From assembly GCA_035772405.1 (NCBI GenBank), contig JAYKKM010000122.1:1155501-1219500 (forward strand): a stretch of 64,000 nucleotides of DNA, in the 5' to 3' direction. Source of the stretch: Chrysogorgia sp. JL179-B06. Its lineage: Eukaryota; Cnidaria; Anthozoa; Scleralcyonacea; Chrysogorgiidae. The stretch's first letter is position 1; the number at the start of each line of letters is the position of its first letter. Below the pieces are notes generated by a model. It was not told where the DNA came from. It saw nothing but the letters and a program-made list of their open reading frames with translations, and made no database searches. The position numbers and the translations under genes were made by a program. Below are positions 1 through 64,000 of this stretch, piece by piece.

Positions 1-92
1 GATAGCTTAACCCCTAATACACAAAGTAAAATTGAATATATACATATAAATATAATAAAGGATTTATGGTACGTGAAGGAAAATTTCGAGTG

Positions 93-244
93 TTGGAATA
101 CATACATTTTAAGACCAAACCGCGGGACCAGTTGCGAAAAATACAACTTCAAGGCCTTGAATTGGTTCAATTCCAGCAGGAAGGCCTTGAAGTTGCATTT
201 TTCGCAACTGGTCCCGGTTTGGTCTTAAAATGTATGTATTCCAA
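93..244. repeat. Foldback MITE
   Basis: Two arms of about 65-70 bp, beginning TTGGAATACATACATTTTA and ending in its reverse complement, flank a short AT/GC-mixed loop. The arms match almost perfectly, so the whole piece can fold into one hairpin. No coding capacity. The family of transposase that would mobilise it cannot be told from the sequence. Confidence 0.8.
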
Positions 245-560
245 TGCCAAATATTACCTATAAATATAATACACTGATATTAAACAATAATATTGATATA
301 AACAAGACGCCATAATTATAATTATATATAATATAATAATAATATATTATTATAACTATAACCATAATACTTATTTTCCTGGTAAGCAGTAATGTTCAAT
401 GTTTAGTTTTAAAAAAGTTATTATTTCCATTTTAAAAGTGGTTAAATGAGTTATGCATTTCAGATCCTGGGGAAGGTCATTCCAAAGAACAGTTATACTC
501 TTAAAAAATATGAATACTTGAAATAGTCTTAATTTGTCGGGCCAGCCTGACATGATAGTA

Positions 561-717
561 AAGCCTGGTTTCCATATGGTCGCTACGCTGTCTTTACGGT
601 CGCGGAAGTGAAGCAGTGAAGCGTGTTTCTTCAGTTGTCATAACAAAAGAAACACGCTTCACTGCTTCACTTCTGCGACCGTAAAGACAGCGCAGCGACC
701 ATATGGAAACCAGGCTT
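561..717. repeat. Foldback MITE
   Basis: Near-perfect inverted repeat with arms of about 70 bp starting AAGCCTGGTTTCCATATGG and ending with its complement. The loop is about 20 bp. No open frame of note. This is a typical non-autonomous hairpin transposon. Confidence 0.8.
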
Positions 718-1829
718 AAAGGTGGGAGAAATTACGCGTATTATAACGACTTGAAATTGTTTGTTTCAGAAAACGTGAGTGATCAATATCCAAGAAACCA
801 GTTCGGATTTTAAAAAGGAGAAGAAGGTTCCTTATTTGTCTTCTGTATTCAAGAGGAAGAAGAGATAACTTAATAAGTCTTTGTTTGTAGTCCATGTCCT
901 GCGTTGAACGTTTTCGATCCGTAATTTATCCTTTATGGTGCTTGGTGCCCCCATCACCAGCTCCCGGTGTACCTCAATCGAAGATCCTGTGAGAACACGG
1001 CGCATAGTTTTCCCAGCATAAGTCTTTGAAAACGGTTACATATGTTTGCAATAGACAGAGTAGTAAAACTACAGTACTGAATATATTTACAAACAGTATA
1101 ATACATGGTAAACAATAATGGATCTAGTGCCCTCCTTCTGAGTTTCTTACGAAACAAGTTTCATACTTCTTCAAGATCTCCAAGGAATATACACTTTTTA
1201 AGTTTTGAACCCGTATATGTTTTCTTTGGTATTATCTATATGGTATTGTTTTCTTTTACGATAATATTTCCTCGCATTTCATTCCAGTCTAGTTTGTTTC
1301 TCATTCTCAGTTTCCACTGATCGTTTTGAATTGAATTGAATATTTAAAAACTCAAATCTTATACTCTAGCATTTTCCATTCTAGTTTGCTGCACACATTC
1401 CTTTGCACTTGTACTTTGGCCTGGAGTAAGGCTGCCTTGTTGGATCACCTCAGAATTAATTGTTAACTGAACAGTTACCCCCTTGACTTCAAAATGTGTT
1501 ATGCTACATTGACATACAGTATTTAGGAAATAAATCACCAGGTTATTTATACCTTCAACAGAAACTAATACACATTTTCCAAATGGATCTGGCATGCCAT
1601 ATGAATCTCTTGATATGAGGGTCAAAAATTTTGAAGTTCACTTCAGAACTATTAAAAATTGCAATGGTGTTGCAATCGATAGTCAACAGGCAATATCGAT
1701 AGTTGGGTCAACTACAAAATTATTTGTTTACAAAAATTCAGAACAAAAGAGAAAATAATAACAAGAAAATACAACAAGAATACAAAAAAAATAGTTACCC
1801 AATCGGACGGGGTGCGAACGGGACCTCTT

Positions 1830-2020
1830 CGACAATATTCTCAGTAGTTTACCCATTCGCGTCCCTGTGACAGGGACAGTCCCTTGCGATTGACCAGGTA
1901 CAGGTCCTATCCACGTCAACTCAGAGAGCAAAAGTGCTGAGTAATGGCGGGAAAGGAAACTCTTAAATATAGTTACACTGTATTGCAAATAATAGATTTT
2001 ATCAGAAACTGCAACCATTT
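1830..2020 (-). mobile_element. LINE 3' end remnant (CR1/L2-like)
   Basis: The minus-strand frame reads a C-terminal tail ending around a GTVPVTG segment. At DNA level the CTGTGACAGGGACAGTC stretch resembles the similar tail of the reverse transcriptase remnant near 31.7 kb. Only the last tens of codons of the LINE ORF2 survive. The assignment rests on this resemblance and is tentative. Confidence 0.45.
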
Positions 2021-2918
2021 CTGGAATGTCGGTTAAACGTAAGAAGCTCAGCTATTAATGGCATTACTTACATAACTACAAAGGGTATTTCCGGCGCACA
2101 ATATATCATTCACGAATGATGAATCCCATGTACATTATGTAGTATTATGTATTATGGCAGCCAAAAACATGGCTACACATTGTTTACCAGCATTTTATCT
2201 AAAGTTTGTTGTATTGCCTTGGCAGAAATCAGCACAAATTATTTTACTTGGATCAACAACATCATATACTGTGGGGCATGACATTTGAATGAATGACACT
2301 ATCACTTCACAGCTCAAATTTTCATATTGTTCTGTCAACGTCTTCGTTGGCAAATAAAATATTGCAATCGATACAATGAAATATGAAAAAATAGTGTGTT
2401 ACAAGAACAAATATAAACTAGAAATACGTGTATCCGCAATCACCCCTCGCCCGCCTGTTCTATCCCCCGGATTTCGCAGGCGGAAATTTCGAAAAGTCGG
2501 ACTGCGAGCAAGCTACTTAACTCCCTAAATTTATCTATTCTTTACCAATTTTCTGTATACATGTTCATATAGATTTTCCGGGCGGAAAGCGTAATCGAAG
2601 TATAAAGATAAGAGCCCAGCTCAATATACGTAAATGTATTGCCATAATAGTGAGATTCGCGTATGTAGATACAATGCACCACAGCATTGACACGTGTATT
2701 TAACACGCGATCTCATCAACATAGGTATCCGATCTTTGAAGGGAAAGAAACTAGATTTTTCACACCTGTAATTGTTACTCTGAAGATGTTGTAAATTCGC
2801 AACGAAATGTCACGTATATTGGGCTCTTATCTTTATACTGCTCTGACCACTGAGCTACGGAAGCCGTTGCCTAGAGCCAAGTAAGGAGTTCTGTATATTA
2901 TATATGTGTGTGTGTGTC

Positions 2919-2950
2919 TAACCCTAACCCCTAATCCTAACCCTAACCAT
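2919..2950. repeat. Interstitial telomere-like CCCTAA tract
   Basis: Degenerate tandem CTAACCC/CCTAA units follow a short (GT)n run. This is the metazoan telomeric hexamer in an internal position. It is only about 30 bp, so it is probably a replication or repair scar. Confidence 0.6.
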
Positions 2951-3250
2951 TTGGTAATTGCGTGTCATGGAATTGAAACCGAAAATGTTTTATATGATTT
3001 GATCTTTGCGTTAATTTGAATGTGACGTCACATCAGTCATATTTGACATACAATTCAAAAGTTGATGGTATACTTGAACGTTAATACTGGACTCTGGAGA
3101 TTTTATCAATGGCATCCCAATGAAAGGTCCGTCCGACTCTGATACAGAACCAGACACAGTGGTAAAATGCGGTGCCCTAGTGTGGCGTTCGTTAAACTAT
3201 CGCGTCAAAAATGTCGCTTACTATAAGCCAGTTGGTAATGTCGACTGCGC

Positions 3251-3384
3251 ATCAAAATGACGTGTTCTGCGTCGGGATAAAACTTATTTCAATTCATAAC
3301 ATCAGGCTAAAACCACAATAGACATTTACATCTCTATTATGAATTGAAATAAGTTTTATCCTGACGTAGAAGCGTCATTTTGAT
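3251..3384. repeat. Foldback MITE
   Basis: Inverted arms of about 50 bp beginning ATCAAAATGACG and ending CGTCATTTTGAT, with a loop rich in AC and AT. Arms carry scattered mismatches, indicating an older copy than the hairpins at the start of the window. Confidence 0.7.
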
Positions 3385-3927
3385 TACGAGCTGGCTTATT
3401 GATTCCTCACGAACGAACAATACGGCAAATAACTATTTTATTGATAAGGATACACAACTTACTGTGGAAGCTCTAAAATAGGAAAATCAATTTTAGAATT
3501 TAGTATCGAAACGATATATAAACATTAATGAGAGGGAAAAGGAATATAGCGGGCGCTATGAACTGCTATAGGAATTTGTACAGTTCTGCCTTGTTCAATT
3601 AATAAAAGTGGAGACAGCCCTGGGAACGATGTTGATAATAAATAAATTGCGCACGCTACATGGATTTAAAGAACAGCAGTTAGGTTATCGTTCTGATTTT
3701 TCTGTTGCCTTACTACTCTATGCCATTCAAATTTCTAATACAAAGTACAATCGAATATCAGAGTTGATCGTGATATTCGAAAACAGCGACTTTCCAACAC
3801 CCTTATTCCCCCTTAAAAAATAAGTGGACAAGTGTAACACATCATTTTCTGACAATGAATGTCAAATATTGCTAATTTCGCCATCTCAGTCTATTCATAC
3901 GACACTTCAGTATTATTATTATTATCA

Positions 3928-3966
<39 letters not shown>

Positions 3967-4883
3967 TTTGTTTTTATGTTTATTATTTGCTGTTCCGGTG
4001 TTCCGCTCTAATTTTATCGACAAACCAACTGAACTGTTGCATGTTGGGACGGACGAAGAAAATGAACTGCTTTTGTCTATAGCAAACGACTATAAGACTG
4101 AGAATGCACGAAATACGAAGGCATTTTAACAAAGTTCAAAGAATTAAGCCTATCCAGTGGACGACAAAGAGAAGTTGAGAACTACCCACATCGTCGAATT
4201 AATATTTGTAACACTTTTCTTCGTTGGTAATGATAGAGCATAAAATTTAGCCCATACAGCAGAACATTTAAGTGAAGAATTGCCGAAAACCTAACAATTT
4301 ATAATGGCTGCGCCTAACACACGCCGCCTCGCATCCTCGCGTGCCCCCGTTATCCCCCAACGAGCGAAGAAGAACCTCTGGCACCCAGGGTACTAACACA
4401 CACGAAATATTCGAGGCGCCATCTTGGAAACTATACCAGAAACAACCTTATCAGACAACAGTTATCCACCTTTGAAGCCGGATACGGTTATATTTGTAAC
4501 CGCTGAAGAATGTGCCTGCATTTCATGCCGGTTAGAAACGTAACTGGCTAGGTACATAAATTTTAGAATTGCCACAATGTTGTTTGCCTTAAGATATCAT
4601 ATATAGCTGAATATCTCGAGAACGAAAATAGATATCGAAGAACTTATGTTAACGCCATGCATTCTTCATCATTTGAAGTGCCCTTTCAAACATAGCATTT
4701 TGGGGGTTAGAGGCAATGCAGTGTCATATACAGAAGCAGTGTCATTCTGAGTTTTATTTGACCCATCTGAAACCTATTCAAAGTAGTAAAATAGTATTCG
4801 ATCTTTAAGTTTATGATTTGATAGGCTATAGGGTTTTTAACAGACCACTTTGTCCCGGGGGTCGGAAGCATTGTTCACCTTTT

Positions 4884-4899
4884 CGGTATATAATATACC
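4884..4899 (+). promoter_or_regulatory. Candidate TATA box of the STMND1-like gene
   Basis: TATATAATATA lies about 260 bp upstream of the MGCGSS start codon, in otherwise ordinary sequence. It is the only strong TATA-like motif just upstream of the gene. No initiator can be placed with confidence, so this is a weak call. Confidence 0.3.
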
Positions 4900-5152
4900 C
4901 ACTCCAGATCACTAAGCAACGGGAATCACAATAAATTAATTGATTATATGTGTGTATTATGTTACAAAGGATCTGTTGATCGAGGTTATTCGAGACATCG
5001 AGATACCCAGCTCGTTTGTTCCGATTGTCTCAAACAAGAGAAAGTGTGGGGTGTCGTCAGAGCTACACAGCCAACGGATTTGATTTCTTTGTGATTTATA
5101 ATATTACTTCGGCAATCTCTCAGGATACATTTCTCACGAACGCGAACTTAAG

Positions 5153-5513
5153 ATGGGTTGTGGTAGTTCCAATGCAGTCTCAACGCTAGAGTCGCCTCAG
5201 TCGGGCAATGTGCCGACAGCGATGGACTCGACGATGGTGAACGCGAAACAAGGCAAGGACGGCGTCCCAAACAAAAATCCCGACAATGACATATCTCGGG
5301 ACAGGAACAACAATGTCAGAAACGCGAGCCCAAGCACTAGCTTCGTAAATGTGAACAATTCTTCGATAAAACCGAGGGAGATCTCAGCTACGTCGACGAG
5401 AACGGAAGACAGCGGAATAAGTGAATTAGAAGAAATGGAGACATTGACGGAGAATTCAAACCCGGACAAGATCATCAATGTCCGTGCCACAGACAGACCA
5501 AGTACGCCAGGTA
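5153..5513 (+). CDS. STMND1: STMND1-like protein, N-terminal exon
   Basis: The frame opens with MGCGSSN, a strong N-myristoylation signal (Gly2, small residue at position 6) with Cys3 as a possible palmitoylation site. Vertebrate STMND1 also begins MGCG, and the next two coding pieces on this strand match that family, so I take this as exon 1. The rest is hydrophilic, rich in Ser, Asn, Asp and Thr, with an acidic EDSGISELEEMETL patch near residues 85-99, and looks disordered. The open frame runs on to a stop at 5528-5530. The proposed donor is CCAG|GTATTC at 5513/5514, which leaves phase 1 and joins in frame to the exon ending at 11575. If no splice occurs, it is a 125-residue single-exon protein. 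Role inferred from family: membrane-anchored stathmin-related protein, substrate unknown. Confidence 0.5.
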
Positions 5514-5530
5514 TTCCCTCGAAACGTTAG

Positions 5531-8500
5531 ACCTCCTACATACTATTTAGACAGCACACCAATTACCTTTTGGAGCGTTCGATAAGCATAAGCACAGGCA
5601 GCACAGTCTACAGTAGATTTCTTTAATTAATGATTATAGTAGAAGTTCAATAATACTGAGATACATCATGGACGATGGTCAATCGCAAATCCTCAGAAAA
5701 TGTTTCTTAGTCGCGGATAGTGATCGAACCTATTGGCTATATAACGTTCTGATTGCCGGTGAGACGCTCTAAGTATTGGTTATACATAGATACGTACTAT
5801 AGGTTACAAATATTGATGTACTCGATGCCTAGCGGAAGTCACTATGCTGCCTAATTCTAAATTGAAGGAATGGTGAATGAGAAAGCTTTCTGATATAAAC
5901 CCTGGGTTTATATGAGCAGTAATAGACAAAGTATTTACACATTAGAATCCATTGATGTTGTTTTTCTCGAACAACTGGTATAGCTCTCGAAGGTTAACGT
6001 TTCAAATGAGTCTCGCTCGAACTTTGAACGACATATTTTCGATTCCAGCCGCCAAGTTTGACTTTTCCAAGTTACACTTGACAAGGAATCTGCTCGAATT
6101 TATCGTTATCTTGACTGTACCTTTATTTGTCTAATAAAGCTATTAATATATATAGGACATTAAAACGAGTTCAAAATTTGCTGAATGAAGTTTTGTAGAA
6201 ATACCCACGGACGCACCCGCATTTCAACGGGTATTTGTGAAATTTGATCTATGATTATAAACTCGGATTTCGAAAAGGTGATCAGTCCCTGACTATAAAA
6301 TCATAACTTTGTTTGTATTTTGTTATTGTAAACATCGTACAATTGTTTCCAAGGCAACGCCAGGGAAAAGCCATTCCACGTTAATGTCTCATGGATCCAT
6401 GCAATATTTCACACCAAGAAACGAAAGTTCAGAAATGAACGAAAATGTACACACAGCAGTGAGGAAATGCTAATTAAATACTGACTCAGAGTTCCTGTTT
6501 ATACACGAGTAATAATCACCGTAATACATGGCTGCCGAAAGCCAAGATAGGTCCACCTGGATTTGCATGATGGTTATTGCTTCGGGCCCCTTATTTGGTC
6601 CGGGTCCTGGGGCCCATTATTTAAATAATCAATTTGTGTTGTAATCTTTGTAAATTCAAAGCCCCCTCTCTCGACAAGGCTGCCATAATAAAGTAAAGAA
6701 CCTGTATTAGTATATGGCAGTATTAAAATACGAATTAAAAAACATGAATTAAAAGAGGTGCTAAATAGTGGATAGGGTTATATTAACTATGTATAAAAGT
6801 AGTGTGCTACATGGGTAGTGTCAAAATACGAATAAAAAACACTAAAAGCTAAGGTTGGTGTACTGCACTACCAAAATAATGAAAAATAGGTACGCTTGGG
6901 CATACATGTATCTGCTTGTCTATGATGGGTATAAATTATTATGACTTGCAGTCTTGCACCCATTTTGACACTTGTCAAAAGTGTTAGAAATGGTAACTGT
7001 GGGTTAAATAAAAGTGTTCCATTCCCATTCTATTATATATATTATATGTGATGGGTCAAACTTTTGGAATTAAATAAAGAGAGTGAATGTGTTCTTTTGT
7101 CAGAAGACGTTTGTTTACTTAGAGGTAGTTAAACATGATTAATTTGTTGAATATTTTCATGGTAAATAGAAGTATAAATATCAAAATATATAGAAGTATA
7201 AATATAAAATAACAGGCAATATTTTATTTTTAATACATTAATTTCTTAATTGTCACATATTCACATATATAAGGATATTAATTAATAGAGAGGATTAATT
7301 AGATTAATTAGAGAGGATTTAATATAGTCAACAGACCTGCCAAGTCTTGATGGCATAAATGAGGGACATGTGTTGGTTTTGAATTATTGGTGAGTGGTAA
7401 TATATGGATTCGTATAAACCACAACCCTGACCCTAACCGTGGATCCATTATATCCCCATGAGATGAAGTACATACCCCAAAACTAGTACCAGACCTTCTG
7501 GAAGAGCCGATCAAGTTATGCGGAAATCTCAGGGCAAAAGGCAGTAGCAAATTTATGCAATTGGACGTTTTAGAACCTCTTGCACACAGCGTATAAGGTA
7601 TTATTCCAGGTTAAATGCGGAGGGAAGATTCATAATCCATGGAAATGTGAAAATGAGTAACTTTGAGGTGATTTTAGTCATGCGGGCGGGACAGCGGAAA
7701 CAAAAGTAGAATGCGTGACTTTCACGTGGAATGCGGCACACTTGACAGGTCTGAGTCAAATACACATATGGAAAAAGTGACTGCCCCAACCGGGAATCGA
7801 ACCTGGTCTCCGAATAAACGTTTTGGCACTCTAACCTTTGAGCTATTGAGACACTGTCAGAACAGTCAGTGTATATGGAGAAATCACTGACTGTTCTAAC
7901 CATGTTCAATAGCTCAAAGGTTAGAGTGCTGAAACGTTGATTCGGAGACCAGGGTTCGATCCCGGTTGGGGCAGTCACTTTTTCCATATATGTATTTGAA
8001 TATAAGGATATACATTATACAGTCATTAGATGGTCTAACTGATTTTCTTACAGAATTTCTCTAACTTTTTAAACAATATTTATTTAAATTATCGCTATTA
8101 AATAATCATTTCTATTTACAATTATGTAATACCAGGCCAGCACCACCCCAGCTTTCACATTTTCCTCCAAAGAGGCTTATTTTTACTCCATAGTGGCTCA
8201 TTCATCCACCGAAGAGGTTCATTTTTCCTCCGAAGAGGCTTGATAAGTTTCCTTCGAAGAGAGGGCTTGTTTTTATAAGAATACCTGTAGCAGTGGCACA
8301 ACGGCTTGCTTTAATTAATAAGAATACTTACCTTATTTGACATCTTCTCCCAATTTAATATATCTTCTCTTTAAATATGTCGTTCTTTCGTTAACAATAT
8401 GGCGTCGATAATCGGCTTGGAAAATACTATTCGATTCCATCGCTCAAACTGACGGTATATCCCAACTCGATTTGTTATAGTTGTTAACAAAAAGTTACAC
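5531..8500. other. Intron-like AT-rich DNA with repeat relics
   Basis: Lies between the first two proposed exons of the STMND1-like gene. It contains one diverged copy of the 100-bp satellite unit (about 6790-6890) and an inverted pair of tRNA-derived SINE heads (7758-7998). The short open frames have no recognisable content. Confidence 0.5.
7758..7998. repeat. Inverted pair of tRNA-derived SINE heads
   Basis: Each arm of about 110 bp carries an A-box-like TAGCTCAAAGGTTAGAGTG and a B-box-like GGTTCGATCCC (or GATTCCCGGTT) at tRNA spacing. The 5' acceptor strand that would pair with the GGTTGGGGCA end is missing, so these are not functional tRNAs. The two heads face each other around a short loop and form one long hairpin. 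Confidence 0.7.
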
Positions 8501-8533
8501 ACACACCGACAACTCGCAGCAATATTTCTCTGT

Positions 8534-10305
8534 TATGATATAAAAGTAGTGTGCTGTGTAGGTAGTGTTAAAATATAAATAAAAAACACTAAAAGGTTGG
8601 TGTATGATATAACAGTAGTGTGCTGTGTAGGTAGTGTTAAAATAGGAATAAAAAACACTAAAAGGTTGATGTACTACCAAAATAATGAATAAGTGGTCTA
8701 ACTATGATATAACAGTAGTGTGCTGTGTAGGTAGTGTTAAAATAGGAATAAAAAACACTAAAAGGTTGATGTACTACCAAAATAATGAATAAGAGGTCTA
8801 ACTATGATATAACAGTAGTGTGCTGTGTAGGTAGTGTTAAAATATAAATAAAAAACACTAAAGGGTTGGTGTACTACCAAAATAATGAATAAGAGGTCTA
8901 ACTATGATATAACAGTGGTGTGCTGTGTAGGTAGTGTTAAAATAGGAATAAAAAACACTAAAAGGTTGATGTACTACCAAAATAATGAATAAGAGGTCTA
9001 ACTATGATATAACAGTAGTGTGCTGTGTAGGTAGTGTTAAAATAGGAATAACAAACACTAAAAGGTTGATGTACCACCAAAATAATGAATAAGAGGTCTA
9101 ACTATGATATAACAGTAGTGTGCTGTGTAGGTAGTGTTAAAATACGAATAAAAAACACTAAAAGGTTGGTGTACTACCAAAATAATGAATAAGAGGTCTA
9201 ACTATGAGATAAAAGTAGTGTGCTGTGTAGGTACAGTGCCGGATTAACCATATGGCAGAAGTGGCATATGCCATGGGCCTCGCGCTTTTGGGGGCCTCGC
9301 GCTTTTAGGGGCCCCGCCCTTTTAAGGGCCCGGCCCCTAAATGCGCGAGGCCCTTAAAAGCACGAGGCCCCTAAATGCGCGGGGCCCCTAAATGCGCGAG
9401 GCCCTTAAAAGCGCTGGGCCTCTAAAAGAGTGGGCGCCTAAAAGAGCGGGGGCCCTAAAAGACCGATCTTTTAGGGGGCCGCTCTTTAAGGGCCCCGCGC
9501 ATTTAGGGGCCTCGCGCATTTAGGAGCCCCTTTTTTCTGATAGCCTAGCTTCCAGCGCGGGGCCCAAACGAAAGTACAGGAGGTCCGATGATAAATTTTA
9601 GGGAGGTCCGATGGCGGCAGAAATTTACCGATCCCAACGTTCAAATTTTATAATAATTTATAAAATATATTATTACATATATTATTTTATATATTATTAT
9701 TATATATTTATATATTTGTCTTTGGGGGGAGAAAACTGAAAACGATTTTTTTTAATCTTTTGTGTCTTTGAATTTATTTAGTTAGGTGTTCATAACGTTG
9801 GGGCCCCGGGGGCCTCGCGCTAAAAATATGCCACAGGCCTCGCGCAACGTTAATCCGGCCCTGTGTATAGGTAGTGTTCAAATAGGAATAAAAAACACTG
9901 AAAGGTTGGTGTACTACCAAAATAATGAATAAGAGGTCTAACTATGATATAAAAGTAGTGTGCTGTGTAGGTAGTGTTAAAATATGAATAAAAAACACTA
10001 AAAGGTTGGTGTACTACCAAAATAATGAATAAGAGGTCTAACTATGATATAAAAGTAGTGTGCTGTGTAGGTAGTGTTAAAATATAAATAAAAAACACTA
10101 AAAGGTTGATGTACTACCAAAATAATGAATAAGTGGTCTAACTATGATATAAAAGTAGTGTGCTGTGTAGGTAGTGTTAAAATATAAATAAAAAACACTA
10201 AAAGGTTGGTGTACTACCAAAATAATGAATAAGAGGTCTAACTATGATATAAAAGTAGTGTGCTGTGTAGGTAGTGTTAAAATATAAATAAAAAACACTA
10301 AAAGG
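8534..10305. repeat. 100-bp-period satellite array
   Basis: About a dozen units repeat with a period of almost exactly 100 bp. Each contains GTAGTGTGCTGTGTAGGTAG, then an AAAAAACACTAAAAGG block and an ACTACCAAAATAATGAATAAG block. Units differ by a few substitutions such as AGGAATA versus ATAAATA. The array is interrupted once by a hAT-like element. A diverged single copy near 6.8 kb suggests the unit came from a dispersed element. No conserved protein frame runs through it. Confidence 0.9.
9234..9863. mobile_element. hAT-like non-autonomous element inside the satellite
   Basis: Ends CAGTGCCGGATTAAC and GTTAATCCGGCCCTG are imperfect inverted repeats of the hAT CAG...CTG type. The flanks TGTAGGTA and TGTATAGGTA look like an 8-bp target duplication with a later 2-bp insertion, taken from the satellite's own TGTAGGTAG. 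The interior is a thicket of GGGCCTCGCGC / GCGCGAGGCCC blocks plus an AT-rich stretch and has no transposase frame. It therefore depends on an autonomous hAT elsewhere. Confidence 0.75.
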
Positions 10306-10376
10306 TTGGGTTATAAGAGTTACGATTAGTATTAGGTTTACGATTACGGTAAGGTTTGGGGTTGGGACTATGTTTT

Positions 10377-11130
10377 GAATTCGGGATACTTATATAAAAC
10401 GTCAGCCAAAAGGTTGGTATAGTTATACAAGTAGTGTGATGTGTATTATCAAGCCAAAACGTAGACTAGCACTAACTATAATTTTAATTCAGTTAGCTTG
10501 ATCCTCTTTAGCGTCCTCCATTTTAATATAATCGCATGTGCTCAAAGAGAGGAGAAATTATTGCGAAACACATTGACAATCTGTATGCCACACTTATCAA
10601 CTTCTTTGACCCAAGCCATCGTAACAGAAACCGGCGACGCAAATTGGCGAGTAACCGTAGCAGTTTCTTAATTTCTTTTGAATTTGCGTGCATGTGTCGC
10701 CGCCGCCATTCTCCGATCGATAACCGATGCGAACCGTTTGGTTCACATCTGTTATATTGCTACGGTTACTCGCCAATTTGCGTCGCCGGTTTCTGTTGCG
10801 ATGGCTTGGCATAGCTCTGGGAACGAGAAGTGGGGGTTTGGGTCAAAGACTTACTAATAAATCTACAATGGGAGCAATCATTGCAATGGGAGCAGAAGTT
10901 GATAAGTGTGGCATATAGATTGTCAATGTGTTTCGCAATAATTTCTCCTCCAGAATCTTTGAGCACATGCAATTATATTAAAATGGAGGACGCTATAAAA
11001 GAGGATCAAGCTAACTGAATTAAAATTATAGTTAGTGCTAGTCTACGTTTTGGCTTGATAATACACATCACACTACTTGTATAACTATACCAACCTTTTG
11101 GCTGACGTTTTATATTAGTATCCCGAATTC
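10377..11130. mobile_element. Large foldback element with captured inner sequence
   Basis: Long inverted arms (roughly 10377-10610 and 10895-11130) start GAATTCGGGATACT and end with the complement. Inside is a second inverted pair around GACGCAAATTGGCGAGTAACC. The loop at 10694-10739 is a minus-strand near-copy of the host sequence at 11140-11184, the start of the next STMND1-like exon. No transposase frame is seen. Confidence 0.75.
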
Positions 11131-11152
11131 AATGCGAGCAAACGGTTCGCAT

Positions 11153-11575
11153 TCAGTGATCGATCGGAAAATGGCGGCGGTGACAAAAACCTCACCCGCC
11201 CAGCTCCTCGACGTGAACAAGGCTTCAGATTATTTCCCTCCTTTTAATGCCCGACATTTTTCTTCAGAGTTGTTTTTAGAAGGCAAAGCATGCCAAAGGT
11301 TGCAGAGTGGCAAAGAAAAGCGACGAATGGAGTTAGAAAATAAAATATCTGAATCAAACATTCCGACGTTGCCACCACTTGCGGGTGATGGTAGCTGGTT
11401 AGAACGACCCAAGACAAGAGGAGGAATAGCTTTTGATGTCGCGTTGTTTCCCGAGACAGGGAACGTTAAAAAAGCGCCGGCTAATTTACCGAAGTTAGAG
11501 AGAAGGAAGAAAGGAAAAAAGTTGACAAAGGACGAACTCGATGAGAAAATGAGCAGAGCAACGGAAAGGAGAAAG
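11153..11575 (+). CDS. STMND1: STMND1-like protein, middle exon
   Basis: The frame reads through LFLEGKACQRLQ, then IAFDVALFPETG and KKGKKLTKDELDEKMSRA, ending ERRK just before AAG|GTGAAT, a good donor. The FDVALFPET...KLTKDELDEKMSRATERRK part resembles the conserved C-terminal block of STMND1 (a YDVTLTTTEK...MEAAEERRK type pattern). The stretch is basic and helical, as in stathmin-type tubulin-binding segments. I place the acceptor at ATTCAG|TG, which matches the phase left by the upstream exon. The polypyrimidine tract there is weak. An alternative is a separate first exon starting at ATG 11132 or at ATG 11171 (MAAVTK). The downstream junction is in frame. Confidence 0.65.
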
Positions 11576-11689
11576 GTGAATATATAAAATGAGGGAAAGC
11601 GTTGAATGATTATGCGAGGTGCAGGTTTTCGAGAAGATTGCTGTTATTCTAAATGGATTCTAAAAAGAGAGCATTGGGAATCAAAATCT

Positions 11690-12040
11690 AGATGACGATG
11701 GTGATGGTAACGATAGTGGTAACGATGGTGACGATAGTCATGATGATGACGATGGTGGTGACGATGGTGATGATGACAATGTTGGTGACGATAGTGGTGA
11801 CGATGGTGGTGACGATGGTCATAATGATGACGTTAGTGATGATTATACGATGGAGGTGATGATGACAATGATAAAGATGACGATGGTGATGATAACGATA
11901 GTGGTAACGATGGTGACGATAGTCGTGATGATGACGATGGTGGTGACGATGGTGATGATGACAATGGTGGCGACAATAGTGGTGACGATGGTGGTGACGA
12001 TGGTTATAATGATGACGTTAGTGATGATTACGATGGAGTA
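11690..12040. repeat. GAT/GGTGAC minisatellite
   Basis: Imperfect tandem GATGGTGACGAT-type units fill the intron between the last two STMND1-like exons. All six frames are open over long stretches and give Met/Thr/Val or Asp/Asn homopolymer-like peptides, so these are not genes. Confidence 0.85.
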
Positions 12041-12244
12041 CGAAATATACACAAGGTGGCAAAATAAATGGGGGTTAATGGAACTGCTCAAGACTATAAA
12101 GTCCCTAAATGTCTATTGATATCACTTGAAGTACACAATTCACAAGGAAATTGTGCACGTGTACGTGCCAGTTTCTGACACCGACGATGAAAACAGACGC
12201 GGCCATTTTAAACCTCCGCGCTACCCTACGGGCAGGCGGAGTAA

Positions 12245-12596
12245 AGATGGCGATGGTGATGATAACGACAGTGATAATAACAATAATGATAATGATGATG
12301 GTGATGATAACGATAGTGATGATAACAATAATGAATATGATGATGGTGATGATGACGATGGTGATGATAACGATGATAATGATGACGATGGTTATGATAA
12401 CGATGACGATGGTGATGGTGGTTAATGGCGATGGTGACGATGGTGATGATAACAATCATAAAGATGACGATGGTAATGATAACGATAGTTATGATAACAA
12501 TGATGATAATGATGGTGATGACGATGGTGATGATAACGATTACAATGATGACGATGGTTATGATGGTGATAATGACGATGGTGATAATAATTAGAA
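12245..12596. repeat. GAT-type minisatellite, second block
   Basis: A second tract of the same GATGATGGTGATAACGAT-type repeat, separated from the first by about 200 bp of ordinary sequence. A weaker third patch lies near 13.08-13.15 kb. It encodes nothing credible. Confidence 0.85.
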
Positions 12597-13250
12597 AGCT
12601 GTTATGTTCTCAAAAAAACTGGATATCAAGTATTTAAAAAGTATTTCCATTGACGACGTTTCGGACGATGTATTTAGTATATAAAGAAGAGAAATAAGAG
12701 AATGTCGTTCAGTTCAGTTCAATGGACATAATTTTTAATTGCTTAAAGGTGCCGTCAAGTCCGTTCTGCGCATGTCCACGTTTCTGTTTACATCGTTTGT
12801 TTACATTGTATTATATAAACATACGCTTGAGCTTTTCCGCGCTTGAGCTTTTCCGCCTAAAAAGCGTGTTATAAGAAGCTGTTCTATTCCTAAATGTGGG
12901 TAAATATATCAAACTACCACTCGCCGCACCTTTGACGAATACTCGCTTTCGAACTGTCGCAAATCTATTCCGTTAAAGTTTGTTGACATATGGAGTCCCC
13001 CATATTTGAAATATCACACATACGCAGAACCTTTAAGTATTTTTCGACATATTGAAGTAGTCTCGTATTTATCTTTTTTACGATGGCGATGATGACGTTG
13101 ATAATGATGACGATGATGACATGACGATGATAATGACGGATCATCATCATAATCATAATTATAATCATGATTTAACCTTTTTCAAGATGATGGAACAAAA
13201 TTAATGTCGACACTTTCTAAGCTATAGTACTTCCTTCACTCTTTTTCAAG

Positions 13251-13403
13251 GAACACGAGAGGAAAATCGTGGAAAAATCCCAAGCATTTATTGCTGCACA
13301 TAGAAATACGAAATTGACACAAGCAGAGAAAGACGATAACGACATTTCCGAGAATTCCGAAACTTCATGGAAAGACATGGAAAATGAAACGGAGTGTCTA
13401 TGA
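13251..13403 (+). CDS. STMND1: STMND1-like protein, final exon
   Basis: After the acceptor CTCTTTTTCAAG, a 50-codon frame in the phase left by the previous exon reads EHERKIVEKSQAFIAAHRN, then an acidic DDNDISENSETSWKDMENE tail, and stops at TGA. The join gives ERRK|EHERK, a continuous charged helix typical of stathmin-domain proteins. There is no ATG near the start, so an ATG-based search misses it. An AATAAA signal follows 14 bases after the stop, supporting this as the 3' end of the gene. Confidence 0.65.
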   Translation, partial: EHERKIVEKSQAFIAAHRNTKLTQAEKDDNDISENSETSWKDMENETECL

Positions 13404-13416
13404 AGTGAAAAATTCC

Positions 13417-13422
13417 AATAAA
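13417..13422 (+). terminator. Poly(A) signal of the STMND1-like gene
   Basis: AATAAA occurs 14 bases after the TGA of the final exon. This close placement gives a very short 3' UTR but is within the range of compact animal genes. The inference depends on the exon call. Confidence 0.45.
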
Positions 13423-15148
13423 CTCAGCGCCATTAAGGCATGGCTCCAGACTTAAAAACCAAATATTCATATATCTTCCAGAGATTTTCCCCAAAGTCGC
13501 TTAAACATTCAAGTGATATTTATCATAAAGAAGGTAATAATTTTCAGTCTTCGTTTCCATGACAACAAGGTCACATGACTCTCAGGCTCCACATTGGATG
13601 GACAAATAAAAGCTTCTTGAGGCACGCGAATATATATAACGTAAACAAATAAACAGCTTAATTTGATGCAAATAGAAAAAAATCTACAATCCTGGCAAAA
13701 AGTTAATGAAACACTTGCAAATAAGTAATTGAAAAGCCCAACACCCCCTCCCCCCGTACAATGTTGATAGTATATGAGGCAGTCGAGTAGCCAGAGTGGT
13801 CATTGCACTGCGGAGGATTTCATAATGGGTTTTCCTTTTCTAGAAACCAACATTGTACGGGGGAAAGGGGGTCAAGTTGAAAATTATTGAAAATTATACG
13901 TTGTGTTTCATTAGTTTTTGCAGTGTTATATGACTTTACTGTAAATGCAACATTTTAGATCTTGATTTTCCTCCAATTACAATTACTCTCATGTTTTTGT
14001 TTATGCAAATTATTCCTACCATTCAACTTAGGATGATCAACGTAAATTTTGATACATTTTGATGTTTATCCATGTTCTCAAGAAAGTTTTAAGTTTTCAT
14101 CCAATGTGGACGCCAATGAGCACGTCACCTTGTTGTCATGGAAAGAAAATTGTAAATTATAGTTCCTCCTGTATGATGAATATGTTTGGTAAGTTTGACA
14201 TAGTTTGGACTATGGATTTCTGGAAAACAGGAAATTTCAGTCTTCAAGTCAAGAGCCATGTCTTAACTTCAGTGAGAAATCAAAGCTCGGGTCATCTAGG
14301 TAACAATTAAAAGATAAAATAAATGCGCTGTGTACTTTTCGGGATATCGAATGTGAAATTTGGCCCCTTGGTATAGCTTAAAGTGGTACTACGATCATTT
14401 TTACCTATCGATATTTTTACGTATTTATAAAGCAGAGCTTCTAAATATTACTCGGTCGAAACCGTTTTGCGATTCGACGATGGCAAGTATCGAAGTGGCG
14501 TCATATTCTCAACGCGAAGGCTAATTCTTCAAGTAAATCAAGGTCGTTTTTTCAAATTCTTCGTCCGAAAGGCTGAACATTTTATCTACTTCTCGAAGAA
14601 AACAAGAAAACAAGTAACCTCGACTAAAATTCAGGCGTAGCATTGAGAATCTGACGTCACAAATAATATTACCTTTTGAAATTGCGGGCTCACTTGGAAC
14701 ACGTTTTTAGTATAAATGGTGGCCTAAATAATAGTGATTTCAGAGCTCAAAATACTTACTTCAAAATACCATTTTTTAGTGTTTTTTTACATCGATGATA
14801 ACTTTCGACCCTGAAATACTATTCTATGCTAAAGAAAATCTAAAAGACGGGGGTGAATTTTCATCGTAGTGCCACTTTAACGTCACAAAATATGGAAATA
14901 ATTGTATCGAATATACGGAGTTCATGACGTACGCATGATAGACTAATATTCCATAATCTATTGTTATTATGCATAGTTACTGAGCATCCAAGTTTCTGCC
15001 AAAATTGATTCACGGCCAAACTTTAAAAGTTTATAGTTCTGAGACCACCAGAGTCGCTTGAAATTTTCATTGAACTCTCCTGCCGCGCCTCTCTGTTCAT
15101 TAAAACCAAAATATGTTAGCGATTTTTTACTTCATAGACACTTTAAAG

Positions 15149-15647
15149 TGCCCATGCAATGAAAAATTCAGTTGTAAAATAACTCTTTTGTTTAAAAGAA
15201 CTCATGAAACTATAAAGACTAACTATTTACAACTTTTTCATATCTCACTTCACTCTTGAGATATTAAGATTTGTTTAATATGTAAATGATCATACTTATG
15301 ACATCACAATGCATAATGACTTATTGAAAAATTCTGCATACTTTACCATTATCACATGGAATCGTTTGATGATTTGTATAATTGATGTCATTTGATACAT
15401 CCACGCACATGCACCTGTATTTCAATTAGTGATTTCATTACATAATCTCAAGGATATATAAGCGTTTTCAATAAGTCATTATGCAGTGTGATGTCATAAG
15501 TATGTCATTTACATATTAAACAAATCTTAGTATCTCAAGAGTGAAGTGAGATATGAAAAAGTTGTAAATGGTTAGTCTTTATAGTTTCAAGAGTTCTTTC
15601 AAATAAAAGAGTTATTTTACAACTGAATTTTTCATTGCATAAGCACA
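15149..15647. repeat. MITE with ~180-bp arms
   Basis: Arms start GTGCCCATGCAATGAAAAATTC and end with the reverse complement, each about 180 bp, around a loop of about 125 bp. Arms match at most positions. A solitary, more diverged arm of the same family lies at about 29466-29650. Confidence 0.8.
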
Positions 15648-15992
15648 TAAGCGGAATGCTTGAAAGAGTGGCCATAACCAGGGTCTAATGGTGCGCTGCA
15701 AATGACTGAAGTTTTACCTGCTCAGCCCAGGGATCACAACAAAATAATGCATCCCTATGGGAACTCATGGTAATCATAAGTTTCCGAGAAATCTGAATGA
15801 TTCTAGGAAAAACAATGAACTAGATTTATCAGTATAGTTATTTTTTATGGATAATAAAATGGTGACGTTTTAAAGATTCGATCAGCAGTAATATCAGCCT
15901 GCATGCGTGGAAATTACACCTGAAATAATTATCAGGTGTAGTCTGCATTGACAACAGTAATCAGGCAGGGGATGAACCGGAATTATTATCAC

Positions 15993-16420
15993 TGATCACG
16001 AAAGAAGACTGGATCGAGAAACTATTGTTCAGAAAATGAAGACGGAAGTCCGCCATTACTAAGCGACCAATGAGGTTTTTTGTTGGATTTTACTATAAAG
16101 AGGACCAGAAGACATTTTTCAAATTACTGAGTAAAACGATTCATGGCCTACCTACAGATTTACTGCGACTTTGGTCCCTTGACATCAAATTAGGTTCATG
16201 ATTTTATGCATTTAATGTTAACAAAGAAACTATATTGGCCAGACTATATTGGCTTAACTCCTATTTCGCGAGCGTCACAGTTTGATTTGCTTGCAAACTC
16301 GGAGCTTAATGATCTCTCGTTAATTTACATTATGCAAATATGCAATCTTCAAAACAGCTCCTCAGATACAATAGAAAGTTCAATCCAGTCCTATTTTTGA
16401 GATCAGTGATTATTATACAA
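15993..16420. repeat. Dispersed repeat shared with 60.8-61.3 kb
   Basis: GAAGACTGGATCGAG, AAAACGATTCATGGCCTACC, ATGTTAACAAAGAAACTATA and TTTTGAGATCAGTG recur in the same order near 60.81-61.31 kb with indels. It is a transposon-derived repeat of unknown class. In the other copy it lies inside a larger foldback. Confidence 0.65.
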
Positions 16421-16572
16421 TACTCATACAATCTCAATTGTGATTGGCTAAAAAACCTACAGACAATTCTCGATGTCTTGCCACCTACAAAATATCAAAA
16501 ATTGTCTGTAGGTGAATATTGTCTTTGCGTGGCTTACTTCCTAAAGGCTTCTACATTTATAATTATATAATA

Positions 16573-16716
16573 AAACAATTATTGGATTCGGCTTACACAT
16601 GATATCAAGAATTATCCAGACCTCTGTCAATGTTATCCGCTTCAGCCTTCGGCAGATAACATTGACCTCGGTCTGGATAATTCTTGATATCATGCTCAGT
16701 TTCATCCAATAATTGT
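16573..16716. repeat. Hairpin MITE, copy 1 of 3
   Basis: Ends AAACAATTATTGGAT and ATCCAATAATTGT. The inner palindrome contains GATATCAAGAATTATCCAGAC and its complement. Two further copies lie at 28316-28416 (short) and 30220-30367. Confidence 0.8.
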
Positions 16717-17007
16717 ATCAGACCTACGTTTTTTCTACGTAAGAATCTCGGTTCAAGGGATCCGTACTAAACATATCGGTTCGCTATATCATGACTGTTA
16801 ATAAAGTTTTACAGTTTACAGTTCATTTCAGTTTTCATTTTTACAGTTTTTGATTTGGTCTATTTGTTTCGGAGATATCTCTTGTCAAACATTGCCAACT
16901 ATTTTGAATTTCCCTTGACTACCTTCCCTGTATACATGCACTATGTATCTTCCTAATCCTAACCCCCCGTCTTCCACTTCATTCTAACCTATATATATTC
17001 TAACATA

Positions 17008-17031
17008 TATATATATATATATATATATTCT

Positions 17032-17120
<89 letters not shown>

Positions 17121-17131
17121 TATATATATAC
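17008..17131. repeat. (AT)n microsatellite
   Basis: Nearly pure TA dinucleotide run of more than 100 bp with one or two interruptions. Translated frames are Tyr/Ile repeats and not real. Confidence 0.95.
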
Positions 17132-17585
17132 AAAGTAAACGTTTCGTGAGAAATCGATTCCTGCCGCGGCGAGATTATCTCGCTCGCGAGGGGATAAACT
17201 AGAGAAACACGACCTAATTTTGATCAAATAAAATTAATAGTCAAATTTAAATCATCGTCCGTTAAAGATTGACCGTATTTTGCAAGATAAGAAGTCTTTC
17301 AAAAGTTCCACTTGGGCCGTCGTTTTCTAAATCATTGGCCGCCATATGAAACCACGTGCTCACCCCAATATTTTTGCATAGTAAATAGCGTACTAATTAT
17401 ATCACAACCTGAATTAGTACTGTGATTTTCACTTTGAAATTATGTTTCTTGATTTTTGCCCCAGAGGTCCAAAACCCGAGGAACATATATAGTAGCACCC
17501 GCACGTAATATGATATAAACGAGTTTCTATGAAGGGCATCAGGGTCAAAATCCATATCGTAATAAGGACAGGCGTATCAACAGGC

Positions 17586-17910
17586 CACTAAAGTAGAGGC
17601 ACAGCACAACGAGGGGAGGCACAGCACAACGAGGGGAGGCACAGCACAACGAGGGGAGGCACAGTACAATAAGGGGAGGCACAGCACAACGAGGGGAGGC
17701 AGCACAAAGAGGGGAGGCACAGCACAAAGAGGGGAGGCACAGCACAGAGGGGAGGCACAGTACAACGAGGGGAGGCACAGCACAACAAGGGGAGGCACAT
17801 CACAATAAGGGGAGGCACATTACAACGAGGGGAGGCACAGTACAATAAGGGGAGGCACAGTATGCACAGCACAATAAGGGGAGGCACAGCACAAGCAGGG
17901 GAGGCACAAC
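17586..17910. repeat. ~20-bp minisatellite (GGGGAGGCACAGCACAA)
   Basis: About 16 tandem units of GGGGAGGCACAGCACAACGA with small changes and deletions. It reads as Cys/Pro/Leu repeats in three minus frames at once, showing that none is a gene. Confidence 0.9.
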
Positions 17911-18179
17911 ACAAGTATAAGTACAACTCCAGGTTCCAGCTTTGCCAATAGAGCAGCGGAAAATTTCAGGTAAGCTTACCAGTTTAATGTGTCATTCTTA
18001 GGAATTTTTAATTAATTGTTGCAAATGCAATCGGATTCGTTGTGATGTTCAACAGCAATAAATTCAAATGTGACTTGTAAATCTTCCAGTTAGGTAATGT
18101 TTTTTTTGTTTGTGATCAGTTACTGTATTAAAGATTAGTTCATAGTATTTTAAATATTTTTATGGCTGTTTTGTGTTAC

Positions 18180-18430
18180 GTTGTAGCGCCTCCTCTAATT
18201 CTACTGTGGTGGCCCGTTGATACGCCTGTCCTTATTACGATATGGATTTTGACCCCGATGCCCCATTTATAAGTTCCAGTCTCTTGGCACAGAACAACAT
18301 CGTTCTTCAGCAAGCCAAGTGTCTTTTTCGAACTTTCAAACTCGGGTGTCATGAACGTGTCATCTTCGCGTAGTAGGTTTTCTTCGGCGGTTGTCAATGT
18401 CAAGGAGAGGCCGTCGTTCTCGATCATGCC
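18180..18430. other. Unassigned open stretch before the 30-bp minisatellite
   Basis: The minus strand has an 83-codon open frame over a less repetitive stretch, with a LLREDDTFMTPEFESSKKTL segment. GGCCACTAAAGTAGAGG-type and CGTATCAACAGG sequence near 17.57 kb recurs inverted at 18.20-18.25 kb, so it may be one flank of an element that encloses the 20-bp minisatellite. I do not recognise a protein family. Confidence 0.3.
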
Positions 18431-18459
18431 ATTGTTCGGCTTGTATACGCGAAAAAGCC

Positions 18460-19865
18460 GGAATCTTTAAAACCCCCGAGTCAAAGTCGAGCTTACATCT
18501 GTTAACGCTGGAAAAACCCGGAACAGAAAAGAAGGAATCTTTAAAACCCGGAACGGAAAAAGCCAGAATGTTTAAAACTTGGAACGGAAAAAGCTGGAAT
18601 ACGGAACGGAAAAAAGGAAACTTTAAAACTCGGAACGGAAAAGGAATCTTTAAAACCCAGTCAAAGTCGAGCTTACATCTGTTAACGCTGGAAATACCCG
18701 GAACGGGAAAAGACGGAATCTTTAAAACCCGGAACGGAAAAAGACGGAATCTTTAAAACCCGAAACGGAAAAAGCCGGAACGAAAAACGCGGAATATTTA
18801 AAACTCGGAACGGAAAAAGCCGGAATCTTTAAAACTCGGAACAGAAAAGAAGGAATCTTTAAAACCCAGAACGGAAAAGAAGGAACTTTAAAACCCAGAA
18901 CGGAAAAGAAGGAATCTTTAAAACCCAGAACGGAAAAGAAGGAACTTTAAAACCCAGAACGGAAAAGAAGGAATCTTTAAAACCCATGCAGAACGGAAAA
19001 GAAGGAATCTTGAAAACCCAGAACGGAAAAGAAAGAATCTTTAAAACCCAGAACAGAAAAGAAGGAATCCTTAAAACTTGGAACGGAAAAGAAAGAATCT
19101 TTAAAACCCAGAACGGAAAAGGAATCTTTAAAACCCAGAACGGAAAAGGAATCTTTAAAACCCAGAACGGAAAAGAAGGAATCTTTAAAACCCAGAACGG
19201 AAAAGAAGGAATCTTTAAAACCCAGAACGGAAAAGAAGGAACTTTAAAACCCAGAACGGAAAAGAAGGAACTTTAAAACCCAGAACGGAAAAGAAGGAAT
19301 CTTTAAAACCCAGAACGGAAAAGAAGGAATCTTTAAAACCCAGAACGGAAAAGAAAGAATCTTTAAAACCGAACGGAAAAGAAGGAACTTTAAAACCCAG
19401 AACGGAAAAGAAGGAACTTTAAAACCCAGAACGGAAAAGAAGGAATCTTGAAAACCCAGAACGGAAAAGAAAGAATCTTTAAAACCCAGAACGGAAAAGG
19501 AATCTTTAAAACCCAGAACGGAAAAGAAGGAATCTTTAAAACCCAGAACGGAAAAGAAGGAATCTTTTAAAACCCAGAACGGAAAAGAAGGAACTTGAAA
19601 ACCCAGAACGGAAAAGAAGGAACTTGAAAACCCAGAACGGAAAAGAAGGAATCTTTAAAACCCAGAACGGAAAAGAAGGAACTTTAAAACCCAGAACGGA
19701 AAAGAAGTAACTTTTAAACCCAGAACGGAAAAGAAGGAATCTTTAAAACCCAGAACGGAAAAAGCTGGAATCTTTAAAACTCGGAACAGAAAAAAAGGAA
19801 TCTTTAAAACCCAGAGCGGAAAAGAAGGAACTTTAAAACCCAGAACGGAAAAGAACGAATCTTTG
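18460..19865. repeat. ~30-bp minisatellite (GAACGGAAAAGAAGGAATCTTTAAAACCCA)
   Basis: More than 40 tandem units of 26-31 bp over 1.4 kb. Early units are diverged (GGAAAAAGCCGGAATC), and later ones are nearly uniform, alternating GGAATCTTT and GGAACTTT forms. Open frames follow the repeat and give lysine-rich periodic peptides. No spacer of variable sequence is present, so it is not a CRISPR-like array. Confidence 0.92.
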
Positions 19866-20139
19866 ATATGAAATTTGGCACAATTTTCAAATATCACGAT
19901 TAGTGTAAACCTTAAAGAGTGAGTGTCAACCGTGACACATTGCTCGCACGGTCGGCCATTTTTGGAAGCACGAAATTCCTTGGTAAACTGCATCCGTAAA
20001 TATCTTGTCAATCCTTGATATAAATTATTCATTTTGTCTTTTAATTGAAAGATGATATACCTTAGAAAGTAATTATTTCTGCATTTTTCACAAAACTCAA
20101 CGTTTTCTTGACTTTCGTTTCGAATTAGTTTAGTTTAGT

Positions 20140-20402
20140 TTATTAGATTTATCACTCTTAGATGAACGCAATACCCAACAGGCTAGAAGTCCAATTACAG
20201 GGGTTCCGAGGACCTACGATTTAAGGTCGTTATCCGAGAAGACCCGAAAGTCTTACCAAATAGCTGATATTATTGCAAAGGTAGCACTTTCTCCTCAATT
20301 ATTTCCCACCTTCTCCATGAGTGGAGGTCCGACCCAGGATTTGAACCCGTGTCTCCCAGCTCATAGACATGTGTGGTAACCACTAGACCACAGCTGCTGT
20401 CA
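20140..20402 (-). mobile_element. tRNA-derived SINE
   Basis: On the minus strand it begins with a tRNA-like head: A-box region TGGTCTAGTGGTTACCAC and B-box GGTTCAAATCCTGG at normal spacing. A non-tRNA body of about 170 bp follows, ending near GTTTAGTTTATTAG. The head has drifted from any canonical acceptor pairing, so it is a SINE and not a tRNA gene. Confidence 0.65.
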
Positions 20403-21550
20403 TGTTAAGTCAGCCTTGTCAAATTATGTCAGCCTTGACCGACACGAAGCATGGAAGATCAAGTAACGAGGTTCAAACAAAAAATATCAGGTTGCGTGTT
20501 GCTGTATTTGGATTGTGGATGAATAAGAAAGCCTCTATAGGGTTTTCTGAGAAGTATTTATATATACCACATCAAGTTGGCAACGAAGCACTTCGTTATC
20601 GTATGGAAAGATAAACACAAACGCGCAATGCACGACGGTTGAGACTCACTATTTAATTGCACTCGCTGTATGATTAAAGTATTTGTCTGATGTTTTCATA
20701 CAGTGCGAAAAACCGAACAGACCAAGCAAACGAGGTTAATAAGACATTTATTATATGGCTTTTGGTTCATTTTGTTCTCTGTTTTTAACGTTGTGTTTGT
20801 CTTCAGATGTTGCCGTTTACCTTACCTCTGAGCTTGTTGATTTCGCTTCATGTTTACACGCGTTACTGGTCGTTAGGCATTCATTTTCTTCACTTATAGA
20901 TAAACAGCTTTCAAGAAAAGCAACACTAATGTTCCAGGACGTGTTATTGTTCGAACTTTTTCAACGAACATACTCAAATCCTCTTTTATTTTCATCTAAA
21001 TAAACTCAGAAATTTTCGCGCCAAAACTTACCGGTCCCGGAAAAAGGCGTATTGCCCTTTCACAGCACCGGGAGGGCAATACGCTTTTTTCCGGACCTCT
21101 CACGAACCAATCATCGTGCGCCATCTTTCTTAGCCATATAATAATAAACACTTATTGACCAAGCGGGAGGTCTTTATGGCAAAACAAGACGCCCGCGGTC
21201 TTTCAGTACAGACCGAGCGATGAATTAAGGTGCGAGGTCTGTGCGAAAAGATCAGTCAAGAGCAGGATAATTTTGCCGTAAAGACCGACCAAATGAGTTT
21301 ATTAAGGTTTTCATTATATGACTCTTTAAAATTTCTCACATTTCCTCAATTTTTTCGCGATTTTTTAAATCTTTTCAGTTGATTTGTAATGACCGGTCTT
21401 TACCGGTTTTTAAAGACCGCTCAGGAACCAATCAGATTGCAGAAAAGCTGCGTTAAGATATCGTTCACGAGCCAAGCCATATAATACTTGTTTTTATAAA
21501 CTCATCAGACCATATTCTTTTGTTTTCCGTCGGTTTTTAATTTTGGCGTA

Positions 21551-22148
21551 AAGGCCTGGTCAAACGTAGATGAGAGTTGATGAGCTTGCGTTTTTGACCG
21601 CTAACTCTCATCAACTCTCACCACTTTGAGCTGCTTCAAATTTTGATGAGAGTCTATGAGAGTTTTAGTTCGTTTGACCATCAACTCTCATCAACTCTCA
21701 TGCACTTTCGTCAACTCTCATCCACTTTGAGTTGCTTCAAATATTGATGAGAGTCGATGAGAGTTTTAGTTCGTTTGACCATCAACTCTCATCAACTTTG
21801 AGTTGCTTCAAATTTTGATGAGAGTCGATGAGAGTTTTAGTTCGTTTGACCGGTGCACGAGAGTCGATGAGAGTTATAAACGGCTAGCGGTTTGCACTTT
21901 GCAGTGGCAGGCTCAACAAAATGGCTGATGTTTCTGAGCGTTTTTCTGAAACTCATCCTCAGGAAAAAACAGAAACAAACGACGTTGAAGTACCCATAAT
22001 AAAAAGAAAAAAATTATTTTCGCGCGGTTTTTAAACTCTCATGCAACTCTCGTGCGTTTGACCGAGCAATGAGAGTTTAGGAAAAACTGATGCAAACTCT
22101 CGCCTGTCAACTCTCATCGACTCTCGCTCTCGAATTTGATCAAGGCTT
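21551..22148. mobile_element. Non-autonomous TIR element with (CAACTCTCATC)n
   Basis: Imperfect ends AAGGCCTGGTCAAAC and TTTGATCAAGGCTT. Many short direct and inverted repeats of GATGAGAGTTGATGAG fill both flanks. A short ATG frame sits in the centre (21921-22034). Several GTTTGACC motifs repeat the terminal sequence internally. Confidence 0.55.
21921..22034 (+). CDS. Small 37-residue open frame in a transposon
   Basis: ATG to TAA, reading MADVSERFSETHPQEK and ending KRKKLFSRGF. It has a charged N-terminal part and a basic tail. It sits in the centre of a repeat-filled TIR element, so it may be the remnant of the 5' end of the parental element's gene. No family assigned. It could equally be a chance frame. 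Confidence 0.25.
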   Translation: MADVSERFSETHPQEKTETNDVEVPIIKRKKLFSRGF

Positions 22149-22250
22149 AATAACCTCATTCTCAGAGAAGGCGGTGGTACTTGATTAGTCCCGGGGGAGT
22201 GCAGGTCTTTACTTGAAATAAAGACCCGGTACCAGGTCTTTATTTAAAAT

Positions 22251-22831
22251 TAAAAAACTCATTAATAATTCATGAGGAAAGCACAAAGCAAAATCACCAC
22301 CGTGTCATATCTTTATATGTGATAAAGATTCATCCTAATTTACATAAACTTTAGCTTTGATTTTCTCGGCTTAGACAACGTTATTTTTCAAAATTACTAC
22401 GCCAACGAACTTACCAAATGCTGGTCGTTTTTTAAGCCGTTTAAAACACTCGCAGCAGTGTTTTATCAGATATAAAATACTCGGCTGCGCCTCGTGTTTT
22501 ATATCTGATAAAACACTGCTGCTCGTGTTTTAAACATTACTTAAAAAACTCATTAATAATTCATGAGGAAAACACAAAGTAAAATCACCACCGTGTCGTA
22601 TCTTTATATGTGATAAAGATTCGTCCTGATTTACATAAACTTTAGCTTTGATTTTCTCGGCTTAGACAACGTTATTTTTCAAAATTACTACGCCAACGAA
22701 CTTACCAAATGCTGGTCGTTTTTTAAGCCGTTTAAAACACTCGCAGCAGTGTTTTATCAGATATAAAACACTCGGCTGCGCCTCGTGTTATATATCTGAT
22801 AAAACACTGCTGCTCGTGTTTTAAACATTAC
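22251..22831. repeat. 291-bp tandem duplication carrying a palindrome
   Basis: Two head-to-tail copies (22251-22541 and 22542-22831) are nearly identical from AAAAAACTCATTAATAATTC to GTGTTTTAAACATTAC. Each contains a palindrome whose halves read GTTTTATCAGATATAAAACA and complement. The few differences indicate a recent duplication. Confidence 0.85.
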
Positions 22832-24131
22832 ATAAAGACCTCCAAACAACTTACTTAAAATTAACATTGCAAAATCAACATAATTCATATTTTAAACAAA
22901 CACACACATCTATCCATATATATTTCTTAATGTGAAACACACTATAACACCAAACTCTCAATTGTATACATTTTTAATATAGAAAACCTCCGGAAAATAA
23001 AAGAATATGGTCTGACGAGCATATAAACAAGTTAAAAGCCACGGGTTCGGTTTTTATTCAACAGTAAAGACATCGTGCTGCGCGCTCGGTCTTCACAGTT
23101 GAATAAAAACCTCTCCCTAGGCTTTTAACCTATATATATATAGTTGTGATTACTTGTTTGTACGATTATGATTATTTGTTTATTATATGTATGAAAACAT
23201 TACGGCTGGAGGAGTGAGTGCTTCTGGTCGTACTTGCGTTGAGCGCTTTTCCGCTAAGCTTCTCCAGAGTATAAAGTCAGTTGTGTTTGAACAGCGTGTG
23301 TCCGTCATTTTAATTTTGTCATCCATTTAATAAATGATTATTACACACCGATTATTACCCAAGTTCGTTTCGATAAGTCCAAATAACGCGATCGCCGATA
23401 GGCTGATGAGTACAGATACCCTATGCTATTTGGACAGAAGGTTATATAGACAATATACTTAGTATAAATTGACAAGTTTCTGTCACAAATCTTCAATTTT
23501 CATTGGCTATCGCAGGAGTTACTATCCGCTGATAGAAATCTGTGGGGTAAAAGTCGCGTGATTTCGAAAAGAATATTTACTATTTTCATGAAAAATGTGA
23601 AATAAGAAATAAATAAATAAACAAAAATAATAATAAATAATAAATAATAAGAAAAAAATAAGAAAAAACAAAAAATAAGAAAAAACATAAAAAATAAGAA
23701 AATGTGAAATAAGAGTTATTTATTGAATTAGAAACTTGTAAATTTATACTAAAACAATTGTTATCGCCCTTGTTTTCTATGAGCGATAGCCAACACGGCT
23801 CCGCCTCGTTGACTATCTGCTCATACAAAACAAGGTATCGTTGGCTAATTGTTAAATAGAAATCTCGAGCTCATATTCTAATTCAAGTATCAATTGGTCT
23901 GAAGATGACTTTGCAATAAAATCCAAATAATACGTCTTGAATTCATCTCGAATCTTGACTCGTCATCTATTGCTCCCATTCTATTCTATTTTGTTCGAGT
24001 GCATGGACTGGACGTGGTTTTTGGAAATGAAATTCAAGGCATCACAGTTTAAGTAAAGTAAACATATGTGGGTGCTAGGTTCATTATAGTACAATTATTA
24101 TCCGCGGGTATATCACCAGTTTGTTGGTCGT

Positions 24132-24281
24132 TTAATCTATTTTCACAGCGCCATAGATGCTCCGGACGAAGTAGTAAGTTGCGTAAAATCCAATGGTACC
24201 AGTGAGAAGCCAGAAAGAAAACACCATCATTAGAGTGTACACGAAGTATATAAGACCAGAGACGAAGGAGACGATTTCAAG
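24132..24281 (-). CDS. TM9SF4: TM9SF4-like nonaspanin, last exon
   Basis: The exon follows a TCTCATTCTCAG acceptor and codes 49 residues, [19 protein letters not shown] then [19 protein letters not shown], ending AVKID and a stop. This is the hallmark last membrane segment and C-terminal K-[VI]-D tail of the transmembrane-9 superfamily, where the KxD motif is a known Golgi-retention signal. Members are nine-pass Golgi/endosome proteins involved in sorting of transmembrane cargo. The motif set here is closest to TM9SF4. This exon joins in phase 0 to the next one upstream at 24367-24456. Confidence 0.92.
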
Positions 24282-24366
24282 CTGAGAATGAGAGAGAGAT
24301 TTGATTGGATGACGCAATGAATGTGGTGTTATTGGATTGGATGATGCGCTTAGGAGATGAACTCAC

Positions 24367-24456
24367 CTTGGTAACATAATAAAATATAGCGTAAACTAAC
24401 ACGTATATGGAGCAAGAGGATGAGGTAAAGAAGGATCTCCACCACCAGTGATAGTC
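24367..24456 (-). CDS. TM9SF4: TM9SF4-like nonaspanin, exon
   Basis: A 90-bp exon bounded by CCTTCAG acceptor and GTGAGT donor, coding DYHWWWRSFF then IYVLVYAIFYYVTK. The AEDY[HR]WWWR block, completed by the previous exon's CAE, is one of the strongest nonaspanin signatures. Phase 0 on both sides. Confidence 0.92.
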
Positions 24457-24968
24457 CTGAAGGAGAAAGGAAAGGGGGTTAGCTAAAGGGTTAGCTGTGA
24501 CCTGCTATATAGTGACATTAATTTACTTGACATAATCACTTGTTAACCGGTTTTTCTCAAGAATTTTTTGAGCGTTTCTTTCGTCATTTTGTGTTGATTC
24601 TGCAATTTGTTTCTATACAATATGTACCATTTTGACTCGGTTTATTCATTTTAAATTATTGGTTAATTTCTGCCTCTTCATATCGTTTTGTGTATGTTTT
24701 CAAAATGAACATAGTTGAGAAAAATAGAAATATTGCGTGTGAGACTGAAACTGACGTGTACAAGACCACGTAGGGGACTGAAACTGACCTACGAAATCAC
24801 CTCCATGTTTATCTTCACTTTTTGCCCGACTAAAGGACCAGAAAATAGTCCTTCAGTTATATATAGAGCTCACTGCTTCAAACTACTATATTCCGGCTAT
24901 TTTGGTCAAGTACATTGATATAAAACGTACTTTGTTACTTGTAATTTTAATATATATATATATATACG

Positions 24969-25056
24969 TGGTTAAGAAGGATAAAAATACAGTTTTAAAA
25001 ATTCGGTTTAAAAAAAAACCGAATTTTTAAAACTGTATTTTTATCCTTCTTAACCA
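24969..25056. repeat. Perfect 88-bp palindrome (MITE)
   Basis: TGGTTAAGAAGGATAAAAAT through an AAACC loop to the exact complement. Arms are identical at every base I checked, which points to a recent insertion or gene conversion. Confidence 0.85.
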
Positions 25057-25425
25057 AGTATTATTGCTCCACAGCATTAACTGCCGTGTAGAGCTCTCTC
25101 TTGACCAAGTGATCACAGTATTTACCTATATATATATTATCGCCGGGATAATATATATTGGCCCCTTGAATCGATAATTATCCCCCATACCAGACTGAAA
25201 GGCAAGCATTTATTGTTTGACAAGTCAGGAATTTATTACAGTGTGCATGGAGTATAAAATGTGAGACTAATACTGCATGAATGCACATGCGCACATCGCT
25301 TACTCGCACATTTCTTACTGGCACATTTCTTACTCGCACATCTCTTACTGAAGTAAGCCATGTGTTTTAAGAAACCTCACCAATCATGATATAAGTCGGT
25401 TATATACCTCGGCATATAACCCATG

Positions 25426-25474
<49 letters not shown>

Positions 25475-26007
25475 TCATTGTCAAAAAGGTTGTCCAACTC
25501 AAGTTTTCCAATATACTTATATACCTGTCACGTGTTTCATTAAATATGCGTTAGCGCGCGCGGAGATCTGTGCACGTGCAAGCAGTTTAAAGACATGATG
25601 GCCAACTTTCATGCAAACCAAAAACTTCCTGTTTTGTAAGTTCATGTGTTAAACACCGCCAGAAAGAGCAGCTTTCAGGTCAGACGGGTCACAAATTTTC
25701 CCCTATAGTCGATAGCGTAGCAGAAATGCAGTAAGAATTGCGGAATGTTTTACCAGATGTACTAAATGTGCAGATACACAACAACAGCATACAGATTACT
25801 TGTCATGCAAATGTTTATCAATTCCTTGTCATGCAAATGTTTATTTAAGACAATCACAAAGGCCCGCGTCAAACGTCGAACTTTTCATGAATCGAACTCA
25901 ATGTAAATTAGGAAACTATTTTGTTTAGAAAAGTTCGACGTTTGACCTGGGGCTTAGATTAACCTCACAAAGGCTACTTCGCGTAAAGCGCTCTAATATA
26001 GTTGTAT

Positions 26008-26358
26008 TTAGTTAAAGTAATATTCAGTTAACGACTTAACGTAATTACCAATAACAAGAACAGGGCGAGGGTTTTCCCCATGAAGTGCAGGCTTTATTGC
26101 TGGCAAACGTTTCTGATTAAGAAACTGAATGAACGCATTTGTGTTAAATCGTTGCCCTGCGTCCAGAATATCCAACGAAAGCGTCCCTTCACTCGATATT
26201 GCTGATATCACATAATGGTGGGGCCCCCAACTTGCATAGCTGTAATCTTTAACAACAGCTGGACGTGTTCCACGAGGACTATATCCATATAGCGAAGCGT
26301 GCGGTAATGACGTCAGTATGTATGTTTCTCTGAGTTTGCTATAATTATTGCATTCCAA
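26008..26358 (-). pseudogene. Tc1/IS630-type transposase fragment
   Basis: The minus frame reads YGYSPRGTRP, then HHYVISAISSEGTLSLDIL, NAFIQFLNQ and VLVIGN. This follows the order seen in IS630/Tc1-mariner DDE transposases (YG[WY]SPRG, then [VI]SAIS.DG, then F..FL, then VLV.DN), with Gly in place of the second catalytic Asp of the DN motif. There is no ATG at the front and no third acidic motif, so it is a dead internal fragment. The sequence just upstream on the same strand may be more of it. Confidence 0.6.
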
Positions 26359-27467
26359 ACAATAGAAAAAGAGTCGTTATAGGAATCCCTTGAGAGTCAA
26401 TTTCGGTTTGTTTGTCTGAGTTTTGGTTCTATAAATAGCATTAACGCGCTCCGCTATTACCGAGCGATTCGTTTGTCCTATACCAGGAAAAGAATAATCA
26501 CGACCGTTATCACACACTGGAAAATTTGATTTTAAGTAGGTAGTAAAATTGATGTAACTTATACAACTGACAATGGCTGTTTCATCCAGGAAAACAGTTG
26601 GTTAAAATGCTAATTTCAGCTTTGAATCGTTGCCTGAGATGTTCATTTCGCTGATACGCAGTTCGCTGCACCTATCCAAGAAGTTTGCATACATCATACA
26701 TGAATGTTTTCGTTCGTAAATAGTTTACACCATCAGTTTTACAAGTATACATTTAGTGTTCACACGAGAAAAGAAATGGCAAATACAGTACGACTCATAA
26801 GTAAGATTTTAATCATTGTTGTTGCATTCCAAGCCTGTGAATAGCTTTACATAAAGTCTTTGCACTAAATGCAGAACCAGTTGAATTGATTATTTCAGTT
26901 GCTATTTCATATAACTGAATTTTAGGATTTTGAAGGATAGAATCCATAATAAATGTACTCCTCCTGCGGATATAATGTTATACTTCCATGCACTTAAACG
27001 ACAAAGGCAACAAGGCCTGGCTTACACCTGTGTTAAAGAACTCTGTTAAAGAACAGGTACAGTGACAGTTTTCGGACAAACAAATAGCTCCGAGGCAATG
27101 TCGACATAGCTTCTTCGCAAAAATATATGTTGATAAACCATTCAATTTAAAATTGAAATTTTGTCGAGCGGTCCGTATGGGCTCATACGGACCGCTCGTT
27201 AGCCAATCGAATATCAGGGTTTGGTAGAATACGGACCGGAAAAAATAAAGAACTATAGTTTGTTACATATATTGTATTTCACCATTTTTATTATAAATTT
27301 CTATTGTAAATGTATTTTCTATTGTAAATATATAAGTTGAAAACAGGACCTCGTTGGAAAACAGTTTACGGATTTACCATACAACTAATTGGGCCATCCT
27401 GTATATAAATTCGTCATAAATAAATAAATTGCTTAACAATATGAAGTTATGATACGACTGGACCTAC

Positions 27468-27587
27468 CTCTGCACAGAGTTGGAAATAAATAACTACGAC
27501 AGCAATAAGTGAGCAACACATTGCAAGGATTATGAAAACAAGGAAAAGAAATCCGAACAAGTAATAAAATTGGTTTTCCCAGATAGC
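27468..27587 (-). CDS. TM9SF4: TM9SF4-like nonaspanin, exon
   Basis: Forty codons between TTTACAG and [26 protein letters not shown] then a hydrophobic run and YFQLCAE. The [20 protein letters not shown] segment is nearly invariant in TM9SF4 proteins and forms part of a membrane helix. Phase 0 at both ends, joining to DYHWWWR downstream. Confidence 0.93.
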
Positions 27588-27937
27588 CTGTAAATGTAAA
27601 AACAAAGGATTGGAACAAAATAACAACGACGACGACGACAATTGAATATTAATTAAGATTGGATATTCTTGGATGGCGGACAGTCATTAATTTAAGGTTA
27701 ATTTAAGGTTATTTGGAATTGTCTTTCTACTTTACTTGCTGGAACAACACCATTTACTATTGGATCAAGAATCAACAAGTCGTTGGCAGTCTAGAGAGTG
27801 GGATGAGCTTTTATTTACACAAACCCATCCAAGGGCGAAAGTATAAAGAATTGCAGCTCGTCGAAGATCTTATTTCCTTGCTATAGAAAAATATTAGCGC
27901 GAGAGACTTGTATGACGGTAACACTGTCATCACTTAC

Positions 27938-28001
27938 TGTCAAAATGAAGAAAAGTTCAATGAACACTGCTCCAAAAGGAAGAATGCCCGCCATAAGATT
28001 A
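27938..28001 (-). CDS. TM9SF4: TM9SF4-like nonaspanin, short exon
   Basis: A 64-bp exon between GTCTTTCAG and GTAAGT. It completes the Ser codon started upstream and reads NLMAGILPFGAVFIELFFIL then T. The GILPFG.[MV]FIELFFI block is a family signature. It lies antisense to a longer unrelated open frame and is easy to miss. Phase 2 in, phase 0 out. Confidence 0.9.
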
Positions 28002-28315
28002 CTGAAAGACGAAGAACACATACATCATTTAAAATCTTACAATTGACGGTACCGAAAAAGATGGCGGCTGTACATTTTAGCAGAATGCTTTGCGACCTTT
28101 AATCACCTGTAATAACAGCTAGCGTAAACATTGTTTACCTTATAAACATGAATTAAATACGCAAAAGCTTCCTTTTTACCAAACTTAATCTTTTTGAAAC
28201 TCTATCTTCTGCTATTTCTACGAGACTCAATGCTTACTACGCGCAAGGAATTATGGTTAAATGTACCAGTCGCCATCTTTCTAGTCGACATGTGTAAGAC
28301 AACAGTGTATAAAAT

Positions 28316-28416
28316 AAACAATTATTGGATTACGCGTGATATCAAGAAGCAGATAATATTGACCTCGGTCTGGATAATTCTTGATATCATGCTCAGCCTC
28401 ATCCAATAATTGTTTA
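28316..28416. repeat. Hairpin MITE, copy 2 of 3 (shortened)
   Basis: Same ends (AAACAATTATTGGAT / ATCCAATAATTGTTT) as at 16.6 kb and 30.2 kb. The central part is deleted, leaving one arm of the inner palindrome incomplete. Confidence 0.75.
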
Positions 28417-28505
28417 TTTACATATTAACATGAGACAGGCAGGAAAAATAACTCATACCAGTCCTATAGGTCATTGAGGTTGCCATACCGAGACGAGTAT
28501 CTTAC

Positions 28506-28585
28506 CTTGGAAATGGATGAACATACCAAACTTGTTCTGGTACCTGTCTTGGGATTTGATTGGTTCGAACAGGATGTTCGTAAGG
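28506..28585 (-). CDS. TM9SF4: TM9SF4-like nonaspanin, exon
   Basis: Eighty bases between ATTACCAG and GTAAGA, reading [20 protein letters not shown] then YVHPFP and two bases of the next codon. The [HN][10 protein letters not shown][IV]PEQ loop is diagnostic of the TM9SF2/4 group. Joined in frame to FFGYRKY upstream. Confidence 0.93.
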
Positions 28586-28815
28586 CTGGTAATGATACAA
28601 GAGCAGTTTAGAAATAACAACAAAGAGTACGAAAAGCAACACCAACCAAAAATATAGAGCTGGGCATTGGATTAAAATTTCTGCTTACAATGGCTGTAAA
28701 AATAATTTTTCCCGAAAAGCCTGTATATCTTCGGGATAATATCAAATTGAAACGTAACTCGAAACACTTCGTACGTTTAGTATTATGGGATACACGCACA
28801 CATGCACTGTTTCAA

Positions 28816-29431
28816 GGGGGTGCTATTATAGGGGGTCGGTCTTTCCGCAAACCACAGCATTTTTTTTCTCCTTCACCGTTAACCGCTTCCCGTTTCTTCG
28901 TAAAACCGTAACCGCCATTTTTTCGTACAAAACCGTAACGAACGTTCGTAAGCAGTTCAAACGTTCATAACGTGACCACCGCGGCGACCACAATAATTCT
29001 TTCTCTTGAGTCTTTAGAAGGCCTTACAACACAGCTATTTTTTTCCGATTACGTCCACCGTATTTCCAAGGCTATTACAGGTATTATTAATTGGCCTAGT
29101 TAATAGTGGTAAATTTACGCCCATTTACGGCATTTGCCTCTGTCCACGGGAGGGACGGGAGAAAGTTCCGCATTGTAACGGCTGGAGCTTCCTTCTGGAG
29201 CCGCTGGAAGGCCGTCCCAAAGTTCGAGAAAGGCTCGGATTGTATTCCTAACGTACCGTAATCCGCGACTGAAAATGCGTAACAACCGAAAACCGCGCGA
29301 AAAAGTAATGATTTTCCGCCACCGCACGATAATTTCTTCACCGTAAACCGCCACGAAAATGGAGATATACCCGCAATCCGACCCCCAAAATAGGCTAAAA
29401 CCGACTAACCGCCAAACTATAATAGCCCCCC
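28816..29431. mobile_element. Non-autonomous DNA transposon in a TM9SF4 intron
   Basis: Imperfect ends GGGGGTGCTATTATAG and CTATAATAGCCCCCC are flanked by an exact 6-bp duplication TTTCAA on each side (28810-28815 and 29432-29437). The 616-bp interior has CG-rich ACCGTAA repeats and no transposase frame. Superfamily uncertain. Confidence 0.7.
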
Positions 29432-29465
29432 TTTCAAAATAACCAAAAAGATATACAACATTTTT

Positions 29466-29650
29466 CAATAAGTCATTATGCAATGTGACGGCAAAGTGAG
29501 GATCATTTACATATCAAACAAATCTTAATATGTCAAGAACAAAGTAAGATATGGAAGAGTTGTAAATATCAATCTTTATAATTTCTCTAGTTCTTTCAAG
29601 TAAGAGAGTTTATTTCGAACTGAATGTTTCACTACATAAACACTTTAACT
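29466..29650. repeat. Solitary MITE arm
   Basis: Diverged single arm of the element at 15149-15647: TTTTCAATAAGTCATTATGCA, then GATATGGAAGAGTTGTAAAT, then ACTGAATGTTTCACTACAT. The matching arm is absent, so it is a broken copy. Confidence 0.7.
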
Positions 29651-29668
29651 GAAACAAAATCGACTTAC

Positions 29669-29764
29669 ATATTTTCTGTATCCAAAGAAATATCCCACAA
29701 ATACCAACGGTAGCGATATTCCAAACCAAAGCAAAAGAAGTGCCAACATGGTCGTGAAAGGAAC
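29669..29764 (-). CDS. TM9SF4: TM9SF4-like nonaspanin, exon 3' of the giant intron
   Basis: Thirty-two codons between CCTTTTTAG and GTAAGT, reading [20 protein letters not shown] then [12 protein letters not shown]. It continues the SSGA of the upstream exon (58742-58901), giving the family motif SSGAVPFTTM. The two exons are separated by 29 kb containing both Polinton-type elements. Phase 0 at both ends. Confidence 0.93.
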
Positions 29765-30219
29765 CTAAAAAGGAACGTGAAATATTTCATATTGATATGC
29801 ACTATACTGTATAGGCTGGTGTACTAGTAACGTTTCGAGCGAAGGACTTTCGTCAGAGAGTGAAACGTAAAGTGAAATAGGAACGGAGTGAAACTTTTAT
29901 ATATAAAATAATCATATGACAAAAATAAGCCAATCAGGTACGAAAAACAATAACAAATAATTATGAGATGTAAACGTAGGAAAGTAATTTTCTATTTTTA
30001 ACGTCAATCTCGTTCTTTATTCCGGCAGCTGTGGCGTTATTTCCGTCGAATACTGTAAATTATTGGACGGAGGTGTCCGAAAAATATTATTGAACGTTAA
30101 TGACGTCACTACCTACAAAATAACAAAATGGCTTTCAGTATATTTGCATGAGAAGGGCTGTTGTCTCTGTTGACGAAGATAACAGTGACGATGAAGACAA
30201 CAGTGACGACATGTACAAT

Positions 30220-30367
30220 AAAACAATTATTGGATTTAGCTTACGCATGATATCAAGAATTACCCAGACCTCGGTCAATGTTATCTGCCTCAGCCTTCGG
30301 CAGATAACATTGACCTCGGTCTGGATAATTCTTGATATCATGCTCAGCCTCATCCAATAATTTTTTA
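30220..30367. repeat. Hairpin MITE, copy 3 of 3
   Basis: Full-length like the 16.6-kb copy: AAAACAATTATTGG ends and the internal GATATCAAGAATTA palindrome. The CAGCCTTCGGCAGATAACATT centre is conserved. Confidence 0.8.
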
Positions 30368-30759
30368 TTGATTTGCATTTTGCTGCTGAAAGGTCATTAT
30401 AATCACAGTATTATTTTTTTGAAAGTGCCCCTAAGACGAAATACGAGGGAAATGTTTCTGTCGTTTTTTATAACAGAATATCATTTTAGGTTAATAAGTG
30501 TTCTTATTTGTAAAATAGTTAACAGCTAACATGTTATCACAAGTAATTCAAGCTTCAAACTAAACTTTCTCCGCCATTGCTCAAAACATGTTCATAACGA
30601 GCCCGCGATTTCAAAAGAATCTATGACGTCAAAGACTCAACCGAGTAACAAATTTGGTGCTGTACGGCTTATTTCCCATGGTTTTCCGTAATTATCGTGG
30701 TTTTCCGTAATTATCGTGGTTTTCCGTAATTATCGTGGTTTTCCGTAAGAATACTAAGG

Positions 30760-31100
30760 TGGCTCAATAATCTAGATCATTAGAAATTGCATTTTTCCCC
30801 ATATAATGTTTTGTAATACCGATCTGAGCTTTATTTTGGTGCATTGCATAGCTCTAGCTGGTCTTGATCATTGAAACGTTTCACACTTGTAGCATTTGTA
30901 TATCTAGAGAAATTGTGTTTATTGATAAGTGGCAGATTTTATGCAAACACGATGTCTCCACTCAGGTTCACTTTGAGGGTATAAAACAAGACCACCACTA
31001 GAGCTATGCAATGAACCACGATGAAGCTCAGATCTGCATTACAAACATTTTTATGCGGAAAATGCAATTTCTCATGATTTAGACTATCAAGCCACCTTAA
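30760..31100. repeat. Foldback element with AAGGTGGCT-type ends
   Basis: AAGGTGGCTCAATAATCTAG at the left and its imperfect complement ending AGCCACCTT at the right. Inner arms share GCATTGCATAGCTCTAG and complement. Mismatches are frequent, so the copy is old. Confidence 0.6.
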
Positions 31101-31639
31101 ATAAGACTATTTGCAATAGTTTTATATTAATACGATGATAAGCCATGACGGCCGTATAATGTTGTATAAAAACAGTCGAAAAGTGAACTTTCCATGCTCG
31201 TAATGATTTGAAATTTTGCAAGTGAAATAAGAAGGACATGATATTTACAAATATGTAAAAATACAGAACAACAAAAATTTCAGGGGCACTTTAAAGACAT
31301 TCATTTAAAAGCAAGGTAAACAAATGTATAAATGGTGTAAAAATGGCGTACATGTACACGCATGCGCAGATAAAAAAATGAAGCGAAACGTCCTAGCGGA
31401 GGTAAAATAAAGGGCAACATCTGAAGACGAAAACAAGGTTTAAAACAGAAAAACAATAAACCAAAAGTCATCTTATTAACCTCGTTTGCTCGAGACACTC
31501 TAACCATTGAGGTACCGAGGCTGCGGTAAACCGAAGTAATCTTTATCATTGTAACCTTTTTTCTTTTTCTTTTTTTTTTAAATTTAATTTATTGGATAAC
31601 AATTCTTGCCATGAAAAAGACAACAACAAGAGATCCAAA

Positions 31640-32577
31640 ATGGAAAACGCGAACGGGACTAAAAGTCCCATGCGAGGCGCCACCCTCTTAGATTAAACTA
31701 TATACATGTAAAATGTGTTCTATGTCATAGAGGCTCTATGACAGGGACAGTCGCGTAACAGTGTCCAGGTGCACGGCCAATCTATATCAAAAGTAGAAAC
31801 AACTACACTGGATAGTATCTGTCTTACAAAGTTCTTAAATGACATAGAACTGGTGAAACTACTTGGATTGGCTAATTTGCAGACAAAGTTCCATAATTTG
31901 ACTACGCGGTTAAAATATGAGGCTTGGAAAGTTCTTGTTTTACAAAGTGGAGTTTTAAGGTTGGCAAAGTTTTGGCTCAGCCTGGTGCGGCCTTGAGAAA
32001 CACAAACGTAACAAATTCGAGGACATTTAAGTCAGTATGCCCATGTAGAGACTTGAAGAAGAAAACTAGGTCTTTGAGTTCTCTATCGTAGCACAATGGA
32101 AGTAGGTCCAGCGTCATCAGTCTATCTTTATATGACAATTCTCCGATCTTCGTTCTGAGAATCCACCTTGTTGCTCGTCTTTGGACTCTTTCCACTTTTG
32201 CTTTCTGCTTGGTATGAGTTGGAGACCACACCTCAGTCGCGAAGCATAACTGTGACTTAACAAGTGACAGATACAAAGTTCGCCTGACTTGGATATTCGT
32301 TAACAAGGGCATTTTCTCTTGAGAAGCCCGAGCAGTTTGTTTGCTTTGGATACAATCGCGTGGATGTGCCGATCCCAGGAGAGGCTGCTTGACACAATAA
32401 CTCCTAGGTCTTTCTCTTCGAGAACACGGGTCAGATTTACAGGGCCAAGATGGTAATCATATGTCACTGGGTTCAGCTTGCGAGTTACGGTTAAAACTTT
32501 GCATTTTGAAGCATTGAACCTGATGTTGTTTTCACGGCTCCAGGTGTCAAGGTTCGTCAATGAGATTTGGCAGCTCA
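31640..32577 (-). mobile_element. CR1/L2-type LINE reverse transcriptase fragment (broken)
   Basis: Two overlapping minus-strand frames (32300-32577 and 31977-32312) read the thumb and C-terminal part of a non-LTR reverse transcriptase. The first has LDTWSRENNIRFNASKCKVL, DLGVIVSSSLSWDRHI and ANKLLGLLKR. The second has LYLSLVKSQLCFATEVWSP, RVQRRATRWIL and LTYRDRL-like text. A frameshift near 32.30 kb separates them, and stops break the tail toward 31.74 kb, so it is dead. The catalytic palm is missing: a 5'-truncated insertion, as usual for LINEs. Confidence 0.85.
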
Positions 32578-32640
32578 ATGGTTAGAGCGTGGCAATCAGA
32601 AGGTTACAGTTTCGATCCCTGTCCTTCGCTAATCAGAACT
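32570..32640 (+). repeat. tRNA-like SINE head
   Basis: GCAGCTCAATGGTTAGAGCG (A-box) followed by GTTTCGATCCCTGTCC (B-box), directly next to the 5' end of the LINE fragment. The anticodon arm is disrupted. A second truncated copy with AGCTCAATGG and GGTTCGATTCCTG lies at 32862-32905. Confidence 0.6.
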
Positions 32641-33627
32641 AACTTTCATCATTGTAACCTAGGAAACAACGTACTTTAGGTAATCAATGACGAGTGATCT
32701 ATCAAGATGAGGATGATTTTTTTTGTTGTTGTAATCTTGTGCTCGAGAAAGGATGAAATATACCTCAAAACGAACAACCTTGTGAAATTCTGATCTGTGA
32801 TTGTGAAAGTGTGGGTTCTTTGCGCCGTGTTCCCTACAACGTTTGCTTTCCATCTTAGTAGCTCAATGGTCAGAAGGTTACAGGTTCGATTCCTGTCCGG
32901 GACTTATAAACATTTACTGAGGATTTGAGCTTGATGATAGTCTACTCCAATCTCTCACATTCACTACATTAGTGTATTTGAGTGAGTTTCCAACAAAATA
33001 ACATAATAAATGTTAAATCAGAAATGTCTTCTTAAAAGAAAAAGAGAGTACGACTCATTTATACCAAGGATTGTACAGATATTGAGAGATATAAACCACA
33101 AACGAATTTAGTGGTTCGAAAAAAGCCACCAGCGAAATTATAAGCAGGCAATGCATGGGAGCAATTATAGTATACCCGTCCACTTTTGAAACCGCACTTA
33201 AAGGCAGAAATACAAACTAGGATGCTCTAAAATGTCTTTAAATATAATGTCGAAGGTTTATATTGTGTTAGTTGTTGATTGTTATCAAATTAAATGGGGT
33301 TTTAAAATAGAACGAAGCAATTGTATATGATAAACTTTCCGTAATTTGACCCTTTTACTAATTGTCAACAGATACAGATAGCGAAAGTGGACGGAAATTC
33401 TACAATTTAGCGAGGCAATGCATCACCGTGAGACTGCGCTTTGTATTATGGGATACCAGAAGTGAGTAAAACTTGCGTTCTTGGTTACACCTTGATGTTG
33501 TTAAAATGTTTCGTTGCTTTCAACGATTTCTGTATAATCAGACTTTTTTCATTATTATTACATCCGTGGAAGCATTGTCGTTAAACGTTAACGCAGTGAA
33601 AAGCTTAAATATTGCGCTTGGAATAAT

Positions 33628-33633
33628 CATGGA
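33628..33633. repeat. Target-site duplication of element B (left)
   Basis: CATGGA immediately precedes the left end. The same six bases follow the right end at 39367-39372. Six-bp duplications are the Polinton/Maverick length. Confidence 0.9.
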
Positions 33634-34995
33634 AGTAGATAACCCCCCCCATACAGCATTCAAAGGGATGCCGCCTCATTAAATATTCAATTTTTAATTA
33701 TTCATTCTCAGGCTCCTTTAGGACCCTCTAACCCTAGTCTCATTACGTCATGACTTCTCGTCTTCCTGGGGGAGCCTTAACCCTAATTATTTATTCAGAT
33801 ACGTCATTAAACCTTCAGGATCCCTAACCCTAGCCTCGTGTACCTGTAGGATCCCAAACCCTAATTAGTATTCAATTTAATATTATTATTCATACCAGTC
33901 TTCACTAACCCTAGTCCTCTTCCTGCGCTCTCATTCCCGACTCCTTCCGAACTTGATTTCCGAAGGCATTACGTCATCAAAAGGTAGCTCTTATTGCTTT
34001 TAATAATATAAGAAATGCCTTTGTAATTATACACTTCGTCTCCCTACGGCAATGTGAATGTGGGAAAGTGGGCAGCCCGAGAGCAGCGCATGCGCCATGG
34101 ATATGATATGAACTAAAGAGAGTAACGAAGAAGCATCTTATACTTTCACGTCTTAAAAATGTACGATCAACAGAGATTTATACGATTTGCCTCGCTGATA
34201 CATCGGTTAGATATTCGATAGATCTATGTAAATAAGAACCGCTTTAGGAAGGTTATGGAGGATAGTATATTTTAAAAATAGCGGAGTCGAACGAATCATA
34301 ACGGCTTATACGATTGTATCGGACTTTACGTCTTTACAAAGTTCATAAGGCCTCTAGTGTGTAAAGTAAGCGATTCCTTGGATAAAGAAATACTTCGGCA
34401 AGGTAATCGAAAAAAAGAAGTCAAAGGTATCGATTTTCCTAAGCGAGATAAAACCTTGCTTGGTATATATTATATTAGCTATTAAATTATTCAAGAGATA
34501 GCTTGTCAAACGAAGCGAAGGTTGAGTGACCACACAGACAATAGCGCATGGGTCATTAACAGTCATTAGTGCTCAACTCGGAAATATTTGCATGACTTGG
34601 GAATAATTAATTTGTTTTGAGGGTAAATACTGGGATTTTGAGGGTAAAAAATAGTCAATATGGGATGATGAGGGATAAATTGAGCGGGCAAGTTCAAACG
34701 CGACAATGGTGTTGCCATAGTAAAACTACGTTGCGTCGGAAAAAGTGATTAGCGAAGGGGTTTCCATAGCGAAACCGCGTTGCGTCCGTGTGAGGGACGG
34801 AAGTAATTACCTCTAAGCCTCTTTCACCTTTACGATCCCTAACCCTAGTCTCGTGTACCTTTGGGACCCCCATCCCTGACTTAATTACAAAAAGTAATCT
34901 CACAGACAGAAGAGGGCACACATATTTCGATAAACACATCAAATAAATATAGTATACAATATTGAGTTTATGAAATTTTTATTTCAAGTTATAAA
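33634..34995. repeat. Element B left terminal inverted repeat
   Basis: About 1,362 bp, matching the right copy at nearly every base checked (one 1-bp indel and a substitution seen near 34.88 kb). It contains several AACCCTAG[TC]CTCGTGTACCT and CTAACCCTAG motifs near both its outer and inner parts. The inner end carries the poly(A) signal for the ATPase gene, which reads into it. Confidence 0.9.
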
Positions 34996-34997
34996 TA

Positions 34998-36452
34998 CTA
35001 ATAAGGCCTACTTCTAAGGGAATATCTAGGCGTTTTAATTTTAAAAGTTTTTCGATATTCTTCCTGGTCTTCAGGCGTTAATGCTGCCACATTTTGTTCT
35101 GTCATCGGTAAATATTTTGATCTAGTCATCGATAGATGGTGTTCATATTCACCTCTTTCTTCAGGGGTCATCCTTGCTAAATCGCTCTTTTTCCAATCGG
35201 AAGAACTTTCCCAATTATTAAAGAAGTTTCGTTTAAGCTTTGGTTGTTCTGTCGAAACTGTAGTTGGTGGTGTCAAAAAATAGGCTTTAGGTGTAGTAGG
35301 AACCTGGTGAGGATCGGACGGGAGGTATTCTGTAGAATCATATTGCGTTGGAGTCTTTGGGATATTGCTTTCAGTTTGAAGATTATTTTGAACTGGAACC
35401 TGGTCGTGGAGTTGATTTTGGAAGGACAGAAAACGTTTAAGCTCATTAGAGTAGAGTATATTCTTCACATCTGGTGTTAACTGAGGCGTCTGTATAATAT
35501 TATGCATCTGTTCACCCGAGTTGTACATAGCGTTGAGGATGGGCGATTGTTGATACGATAGCTTTCGAATATAACGGTTTAGGTTTTGTTGGTCAGCGGT
35601 ATTTTCGTAGGGCATCACGTTCGATTTCAGTTGATATTGGTCACCGGTGATAGGTGGTTGTTCATATGACCGCTTTCGAATATAATGGTACATGTCTAGT
35701 TGACCAGTGGTATTTTCATCTGGTAGCACATTCGTTTTTAATCGATGTTGATCATCGGTAGTCGGTTTTAGATCAAGCATGAGATATCCGTGTGGACGCT
35801 TTGTCGCTTCCTCGTAACTTTTCATAAACTCTTGAACATGACCAGGGTTAACTTGTCGTGCTAAGACTGAGATTTGTTGCTTGTCCCGTGGAGATTTGAA
35901 CAGTACGATATAGTGGGCGTTGAGGCTGATATTTCTGGTTTCTTTGCCTTGATGAAATATATTTTGAACAATATAGATCACAGACAGATTCCGATGATGA
36001 CTTCCTTTTGTGAATAAATCGGCAATACGTTTATCGTCCCCTGACTGAGCCATAAGATCGTCGAGAACGATGAGGCTGCGTTCAGAGACATCTAAGAAGT
36101 TCTTTTCGGCAATGTCGTCATGTATTCCTTCATTGAGTTCAATGCCTGGTATAGTTGTGATCATATCCAAGTACATAGGTTGCCACTGGCCATAACACCA
36201 AATGATACGTTCAGGAGGGGGACTGATGGTTGCTTGAGCGTTTTCCAAAAGCTTTTTCACCCAAACGGTCTTGCCACTTTGAGTACATCCAGCCACAATA
36301 CACGTAAAAGGATGTTTCATAACGGAAGATCCACCGACGACTGAAGGCTGAGCATTAAAATGGTCACCTCCTCCATGGACGTACTTGATATGACGCTGAA
36401 GATTACCTCTGGTTGAAAAGTTCTTTCCGCATATATCACAGGCAAATGACAT
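34998..36452 (-). CDS. Zinc-finger P-loop ATPase of element B
   Basis: From ATG 36452 (MSFACDICGK) it codes 484 residues; an earlier in-frame TTG is less likely. Residues 5-26 form a C2H2 finger (CDICGKNF...LQRHIKYVH). A P-loop domain follows: Walker A GCTQSGKT at 55-62 and Walker B LIVLDD at 127-132, with a VIYIVQNIF strand beyond. This order fits the FtsK/HerA-type packaging ATPases of Polintons and adintoviruses, but the N-terminal finger and the long tail are extra. The tail has two diverged copies of a block around LK[TS]NV[LM]P.ENT (about 225-300) and is then rich in Gln, Pro and Thr. It reads outward into the left TIR. Inferred role: DNA translocation or packaging of the element, or a host-facing DNA-binding ATPase. 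It is more than twice the length of the ATPase in element A. Confidence 0.75.
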   Translation of the reverse strand: MSFACDICGKNFSTRGNLQRHIKYVHGGGDHFNAQPSVVGGSSVMKHPFTCIVAGCTQSGKTVWVKKLLENAQATISPPPERIIWCYGQWQPMYLDMITTIPGIELNEGIHDDIAEKNFLDVSERSLIVLDDLMAQSGDDKRIADLFTKGSHHRNLSVIYIVQNIFHQGKETRNISLNAHYIVLFKSPRDKQQISVLARQVNPGHVQEFMKSYEEATKRPHGYLMLDLKPTTDDQHRLKTNVLPDENTTGQLDMYHYIRKRSYEQPPITGDQYQLKSNVMPYENTADQQNLNRYIRKLSYQQSPILNAMYNSGEQMHNIIQTPQLTPDVKNILYSNELKRFLSFQNQLHDQVPVQNNLQTESNIPKTPTQYDSTEYLPSDPHQVPTTPKAYFLTPPTTVSTEQPKLKRNFFNNWESSSDWKKSDLARMTPEERGEYEHHLSMTRSKYLPMTEQNVAALTPEDQEEYRKTFKIKTPRYSLRSRPY

Positions 36453-36508
36453 GTTCACTCGGTGAAGACTAGAAGCCAAATGATGTTTCTCAGGAATGTT
36501 CTATGAAT

Positions 36509-36830
36509 TTATCCTTATCCTTATCCTTATCTTTATCTTTATGGCCTTATCCTTATCCTTATGGCCTTATCCTATATAGCTTATCTTTATGGCCTTATCT
36601 TTATCTTTATGGCCTTATCTTTATCTTTATGGCCTTATCTTTATCTTTATGGCCTTATCTTTATCTTTATGGCCTTATCCTTATCCTTATGGCCTTATCC
36701 TATATAGCTTATCCTTATCCTTATCCTTATCCTTATCCTTATCCTTATCCTTATCCTTATCCTTATCCTTATCCTTATCCTTATCCTTATCTTTATCTTT
36801 ATCTTTATCTTTATCCTTATGTCCTTATGT
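36509..36830. repeat. (TTATCC)n / (TTTATC)n tract in the divergent promoter region
   Basis: Hexamer repeats TTATCC, TTATCT and ATGGCC-containing variants fill most of the space between the ATPase gene and the rightward genes. Both transcription units must start in or next to it. Frames read Leu/Ser/Tyr/Pro repeats and are not genes. Confidence 0.85.
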
Positions 36831-36921
36831 TATCTTGCCATGAGTAAATGAGTAAAGAGTAATATAAAAGGTGTACTTCAGGGGGTGACCTCGTCATTTA
36901 TACGTTGGCTATCGTACAGAG

Positions 36922-37239
36922 ATGTTTAACAAGAAGCAGAGAGCTTTTCTTCGACATTACTGTTTGTCGAATTCTGGAGAACAACAGGCGCTTCTTGAGA
37001 GAGCTACCCCCGAACAAGTTAAGTGTATACATGACTGTATCCATAATGTTTGCAAAATGAAATACGAATTACCTCGGGAAACGATCGAAAAAGTGAGACC
37101 GTACGAAAACGACATAAGTACTTTAGTTGACCCCGGAAGAAGTTTCATGAGAAAGAAACAAATACTGGTCCAGCGAGGAGGAGGATTTCTCGATCTGTTA
37201 CTTGGTCCAGTTTTAGAAGGACTTGCAGAATTAGTATAA
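36922..37239 (+). CDS. Small basic protein of element B with GGG motif
   Basis: 105 residues, starting MFNKKQRAFLRHYCLSNSGE. A helical, basic N-terminal domain (about 1-60) is followed by RKKQILVQRGGGFLDLLLGP and a hydrophobic end. Small proteins with this KKxxLVQxGG-FL tail recur in invertebrate mobile elements in my memory; I cannot name the function. The basic body and glycine run before a hydrophobic tail resemble adenovirus-type core proteins, whose precursors are cut after Gly-Gly by adenain, but that is an analogy only. It precedes the acidic zinc-ribbon gene by 37 bp, suggesting one transcription unit. Confidence 0.6.
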   Translation: MFNKKQRAFLRHYCLSNSGEQQALLERATPEQVKCIHDCIHNVCKMKYELPRETIEKVRPYENDISTLVDPGRSFMRKKQILVQRGGGFLDLLLGPVLEGLAELV

Positions 37240-37276
37240 AAGAAATCAGTTCATTGTACTAGAGTCAGTCGAAGTC

Positions 37277-37999
37277 ATGGACACCAGCGAAGAAACATCT
37301 CCCTTTTACAATGATCAACGCATTCGACATGTACTATCCCATTTTAACAACAATGTTGAAAAGGCTTCAAATCTTCTCCACAGTTTGCTTATATCACATG
37401 ACATTTTGATATGGAATGCTCAACGGGAAATCGTTTACAATGGTAGAGTTATACCGAACACAAATATTGTCAATCTGATCGAATATTGTGTATCCGAATA
37501 CGATACCGACATTCCCAAACCGCCTGGCCTAAACGTTTTCGTGAGAGGGCTTGCAGAAGTCAAAGTCAATAAGAATCTCATTGAAAATCCTGAAGTACTT
37601 GCATTACTGGCACGCGAAGGAACAGAAGATACAGATTCGGAATATGAAAGCAGCGAAGAGAGAAGCGCCGCGGAGAACTCCGAAGATGACGAGGAAGAAG
37701 ACGAAGATGACGAGGAAGAAGAAGAAGAAGAGGAAGAAACAATCTCGCAATATGACATTGATAAAGATGAGAGTCGATACATTTGTAATTACTGTGAAAG
37801 CAAGATGACTGGTGTACATTTAGCTATATGCCCCAAATGTTTATGGCAAGACTTTTACAACAATATTCATCAATGTAAATTATGTGGCTTAGCATCACCT
37901 TTGACTATATCACACAATATTGTTTTTTGTACTGCATGTCCGTATACTATTGTAACAGATGGCACTGGAGATAATATTATGATTGAGCTTAAATCATAA
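37277..37999 (+). CDS. Acidic zinc-ribbon protein of element B
   Basis: 240 residues. The N-terminal domain (about 1-110) has a conserved-looking ILIWNAQREIVYNGRVIPNT core. Residues 114-157 are almost all Glu, Asp and Ser. The C-terminal third has four Cys pairs, C170-C173, C185-C188, C200-C203 and C218-C221, fitting two zinc ribbons. The composition suggests a nucleic-acid or transcription-related adaptor, which is inference. It reads outward into the right TIR, and AATAAA follows 18 bases after the stop at the TIR's inner edge. Confidence 0.65.
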   Translation: MDTSEETSPFYNDQRIRHVLSHFNNNVEKASNLLHSLLISHDILIWNAQREIVYNGRVIPNTNIVNLIEYCVSEYDTDIPKPPGLNVFVRGLAEVKVNKNLIENPEVLALLAREGTEDTDSEYESSEERSAAENSEDDEEEDEDDEEEEEEEEETISQYDIDKDESRYICNYCESKMTGVHLAICPKCLWQDFYNNIHQCKLCGLASPLTISHNIVFCTACPYTIVTDGTGDNIMIELKS

Positions 38000-38004
38000 C
38001 CACT

Positions 38005-39366
38005 ATTTGTAACTTGAAATAAAAATTTCATAAACTCAATATTGTATACTATATTTATTTGATGTGTTTATCGAAATATGTGTGCCCTCTTCTGTCTGTG
38101 AGATTACTTTTGTAATTAAGACAGGGATGGGGGTCCCAAAGGTACACGAGACTAGGGTTAGGGATCGTAAAGGTGAAAGAGGCTTAGAGGTAATTACTTC
38201 CGTCCCTCACACGGACGCAACGCGGTTTCGCTATGGAAACCCCTTCGCTAATCACTTTTTCCGACGCAACGTAGTTTTACTATGGCAACACCATTGTCGC
38301 GTTTGAACTTGCCCGCTCAATTTATCCCTCATCATCCCATATTGACTATTTTTTACCCTCAAAATCCCAGTATTTACCCTCAAAACAAATTAATTATTCC
38401 CAAGTCATGCAAATATTTCCGAGTTGAGCACTAATGACTGTTAATGACCCATGCGCTATTGTCTGTGTGGTCACTCAACCTTCGCTTCGTTTGACAAGCT
38501 ATCTCTTGAATAATTTAATAGCTAATATAATATATACCAAGCAAGGTTTTATCTCGCTTAGGAAAATCGATACCTTTGACTTCTTTTTTTCGATTACCTT
38601 GCCGAAGTATTTCTTTATCCAAGGAATCGCTTACTTTACACACTAGAGGCCTTATGAACTTTGTAAAGACGTAAAGTCCGATACAATCGTATAAGCCGTT
38701 ATGATTCGTTCGACTCCGCTATTTTTAAAATATACTATCCTCCATAACCTTCCTAAAGCGGTTCTTATTTACATAGATCTATCGAATATCTAACCGATGT
38801 ATCAGCGAGGCAAATCGTATAAATCTCTGTTGATCGTACATTTTTAAGACGTGAAAGTATAAGATGCTTCTTCGTTACTCTCTTTAGTTCATATCATATC
38901 CATGGCGCATGCGCTGCTCTCGGGCTGCCCACTTTCCCACATTCACATTGCCGTAGGGAGACGAAGTGTATAATTACAAAGGCATTTCTTATATTATTAA
39001 AAGCAATAAGAGCTACCTTTTGATGACGTAATGCCTTCGGAAATCAAGTTCGGAAGGAGTCGGGAATGAGAGCGCAGGAAGAGGACTAGGGTTAGTGAAG
39101 ACTGGTATGAATAATAATATTAAATTGAATACTAATTAGGGTTTGGGATCCTACAGGTACACGAGGCTAGGGTTAGGGATCCTGAAGGTTTAATGACGTA
39201 TCTGAATAAATAATTAGGGTTAAGGCTCCCCCAGGAAGACGAGAAGTCATGACGTAATGAGACTAGGGTTAGAGGGTCCTAAAGGAGCCTGAGAATGAAT
39301 AATTAAAAATTGAATATTTAATGAGGCGGCATCCCTTTGAATGCTGTATGGGGGGGGTTATCTACT
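38005..39366. repeat. Element B right terminal inverted repeat
   Basis: Inverted copy of the left repeat with the same AACCCTAG motifs. The inner edge carries AATAAA (38018-38023) just after the zinc-ribbon gene. The mirror copy in the left repeat serves the ATPase gene, so one duplicated signal ends both units. The identical 82- and 70-codon frames in both repeats have no recognisable content. Confidence 0.9.
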
Positions 39367-39372
39367 CATGGA
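39367..39372. repeat. Target-site duplication of element B (right)
   Basis: CATGGA follows the CTACT end, an exact copy of the left flank. Confidence 0.9.
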
Positions 39373-39589
39373 TAATAAAAGGACTGGATAGGAAACTAGC
39401 TGACGTCAGCAAACTAACCTTGTTGAAATTCGTGATATCACGAAGATGTCACGAGTATGCAAATTTTGCTGAGTTTCTCTTTGACTTCTCCATATTTTCG
39501 TATTCAGGTAGCTATATTGAGATTTCAAAACGTTTCATGGTCTCACAAACCTGCCTAAGCCATAAAGCCACGATTAAGTGTTCGAGGTA

Positions 39590-39595
39590 AATGTT
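39590..39595. repeat. Target-site duplication of element A (left)
   Basis: AATGTT directly before AGTAGTATAG. Repeated exactly at 58186-58191 after the right end. Confidence 0.92.
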
Positions 39596-39764
39596 AGTAG
39601 TATAGCAAGTAGGGCTGCGAGCTCAATCGACCTCAACCGTGAGTATAAACACCAAAACGTCACCAAATTTGGCCAAGTCGCGACTCGACAAATTTGGCGA
39701 TGTTTTGGTGTTTATACTCACGGTTGACGTCGAATAAGCTCACAGCCCTACTTGCTATACTACT
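39596..39764. repeat. Terminal 169-bp palindrome (left)
   Basis: AGTAGTATAGCAAGTAGGGC at the outer end is repeated inverted as CTTGCTATACTACT at the inner end, with about 80-bp arms on either side of a centre near GGCCAAGTCGCGACTCGAC. The element's very tip can therefore fold into a hairpin. The same structure lies at the right end. Confidence 0.88.
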
Positions 39765-40117
39765 ACAGCGATCGTTAGTCGATCTAAACACCCCTCCCAC
39801 GTTTTCTACTAAATTGATGCCAAACACACGCGAGACTCACGAGACAACACCAAATCACTATTTTAACGAAATACGACACGTTTCGTCAAAATTTAGAGAA
39901 AGTTTTGTGTCGTCATTTTCGCATTTGTGTTTGACAAACTACAACAGACGCGCTCTACCATTGTTTCAATTCATGCGCGAAAAAAAAGCCACTAGATTAT
40001 GATTCTAGTGATGATGTTTAATAAATTTCAGCGAGAGAGCCACTAGAGTCTAGTGTTAAATAGATTTCATATGCGAGAGTGCTCTACCTGCTATACGAAT
40101 CAAGGTCACCTGTTGAT

Positions 40118-40298
40118 GTTGCTAACAACAACATTCCATTGCGAATAGCAACCACAACTTTTCAAAAAATGTTTTCACTTTTAAAAAATATTTTCACTTT
40201 TAAAAAATATTTTCACTTTGAAAAAATATTTTCATTTTAAAATATTTTTTTCAAAAAGTTGTGGTTGCTATTCGCAATGGAATGTTGTTGTTAGCGAC
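40118..40298. repeat. Second palindrome inside the left TIR
   Basis: Arms of about 50 bp (GTTGCTAACAACAACATTCC and complement) flank an AT-rich centre of repeated TTTTAAAAAATATTTTCAC units. Mirrored in the right TIR at 57483-57663. Confidence 0.85.
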
Positions 40299-40426
40299 AC
40301 ACCACGTACAACCACCTGCTGTCGTGCGAGGTGGAGATAGCTGACCACGAGAGAAGAATCGCGATGTTTGAAGAAGGGGTGAGGACCACCATGCTAAGAC
40401 TGTCTAACTTTGAGCGTACACTATGA
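40295..40426 (+). pseudogene. Coding-like remnant in the left TIR
   Basis: Without an ATG at its start, the frame reads from the palindrome edge through NHLLSCEVEIADHERRIAMF then EEGVRTTMLRLSNFERTL and stops. The heptad-like charge pattern looks like a coiled coil. A short ATG frame begins at the AMF Met. The mirror copy is at 57355-57486 on the minus strand. It may be the 3' end of a gene trapped when the TIR formed, or a chance frame. Confidence 0.35.
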
Positions 40427-40511
40427 TTGTACACTATAAATATCGTGAATAAAAAACTGTTGTGTGAATGGGCTCGCGCGGTTGTTATGAAACCACCTGC
40501 TAGCATGCAAA

Positions 40512-40763
40512 TTAGTCCACCCGCTCACTATTTTCAGTGTTTGTCGAACTTCTGAAATGGTGGTCGTACACATATTTAGACGTTGTGATTCCTCCCGACA
40601 ACAAGCCCAAGAAAGGCACGTACGGTGTCACAATCGCGACAATGCTCTCGACGTCTTTACAACTCGTCGTTTAGTTCGTCAGGATTTTCAATAGCGTTCA
40701 ACCCGTTTAGTAAGCTAGCGAATTTGCTGATTAACAAGTCGGTGAGAAAAGCGTTTACAATCT
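40512..40763 (-). pseudogene. Truncated copy of the right-end lipoprotein gene
   Basis: Reversed copy of the 3' half of the gene at 56751-57269, at the inner edge of the left TIR. It lacks the start. A deletion of about 24 bp between DELNDEL and KDVESIV shifts the frame and introduces stops. It is dead, but shows that the TIR grew inward over a gene from the other end. Confidence 0.85.
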
Positions 40764-40808
40764 CGCACGCGTGGAGAGAGTGACCTTATAGGAATCACGT
40801 CGCAGTGT

Positions 40809-43800
40809 TTAAGGTATGTCTCTCACTACAATGTTTTTGTGACCATATGCGTAGGAGTCAATACCATTTTCTAAAAGGTATCGTTTATCATCAAAACAGG
40901 ATAACGACACCTTATTAATTTCATAACTACCTAGCTGATGCTTGACGCTTCTAATGGTCTTCATTGTGTGTCGCAATTGTTTCTGCTCAAGTAACACACT
41001 TTTATAATCTTCGTGTTTGATCACTTTTTTAATTATATTTTTTCTAATGCCTTTAGCGGTTTTCCCACCACCCCCATCCTCTTTCAAATAGCTGTACATT
41101 TTACTGCGCAACCCAACGAACTCAATAATTGGTGTTCCAGCGCACTCGTCCTTCATCTTGCCAATAACTTTCTTATTCTCTTTGAAAGCGAACGGGTTGT
41201 CTGCAGGGTAATCGCTATTGTCAAACTTTTCGCGCTCCTCCATGAAGTCGGAATAAACGTCGCCAGTTTTGATTGAGTACAACAGACTGTCAGTGTCAGT
41301 GAAGTGCAATCTACAGGTGTCGCTAGAGTACTTTTTCATAATATAATTATAGTGAAAATTATACATCAGCGTTTTACTCAAGTCTAGTATGCACATACCC
41401 ACGTATGCGGGTCTATTTAATGTCAGCGTCTCTTTGACTTTGTGGACAGCGACTAAATTCTCGCTAAATATCTTGCAAGACACAAACGTAGGCTTTGAGA
41501 CAAGCTTTTCTAACTTTTTCTCGGTGGTCACTAATCTTACATCCACACGCTTCCTCAAATTCTCCATTGTTTTTCCAAACACACTGTTGTTCATCAACTT
41601 GAAGAAATCCTTCTCGAAAGCGTTCTTAGCCGCAGTTCTCTTGACTGTGTTAAAGTCGATGTACTTGCCCAACCACTTGGACTGGTCGAACTGTAGGACC
41701 CTATGCACCTTTTTGATTTTTAGTCCAAGACCCGTGTACAACTGCAGATTTCTATAGTGACACACATACTTTTTTTTGTCCATCAAATTAGTCACCAACT
41801 TTTTCACACCGCCAACACTCACGTTAAACTTATTTTTGATTTTCGTGCAGTACTCCGACAACATGTCAACAGTTATCTCCATCTTCTCGGGAGCCAACGG
41901 GTAGTCGTTATGTAGGTCATGCAAATGGGCTGGATACTCCAAGTCAACTTCAAGCAGCAGGCCCTTTTTACTACCGTCGTGATAGTCGTGTAGATTAACC
42001 TTTTTTATTTCTTTCTCAGTCAACCACTTGAAGCCGCCCGTGGGTAGACTTCGACTCATTGCCCATCCATACAAGTTGTTGGCGTCAAGGTACATCAAAT
42101 ACTTCGACTCTTGCTCTTTGTCATACCCCTTCATATATTTATTGTTCGCCACGCCATGTCTGTTGCATATGTAGCTCACACCACCACGCATACCTAATTC
42201 TACGAACTGGAACATGTCGATGTCGGACAATAATTCGAGTTCTACTCCAGTCATCTTTAACATGGCATCCCAAGCCAATCCGGGCGATGTGAAATAGTGA
42301 CACGGGTCTAATTTATACTCGCGATGGCATGTCTTTCTAAAGTTCTCAAAAACGTCGGCAAGCAAGAGCACATCGCTTTTCAAATACAGGTCGTGATACC
42401 CACCCATACTTTCAACGTCGAAGTAGTCCCACACATCGATGGCGCGCTCGTGCATTTCTTCCGTGATGTGCTCATCGTTCAGAACGCTGTAGAAATCTTT
42501 TTTGGAGGGTAGCTCGCTTTCGTCGAATTTATTAAAGGAGTCCATATAATCGTAGGGATAGACTCCCTTTCTTGTCATGAGTGCCAACCCCTCATCGCGA
42601 AACACTTCTGACGTGTACTTGAAAGCGTCCCTTGGTAGGTTCTTCACCAAGTTGTCTAGACCGCTACTCATGAACTGAAAGCTGTCCAAAAATACCAAGT
42701 TTTTTCCAAGCATGAACGCCATGTACTTCTCCATGTTGTTCGGTATCACATTTATGTCTTGACCAAACTTACCAATCTCCTGCATGATGAAATGACTATC
42801 GTAGCCACGTAAGTTATGAAAGATCACAGGAATTTTATCAGTCAATCTAAAGTTCACGTTACACTGACGATGTGCGGACCCTCTGTACTTACCTGAGACA
42901 TGACAGTGGTCTCTCACTCTAACGTCAGCACCAGTGTACTCAACACTGCAAATATGACAACTTTTAGCCTCGTCAAAGTTCTTCTTATCGGCGTCAGTCA
43001 GTATCATTTCTTTGTTAAAGTGGCTCTCAGATGTCTCTTTACAATATTCGACAATTTCTAACATCTCCCCAATGAACTTGTTGACTGCATTTTCACCGCG
43101 ATACACCTTCACTGGCTTACTATACGCATTGTCATAGCAACAAACCAATTTATACCCATAACCACAGTCAACGTGTCTCTGGTAGGCGTTTGTGTAGCTA
43201 CACTCGCTTGATGGCGTCGCTGTGTGCACCTTCTGTGTGATAGCCTCGAAGTCTGCGTACACCACAAATGGTACATTTAATTGTCTGCTAAAATTCTCGT
43301 ATTTCACTTTCGCACCTTTTTGCGGCATTTTAATAGCCTGCTTCCCATTGATGACCAAACACACTTCCACATGACTTTCAAGCACGTCCGCACGGGTGAA
43401 ACACTGCAAACAATACCTACAAAAGTGCTTTCTCGCCTTATACTTTGTCTGACGGTACATGAATTTGTCGAAATCGCGAATGTACACATAATGCTTGTTG
43501 CCCACGTCATTAGTTATCAACAATAGGTCCATATGGTCAGGATACGCCTCCTTAGAAACGTACACAGGGAATGGCTGCTTATTCTCATACCCAAAAACAT
43601 TAATGCTAATTTCGTTAGCCTTTTCGATCTTGTTGTAGTCTTTGAGTGTGACTGGGAAGTCAATTCCGTCATAGTTCAGCTCACCGACATGCCTAGCGTA
43701 CTTTGACGTTCTGTCAGAGTTTTTTCCAACAGGAAATTTGTGTGCAAGGTGACACCATCTAAAGCACTCGTTGTCATCATCGTTATTCACGTTTATCAGA

Positions 43801-44399
43801 CCCTTCATACTGTTGCGCAGCTCCTTTGGCAACACAATGTAGCTACTCCCATGCAAAGGTCTGTAAATAGCGACATTAACGTAGTGTGCGTCTATTTTGT
43901 CGATAGTCCATCCAGACCCCTCAGATAACCACCCAGCTATCCGCGTCAAAATCTGTTCCGACCCACGATTGGCGACACCCTCGATGTCATGCTCGTTAAT
44001 GACGACAAACGTTTCGCTGTTAAAGTAGGCAGTTTTGTATGTGGTCTTATCAAGTTCTAAAACTTTCTCAAAAGTGACCTTGACTGTCTCCACCACTTTC
44101 ATTCCGTTGGTCTCACCTAGTTCACGTCTCAAAAGGTTAGTGACAGCACTTCTACTACCATTTACCTGATTGATGTCTCTGTCGTCAATCACTTCGACTC
44201 CATAGGACCTTGTGAACCCTCTCAGTGCTCGATCCAACAGATGTGTTGACGGTGTGAGGTCTTCGACTAGACGTTGTGTTTCTTGGTCTCTAAAGAAGCC
44301 GTGAACGTTGGTCGCTTCATCTGTTAGTGAATTGACAACGGCTGCGCTCGTCTTATGCGCCCGTCTTTTTTTCAGCGGGTTTTTCACAGTCCGACTCAT
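40809..44399 (-). CDS. polB: Family B DNA polymerase, Polinton type
   Basis: 1,196 residues. Exonuclease motifs: DFE at 383-385, NLRGYDSH at 529-536 and YLKSDVLLLAD around 672-682. Polymerase motifs: A DANNLYGWAMS from 772, B KLMNNSVFGKTM around 934-945, and C DTDS at 1035-1038. These are the signatures of protein-primed type B polymerases. A Cys cluster CRYC (327-330) and a CHIC...RVRDHCHVSGKYRGSAH block (481-510), resembling an endonuclease VII-type fold, sit around the exonuclease, as in other Polintons. The first 300 residues have no known motif and may hold a priming function. All catalytic residues are present, so the enzyme looks functional. It replicates the element's linear genome. 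It is the leftmost gene and reads toward the left TIR, 45 bp away. Confidence 0.97.
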   Translation of the reverse strand: MSRTVKNPLKKRRAHKTSAAVVNSLTDEATNVHGFFRDQETQRLVEDLTPSTHLLDRALRGFTRSYGVEVIDDRDINQVNGSRSAVTNLLRRELGETNGMKVVETVKVTFEKVLELDKTTYKTAYFNSETFVVINEHDIEGVANRGSEQILTRIAGWLSEGSGWTIDKIDAHYVNVAIYRPLHGSSYIVLPKELRNSMKGLINVNNDDDNECFRWCHLAHKFPVGKNSDRTSKYARHVGELNYDGIDFPVTLKDYNKIEKANEISINVFGYENKQPFPVYVSKEAYPDHMDLLLITNDVGNKHYVYIRDFDKFMYRQTKYKARKHFCRYCLQCFTRADVLESHVEVCLVINGKQAIKMPQKGAKVKYENFSRQLNVPFVVYADFEAITQKVHTATPSSECSYTNAYQRHVDCGYGYKLVCCYDNAYSKPVKVYRGENAVNKFIGEMLEIVEYCKETSESHFNKEMILTDADKKNFDEAKSCHICSVEYTGADVRVRDHCHVSGKYRGSAHRQCNVNFRLTDKIPVIFHNLRGYDSHFIMQEIGKFGQDINVIPNNMEKYMAFMLGKNLVFLDSFQFMSSGLDNLVKNLPRDAFKYTSEVFRDEGLALMTRKGVYPYDYMDSFNKFDESELPSKKDFYSVLNDEHITEEMHERAIDVWDYFDVESMGGYHDLYLKSDVLLLADVFENFRKTCHREYKLDPCHYFTSPGLAWDAMLKMTGVELELLSDIDMFQFVELGMRGGVSYICNRHGVANNKYMKGYDKEQESKYLMYLDANNLYGWAMSRSLPTGGFKWLTEKEIKKVNLHDYHDGSKKGLLLEVDLEYPAHLHDLHNDYPLAPEKMEITVDMLSEYCTKIKNKFNVSVGGVKKLVTNLMDKKKYVCHYRNLQLYTGLGLKIKKVHRVLQFDQSKWLGKYIDFNTVKRTAAKNAFEKDFFKLMNNSVFGKTMENLRKRVDVRLVTTEKKLEKLVSKPTFVSCKIFSENLVAVHKVKETLTLNRPAYVGMCILDLSKTLMYNFHYNYIMKKYSSDTCRLHFTDTDSLLYSIKTGDVYSDFMEEREKFDNSDYPADNPFAFKENKKVIGKMKDECAGTPIIEFVGLRSKMYSYLKEDGGGGKTAKGIRKNIIKKVIKHEDYKSVLLEQKQLRHTMKTIRSVKHQLGSYEINKVSLSCFDDKRYLLENGIDSYAYGHKNIVVRDIP

Positions 44400-44424
44400 T
44401 GGCTTCTATATACACTACGCTTAT

Positions 44425-44979
44425 TTATTTTTTCCTAAGCCACTCATTGTAATAACGATCACCACTTTCACACCATCCCAGCTTTGGGTACACCACCCCA
44501 AACAGGTTGTCGTCAAACAAGTCTTTCACCTTCCCGTCTTTGAGGTCTGACACCTTCTTGAGTGTCTCTAATTGTCTTCTATGACACAACCTAATAATGT
44601 AGTATCCGTATCTGCTGACATTTCTACCCTTTATCAAATTGCATGAGTGCAGCACATTGACAACTTTCAGGAAGTCCTCTTTTATCAACTCAAGGTGCTC
44701 ACCCTTCACAACGTTCCGCAGTCTCCTCCCCATCCACCAAGACCGTTTGTGAACGCTTTTTAATCGCGTGAGTCTCATGTCGCTGTAACTCTGAGTGTAA
44801 CCCCATTCGGTGTCACCACACTTTGGACACGCGTACCCACCGCAGTCGGTCATGTTTTTCACAACGTCACAATCCGAGCAGTAGTAAATTCTGAAGGTGT
44901 CTCCACACTCAGTTTGCGTCTCGCTCGCGATCTCGTCAATTGTCAAGCCATAACTCATCTGCCTCATAAGTTTGTCCAT
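44425..44979 (-). CDS. Zinc-ribbon protein (late transcription factor-like?)
   Basis: 184 residues from ATG 44979 (MDKLMRQMSYG); an upstream in-frame GTG would add 11. A zinc ribbon is formed by C34-x2-C37 and C51-x2-C54 (YYCSDCDVV ... YACPKCGDT). Downstream lies a helical SYSDMRLTRLKSVHKRSWW segment. A zinc ribbon followed by such a helical region recalls VLTF3-like late transcription factors of large DNA viruses, but the match is only by eye. It ends 25 bp before the polymerase start, in the same minus-strand block. Inferred role: transcription or DNA binding. Confidence 0.6.
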   Translation of the reverse strand: MDKLMRQMSYGLTIDEIASETQTECGDTFRIYYCSDCDVVKNMTDCGGYACPKCGDTEWGYTQSYSDMRLTRLKSVHKRSWWMGRRLRNVVKGEHLELIKEDFLKVVNVLHSCNLIKGRNVSRYGYYIIRLCHRRQLETLKKVSDLKDGKVKDLFDDNLFGVVYPKLGWCESGDRYYNEWLRKK

Positions 44980-45008
44980 CACTCTTATACTACTCCAACA
45001 TATTTTTT

Positions 45009-45428
45009 TCACCGAATTAGCACCCGTACCGCTATTCCACTACCCAAGCCTAACGCGCTAACAAACAATAATTGGTATTCCTTCATTTCCGCACTTGGTT
45101 GGTAGTAATCCGCAACCCTCGGGAGGTCAGTGAACACTCGTCCGCTGTACTGTATGGTCATTACGCTTCTAAGTTCTTCCAACGCGTGGTTTGTGTCATT
45201 GATGTCAGCATTAGCATCAGAGAGCCGTTGTCGTAAACGCTGGATCTTATCTTTCTTAGCGACTTCATTCTCATACCACACTTCTTTCGCACTGGCTAGC
45301 TGTTCCAACGCATGGTTATGTCTTTTCATCTCAGCTTCATAGCCTGAGTGATTAAACTTCGAAAACATAAAGCCAGCGCCTGCAAAAGCCACTGCATTAA
45401 ATATCCCTCCAGCCACAACACTCACCAT
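45009..45428 (-). CDS. Membrane protein with central coiled coil
   Basis: 139 residues. A hydrophobic glycine-rich N-terminal segment (about 5-22, AGGIFNAVAFAGAGFMF) and a C-terminal segment (about 119-137, LLFVSALGLGSGIAV) flank a long charged helix with MKRHNHALEQLASAKEVW and IQRLRQRLSDANADI. This suggests a two-anchor coiled-coil protein, perhaps a virion membrane or scaffold component. Family known to me only as Polinton-associated and unnamed. It lies in a compact run of four small minus-strand genes. Confidence 0.65.
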   Translation of the reverse strand: MVSVVAGGIFNAVAFAGAGFMFSKFNHSGYEAEMKRHNHALEQLASAKEVWYENEVAKKDKIQRLRQRLSDANADINDTNHALEELRSVMTIQYSGRVFTDLPRVADYYQPSAEMKEYQLLFVSALGLGSGIAVRVLIR

Positions 45429-45432
45429 TAAC

Positions 45433-45669
45433 TTACGTTGATTTGAATGGGTCTGTCGGTATCCACTTTTTCGATTGTAACCATTTTACTAACAGCGTTC
45501 CTGCACCAACAGCTGCAGCGAGTTTCACTGTGCCTTTCACTGTCTCTGGTGTTCCCAATGGTTCTCCCAAAGCCTTTTTAGAAATCATACTCACCACCAC
45601 AGCACCAGTCGTAACAAGTAGCGCATCGTACAATTCGTTCATAAGTTCTTTTCGATCGATCGCAGCCAT
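45433..45669 (-). CDS. Small membrane protein
   Basis: 78 residues from ATG 45669 (MAAIDRKELMNELYDALLVT); an upstream TTG is not a likely start. A hydrophobic stretch TTGAVVVSMISKKALG and a second one LAAAVGAGTLLVKWLQS suggest two short membrane segments, followed by a basic tail ending DPFKST. Spaced 4 bp from the next gene. Function unknown, probably structural. Confidence 0.6.
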   Translation of the reverse strand: MAAIDRKELMNELYDALLVTTGAVVVSMISKKALGEPLGTPETVKGTVKLAAAVGAGTLLVKWLQSKKWIPTDPFKST

Positions 45670-45692
45670 ATATACATTGTCATGTGTTTTGT

Positions 45693-46037
45693 TCAAGAAT
45701 CAAATGTGTCAAGTGTTGGACGACGAGTTCTACAACTTTCTGACACAGCTGGTGTAGTACTCACAGGCTCTAGTCGTGTCTCTTTTTCACTGCTAATTGT
45801 GTACCATAACGAAGCACCAGCGATGATCACACCAAGTGTTCCGACAACATATCCATAACCCCACTCACTACCCTGTTCCTCGTTGACTATCATTTCACGC
45901 ATTTTTTTTTCTTTCGCAGCTTTCGATATCTCAGCCAACTTTTTACCAGCGGCGACGCGCTTTGGGTCCTTCACCTTAACACTTTTCACATCAGCTGTGA
46001 TCTTAGCTTCAACAGCCGTCTGTGAGTCCTCAACCAT
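45693..46037 (-). CDS. Small single-pass membrane protein
   Basis: 114 residues. A lysine-rich N-terminal half with KDPKRVAAGKKLAEISKAAK is followed by one membrane segment (about 74-92, GYVVGTLGVIIAGASLWYT) and a polar tail. The KDPKRVAAGK block recurs in Polinton-type elements in my memory but has no assigned role. First gene of the leftward block, back-to-back with the thymidine kinase gene across a 180-bp shared promoter region. Confidence 0.6.
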   Translation of the reverse strand: MVEDSQTAVEAKITADVKSVKVKDPKRVAAGKKLAEISKAAKEKKMREMIVNEEQGSEWGYGYVVGTLGVIIAGASLWYTISSEKETRLEPVSTTPAVSESCRTRRPTLDTFDS

Positions 46038-46218
46038 CTAATACACTATCACGTGTTATCTTACTCACAGTTGACCTCACAGGTGTCTCACAGTTGACCT
46101 CACAGGTATCTCACAGTTCCAGACCAAACGCATTAAAAATTAGAGCTCCAGCGGATATTCAACATGGAACGACGGTTTCCACCACAATAAAAAATATTTC
46201 TCTGAGGGTATAGTAACC
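46038..46218. promoter_or_regulatory. Divergent promoter region with tandem repeats
   Basis: Separates the leftward small-gene/polymerase block from the rightward thymidine kinase. It contains three imperfect direct repeats of TCACAGTTGACCTCACAGGT (about 46066-46116), candidate binding sites for a shared regulator, followed by AT-rich sequence including AATAAAAAATAT. Confidence 0.45.
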
Positions 46219-46788
46219 ATGACAGAGAAAGTTGGTAAACTAGAAATTGTGATTGGTCCCATGTTCGCAGGAAAAACGACAGAGACTCTCCGTAGGTTAG
46301 TCACGTTAAGTAAGTCAGGGCTCAAAGTCCTTTACATGAACAACACAGGTGACACTAGGCGAACTGACCACGCGTTCTCCACGCATCGTCAGACCATTGT
46401 TGTCGGATCAGACAGTTTACCTGCGAAGCTAATCACCAACCTTCCAAGTTCTTCCGAGATAGTCGATTATGACGTCATCGGAATTGACGAAGGCCATTGG
46501 TACTCTGGGTTACTCCCAATTATTCGCGAATACATTAAAGCTGACATTCACGTCATTATTTGTGGTCTCATAACAACGGAGCACTTAAAAAGACTTGGTG
46601 AACTCGACACGCTCTTCCCAATGGCAGACGACATCACATTTCTAAAAGCGTATTGCGTCGTTTGTCGCGACACTTACGGAGCAACTGTTGAAGCACCATT
46701 CAATTGGAGATACAACCCAGGACCATCATTCGTTGGTGGCGCTGAGCAATATCGCGCAGTGTGCAGACGTCATCATCCTTCCACATAA
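46219..46788 (+). CDS. tk: Thymidine kinase (type II, TK1-like)
   Basis: 189 residues, the normal size of this family. P-loop GPMFAGKT at 13-20, Walker B/catalytic region VIGIDEGHWY at 86-95 with E91 as the expected catalytic base, a zinc site formed by C146-x2-C149 and C182 with H185 or H186, and a substrate lasso around FVGGAEQYRAVCRRHH. The enzyme phosphorylates thymidine to dTMP, feeding dTTP to the element's own polymerase. Family members usually have Gln-Phe where this one has His-Trp in DEGHWY. It is the only plus-strand gene in the left half. Its neighbours are unrelated, consistent with capture of a cellular or viral gene. All key residues are present. Confidence 0.95.
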   Translation: MTEKVGKLEIVIGPMFAGKTTETLRRLVTLSKSGLKVLYMNNTGDTRRTDHAFSTHRQTIVVGSDSLPAKLITNLPSSSEIVDYDVIGIDEGHWYSGLLPIIREYIKADIHVIICGLITTEHLKRLGELDTLFPMADDITFLKAYCVVCRDTYGATVEAPFNWRYNPGPSFVGGAEQYRAVCRRHHPST

Positions 46789-47031
46789 AATTAAGGGTGT
46801 TCTCGGATACCCCACTTTTTGAAATTTAGACATTGGTCACACGAGACGTCCAATGTCTCGTAGAAACATTTTTTCACACAGTGGTCAGAAGGTTTGTGAA
46901 ATAAAGAGAGAAAGTTTCGCAGACACCTTTATCAAGTTAAAAAACGTCTTTAAAAAATGCTAGAGCAGTTGTCGCTTCAAACGTCGTCTCAACAATGAGA
47001 ACGAGTGCTAACTCGACTCATTACTCACTGT
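46789..47031. other. Convergent intergenic gap
   Basis: About 240 bp between the 3' ends of the thymidine kinase and BRO/nuclease genes. AATAAAGAG at about 46900 on the plus strand is a plausible poly(A) signal for TK. No gene seen. Confidence 0.5.
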
Positions 47032-47793
47032 CTAAAAAGTCTCTTTACAATAGCGTCTCTCATGGTTGCTCAACGCTGATTTATTTTTAAATTTACGAAA
47101 ACACTGAGAGCACTGAAACCCAACGTCAAAGAAATATTTTATTACCGCGGTAATAGCGTCGTCGTACGAGTCGCACAACAACGTTAGATAACCAGCGGAT
47201 TTGTATCTGAGTAGCAGAGACTCCTGCTCTTTGGACGTCTTGCCTGTACCACCTGGATTCTTGAACTCAATCACAAGCCCGCTGTGCTGTCGGTTCGCAT
47301 TAGCAATAACCAAGTCAGGTGTCCCACGTTGGTAACCTTTTTTCCACGAATTTATTCTTTTACTCGAAGTGTCTTGATTCTCACCACAAGCGGCTATCAA
47401 AATAGCCTCTGGATAATATCTCCTAAGAAAACCAACAACTTTCGTGTGAAGGTCGAACTCAGTGATCATTACGAATTGATTGTGTTTGAGACCAACGTCA
47501 GCTAAACCCTTTCTAATGCTTGGTAAGACTTCTGAGTGCACCCACCTTCCAAAGTGTTTCGCACGCTCCATTTTACTCGAGAACGTTAGTGAGTAGACCC
47601 CAAGTTCGTTGATAAACGAGGCCTGCTCTATCTTCATTTTACAATCAGGTTCGACGTGGTCGTTGACTGCATCTTTTGGTCTAGCGTAACCTAGAGCGCT
47701 TGCGACTTCTTTCGCTTTGAACCATATTTCACCGTTGTGATTAACCGTCGTGATTTGGTGACCATCGAATAATTGCACTGAGTTGGTTGCCAT
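47032..47793 (-). CDS. BRO-N / VRR-NUC nuclease / zinc-finger fusion
   Basis: 253 residues from ATG 47793 (MATNSVQLFD); an upstream ATG at 47826 would add 11. Residues 7-97 match the BRO-N fold: GEIWFKAKEVASALGYARPK, then INELGVYSLTFSSKMERAK and FGRWVHSEVLPSIRKG. Residues about 118-222 are a VRR-NUC type PD-(D/E)xK nuclease: GYQRGTPDLVI with D160, then LVIEFKNPGG with E176 and K178, and KTSKEQESLLLRYK. A C-terminal finger (C228, C231, H244, C249) has a CSQCFRKFKNKSALSNHE pattern. BRO-N domains bind DNA in DNA viruses, and VRR-NUC cuts branched DNA, so a role in resolving replication intermediates is plausible but inferred. Confidence 0.85.
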   Translation of the reverse strand: MATNSVQLFDGHQITTVNHNGEIWFKAKEVASALGYARPKDAVNDHVEPDCKMKIEQASFINELGVYSLTFSSKMERAKHFGRWVHSEVLPSIRKGLADVGLKHNQFVMITEFDLHTKVVGFLRRYYPEAILIAACGENQDTSSKRINSWKKGYQRGTPDLVIANANRQHSGLVIEFKNPGGTGKTSKEQESLLLRYKSAGYLTLLCDSYDDAITAVIKYFFDVGFQCSQCFRKFKNKSALSNHERRYCKETF

Positions 47794-47964
47794 TACTATA
47801 GCCCTGCAAAAAAAACTACTCGACATAGGTGTCAGGTTTTTTATAGATCTGGTTTGTTGTGTACCAATGCAGCAAATACGTTTTATTAGTCTTCAGTTTT
47901 CTACGTCGTCTGAAAAAGTTTCTAATGTTACGAGCCAGTTTTCTAAGCCAACCCATTACATGAC

Positions 47965-48171
47965 TTAAGTCACGTCTCCTACCACTCCCACAGTGTCTAG
48001 TTCTGGTAACATAATAGGTTTGCCGTAAGTCTTTTTAGACCTCATACCAATCTCAGCGTGGAGCTCGAGAGTTATGTCACCGCGGCCAAATGACCCACCA
48101 GCTTTGAACATGTGGTCAGTCGTTTTATTTATTTTATATATTTCACGTTCTTTTGAAACACACGCTCCCAT
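47965..48171 (-). CDS. Small predicted myristoylated protein
   Basis: 68 residues starting MGACVSKEREIYKINKTT: Gly2, Ser6 and a following Lys make a textbook N-myristoylation signal, and Cys4 may be palmitoylated. The rest is polar with FGRGDITLELH. The start follows the fiber-like gene's stop with no gap, so they are probably co-expressed. Lipidated small proteins occur in adintoviruses. Role unknown, perhaps virion membrane attachment. Confidence 0.55.
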   Translation of the reverse strand: MGACVSKEREIYKINKTTDHMFKAGGSFGRGDITLELHAEIGMRSKKTYGKPIMLPELDTVGVVGDVT

Positions 48172-49122
48172 TTACTTTACACCATATTCCTTCATCATTT
48201 CTCCACCCATGATTATGATGTCTCGGTTTGTCATGTAACCACTCACGATTTTCACACCGTAGAATTCTATCAACGATGGGTGCGCATAAGGTGCGAGTGG
48301 TACTCTTGGTCGATGTATTCCAAAAATTGTTCCATAGGGTGCGCCTATCTTTTTCATATTTGCTATGAAGTCTGAATCGGTTGACTTAACGTTGTTGACT
48401 CTGACATGTGAATTGCTCATTTGCCAGTGTATCGATATCATATGCATTTTTGTGAGGTCAACACCACTCGGAATAGTGCATACTTTCTCCATCGCTGGGA
48501 TGCTACCACCATACGCGAGCTTGTTGGTCACACCAGTCTTGTACCCTATGAACTTATCCCAACTACCATCGTCGTTTGATATAATTGTCTCCCAATTTGA
48601 TCCAGCGGTTCTCATTGGTAACCTCACTACGACAAAAATAGAGAGGTCACACCATTGCATACTTGGACAATTAAAATGGAGACCTGACTCAAGTGGGATT
48701 GGTGTTAACACGGGTGATAGAAAACTTTGACTCACACCGCTGATGCCAACAATAGGACCATAAGCCGGGTTGTTTTGCACTAATTTACTTGTTTCACCAA
48801 TGGCCTTCACTTTGTTTGAACCATTGGTGTGAAATTCCACATTTTTCAAGGCGTGTGTGCTAACGTTGAAGTCGAGCACAACATTATAGGACTGACTCTT
48901 GAGGAAACCTGACAGCGATTGCTCTAGAGCTCTTTTATTCGTGGCATCTGAGTCATCGACTGGGTCCGCTACGTTTTTTATCGCTGAGCCTTGCATGTCT
49001 ATTATTCCAGACATCCTTCCACCAGTCGCGCTTAACTTAGGATCTTCGTTCAGATGCCTTTTCGTTCTCTTTAGTATTTTATCGTGAGGGTCGTCAGACT
49101 CATACCCGTAGTTTAGACTCAT
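48172..49122 (-). CDS. Fiber-like (receptor-binding type) protein
   Basis: 316 residues. Residues about 34-68 read GGRMSGIIDMQGSAIKNVAD then DDSDATNKRALE, the repeat pattern (GG.I.M...I..L.P....DA.NK) common at the shaft start of trimeric phage and DNA-virus fibers. The C-terminal half (about 150-316) is beta-rich with aromatic and glycine patterns (MQWCDLSIFVVVRLP, IISNDDGSWDKFIGYK, MISIHWQ, IEFYGVKIVSGYM), compatible with a concanavalin-like globular head. This is the expected shape of a vertex spike. It is coupled to the upstream 495-residue gene with a 2-bp gap. Confidence 0.7.
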   Translation of the reverse strand: MSLNYGYESDDPHDKILKRTKRHLNEDPKLSATGGRMSGIIDMQGSAIKNVADPVDDSDATNKRALEQSLSGFLKSQSYNVVLDFNVSTHALKNVEFHTNGSNKVKAIGETSKLVQNNPAYGPIVGISGVSQSFLSPVLTPIPLESGLHFNCPSMQWCDLSIFVVVRLPMRTAGSNWETIISNDDGSWDKFIGYKTGVTNKLAYGGSIPAMEKVCTIPSGVDLTKMHMISIHWQMSNSHVRVNNVKSTDSDFIANMKKIGAPYGTIFGIHRPRVPLAPYAHPSLIEFYGVKIVSGYMTNRDIIIMGGEMMKEYGVK

Positions 49123-49124
49123 TA

Positions 49125-50612
49125 CTACTTCAAGGTGTATTTGGTTAACAGATAGCCAGAGACTGCTGAGAACCCCAAGATTATCACCAGCGTTGTCGTG
49201 TCTGACTTACTTGTGGTAGTGACCACTGTTTTTTTCACAGGAGGTGGTGTCACATTTTCTTGGTAAACTTTTTTAGCCACAGTCGTTGGTGCCACCACAC
49301 TTTCTTGGTGAGCTTTTTTCTTCACAATCGTTGACGCTACTAGGGAGTGAGTCACCACATTTTCTTGGTGGACTTTTTTAGCCGTAATTGTTGGTGTTGT
49401 TGCATTCAAGCTAGTGTTCACTCCAAATCTCATGGACTCTGTAGCAACCTTTAATAAGTTGTTGTACCCAGCGATTTTATTCTTGAGAATCACCACATTA
49501 CTTGGCATCAACCATGTACTTGGCGACACTGCGAGATTTTGGACAACGTTGGTGTCTCTAATCGATTTATTCATGTTGAGAATCCATGTCGACACGTCAT
49601 ACTGAATAACACTGTCAGAAAACAACTTGCGGAACTCTTGTTGGGTTTCTAAACTTCCTGCAGAACCACCAACGACTGACACACGTGTTCTCGCTTGCGC
49701 ACCAAGTGTGGAGTACACGAAGGCTTCTATGCTTTGATTTATATATTGCAGCCCAATGTTGGTAAAGCCGTCTGAGAGTCGCGCGACGTATCGTTTGTAA
49801 TCATTCTGAACGTCGTTGAGTGTGAAGACTCTGGATTCGCCTAAAGTGCCATCGCTCAGGACTTTATTCTGGTAGTAATGCTTTTTGGGAATCTTGGAAA
49901 TCTTACCATACAATTCGGAAGCGTTAAATTCTCTACTTATTGATTTCATGGTCTCACCACCTTCCATTCTTCTGAGAAGTCTTCTAATGGTGAAGTACAA
50001 ATGAAATCTCATCACACTTGTGACCACAGGATGAACTTCTTGTGACACTGATAAATGTTGCAATGACACCCCACAACAGAAACTCGCACAATACGTCGCA
50101 AACACAACACGATAGTAAGATTCGTTGTCATCCCACTCTGATTTTGTCTTTGACGTGGTGACTCGCAAGACTGGTAGCTTTGACATGAAGTAACTACTTT
50201 GGTTAACGAAAACTTTGAAATTATTCACTGGATAATTCAACACGTTTTCTGTTGGATAGCCATCCCAAAGCCCCCAGTGGTTCTTATGACCTTTTGGTAG
50301 TGGTTGGATAGTTCCACCACCTTGCCATATTATTGGGAACTTACTATTGTGTAACCACTTCCACATGTTTTTATCATTTTTGAAGGTTGCGCTGGTTATG
50401 TCTGTGCTAAGGATGTCATTGTTTCTGAAATATATGTCGACACTCGTGATTTTACCATCTTGCGAAATATTTGGATAGAACTCGAATTTGCTTAAAGTAG
50501 CGTGGGGGTACTTTTTGATGAGGTCTGCCTTTGCGTTGTGTGTGGCCTTCGACGTGTTAGCCATCGCACGCTTGTAGTACTTCCCATAGTAGTTATGAAG
50601 GGCTTTCTGCAT
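49125..50612 (-). CDS. Putative structural protein with C-terminal anchor
   Basis: 495 residues (MQKALHNYYGKYYKRAMANT; Met17 is an alternative start). The first 400 residues are globular with a TFKNDKNMWKWLHNSKFPII type aromatic pattern and an FATYCASFCCGVSL Cys cluster. Residues about 408-460 contain three imperfect repeats around KKVHQENVV / KKAHQESVV / KKVYQENVT, a flexible Lys/Thr-rich stalk. A single membrane segment (about 470-492, LVIILGFSAVSGYLLTKY) ends the protein. I do not recognise the family. Position beside the fiber-like gene and the membrane anchor suggest a virion surface or assembly protein. Confidence 0.6.
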   Translation of the reverse strand: MQKALHNYYGKYYKRAMANTSKATHNAKADLIKKYPHATLSKFEFYPNISQDGKITSVDIYFRNNDILSTDITSATFKNDKNMWKWLHNSKFPIIWQGGGTIQPLPKGHKNHWGLWDGYPTENVLNYPVNNFKVFVNQSSYFMSKLPVLRVTTSKTKSEWDDNESYYRVVFATYCASFCCGVSLQHLSVSQEVHPVVTSVMRFHLYFTIRRLLRRMEGGETMKSISREFNASELYGKISKIPKKHYYQNKVLSDGTLGESRVFTLNDVQNDYKRYVARLSDGFTNIGLQYINQSIEAFVYSTLGAQARTRVSVVGGSAGSLETQQEFRKLFSDSVIQYDVSTWILNMNKSIRDTNVVQNLAVSPSTWLMPSNVVILKNKIAGYNNLLKVATESMRFGVNTSLNATTPTITAKKVHQENVVTHSLVASTIVKKKAHQESVVAPTTVAKKVYQENVTPPPVKKTVVTTTSKSDTTTLVIILGFSAVSGYLLTKYTLK

Positions 50613-50624
50613 ATAATATACTGT
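50613..50624 (+). promoter_or_regulatory. TATA-like divergent promoter core
   Basis: ATAATATACTGT lies in the 12 bp between the start codons of the leftward 495-residue gene and the rightward penton-like gene. With so little room, each promoter must overlap the other gene's coding start. Confidence 0.35.
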
Positions 50625-51335
50625 ATGTTATACATGACGCGAAAGTTGACGGTACTCATTGAAGGTGCGGAAAAAGTTGTGTCCTTTGACAACGCGATGA
50701 TGGTCATACACGATAACCCATACATTGTGGTCAAGACAGCCACTGTGTTTTGGGACTACCATAACACAACAAATGACGACAGCATTCAGGTCTTCACGCT
50801 GGATAACTCTAGGGTTGGCTCTTTTAAAAAGATTAAAGTGGGTGAAGGGTACTTTAGCTTCGACGCATTGGTCAAAGTCTTGAAACATGAGTCTAGCGAG
50901 CTTAAGGTGGATCTTGAGATAGAGAAACTAGTGCCCACAGGTAAATGTAGGGTCAAGGTTAGTAGTTCAGCTGTGTTAGACACCCTTGGGCCTCTACTTG
51001 GTTTCGCGAAGGGTGAGGTGATTCAGAATGACTCACAGTGGCACACTAGCCCGAACGAGGTTGACATGTATAGAGGTCTGAAGTACATAGAAGTTTCGTG
51101 TGACATTGTTGAGACGGATAGTAACGTGGGTATTGATGGGAAGCGTAGCGATGTGATCACAACGTTGCCAATACCTACCGAACAGTCATTGAAAGGGTCA
51201 GTGCAACGTCATGTGGACATTGAGTCAAAGGTGAGTATTAAAAAGGGTGTTTACTCAAGTATGACGTTTCGCGTCAAACCAAATAACGACGATCTTAAAA
51301 TTGGCGCGGTGCTATTGGAACTGTATATTGTGTGA
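50625..51335 (+). CDS. Penton-like minor capsid protein
   Basis: About 236 residues from ATG 50625 (MLYMTRKLTVLIEGAEKVV); a start at 50634 is equally possible. The frame is open further upstream only because it lies antisense to the previous gene. The C-terminal half, LLGFAKGEVIQNDS, then GLKYIEVSCDIVETDSNVG, LPIPTEQSLKGSVQRHVD and VSIKKGVYSSMTFRVKPNN, follows the jelly-roll minor capsid pattern of Polintons, which forms pentamers at capsid vertices. First gene of the plus-strand structural block, overlapping or abutting the integrase. Confidence 0.8.
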   Translation: MLYMTRKLTVLIEGAEKVVSFDNAMMVIHDNPYIVVKTATVFWDYHNTTNDDSIQVFTLDNSRVGSFKKIKVGEGYFSFDALVKVLKHESSELKVDLEIEKLVPTGKCRVKVSSSAVLDTLGPLLGFAKGEVIQNDSQWHTSPNEVDMYRGLKYIEVSCDIVETDSNVGIDGKRSDVITTLPIPTEQSLKGSVQRHVDIESKVSIKKGVYSSMTFRVKPNNDDLKIGAVLLELYIV

Positions 51336-51340
51336 ATTAT

Positions 51341-52444
51341 ATGGAGCTTGGTGTGGAGACAGAACAAGGGTTGAGAGACATTTACTATAATCCTAAGACA
51401 GGGTTCAGTGGTGTAGAGAGGTTGTATCAAAGTGCGTTGGGAGACGGATTGAAAGTAACTAGAAAAACAGTGAAAGAATGGTTGACAGCGCAGGACACCT
51501 ACACTAGGTACAAACCCATCGTGAGAAGACATAAATTCCGTGCTACCTTTGTTGGGTTTCTTGGTGAAGAGCTCCAAATGGACTTAGTGGACATGAGCAA
51601 GTATTCAAAACAGAACAAGGGGTATTATTGGATATTGACAGGTATTGAGATATTGAGTAGATACGCTTTTGGTATTGCGGTTTACAGAAAAGACACTAAG
51701 AACATGACTAAGGCTGTTGGAGAGCTATTGAACGACTTCAAAGATCGGTTTGGAGCCATGCCTAAATTAGCACAATTCGATGATGGACTTGAATTCTACA
51801 ACGTTGGTGTGAAAAGTTTGCTGAGAAAACATGGTGTTGAATATTTCAGCACTAAGAGTGATAAAAAGGCCGCTGTTGTCGAGCGTTTTAATAGAAGTCT
51901 CAAGAGTATTATGTGGAAGTATTTTTATACCCGTGGAACGCACAAATGGATTGACGTTCTCGACCAGTTTGTGAGCAATTATAATAGCAATGTGAATCGA
52001 AGCATTATGATGAAGCCGAAGGATGTCAATAAGTCAAATGAGGGTGAAGTGTGGACCACTTTGTTTGGTCACCAATTTGCAGACAACCCATTACCAAAGT
52101 TTAGAGTTGGTGAGTCAGTGAGAATTAGTAAATACAAGAGTGTGTTCACAAAAGGCTATGAAGCCAACTTCACTGAGGAGCTGTTTAAAGTGGTGAAAGT
52201 TATTCGTGGTGATCCGAATGTGTATGAAATTGAGGACATAAGTGGTGAACAGATTATTGGTAAATTTTACGAACAGGAATTATCGCTGGTTAATAAGAAA
52301 CCTGGTGATGACGTGTACAGAGTTGAAAAGGTGTTGAAAAGAAAGAAAGTTAGAGGAGAGAAGATGGCGCTGGTTAAATGGTTGGGTTATGAGAGCAAAC
52401 ATAATTCGTGGATACCAGAAAGCGACATTCAAAACGTGAGCTAA
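51341..52444 (+). CDS. int: Retrovirus-type integrase with chromodomain
   Basis: 367 residues from ATG 51341; an in-frame GTG nine bases earlier overlaps the penton stop. The rve core has D81 (LQMDLVDM), D148 (QFDDGLEF) and E181 (VVERFNRSLK), a DDE triad in the usual order. A C-terminal chromodomain runs from about 323 to 364 (VYRVEKVLKRK, MALVKWLGYESKHNSWIPE), with Tyr326, Trp347 and Trp357 as cage-like aromatics. This is the Polinton integrase layout. It inserts the linear element with 6-bp target duplications, as seen at both flanks here. All catalytic residues are intact. It sits between the penton and duplicated membrane protein genes. Confidence 0.95.
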   Translation: MELGVETEQGLRDIYYNPKTGFSGVERLYQSALGDGLKVTRKTVKEWLTAQDTYTRYKPIVRRHKFRATFVGFLGEELQMDLVDMSKYSKQNKGYYWILTGIEILSRYAFGIAVYRKDTKNMTKAVGELLNDFKDRFGAMPKLAQFDDGLEFYNVGVKSLLRKHGVEYFSTKSDKKAAVVERFNRSLKSIMWKYFYTRGTHKWIDVLDQFVSNYNSNVNRSIMMKPKDVNKSNEGEVWTTLFGHQFADNPLPKFRVGESVRISKYKSVFTKGYEANFTEELFKVVKVIRGDPNVYEIEDISGEQIIGKFYEQELSLVNKKPGDDVYRVEKVLKRKKVRGEKMALVKWLGYESKHNSWIPESDIQNVS

Positions 52445-52450
52445 TGTAAT

Positions 52451-53401
52451 ATGGCTGAAGGCGGCTTCGACGACCTTGAGGTGGAGAGATCTGACGAGTA
52501 CAAAGATGTCACTGACGATGAACTAAAGTATAGTCTCGAAAAAGCCACTCAAGATCGCAGACTAGCTCGGGACGACCCAAACGTCACAGTCGATGAGAAA
52601 ATTAGACTAATTAGAGTGGAGAGTGGACTGAGGCGCGAACGTGACGTAAGATTTCGTCAACGCGTGAAGAAGGATTTTAATGATATCACAACGCGGGTTA
52701 ATGACATCGTAAGAGATCGTGAAGACGTTGTGGGGAGTGCGCCGTTGTTAGACACCACACACGCAGAGTACGTCGACATACCTGGACTAACACCAATCGA
52801 GAACCGCGAGCTGAATAGCATGCTCAATCCAGGTGAGAATGTGATGTCTGAGTCGAGAGTAGGCGACACTGACACATTGCAAATACAAGCAGACCATTTT
52901 CAAGACTTGATAAACGAAGCAAGCAAAAGAATATCAGAGCTTGAGGGAAAAGACCTCACAACTGCAGAGAACGAAGAGTTCATCGATCTAGCTGAGAGAA
53001 TGGTTGGACTTAGACGGGCTAGAGACATGGTTATTGAACAGCGAGAAATGGAGGAAGTTAGAGAGCAGCAGGAAGTCGACATTGACAGGTTGCAGAAGTT
53101 CAAGAGATGGGTTAGAGAAAATATGGTTGGGTCTAGCGCTTTAGCGATTGCAATAGCTGCAATTATAACAACCATTATTATCGCTGGGAGGTCTAATGTT
53201 ATGAGAGGCGCTATGGTCACGAGGTCGTTTGCACAGGCTGTTAAAAATGCGATAGCGAAGATGGGTCCATGGGCTGTTGGATTGGCGAACTTAGTTTATG
53301 ACGCGCTGGTGGTAGGTGCGAAGGGTCTTGCCTGGTTAGCTCAAAATCTGTGGGTGTTTGCGGTGACATTCGCGTGGCTTGCGTACAATTATTTAAACTA
53401 G
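52451..53401 (+). CDS. Duplicated membrane-associated structural protein, copy 1
   Basis: 316 residues, MAEGGFDDLEVERSDEYKDV. An acidic, helical N-terminal part is followed by IPGLTPIENRELNSMLNPGE, LQIQADHFQDLINEASKRI and a long charged helix (about 130-220). A membrane segment (about 228-246, AIAIAAIITTIIIAGR) precedes a hydrophobic tail with KMGPWAVGLANLVYDALVVG. The C-terminal 190 residues are highly similar to the next gene. It lacks the central domain of that copy. Family unknown to me. Its place between integrase and major capsid genes suggests a virion-membrane role. Confidence 0.7.
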   Translation: MAEGGFDDLEVERSDEYKDVTDDELKYSLEKATQDRRLARDDPNVTVDEKIRLIRVESGLRRERDVRFRQRVKKDFNDITTRVNDIVRDREDVVGSAPLLDTTHAEYVDIPGLTPIENRELNSMLNPGENVMSESRVGDTDTLQIQADHFQDLINEASKRISELEGKDLTTAENEEFIDLAERMVGLRRARDMVIEQREMEEVREQQEVDIDRLQKFKRWVRENMVGSSALAIAIAAIITTIIIAGRSNVMRGAMVTRSFAQAVKNAIAKMGPWAVGLANLVYDALVVGAKGLAWLAQNLWVFAVTFAWLAYNYLN

Positions 53402-53460
53402 AGAGAAAATGTGATTCGTGGGAGTTAGAGAGCGATATTCAAAATGTGAGCTAATGTAAT
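53402..53460 (+). pseudogene. Relic of the integrase 3' end
   Basis: GATTCGTGGGAGTTAGAGAG then CGATATTCAAAATGTGAGCTAATGTAAT copies the last codons and spacer of the integrase gene (52400-52450), immediately before copy 2. It marks the boundary of the tandem duplication. Confidence 0.85.
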
Positions 53461-54870
53461 ATGGCTGAAGGTGGGAAAGTTTTTGACGAGATTGAGATGG
53501 AGAACCTTGGTAGAGCTTACACTGATGATCAAATAAACGTCGAACTTGAAGAGCTCACTAAACGTATAGATTCAATCGAGAATATATACACCGACGACAA
53601 TATACCACACATCGAACGTGTCAAGTATGAGAAATTGAATGGGAGAGCGAATAGATTGCAGGGTGAACTGGATAGAAGAGGGGTTCAAGAAAAAGAGACA
53701 CCGTTCACCGACACCGACGATGGTAAAACGGTGACAATAAGGGGGACCAACACAGAAGTCCCAGCGGTAAAGTCTGTTGAACAGAAGTCGTATGGTGACG
53801 TTAGTGACGTAAGTTTCAGCATAGCTTTTGGAGAGGAGGACGAAATTAGTAAAAGACTTGGAGAACTAAAAGCAGTCAACAAAGAGGTAACAAAAAATCA
53901 ACTAAAAAGAATCAAGGCGATAGGTGAGAAAATACATAAGTTACACAAAAAAAAAAGACTCGGTCATGACGACGCGTCAAGGGGAATAGTCGACAGATCA
54001 TATGTGACGGGCACAGGGTCTATTCTTTTCAAACCGATAAACAAAGATGGTAAATATGGAAAACCCAAACGAATTCTAGTACCTGTGGAAAAAGGCTTGA
54101 TCTACAGTAAAGATGCGAGTAGTAAAAACGCGATTAAGCAATTCAAACAGTTAGTTAGTCAAATCCCTGAGAGTACAGAAACAACAGCTGTCACAGATGA
54201 CTTCCCAGTGATTGAGACAAAAGTGGTCTATGATGACATACCTGGGCTATCACTAGACGAAACCCGCGATCTGAGTGGTGTGCTTAATCCAAGCGATAGT
54301 GTGTTGCGCGAGTCAAGAATAGGTGACACTGGTGCGTTGCAAATACAAGCAGACCATTTTCAAAAGGTGATAAATGAAGCGAGTGAGAGATTGGTAGAGC
54401 TTAACAGAGAAGGCCTCACAGCTGAGGAGAATAAAGAGCGTATTGGTCTAGTTGGGAGAATGATTGGACTTAAAAAGGCTAGAGACATGGTTATTGAACA
54501 GCGGCGAATAGAAGAGGTTAGAGCGCAACAAGAAGTCGACATTGACAGGTTTCAGAAGTTTAAGGAATGGGCTAAAGAAAATGTGGTTGGGTTGAGCGCT
54601 GTAGCAATTTCAGTGGCTGGAATCATAACAACTATTATTATCGCTGGGAGATCTGCTGTTATGAAAGGCGCTATGGCCACGAGGTCATTCGCACAGGCTG
54701 TTAAGAACGCAATCACGAAGATGGGTCCATGGGCTGTTGGGTTGGCTAATTTAGTTTACAATGCGTTGACGTTGGGTGCGAAGGGTCTTGCTTGGTTGGC
54801 TCAAAATCTGTGGGTACTTGCGGTGGTACTCGCGTGGTTTGCTTATGATTATTACAAGCTAAAACGGTAG
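53461..54870 (+). CDS. Duplicated membrane-associated structural protein, copy 2
   Basis: 469 residues, starting MAEGGKVFDEIEMENLGRAY. The C-terminal region from DIPGLSLDETRDLSGVLNPS onward closely follows copy 1, including the membrane helix IITTIIIAGRSAVMKGAMAT and the KMGPWAVGLANLVY tail. It has an extra central domain of roughly 150 residues (about 115-255) with SFSIAFGEEDEISKRLGEL, a basic KKKRLGHDDASRGIVDR patch and SYVTGTGSILFKPINKDGKY. So it is a longer, possibly ancestral version, or one that gained a domain. Same strand and spacing as copy 1. Confidence 0.7.
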   Translation: MAEGGKVFDEIEMENLGRAYTDDQINVELEELTKRIDSIENIYTDDNIPHIERVKYEKLNGRANRLQGELDRRGVQEKETPFTDTDDGKTVTIRGTNTEVPAVKSVEQKSYGDVSDVSFSIAFGEEDEISKRLGELKAVNKEVTKNQLKRIKAIGEKIHKLHKKKRLGHDDASRGIVDRSYVTGTGSILFKPINKDGKYGKPKRILVPVEKGLIYSKDASSKNAIKQFKQLVSQIPESTETTAVTDDFPVIETKVVYDDIPGLSLDETRDLSGVLNPSDSVLRESRIGDTGALQIQADHFQKVINEASERLVELNREGLTAEENKERIGLVGRMIGLKKARDMVIEQRRIEEVRAQQEVDIDRFQKFKEWAKENVVGLSAVAISVAGIITTIIIAGRSAVMKGAMATRSFAQAVKNAITKMGPWAVGLANLVYNALTLGAKGLAWLAQNLWVLAVVLAWFAYDYYKLKR

Positions 54871-54893
54871 TGATAAAACATGTGTAAAGGTAT

Positions 54894-56132
54894 ATGAACG
54901 CCACGTCAGCAGAGTTGAGCCCTGGTTTTAGACGAGCGATCATGGGCGTCATAAAAGGGGTGAGAACGCAACACGTAATCACGTTGAACCCTAATAAAGT
55001 TAGCCCCGGCGAGGAACTTTACGTTGATATACCGAAGCTTAAGGTTAGCAGCTGTTTGGTGCCTGGATCGTTGGGTCTAGTGTTCGACTTTAAGAATGCA
55101 AACGTCAAAAGCTGGTTCTTGAATAATGTCAGCAAGTTGTTGGTTGAGAAGCTTGTTGTGAGACTAGCTGGGGAGACTGTGTACGACAACAATGGGGAAA
55201 ATTACACTGGTGTCTATCGCGACCTTTGGGAAAGTGTCACTGCGCGAGACCAAATGATTGACTATGGTGTTGGTGGTGAGAACTTGAGAAAGCTAATTTC
55301 TAAGGATGACAGTGGTGCGACGAGTGGGAACGTCGCTAAAGTTAGTGACGCGTTAATGTTTGGTGTGATTGGAACGAAACTGCGGATTAAGCTTGGCAAG
55401 ATCATGAATGACCATGGGTTGTACGCTCCTTTTAGCATGAACAACAACTTGCAGTATGTCATCACACTCCCGAAGGCCACAGACATCATGGTGGCACAAT
55501 CCGGTAGCGCTGTGGGTGGGTACACTCTGGAGAACCTCGAGCTTGAGTATGAGACGATTGACAACCAGGAGCTCGCTGACGAAATAGCGTCGGGCTATGC
55601 AAGTGGTCGTAGTTTGTCATATGAGCATGTTACATTGATGAAAACCACCGAATGGGATAAAGGTACGACCATTGTGAATGAGAATGTTAATCTTCCAAGA
55701 AAAAGCATGAAGGCGATTGTGTTGCTATTCACGAATAAGGTGCGAACAGACAGTGAGGAGTTTCTTTACCCAAATATTGAGAGCGTTAGAGTCACAATCG
55801 AAGGCGTGCCAAATAGTGTGTACTCACAAGGCATCCCAAAGTCGAAGTTCTACGCAGAAGCGAAACGATTGTTTGGGTTGGGTGAAGAACACGCTCAGTT
55901 TATGACCATACAGAAATTCTACAAAGATGGCTTTGCGTTGGTCATTGACTTGAGGAGCGTTCAAGATAATTACAACGTCGCCACTGGCAAGAAAATTGTG
56001 AACACACAATCCGGTGTGCTTCTTGAGATCACTAAGAAAGCGACGACTGCAAATGTCATGTGCAGGGTGTTTGTGATAAGTGATGGGTTGGTCAACTTCA
56101 TGAACAATGGGCTGCAATCAATCCAGTATTAA
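54894..56132 (+). CDS. Major capsid protein (double jelly-roll, Polinton type)
   Basis: 412 residues, starting MNATSAELSPGFRRAIMGVI. Features: NPNKVSPGEELYVDIPKL, a LVPGSLGLVFDF strand, LLVEKLVVRLAGETVYDN, a long LENLELEYETIDNQELADEI, and a C-terminal ATTANVMCRVFVISDGLVNF ... LQSIQY end. This order matches the Polinton/adintovirus hexon-like capsid family as I remember it from invertebrate genomes, so I expect a double jelly-roll. It is on the short side for Polinton capsid proteins. It lies between the duplicated membrane protein and the ATPase, the usual capsid-module position. No internal stop. Confidence 0.85.
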   Translation: MNATSAELSPGFRRAIMGVIKGVRTQHVITLNPNKVSPGEELYVDIPKLKVSSCLVPGSLGLVFDFKNANVKSWFLNNVSKLLVEKLVVRLAGETVYDNNGENYTGVYRDLWESVTARDQMIDYGVGGENLRKLISKDDSGATSGNVAKVSDALMFGVIGTKLRIKLGKIMNDHGLYAPFSMNNNLQYVITLPKATDIMVAQSGSAVGGYTLENLELEYETIDNQELADEIASGYASGRSLSYEHVTLMKTTEWDKGTTIVNENVNLPRKSMKAIVLLFTNKVRTDSEEFLYPNIESVRVTIEGVPNSVYSQGIPKSKFYAEAKRLFGLGEEHAQFMTIQKFYKDGFALVIDLRSVQDNYNVATGKKIVNTQSGVLLEITKKATTANVMCRVFVISDGLVNFMNNGLQSIQY

Positions 56133-56147
56133 ATCAAACGTGAGTTA

Positions 56148-56747
56148 ATGGAGACTCCGTTTAATATGTTAATCGTTGGTATGACAGCTTGTGGTAAGAC
56201 ACATTATTTGCTTGACACACTGGAATCTGAGTATCGTGGTAAATTTGACTACATTGTGTTGATTTGTCCTACTTTCGAGTGGAACAAAGCGTATCAAGAT
56301 TGGAAATATGTAAGTGACCCTGATGTGCTAGCGATAGACTGTGCGCAGGATAATGTCGACGCTGTTCTCAAGTGTGTAACAAATGTTTTTAAAGGCACTA
56401 ACACTCTGATTGTGTTGGACGACTGTGCGAGTTCTCAAGATGTCAAGAATAGGACTAGCCAGTTGGTCAACTTAGCTTTTAGTGCGCGACATTTTATGTT
56501 GAGCGTTATTGTCATCACACAACAACTGACGTCGATCGCAAAACCGTACAGAGAAAATATTAGTAAGCTTGTTTGCTTCTACTGCCCAAGTAGGAGTGAT
56601 ATGAAGGTCGTTATCGACGATTACCTTGGAAACATTAGCAGAGAAAAATCGTCGGCGATTGTGACCGCATTAAAAAATAATAAGTACGCTAGACTTGAAA
56701 TCTCACTGCGCTATCCATACAGTCACGAAGTTGTTATTCCGCAATAA
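56148..56747 (+). CDS. DNA-packaging ATPase (FtsK/HerA type)
   Basis: 199 residues, typical of Polinton ATPases. Walker A GMTACGKT at 11-18, Walker B LIVLDD at 87-92, and a LSVIVITQQLTSI strand after it that holds the sensor region. It translocates DNA into capsids in related viruses. It lies 15 bp after the capsid gene and 3 bp before the next gene, so the three are probably co-expressed. All motifs are present. Confidence 0.93.
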   Translation: METPFNMLIVGMTACGKTHYLLDTLESEYRGKFDYIVLICPTFEWNKAYQDWKYVSDPDVLAIDCAQDNVDAVLKCVTNVFKGTNTLIVLDDCASSQDVKNRTSQLVNLAFSARHFMLSVIVITQQLTSIAKPYRENISKLVCFYCPSRSDMKVVIDDYLGNISREKSSAIVTALKNNKYARLEISLRYPYSHEVVIPQ

Positions 56748-56750
56748 AAT

Positions 56751-57269
56751 ATGGGTATAAGTAATAGCGTGATGGTAAAACGCAAAAGTGAGGAAAACCC
56801 CACGATTGAGGAATTAGTTGAGGATACTCAAGCCGCTAGTACCTCAACTGTGGACACTGACAACATTGACGTTAGAAGAGCTGAACTTATTAGACTGTCT
56901 GGCGATGGTGTGGTAAGCCAATCTGAAGCGTACATTAAAAAAGCGTCCGCAAAGGTTATCGACAAGATATGGCACCAATATGAGTTGAAGAGAATGGAGA
57001 TCGCAAACGCTTTTCTCACCGACTTGTTAATCAGCAAATTCGCTAGCTTACTGGATGGGTTGAACGCTATTGAAAATCCTGACGAACTAAATGATGAACT
57101 ACAAAAAGACCCGCTACTAAAGAAAGACGTCGAGAGCATTGTCGCGATTGTGACACCGTACGTGCCTTTCTTGGGCTTGTTGTCGGGAGGAATCACAACG
57201 TCTAAATATGTGTACGACCACCATTTCAGAAGTTCGACAAACACTGAAAATAGTGAGCGGGTGGACTAA
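56751..57269 (+). CDS. Predicted myristoylated protein with hydrophobic tail
   Basis: 172 residues, MGISNSVMVKRKSEENPTIE: Gly2, Ser4 and Ser6 followed by basic residues make an N-myristoylation signal. The middle is helical and acidic (AYIKKASAKVIDKIWHQYEL, ENPDELNDELQKDP), and a hydrophobic stretch VTPYVPFLGLLSGGITTS sits near residues 137-155. The second such lipidation signal in this element. Its 3' half lies inside the right TIR, and a broken inverted copy sits in the left TIR (40512-40763). Role unknown. Confidence 0.6.
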   Translation: MGISNSVMVKRKSEENPTIEELVEDTQAASTSTVDTDNIDVRRAELIRLSGDGVVSQSEAYIKKASAKVIDKIWHQYELKRMEIANAFLTDLLISKFASLLDGLNAIENPDELNDELQKDPLLKKDVESIVAIVTPYVPFLGLLSGGITTSKYVYDHHFRSSTNTENSERVD

Positions 57270-57354
57270 TTTGCATGCTAGCAGGTGGTTTCATAACAAC
57301 CGCGCGAGCCCATTCACACAACAGTTTTTTATTCACGATATTTATAGTGTACAA

Positions 57355-57486
57355 TCATAGTGTACGCTCAAAGTTAGACAGTCTTAGCATGGTGGTCCTC
57401 ACCCCTTCTTCAAACATCGCGATTCTTCTCTCGTGGTCAGCTATCTCCACCTCGCACGACAGCAGGTGGTTGTACGTGGTGTGTCG
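57355..57486 (-). pseudogene. Coding-like remnant in the right TIR
   Basis: Mirror copy of the plus-strand remnant at 40295-40426, reading SCEVEIADHERRIAMF and FERTL on the minus strand. Its sequence appears the same in both TIRs, as expected for inverted repeats kept alike by replication. Confidence 0.35.
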
Positions 57487-57663
57487 CTAACAACAACATT
57501 CCATTGCGAATAGCAACCACAACTTTTTGAAAAAAATATTTTAAAATGAAAATATTTTTTCAAAGTGAAAATATTTTTTAAAAGTGAAAATATTTTTTAA
57601 AAGTGAAAACATTTTTTGAAAAGTTGTGGTTGCTATTCGCAATGGAATGTTGTTGTTAGCAAC
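57483..57663. repeat. Second palindrome inside the right TIR
   Basis: Inverted counterpart of 40118-40298: GTTGTGGTTGCTATTCGC-type arms around an AT-rich core of GAAAATATTTTTT repeats. Confidence 0.85.
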
Positions 57664-58016
57664 ATCAACAGGTGACCTTGATTCGTATAGCAGGTAGAGC
57701 ACTCTCGCATATGAAATCTATTTAACACTAGACTCTAGTGGCTCTCTCGCTGAAATTTATTAAACATCATCACTAGAATCATAATCTAGTGGCTTTTTTT
57801 TCGCGCATGAATTGAAACAATGGTAGAGCGCGTCTGTTGTAGTTTGTCAAACACAAATGCGAAAATGACGACACAAAACTTTCTCTAAATTTTGACGAAA
57901 CGTGTCGTATTTCGTTAAAATAGTGATTTGGTGTTGTCTCGTGAGTCTCGCGTGTGTTTGGCATCAATTTAGTAGAAAACGTGGGAGGGGTGTTTAGATC
58001 GACTAACGATCGCTGT

Positions 58017-58185
58017 AGTAGTATAGCAAGTAGGGCTGTGAGCTTATTCGACGTCAACCGTGAGTATAAACACCAAAACATCGCCAAATTTGTCGAGTCG
58101 CGACTTGGCCAAATTTGGTGACGTTTTGGTGTTTATACTCACGGTTGAGGTCGATTGAGCTCGCAGCCCTACTTGCTATACTACT
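58017..58185. repeat. Terminal 169-bp palindrome (right)
   Basis: Same hairpin-forming structure as the left tip, AGTAGTATAGCAAG to CTTGCTATACTACT, ending exactly at the target duplication. Confidence 0.88.
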
Positions 58186-58191
58186 AATGTT
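58186..58191. repeat. Target-site duplication of element A (right)
   Basis: AATGTT follows the right end and copies the six bases before the left end. Confidence 0.92.
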
Positions 58192-58741
58192 GTTCGTCTT
58201 TTTTTCAGTTGTTTTCGTTTTGTTGTGAAGAAACTGGCGTCGCAAAAACTACCGTTGTTTTAGTTGGAATTTGCGACGCATTTTTCACCATCTAAAGTTG
58301 GAACTTTTCGCCTAAAATGAGTAATGGTAGTCGGATATTCCTAGTTTGCTATCATTTTTAGCTGTACTATTGCTTAAAGTTGCGATTTATGGAGATTTTG
58401 TTACGTCACGATTTTCAACTACTCGACCAAACGCGATCAACTGGTGCCTTAACCAATCAGTAGGCTGGAAACGCCACACGTGATCTTAGTTTCCTATCCA
58501 ATAAAACAGTCTTCCACGAGTAGTAGAAAGACCGGTAGATGACGGTTGGTTTTTCGGCCAATTGACTTTATTTGAAATCGTTTACTTTCCAAGTATTGAA
58601 CCTTTCACCCGCCATTTATTCTTCGAGCTCCATGGTACATTAGAGCGCCAACCGCAAGTTTTACTCACTTTCAATGTCCCATAATGCAGTTTTCAGGTTC
58701 ATTTTTCGTGTATAGTGTATAGTGAGTTAATATATGCATAC
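58192..58741. other. Giant TM9SF4 intron, proximal part
   Basis: Ordinary AT-rich intron sequence between the right flank of element A and the next exon. No repeat or gene is obvious. Confidence 0.5.
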
Positions 58742-58901
58742 CGCTCCAGAAGATTGTTTTCCCCAGATGAAGAAGTTCAAGGTAAAGGACAGACAAAATA
58801 TAACTCCTGGGTACAATGTTCCGGTGACTAGTGCAGCTCGTTTCCACTTTTGCCCATTCATGGTTTTGTAAAGCCGAGCGGCAAAATAACCCGCGAACAT
58901 C
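58742..58901 (-). CDS. TM9SF4: TM9SF4-like nonaspanin, exon 5' of the giant intron
   Basis: 160 bp between GTTCTCAG and GTATGC. Reads MFAGYFAARLYKTMNGQKWK then RAALVTGTLYPGVIFCLSFT and LNFFIWGKQSSGA. The AG....RLYKT..G..WK, TLYPG and FIWGK.SSGA motifs are nonaspanin signatures. It completes the Gly codon of the upstream exon and joins VPFTTM 29 kb downstream across elements A and B. If the giant intron failed to splice, the C-terminal half of the protein would be lost. Confidence 0.93.
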
Positions 58902-59091
58902 CTGAGAACGAGAAATGAAAGAAGTGATGAGGGAGTATCCCTTATACTCGTGTTTACACGAAGCCTGGCTCGAGTTCACTTTAGTTCAGATGTAGTGTTT
59001 TTCCTGGAAAAGGCTAAAAGGGATCACTCAAAAGGACCTTCCCATTTTCAAGAACTAGTCTAATCCTAATCCCAATCCCAATCCTGAACTT

Positions 59092-60258
59092 AAAGGGGCA
59101 AGCTACCTTAAATTTTATGTTCGCGAACCCATGATGTAATAATGGCTCTATCTTATTATGGTTAAATGTATTTATAAAATAACATGTATGCTACGCATCC
59201 AAACAACGGAAATTTCCCGCCAAAATTTTACTCAAGTTTGTGTTGCTCGTTCGTTCGTATTATTTTATAAAAGAAACTTGGGATGTTGCTCGACTTTCGA
59301 AAAGCTAATAACACTCGCCTAGTGGCTCGTGTTTCTTTACGCTTTTCTCAAGTCTCGCAACATCCCGCGTGTTTGGATCAGGCCATCCAAACACGGAAAC
59401 CATTAGGTATTTATTTAATGCAACATGCTATAGCTTATAACATGCTCTAAACAAATAGCATTACAGATGCCCTCCCAGGCAAAAACATAAATGTAAAAAA
59501 TCCTGCAAAGCTGAAAACCATCTTTGGATGCTATCTACAATCATTGACAAAATTAGTTGGAACAAATTGAGAAAAGTATGTCATCATAATTGTTTTTGGG
59601 AAATTTAATAATTACTTTCATGCGACCCCCCTCCCCCTATTCAATGTTGGTTTTACAATGATGGAAAGCTATTGGGAAATAACTGAGAGCAAACCCTTAA
59701 CATTTTGGGGTTTTGCAACATTGTTTAGTAAACATTTTTGCAACATAAACCTTTCGTCATACGTTTGTTCCAACAATTTTGTCAATGATTGTAGTCAAAA
59801 ACTAAGCATCAAGAATTCGTCATTTTAACTTGTAAAATAGATTACATCCCAGTCAACAATATTAATGAAAGCTTTTGGTGTTACACTGTATTTTGTTGCC
59901 ATTTTGTTGCCATAGCAACAAATAAGATCTTATTTGTTAATACCAAATTCGGTATAGAACACTCAATTTTTATCACAGGGTAAAAAGCATCCATTAATTT
60001 GTTGACTGGGATGTAATCTATTTTACAAGTTAAAATGACCAATTCTTGATGCTTAGTTTTTGACTAGATAGCATCCAAAGATGGTTTTCAGCTTTGCAGG
60101 GTTTTTTTACATTTATGTTTTTGCCTGGGAGGGCATCTGTAATGCTATTTGTTTAGAGCATGTTATAAGCTTTAAAATTATATATAGCATGTTGCATGTA
60201 CATTTAACCATAACAAGATGTTCGCGAACATAACATTTAAGGTAGCTTGCCCCCTTAA
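59092..60258. mobile_element. Non-autonomous TIR element, 1.17 kb
   Basis: Ends AAAGGGGCAAGCTACCTTAA and the complement GGTAGCTTGCCCCCTT. Inner inverted blocks (AAGCTGAAAACCATCTTTGG and complement; TCAATGATTGTAGTCAAAAA and partner) form a complex hairpin. No transposase frame. Confidence 0.65.
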
Positions 60259-60510
60259 ACCTAACCTTAATATTTAGGTCTTCCTGAGAAAAATCATAAT
60301 ATATCTTGTCAGCAGAAAATTTCATCTTCATGGACTTTTTTGCTGTTAAAGTTATCGGGGGTGATGTCACAAGAGGCATTTTTGTGGCGAGTAACAAAAG
60401 AAAACAGATTTGGAACGGGTTTTTCCTTGCAAATAGCAATATTTAAAGAGATATATCTGGGAAATGAATGACCAAATCAAAAACTGTAAACGACCTTAAC
60501 AGCTATTTTT

Positions 60511-61390
60511 GCGTCTTCTATACAGAAAACTAAAAACTGTCCAGAGCGTATAGGCATAGAGATCATAAATAAAACTAGGGGGCACCAGAATTTGGTAACC
60601 AATTGAACGCCGCCATTTTGGGCAAATTGGAGGGCAAACATCTTGGTTCCAGGCTTTTTTCTGCAATTCGAGAACATCGCGGACCAAAACAAGGAATTGT
60701 AAATTCTACAATTTTTGCTTTAATATCGCATAATGAAATATAAATATAAAATTGCCCTCCGATTTATCCAAGATGGCGGCGTTCAATTGGTTACCCTCAC
60801 TGATCTCGCAAGAAGACTGGATCGAGCAACTATTGTTCAGAAAATGAAGCAGGAAGCCATTACTAAGGGACCAACTGAGGATCCTATGAGGTTTTTTTGT
60901 TGGATTATGTGCTCTTACCATCGACAAAATAAATAATTTTACTATAAAGAGGACTAGAAGACATTTTTCAAATTACTTGGTAAAACGATTCATGGCCTAC
61001 CTACAGATTTATTGCGACTTTGGTCCCTTAGTAATGGCCGCCGTTGGCTCTAATTATCCAGTGAGAGAAGCCTAATATGAGACGTCAAATTAGGTTCAAG
61101 ATTTTATGCATTTAATGTTAACAAAGAAACTATATTGGCAATACTCTAAACCTATTTCGCGAGCGTCAGTTTGATTTGCTTGCAAACTCGGAGCTTGTAA
61201 TGATCTCTCGTCAATTTACATTATGCAAATATGCAAGCTTCAAAATCAGCTCATCAGATACAATAGAAAGCTCAATCCAGTCCTATTTTTGAGATCAGTG
61301 GTTACTCTGGGTTGACTGAAATGAAGATTGGATACCCCTCTAGTTTTATTTATAATCTCTATATGCTTATAGGCACATTAAAAACAGCAG
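60511..61390. mobile_element. Foldback composite element
   Basis: CATAGAGATCATAAATAAAACTAG near 60.56 kb has an inverted partner CTAGTTTTATTTATAATCTC near 61.34 kb. Within it, GGTAACCAATTGAACGCCGCC and complement form another pair, and the segment shared with 15.99-16.42 kb lies inside. Confidence 0.55.
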
Positions 61391-61471
61391 CGAGTTACCG
61401 TCGTCATGAAATGTGAAATGCTCTCAGTGGCATTGTAAATAAGTTTAGTGTTACACACAAATAGTGCTTAC

Positions 61472-61553
61472 CCCATGAAAACAAACAAGAAAACAACCGC
61501 TGACAAAAGACTTCCTCTGCTTGCTGGCGATAACATACCAAACACGGCAACAA
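61472..61553 (-). CDS. TM9SF4: TM9SF4-like nonaspanin, most 5' exon in window
   Basis: 82 bp between GCTTTTCAG and GTAAGC. Reads VAVFGMLSPASRGSLLSAVV then FLFVFMG. The [LF]GMLSP.SRG...FLF.FMG block is a strong nonaspanin motif. The Gly codon is split and completed by the next exon. The N-terminal half of the gene lies beyond the right edge of the window. Confidence 0.92.
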
Positions 61554-64000
61554 CTGAAAAGCATAAACATAGAAAACGATGATTCAAACACTATAGACTA
61601 AAAGCGGATTTCCATGAGTCCTCGCACGAAGCAACTCGCTGCGAGTGTTTTAACCCTCGTGGCAGATAGTTGGAAATTTTGAACTATTTTTTACTCGCGG
61701 CAAGTACTCGCAGTAAATATAACCAATCAAAACAAATTATGTCAACATTTCAAATCATTAGTAATTCGTGGGGAAAACTGCACAAAGGAAATCATTATCG
61801 TGTCGATGGTTCCATAGATATTGAAGGAAGAAATTACATAAATTAATCGAACTTTCAAAACCATTTTCGGGTTAGGCCCTGTTTACATGAAGCGGATTGA
61901 GTGTTCAAGTCAAATCTCCCATGTTGTTTCTCCTTGTTGTGTTTACATGAAGAAGATTGAAAGTTTACGATCTGATCGAAACGGATGGCTGAAGTCAATC
62001 CACGCAGTTGAGTGGATTGACTTGAGATTCAAGCAAGGATCGACTTGAATGTTGCCAATCTGATTGATGTAAACACGGTTTGACTTGAAAATGACTTGAT
62101 ACGCATGCGTTAAATTTACGTATGCGCGTTTTGAGGCCTGAATATACCCATGCGCGTATTCAGGCCTCGAAAAGTACGCCTTAGAAGTAGGGTTAGTATT
62201 TCTTTATTCCAGGGTTAGAGTTTTTATTTGAGTTATGGTTAGGATTTTTGTTCTTGTAAAGTTTCTGAATCCTGGGAAAATAACCTTGATGACGTATCTG
62301 TGTCTATTGTTTACCAGTACACCAGGGTTCTATTTAGGGGCCCCAAACAGCCCAGCTTCCCCCCTCCAAAAAAAAAGTTGTGATCATTCAGGTCGGTATA
62401 CATAAAATAAGTATTCCCAGTCTGGGATTATATATATCTGTTATGAAGTGTTATATCTGTTATTGGACGTAAGGTGGTGTATCGCGTGCATGTAACTTAA
62501 TTCAACTTAACTGATTCAATATGAAATATATTATAAATTTTAATAAACAATATAAAATGTTCTTAAAATCCTGTAAGTGTTGCTTTTTAGTGTTTTATAT
62601 GACTTTTCCAAACCTTCAGTATTGTGTAAAATCTTCCCCCAAAATGCAGTAAATGGCATTTCAGAGACTCTAGATTTCAAACTTTTCCAGGGGGGCATGC
62701 CCCGACCCCCTAGATGCTCGCGCCTTTGGAGCTCGCAACTCCCTTTCCAAATCCTGGCTACGTCCTTGCTTCTCCCCCAAACGAAAAATCCTAGATAGAA
62801 CCCTGTACACGGTGATGTAACCATTTACTCGTAAATACCGATTTGTTCCAGGTGTTAGCTACATGGATATCCAAACAACTCGAAGATTGTTAAAAAAACT
62901 CGGCTATCGCTTCATCAGTCTTGAAAGCCCGCGAGTTATCGCAACGAGCTGCATGTGGTGGAAATACAGTGGAAACCATGCGAGTACCCGCAACGAGCTG
63001 CCAGTTGCGTTGTGCGAGGACTGGAAATCCGCCTTAACTCTATAGTCTGAACTATATGGTCGAAAACACTATTATAAAAGAACATTTTAAAAAGTGTGTT
63101 TCGATTGGCTAAACGCTGTGTTTCTATAAATATATAGAAACACGGAAATTTTCCCTGCCCCACTTTGTGAATTTTTTTACAGGCTTACGAAGGTAATCAA
63201 AGTGAACAAAACTACTCTTGTACAAAACAACAGCACTAATTTTGACCAAACACAATCCTGTCATCCGCCATCTTGTTGTAATACTTTGACTAATTAACTG
63301 GGAAGTTGGTGACGTCACACCTGGGGTAAACCTGATGAAACTACTCTACGGGTAGACGAGTTTCCGCGGAATGGTTTTTAAAATGGTGTGGTTCAATTGA
63401 AAAAGGAAGACATTCACATAAATCGAGATTCAGACTTATAAATAAGACATTCACAAAAATCGACATTCAGACTTAAAAGCACGCTGCTTGTGACATCACA
63501 CACATATCGAAAATACATCCAAGATGGCGGACGATGATTCAGGTTACGAGCATTTTTACAACCTCAATCTACTATATTTAAGTTACATACTTTGATCTAA
63601 AAGGTACTTATTTTTATTTGCCAATGTCATGATTTTCATGATTTTAATAAATGAACCATTAACGTATTTTCAAAATGTAATTTTATAAATGAAAATCATT
63701 TTTTCCGTGTCCCCATACAGAAACACGAGTGGAAGTTTGGAAGAACGAGAAATTGCCGTGGGAAAACGAGCCCGAAGAGCAAGTGTTTCCACTGTGATTT
63801 TCAATTTCCTAATAATAACATAGATGTGTTAATATATACTCTGCTGTATAATGAATGTGGGAGAGAGCTTCCAGTAGACAGACGAACAGAAACGATCGTC
63901 AAGCTCATATCCTCAGAAAAATGATTCTAAGTCCCAGACGGTGAGACGCTCTAACCATTGAGCTACCGAGGCTCAGAATCAATGGTTCAGAATCATTTTT
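61554..64000. other. TM9SF4 intron or upstream sequence with repeats
   Basis: A TIR element occupies about 61589-63046. The remainder holds AT-rich unique sequence and a tRNA-like SINE head at the very end (63913-64000, AGACGCTCTAACCATTGAGCTACCG). No exon of the gene is recognised here. Confidence 0.5.
61589..63046. mobile_element. Non-autonomous TIR element, ~1.45 kb
   Basis: Ends ACTATAGACTAAAAGCGGATTT and the complement-like AAATCCGCCTTAACTCTATAG. Arms share GTCCTCGCAC and the AACGAGCTGC-type repeat. The interior contains direct repeats of CAATCCAC / GATTGACTTGA and has no transposase frame. Confidence 0.55.

What the first reader, a model, noticed from the sequence alone, without database searches (positions are those of the whole stretch)
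33634..39366. Polinton-like satellite element with only three genes
Seen: AGTAG...CTACT ends, a 6-bp duplication CATGGA, 1.36-kb near-identical TIRs, and exactly three genes (zinc-finger ATPase, small basic protein, acidic zinc-ribbon protein) with no integrase, polymerase or capsid frame. The terminal letters and duplication length equal those of the complete Polinton 229 bp away. Inference: a non-autonomous or parasitic element that borrows a Polinton's integrase, and perhaps polymerase and capsids, as virophages and satellites do.
Basis: partly seen in the sequence, partly recalled or inferred. Interest (0 to 1): 0.88.

Follow-up and report, generated by a model that had tools for sequence, protein, structure and literature searches.

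The report
Capsid-less satellite of animal Polinton-like virus
A short mobile element, present in dozens of near-identical copies in an animal genome, carries only three virus-type genes (one a predicted DNA-packaging motor) between ends shared with a larger resident virus family, which suggests that it moves, and perhaps gets packaged, at that virus's expense.

Summary
In detail: 33634-39366, AGTAG...CTACT ends, CATGGA duplication, 1.36-kb TIRs (99.8%), three genes, no integrase, polymerase or capsid. The neighbouring Polinton is not the likely helper: its TIR shows no significant match. The same genome holds another Polinton-like virus family (H) with intact polymerase, capsid-candidate and integrase frames (not all in one fetched element), whose terminal ~1 kb is mostly 98-99% identical to the element's TIR. 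Its ATPase, X and Zn proteins are only 28-45% identical to the element's and differently arranged, so the element is a separate old lineage, not a recent deletion. It has at least 40 near-identical copies; 0 of 93 ATPase matches lie within 20 kb of 116 capsid matches (capped lists). A related family keeps only the ATPase, whose core shows purifying selection (dN/dS 0.09-0.17). Best reading: a satellite mobilised in trans by the TIR-sharing virus, keeping its own packaging ATPase, probably to load its genome into the helper's particles (inferred, not shown). Nine full-text searches of an open-access library listed no such system.

The parts
33628..33633 (.). left target-site duplication CATGGA
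   Evidence: sequence
33634..34997 (+). left terminal inverted repeat; bp 28-1034 are mostly 98-99% identical to TIRs of larger INT-, PolB- or capsid-bearing elements in the same genome
34978..34983 (-). AATAAA just downstream of the ATPase stop, at the inner TIR edge
   Evidence: sequence
34998..36452 (-). 484-aa predicted packaging ATPase: N-terminal C2H2 finger, A32/FtsK-like P-loop domain (aa ~45-246), C-terminal extension whose aa 315-384 match the N-terminal part of the helper's Zn protein
36509..36820 (.). tandem array (ATAAGG)n, about 49 units, between the divergent genes; GATAAG-rich stretch at this place in all 16 three-gene loci examined
36863..36869 (+). TATAAAA box upstream of the 105-aa gene
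   Evidence: sequence
36922..37239 (+). 105-aa protein gX ending in RGGGFLDLLLGPVLEGLAELV; homologue of helper hX (31% over 85 aa)
37277..37999 (+). 240-aa acidic protein gZn (pI 4.3) with four CxxC pairs; aa 29-111 match helper hZn (28%)
38004..39366 (-). right terminal inverted repeat
38018..38023 (+). AATAAA just downstream of gZn, at the inner TIR edge
   Evidence: sequence
39367..39372 (.). right target-site duplication CATGGA
   Evidence: sequence
39595..58186 (.). neighbouring complete Polinton (not part of the element; its TIR shows no significant match), duplication AATGTT

Best explanation
The element (S1) is a satellite of an endogenous Polinton-like virus family (H). SHOWN: S1 and H share AGTAG ends, 6-bp duplications and about 1 kb of nearly identical TIR; S1 has no integrase, polymerase, protease or capsid; H copies with intact PolB, capsid-candidate or integrase frames exist in the same genome (not all three in one fetched element); S1 is high-copy and its ATPase belongs to a lineage distinct from H's and under purifying selection. 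INFERRED: H polymerase replicates S1 from the shared TIR, H integrase inserts it, and S1 keeps its own packaging ATPase (with X and Zn proteins, parts of the same viral gene block) because this favours S1 DNA during loading into H capsids, the role that TerS proteins of PICIs play in bacteria (recalled). The family-specific tandem array beside the ATPase gene is a candidate recognition site for the ATPase's C2H2 finger (speculative).
For: TIR: S1 vs H 98-99% over about 1 kb in 12 of 14 H arms; the exceptions are L031 (96%) and the left arm of the C121 element (89-93%, about 220 bp). Mean divergence of the TIR core is 0.48% within S1, 1.02% within H, 0.88% between; 2 of 13 H arms in that set (L017, L026) have an S1 arm as nearest neighbour. 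TIR exchange: three-gene copy L033 has an H-type left end and its left TIR is 99.5% identical to that of H copy L026; S1 copy L020 shares TIR with H copy L018 about 145 bp further in than the window copy does. Missing genes exist elsewhere: intact PolB frame (1126-1137 aa) in 4 of 5 PolB-bearing loci; integrase 357 aa (rve, Chromo) in L019 and L036; capsid candidate 116 matches, 57 full-length without stops by my count. Separation: 0 of 93 ATPase matches within 20 kb of 116 capsid or 40 PolB matches; control, 19 of 40 PolB within 12 kb of a capsid match. Unit: 35 of 40 gX+gZn cassettes have an ATPase match within 4.5 kb. Selection: dN/dS of the ATPase core 0.17 and 0.09 between S1 and related family S2. 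The ATPase is what stays: S2 element L040 (TSD AAAGTG) has the ATPase and none of the other genes searched for, and helper-derived element L016/17 has ATPase-X-Zn but no INT, PolB or capsid. ATPase relatives hit Pox_A32 (26 of 28) and Adeno_IVa2 (6 of 28).
Against: Nothing shows particles, transcripts or mobilisation. The outermost ~27 bp differ between S1 (AGTAGATAACC) and H (AGTAGT[G/A]ATACC), except in L033, so identical end recognition is not proved. 11 of 13 H arms are not nearest to an S1 arm. Many S1 copies are decayed: 5 of 16 loci keep the full 484-aa ATPase frame; 28 of 93 genome matches are full-length without stops by my count. Within S1 copies constraint is weak (pN/pS 0.46 ATPase, 0.65 gX, 0.72 gZn, few changes). 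The S1-S2 dN/dS could reflect selection in a full-virus ancestor, since the tree does not resolve S1 and S2 as sisters. L016/17 also keeps a GRF zinc ORF, so the ATPase block is not all that stays. The capsid assignment of H rests on gene order and a weak match to the neighbouring Polinton's putative capsid (E 2.6e-4); no PDB match. In the C121 element, the only PolB-bearing one seen whole, PolB, integrase and capsid frames are broken; no fetched element has all three intact.
Confidence: 0.6

Rival explanations
1. Plain non-autonomous transposon: mobilised by the helper's integrase (and polymerase), with the three genes as relics or passengers that do nothing for it.
For: 11 of 16 loci lack the full ATPase frame; weak constraint within the burst; a TIR-sharing element without any of the three genes exists (L015).
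Against: 28 of 93 ATPase matches intact by my count; dN/dS 0.09-0.17 in the ATPase core between two families in which no capsid was found; 35 of 40 cassettes have an ATPase match nearby; database relatives of the three proteins (496, 24 and 1).
Confidence: 0.2
2. Internal deletion derivative of the TIR-sharing virus.
For: Same TIR; the three genes are a contiguous block of the virus; helper-derived three-gene elements of that sort do exist (L016/17).
Against: Proteins 45/31/28% identical to the helper's in the aligned parts; ATPase inverted, fused to a piece that matches the Zn protein (E 0.002), Zn protein acidic instead of basic and with added CxxC pairs; in the tree a 95/100 branch parts H from S1/S2.
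Confidence: 0.05
3. Mutualistic or multipartite segment: S1 supplies packaging functions that some helper variants need.
For: Close TIR sharing and high copy numbers of both; some TIR-sharing 11.3-kb variants themselves lack PolB, so complementation between partial elements is plausible.
Against: The fetched capsid-bearing helpers carry their own ATPase, X and Zn genes, though not all frames are intact.
Confidence: 0.07
4. Interference element kept by the host: S1 defends the animal by sabotaging packaging of the resident virus.
For: Virophage-like precedent in protists (abstract start of PMC8547959); a dominant-negative packaging ATPase would do this.
Against: No host-side signal was looked for or seen; dozens of scattered mobile copies fit selfish spread as well.
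Confidence: 0.08

Closest known systems
Polintons / Mavericks (Polintoviricetes) and adintoviruses
   Same: AGTAG-type ends (recalled for the family), long TIRs, 6-bp duplications (passage of PMC8097293), A32-like packaging ATPase gene; the presumed helper has PolB, rve integrase with chromodomain and an adenain/S273R-like protease
   Different: S1 lacks integrase, PolB, protease and capsid, the genes that define a Polinton (passage of PMC11071308)
Non-autonomous DNA transposons (general)
   Same: Shares TIRs and duplication length with larger elements that encode the enzymes
   Different: Keeps three viral genes of a distinct lineage, intact in many copies, instead of being a short deletion product
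Virophages and Polinton-like viruses acting as satellites
   Same: Small DNA elements of the same virus world that depend on another virus
   Different: Virophages encode their own capsids and replication genes and exploit giant viruses of protists; S1 encodes neither and sits in an animal with a Polinton-like partner
Phage-inducible chromosomal islands (PICI, PICMI)
   Same: Logic: small integrated element that uses a helper's particles, with an own packaging gene (TerS; recalled, papers seen as listing and abstract starts)
   Different: Bacterial, phage capsids, no homology known; capsid use by S1 is not shown
Adeno-associated virus with adenovirus
   Same: About 5-kb genome that integrates and depends on a helper DNA virus (passages of PMC6723459); inverted terminal repeats (recalled)
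   Different: AAV encodes Rep and its own capsid (recalled); S1 encodes neither

Membership tests
Polinton / Maverick | protein-primed family B polymerase gene | tested here: not met
   no PolB match inside 33634-39366
Polinton / Maverick | retroviral-type (rve) integrase gene | tested here: not met
   no INT match inside the element
Polinton / Maverick | capsid and protease genes | tested here: not met
   no match to the helper's capsid candidate or protease or to the neighbouring Polinton's capsid candidate
Polinton / Maverick | AGTAG-type ends, TIRs, 6-bp duplications | tested here: met
   12 of 12 S1 copies with both ends readable
Polinton / Maverick | A32/FtsK-type packaging ATPase | tested here: met
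   Pox_A32 4.1e-6; relatives also Adeno_IVa2, 6 of 28
Non-autonomous element of a larger family | TIR shared with elements that encode the missing enzymes | tested here: met
   mostly 98-99% over about 1 kb with INT- or PolB-bearing elements
Non-autonomous element of a larger family | interior derived from that element by deletion | tested here: not met
   interior proteins 28-45% identical and rearranged
Virophage (Maveriviricetes) | own major and minor capsid genes | tested here: not met
   no match to the capsid candidates of the helper or the neighbouring Polinton; no virophage-specific capsid profile was used
Satellite (PICI-like) using helper particles | lacks capsid genes but has its own packaging gene | tested here: met
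   packaging role by homology only
Satellite (PICI-like) using helper particles | satellite DNA found inside helper particles | not testable with these tools
   no particle or virome reads available
Satellite (PICI-like) using helper particles | no member carries capsid genes | tested here: met
   in the capped lists, 0 of 93 ATPase matches within 20 kb of 116 capsid matches

The most novel reading that the evidence does not exclude
A eukaryotic counterpart of PICIs: a capsid-less satellite in an animal germline that pirates the particles of a resident Polinton-like virus by means of its own packaging ATPase, whose C2H2 finger reads a satellite-specific tandem array as its packaging signal, with at least two satellite families (three-gene and ATPase-only) reduced around that same motor gene.
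Probability: 0.35. Interest if true: 0.93.

Novelty: new variant of a known kind. Interest (0 to 1): 0.8.

Why it matters
Polintons carry capsid genes but, according to the abstract of Barreat and Katzourakis 2021 (start of abstract), their particles have not been observed. A satellite that keeps a packaging motor and little else would be indirect evidence that particles form and matter, since the gene pays only if there is something to pack into. It would also bring hyperparasitism, known from virophages and phage satellites, into animal genomes, and it gives a simple test: sequence nuclease-protected particles and look for S1 next to H DNA.

Tried and rejected
Rejected: the adjacent Polinton as TIR donor; recent deletion from the helper; host origin of the genes. 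Led nowhere: relatives in viral contigs (none by tblastn); protein search with gZn, 1 hit among 1859 candidates, probably because its acidic run took up the word search; PDB matches for the helper capsid candidate; PHROGs for the three proteins, nothing beyond weak matches; Bcl-2-like and PC4-like readings of two helper ORFs, seen by eye, not supported. A canonical C2H2 code (recalled) would give GAN for S1 and S2 fingers and GGG for the 11.3-kb helper type; the arrays are GAT-rich or GGG-rich accordingly, but the S1 array also holds GG steps, so I count it as a hint only.

Not obtained: genome counts for the integrase and for the helper ATPase, and the empty-site search, all unanswered; structure models (tool switched off).

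Limits: genome searches score only the best candidates (40 of 2107 for the TIR; 40 of 406 and 88 of 3103 for the ATPase; 40 of 243 and 114 of 1368 for the capsid candidate; 40 of 265 for PolB; 40 of 147 for gX+gZn), so counts are lower bounds, and the 93 and 116 are match rows, some loci giving two. Fetched copies come from the TIR search, except L039 and L040 (ATPase search), so they favour the window's TIR type. Labels follow gene content: L016/17 and L030 counted as H, L015 kept apart, L038 left out. The tree used 66 of the 120 listed database proteins (380 aa or more), and its Polinton outgroup has a very long branch. In one search frames covering under 90% of the query were left out. Positions were copied by hand from the listings. 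The 28 and 57 intact counts are mine, by eye.
Full report
WHAT IS THERE. The element at 33634-39366 is as described: AGTAGATAACCC ends, CATGGA duplicated on both sides, TIRs of 1364 and 1363 bp at 99.8%, and three main ORFs. The ATPase gene runs leftwards; the 105-aa gX and 240-aa gZn genes run rightwards from a shared intergenic stretch that holds about 49 copies of ATAAGG. An AATAAA lies just past the stop of the ATPase and of gZn, at the inner TIR edge, and a TATAAAA lies before gX. tblastn with 15 ORFs of the neighbouring Polinton and 13 helper ORFs found no integrase, polymerase, protease or capsid inside.

COPIES. The window lies in a 781-Mb unnamed assembly; names among the protein hits (Oculina patagonica, Paramuricea clavata) suggest a cnidarian. 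The ATPase gene has at least 40 full-length copies at 99-100% (40 of 406 candidates scored), gX+gZn at least 40 at 98-100% (40 of 147), and 35 of those 40 cassettes have an ATPase match within 4.5 kb. Of 93 protein-level ATPase matches (88 of 3103 candidates scored), 28 are full-length without stops by my count. I fetched 15 further loci with matches to all three genes, 16 with the window; 12 have both ends readable, and those 12 have matching 6-bp duplications, all different. In 5 of the 16 the 484-aa ATPase frame is whole. L014 is a 9.1-kb palindromic double copy.

THE TIR PARTNER IS NOT THE NEIGHBOUR. The Polinton at 39595-58186 (TIR 97.4%, duplication AATGTT) has a TIR with no significant match to this one. 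A TIR search of the genome instead brought in larger elements. Type HB (seen whole on C121 as L038+L027, about 14.1 kb, duplication CGCACG; parts in L026, L031, L032, L034): TIR, GRF zinc protein, integrase, 267-aa and 148-aa genes, capsid candidate, protease, then Zn, X, ATPase and PolB on the other strand, TIR. Type HA (11.3 kb; L018/19, L021/22, L036): integrase to ATPase likewise, but no PolB, no GRF ORF in the ORF lists, and a TIR long enough to include the first 143 codons of the integrase. Support: rve 2.6e-10 and Chromo 2.9e-12, DNA_pol_B_2 3e-22, zf-C2H2 and Pox_A32 in the ATPase, Peptidase_C5 0.009 (below its cut-off) in the protease; the protease matches S273R (African swine fever virus, recalled) at 1.4e-7. 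The capsid call rests on gene order and a weak match to the neighbour Polinton's putative capsid (E 2.6e-4). PolB is one open frame of 1126-1137 aa in 4 of 5 HB loci; the integrase is intact in L019 and L036 and broken in L038 and L022. The C121 element itself has broken PolB, integrase and capsid frames; I saw no single element with all three intact.

TIR SHARING. Over about 1 kb the element's TIR is 98-99% identical to 12 of 14 H arms; L031 has 96%, and the left arm of the C121 element 89-93% over about 220 bp. Over bp 122-1034 mean divergence is 0.48% within S1, 1.02% within H and 0.88% between; 2 of 13 H arms (L017, L026) have an S1 arm as nearest neighbour, the other 11 do not. Breakpoints are mosaic: L020 (S1) follows L018 (HA) to bp 1180, the window only to 1034; L033 (three genes) carries an H-type end and a left TIR 99.5% identical to that of L026. 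The outermost 27 bp differ between S1 and H in the other copies and vary among copies, while the two ends of a copy mostly agree; I read this as one end being copied from the other during replication (inference).

NOT A DELETION. Aligned parts of the S1 proteins are 45% (ATPase), 31% (X) and 28% (Zn) identical to the helper's. The ATPase gene is inverted relative to the others, its aa 315-384 match aa 34-103 of the helper Zn protein (E 0.002), and gZn is acidic (pI 4.3 against 9.4) with four CxxC pairs. In a tree of 73 ATPases (66 of the 120 listed database proteins) a branch with 95/100 support parts H and the Oculina-type proteins from S1, S2 and a clade of 36 database proteins; S1 and S2 are not resolved as sisters. 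ATPase-X-Zn is probably a native viral block: a 5.5-kb contig in a bacterial MAG (L041, probably contamination) matches PolB of the neighbouring Polinton (1e-124), ATPase (1e-39), Zn (0.002), protease (9e-23) and capsid candidate (4e-18) in the helper's order, with X and core genes recognised by eye.

NO CAPSIDS NEAR SATELLITE ATPASES. None of 93 ATPase matches lies within 20 kb of any of 116 capsid or 40 PolB matches, the nearest being 44.9 and 34.3 kb; as a control, 19 of 40 PolB matches have a capsid match within 12 kb. The lists are capped, so an exception is not excluded.

WHAT IS KEPT. A related family, S2, has an intact 528-aa ATPase and no match to gX, gZn or the other genes searched for: L040, 4.96 kb, duplication AAAGTG. 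Between S1 and S2 the ATPase core has dN/dS 0.17 (L040, dS 0.52) and 0.09 (L039, dS 0.45); the C-terminal part about 0.5. This selection may partly date from a full-virus ancestor. Within S1 copies pN/pS is 0.46 (ATPase, 6 frames), 0.65 (gX, 15) and 0.72 (gZn, 15), on few changes. The helper-derived element L016/17 (10 kb, duplication CAGGTG) keeps intact ATPase, X and Zn plus a GRF zinc ORF, and has no INT, PolB or capsid. L015 has none of these genes. So three kinds of reduced element kept the ATPase and one did not. A gene that the helper also supplies is best kept if it favours its own DNA; a packaging motor can do that. This is the step I infer.

ARRAYS. S1 (6 bp), S2 (17 bp) and HA-type genes (80 bp, G-rich; L036, L018, L021, L016, L030) have different tandem arrays directly before the ATPase gene. 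Of five HB loci, L026, L031 and L034 have none, and L027 and L032 only a few copies of a 10-bp unit. S1, S2 and HA ATPases carry an N-terminal C2H2 finger; the HB ATPase frames lack it, though a separate zinc-type ORF precedes the ATPase in L027 (by eye, sequence). The 17 S1 arrays in 16 loci contain 20-34 GATAAG each against 0.27 per kb in the rest of the window. A packaging signal, a replication origin or a host-factor (GATA) enhancer are all possible.

LITERATURE. Passages seen: PMC4028283, PMC6431247, PMC8097293, PMC11071308, PMC10120064, PMC6723459. The passage of PMC10120064 says that cnidarian capsid genes were the only metazoan ones outside the main Maverick-Polinton cluster, in keeping with H. 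PICI, PICMI and SaPI papers were seen as listing and abstract starts. Nine searches bore on novelty; none of the rows that they listed (titles and abstract starts) described a capsid-less satellite of a Polinton-like virus. Subscription papers and Repbase entries were not searched, and non-autonomous Polintons as such are known to me from memory.

VERDICT. Observation confirmed; satellite status well supported; the adjacent Polinton is the wrong partner; packaging piracy is the most likely use of the retained genes but remains inference.

Noticed in passing
window 36509-36820; L040:3974-4420; L036:6529-7140: Three unrelated tandem arrays (6, 17 and 80 bp) occupy the same place, directly upstream of the ATPase gene, in S1, S2 and PolB-less helper-type elements; PolB-bearing copies have none or only a few copies of a 10-bp unit.
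   Followed up: partly
window 39595-58186: Complete Polinton with thymidine kinase (46219-46788), Bro-N/VRR_NUC protein (47032-47826), PolB, INT with chromodomain and ATPase; duplication AATGTT; its TIR ends contain a 172-bp self-complementary stretch.
   Followed up: partly
L014; L039: Palindromic double copies of satellite elements, as might be expected from replication of linear DNA with inverted ends.
   Followed up: no
L018, L019, L021, L022, L036: 11.3-kb elements with integrase and capsid candidate but no PolB, whose TIR has grown to include the first 143 codons of the integrase; possibly a further class dependent on others.
   Followed up: partly
L015:316-5771: TIR-sharing element (duplication TACGTG) with none of the known genes, only a 160-aa ORF containing SQRQHDCLM; ORFs with the same stretch occur in L016 and L040 (by eye).
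   Followed up: no
L038:2241-2639; L036:7472-8131: Helper ORF near the TIR with a stretch NNFGRVIAYL that reminded me of a Bcl-2 BH1 motif; for L038 neither Pfam nor PDB sequence search supported it.
   Followed up: yes
L041 (VBWA01000072.1): Contig in a Rhodocyclaceae MAG that encodes PolB, ATPase, Zn, protease and capsid-candidate relatives of a Polinton-like virus; probably eukaryotic contamination of the bin.
   Followed up: partly
window 7782-7852 (-) and 7903-7974 (+): Two weak tRNA family matches, possibly tRNA-derived repeats.
   Followed up: no
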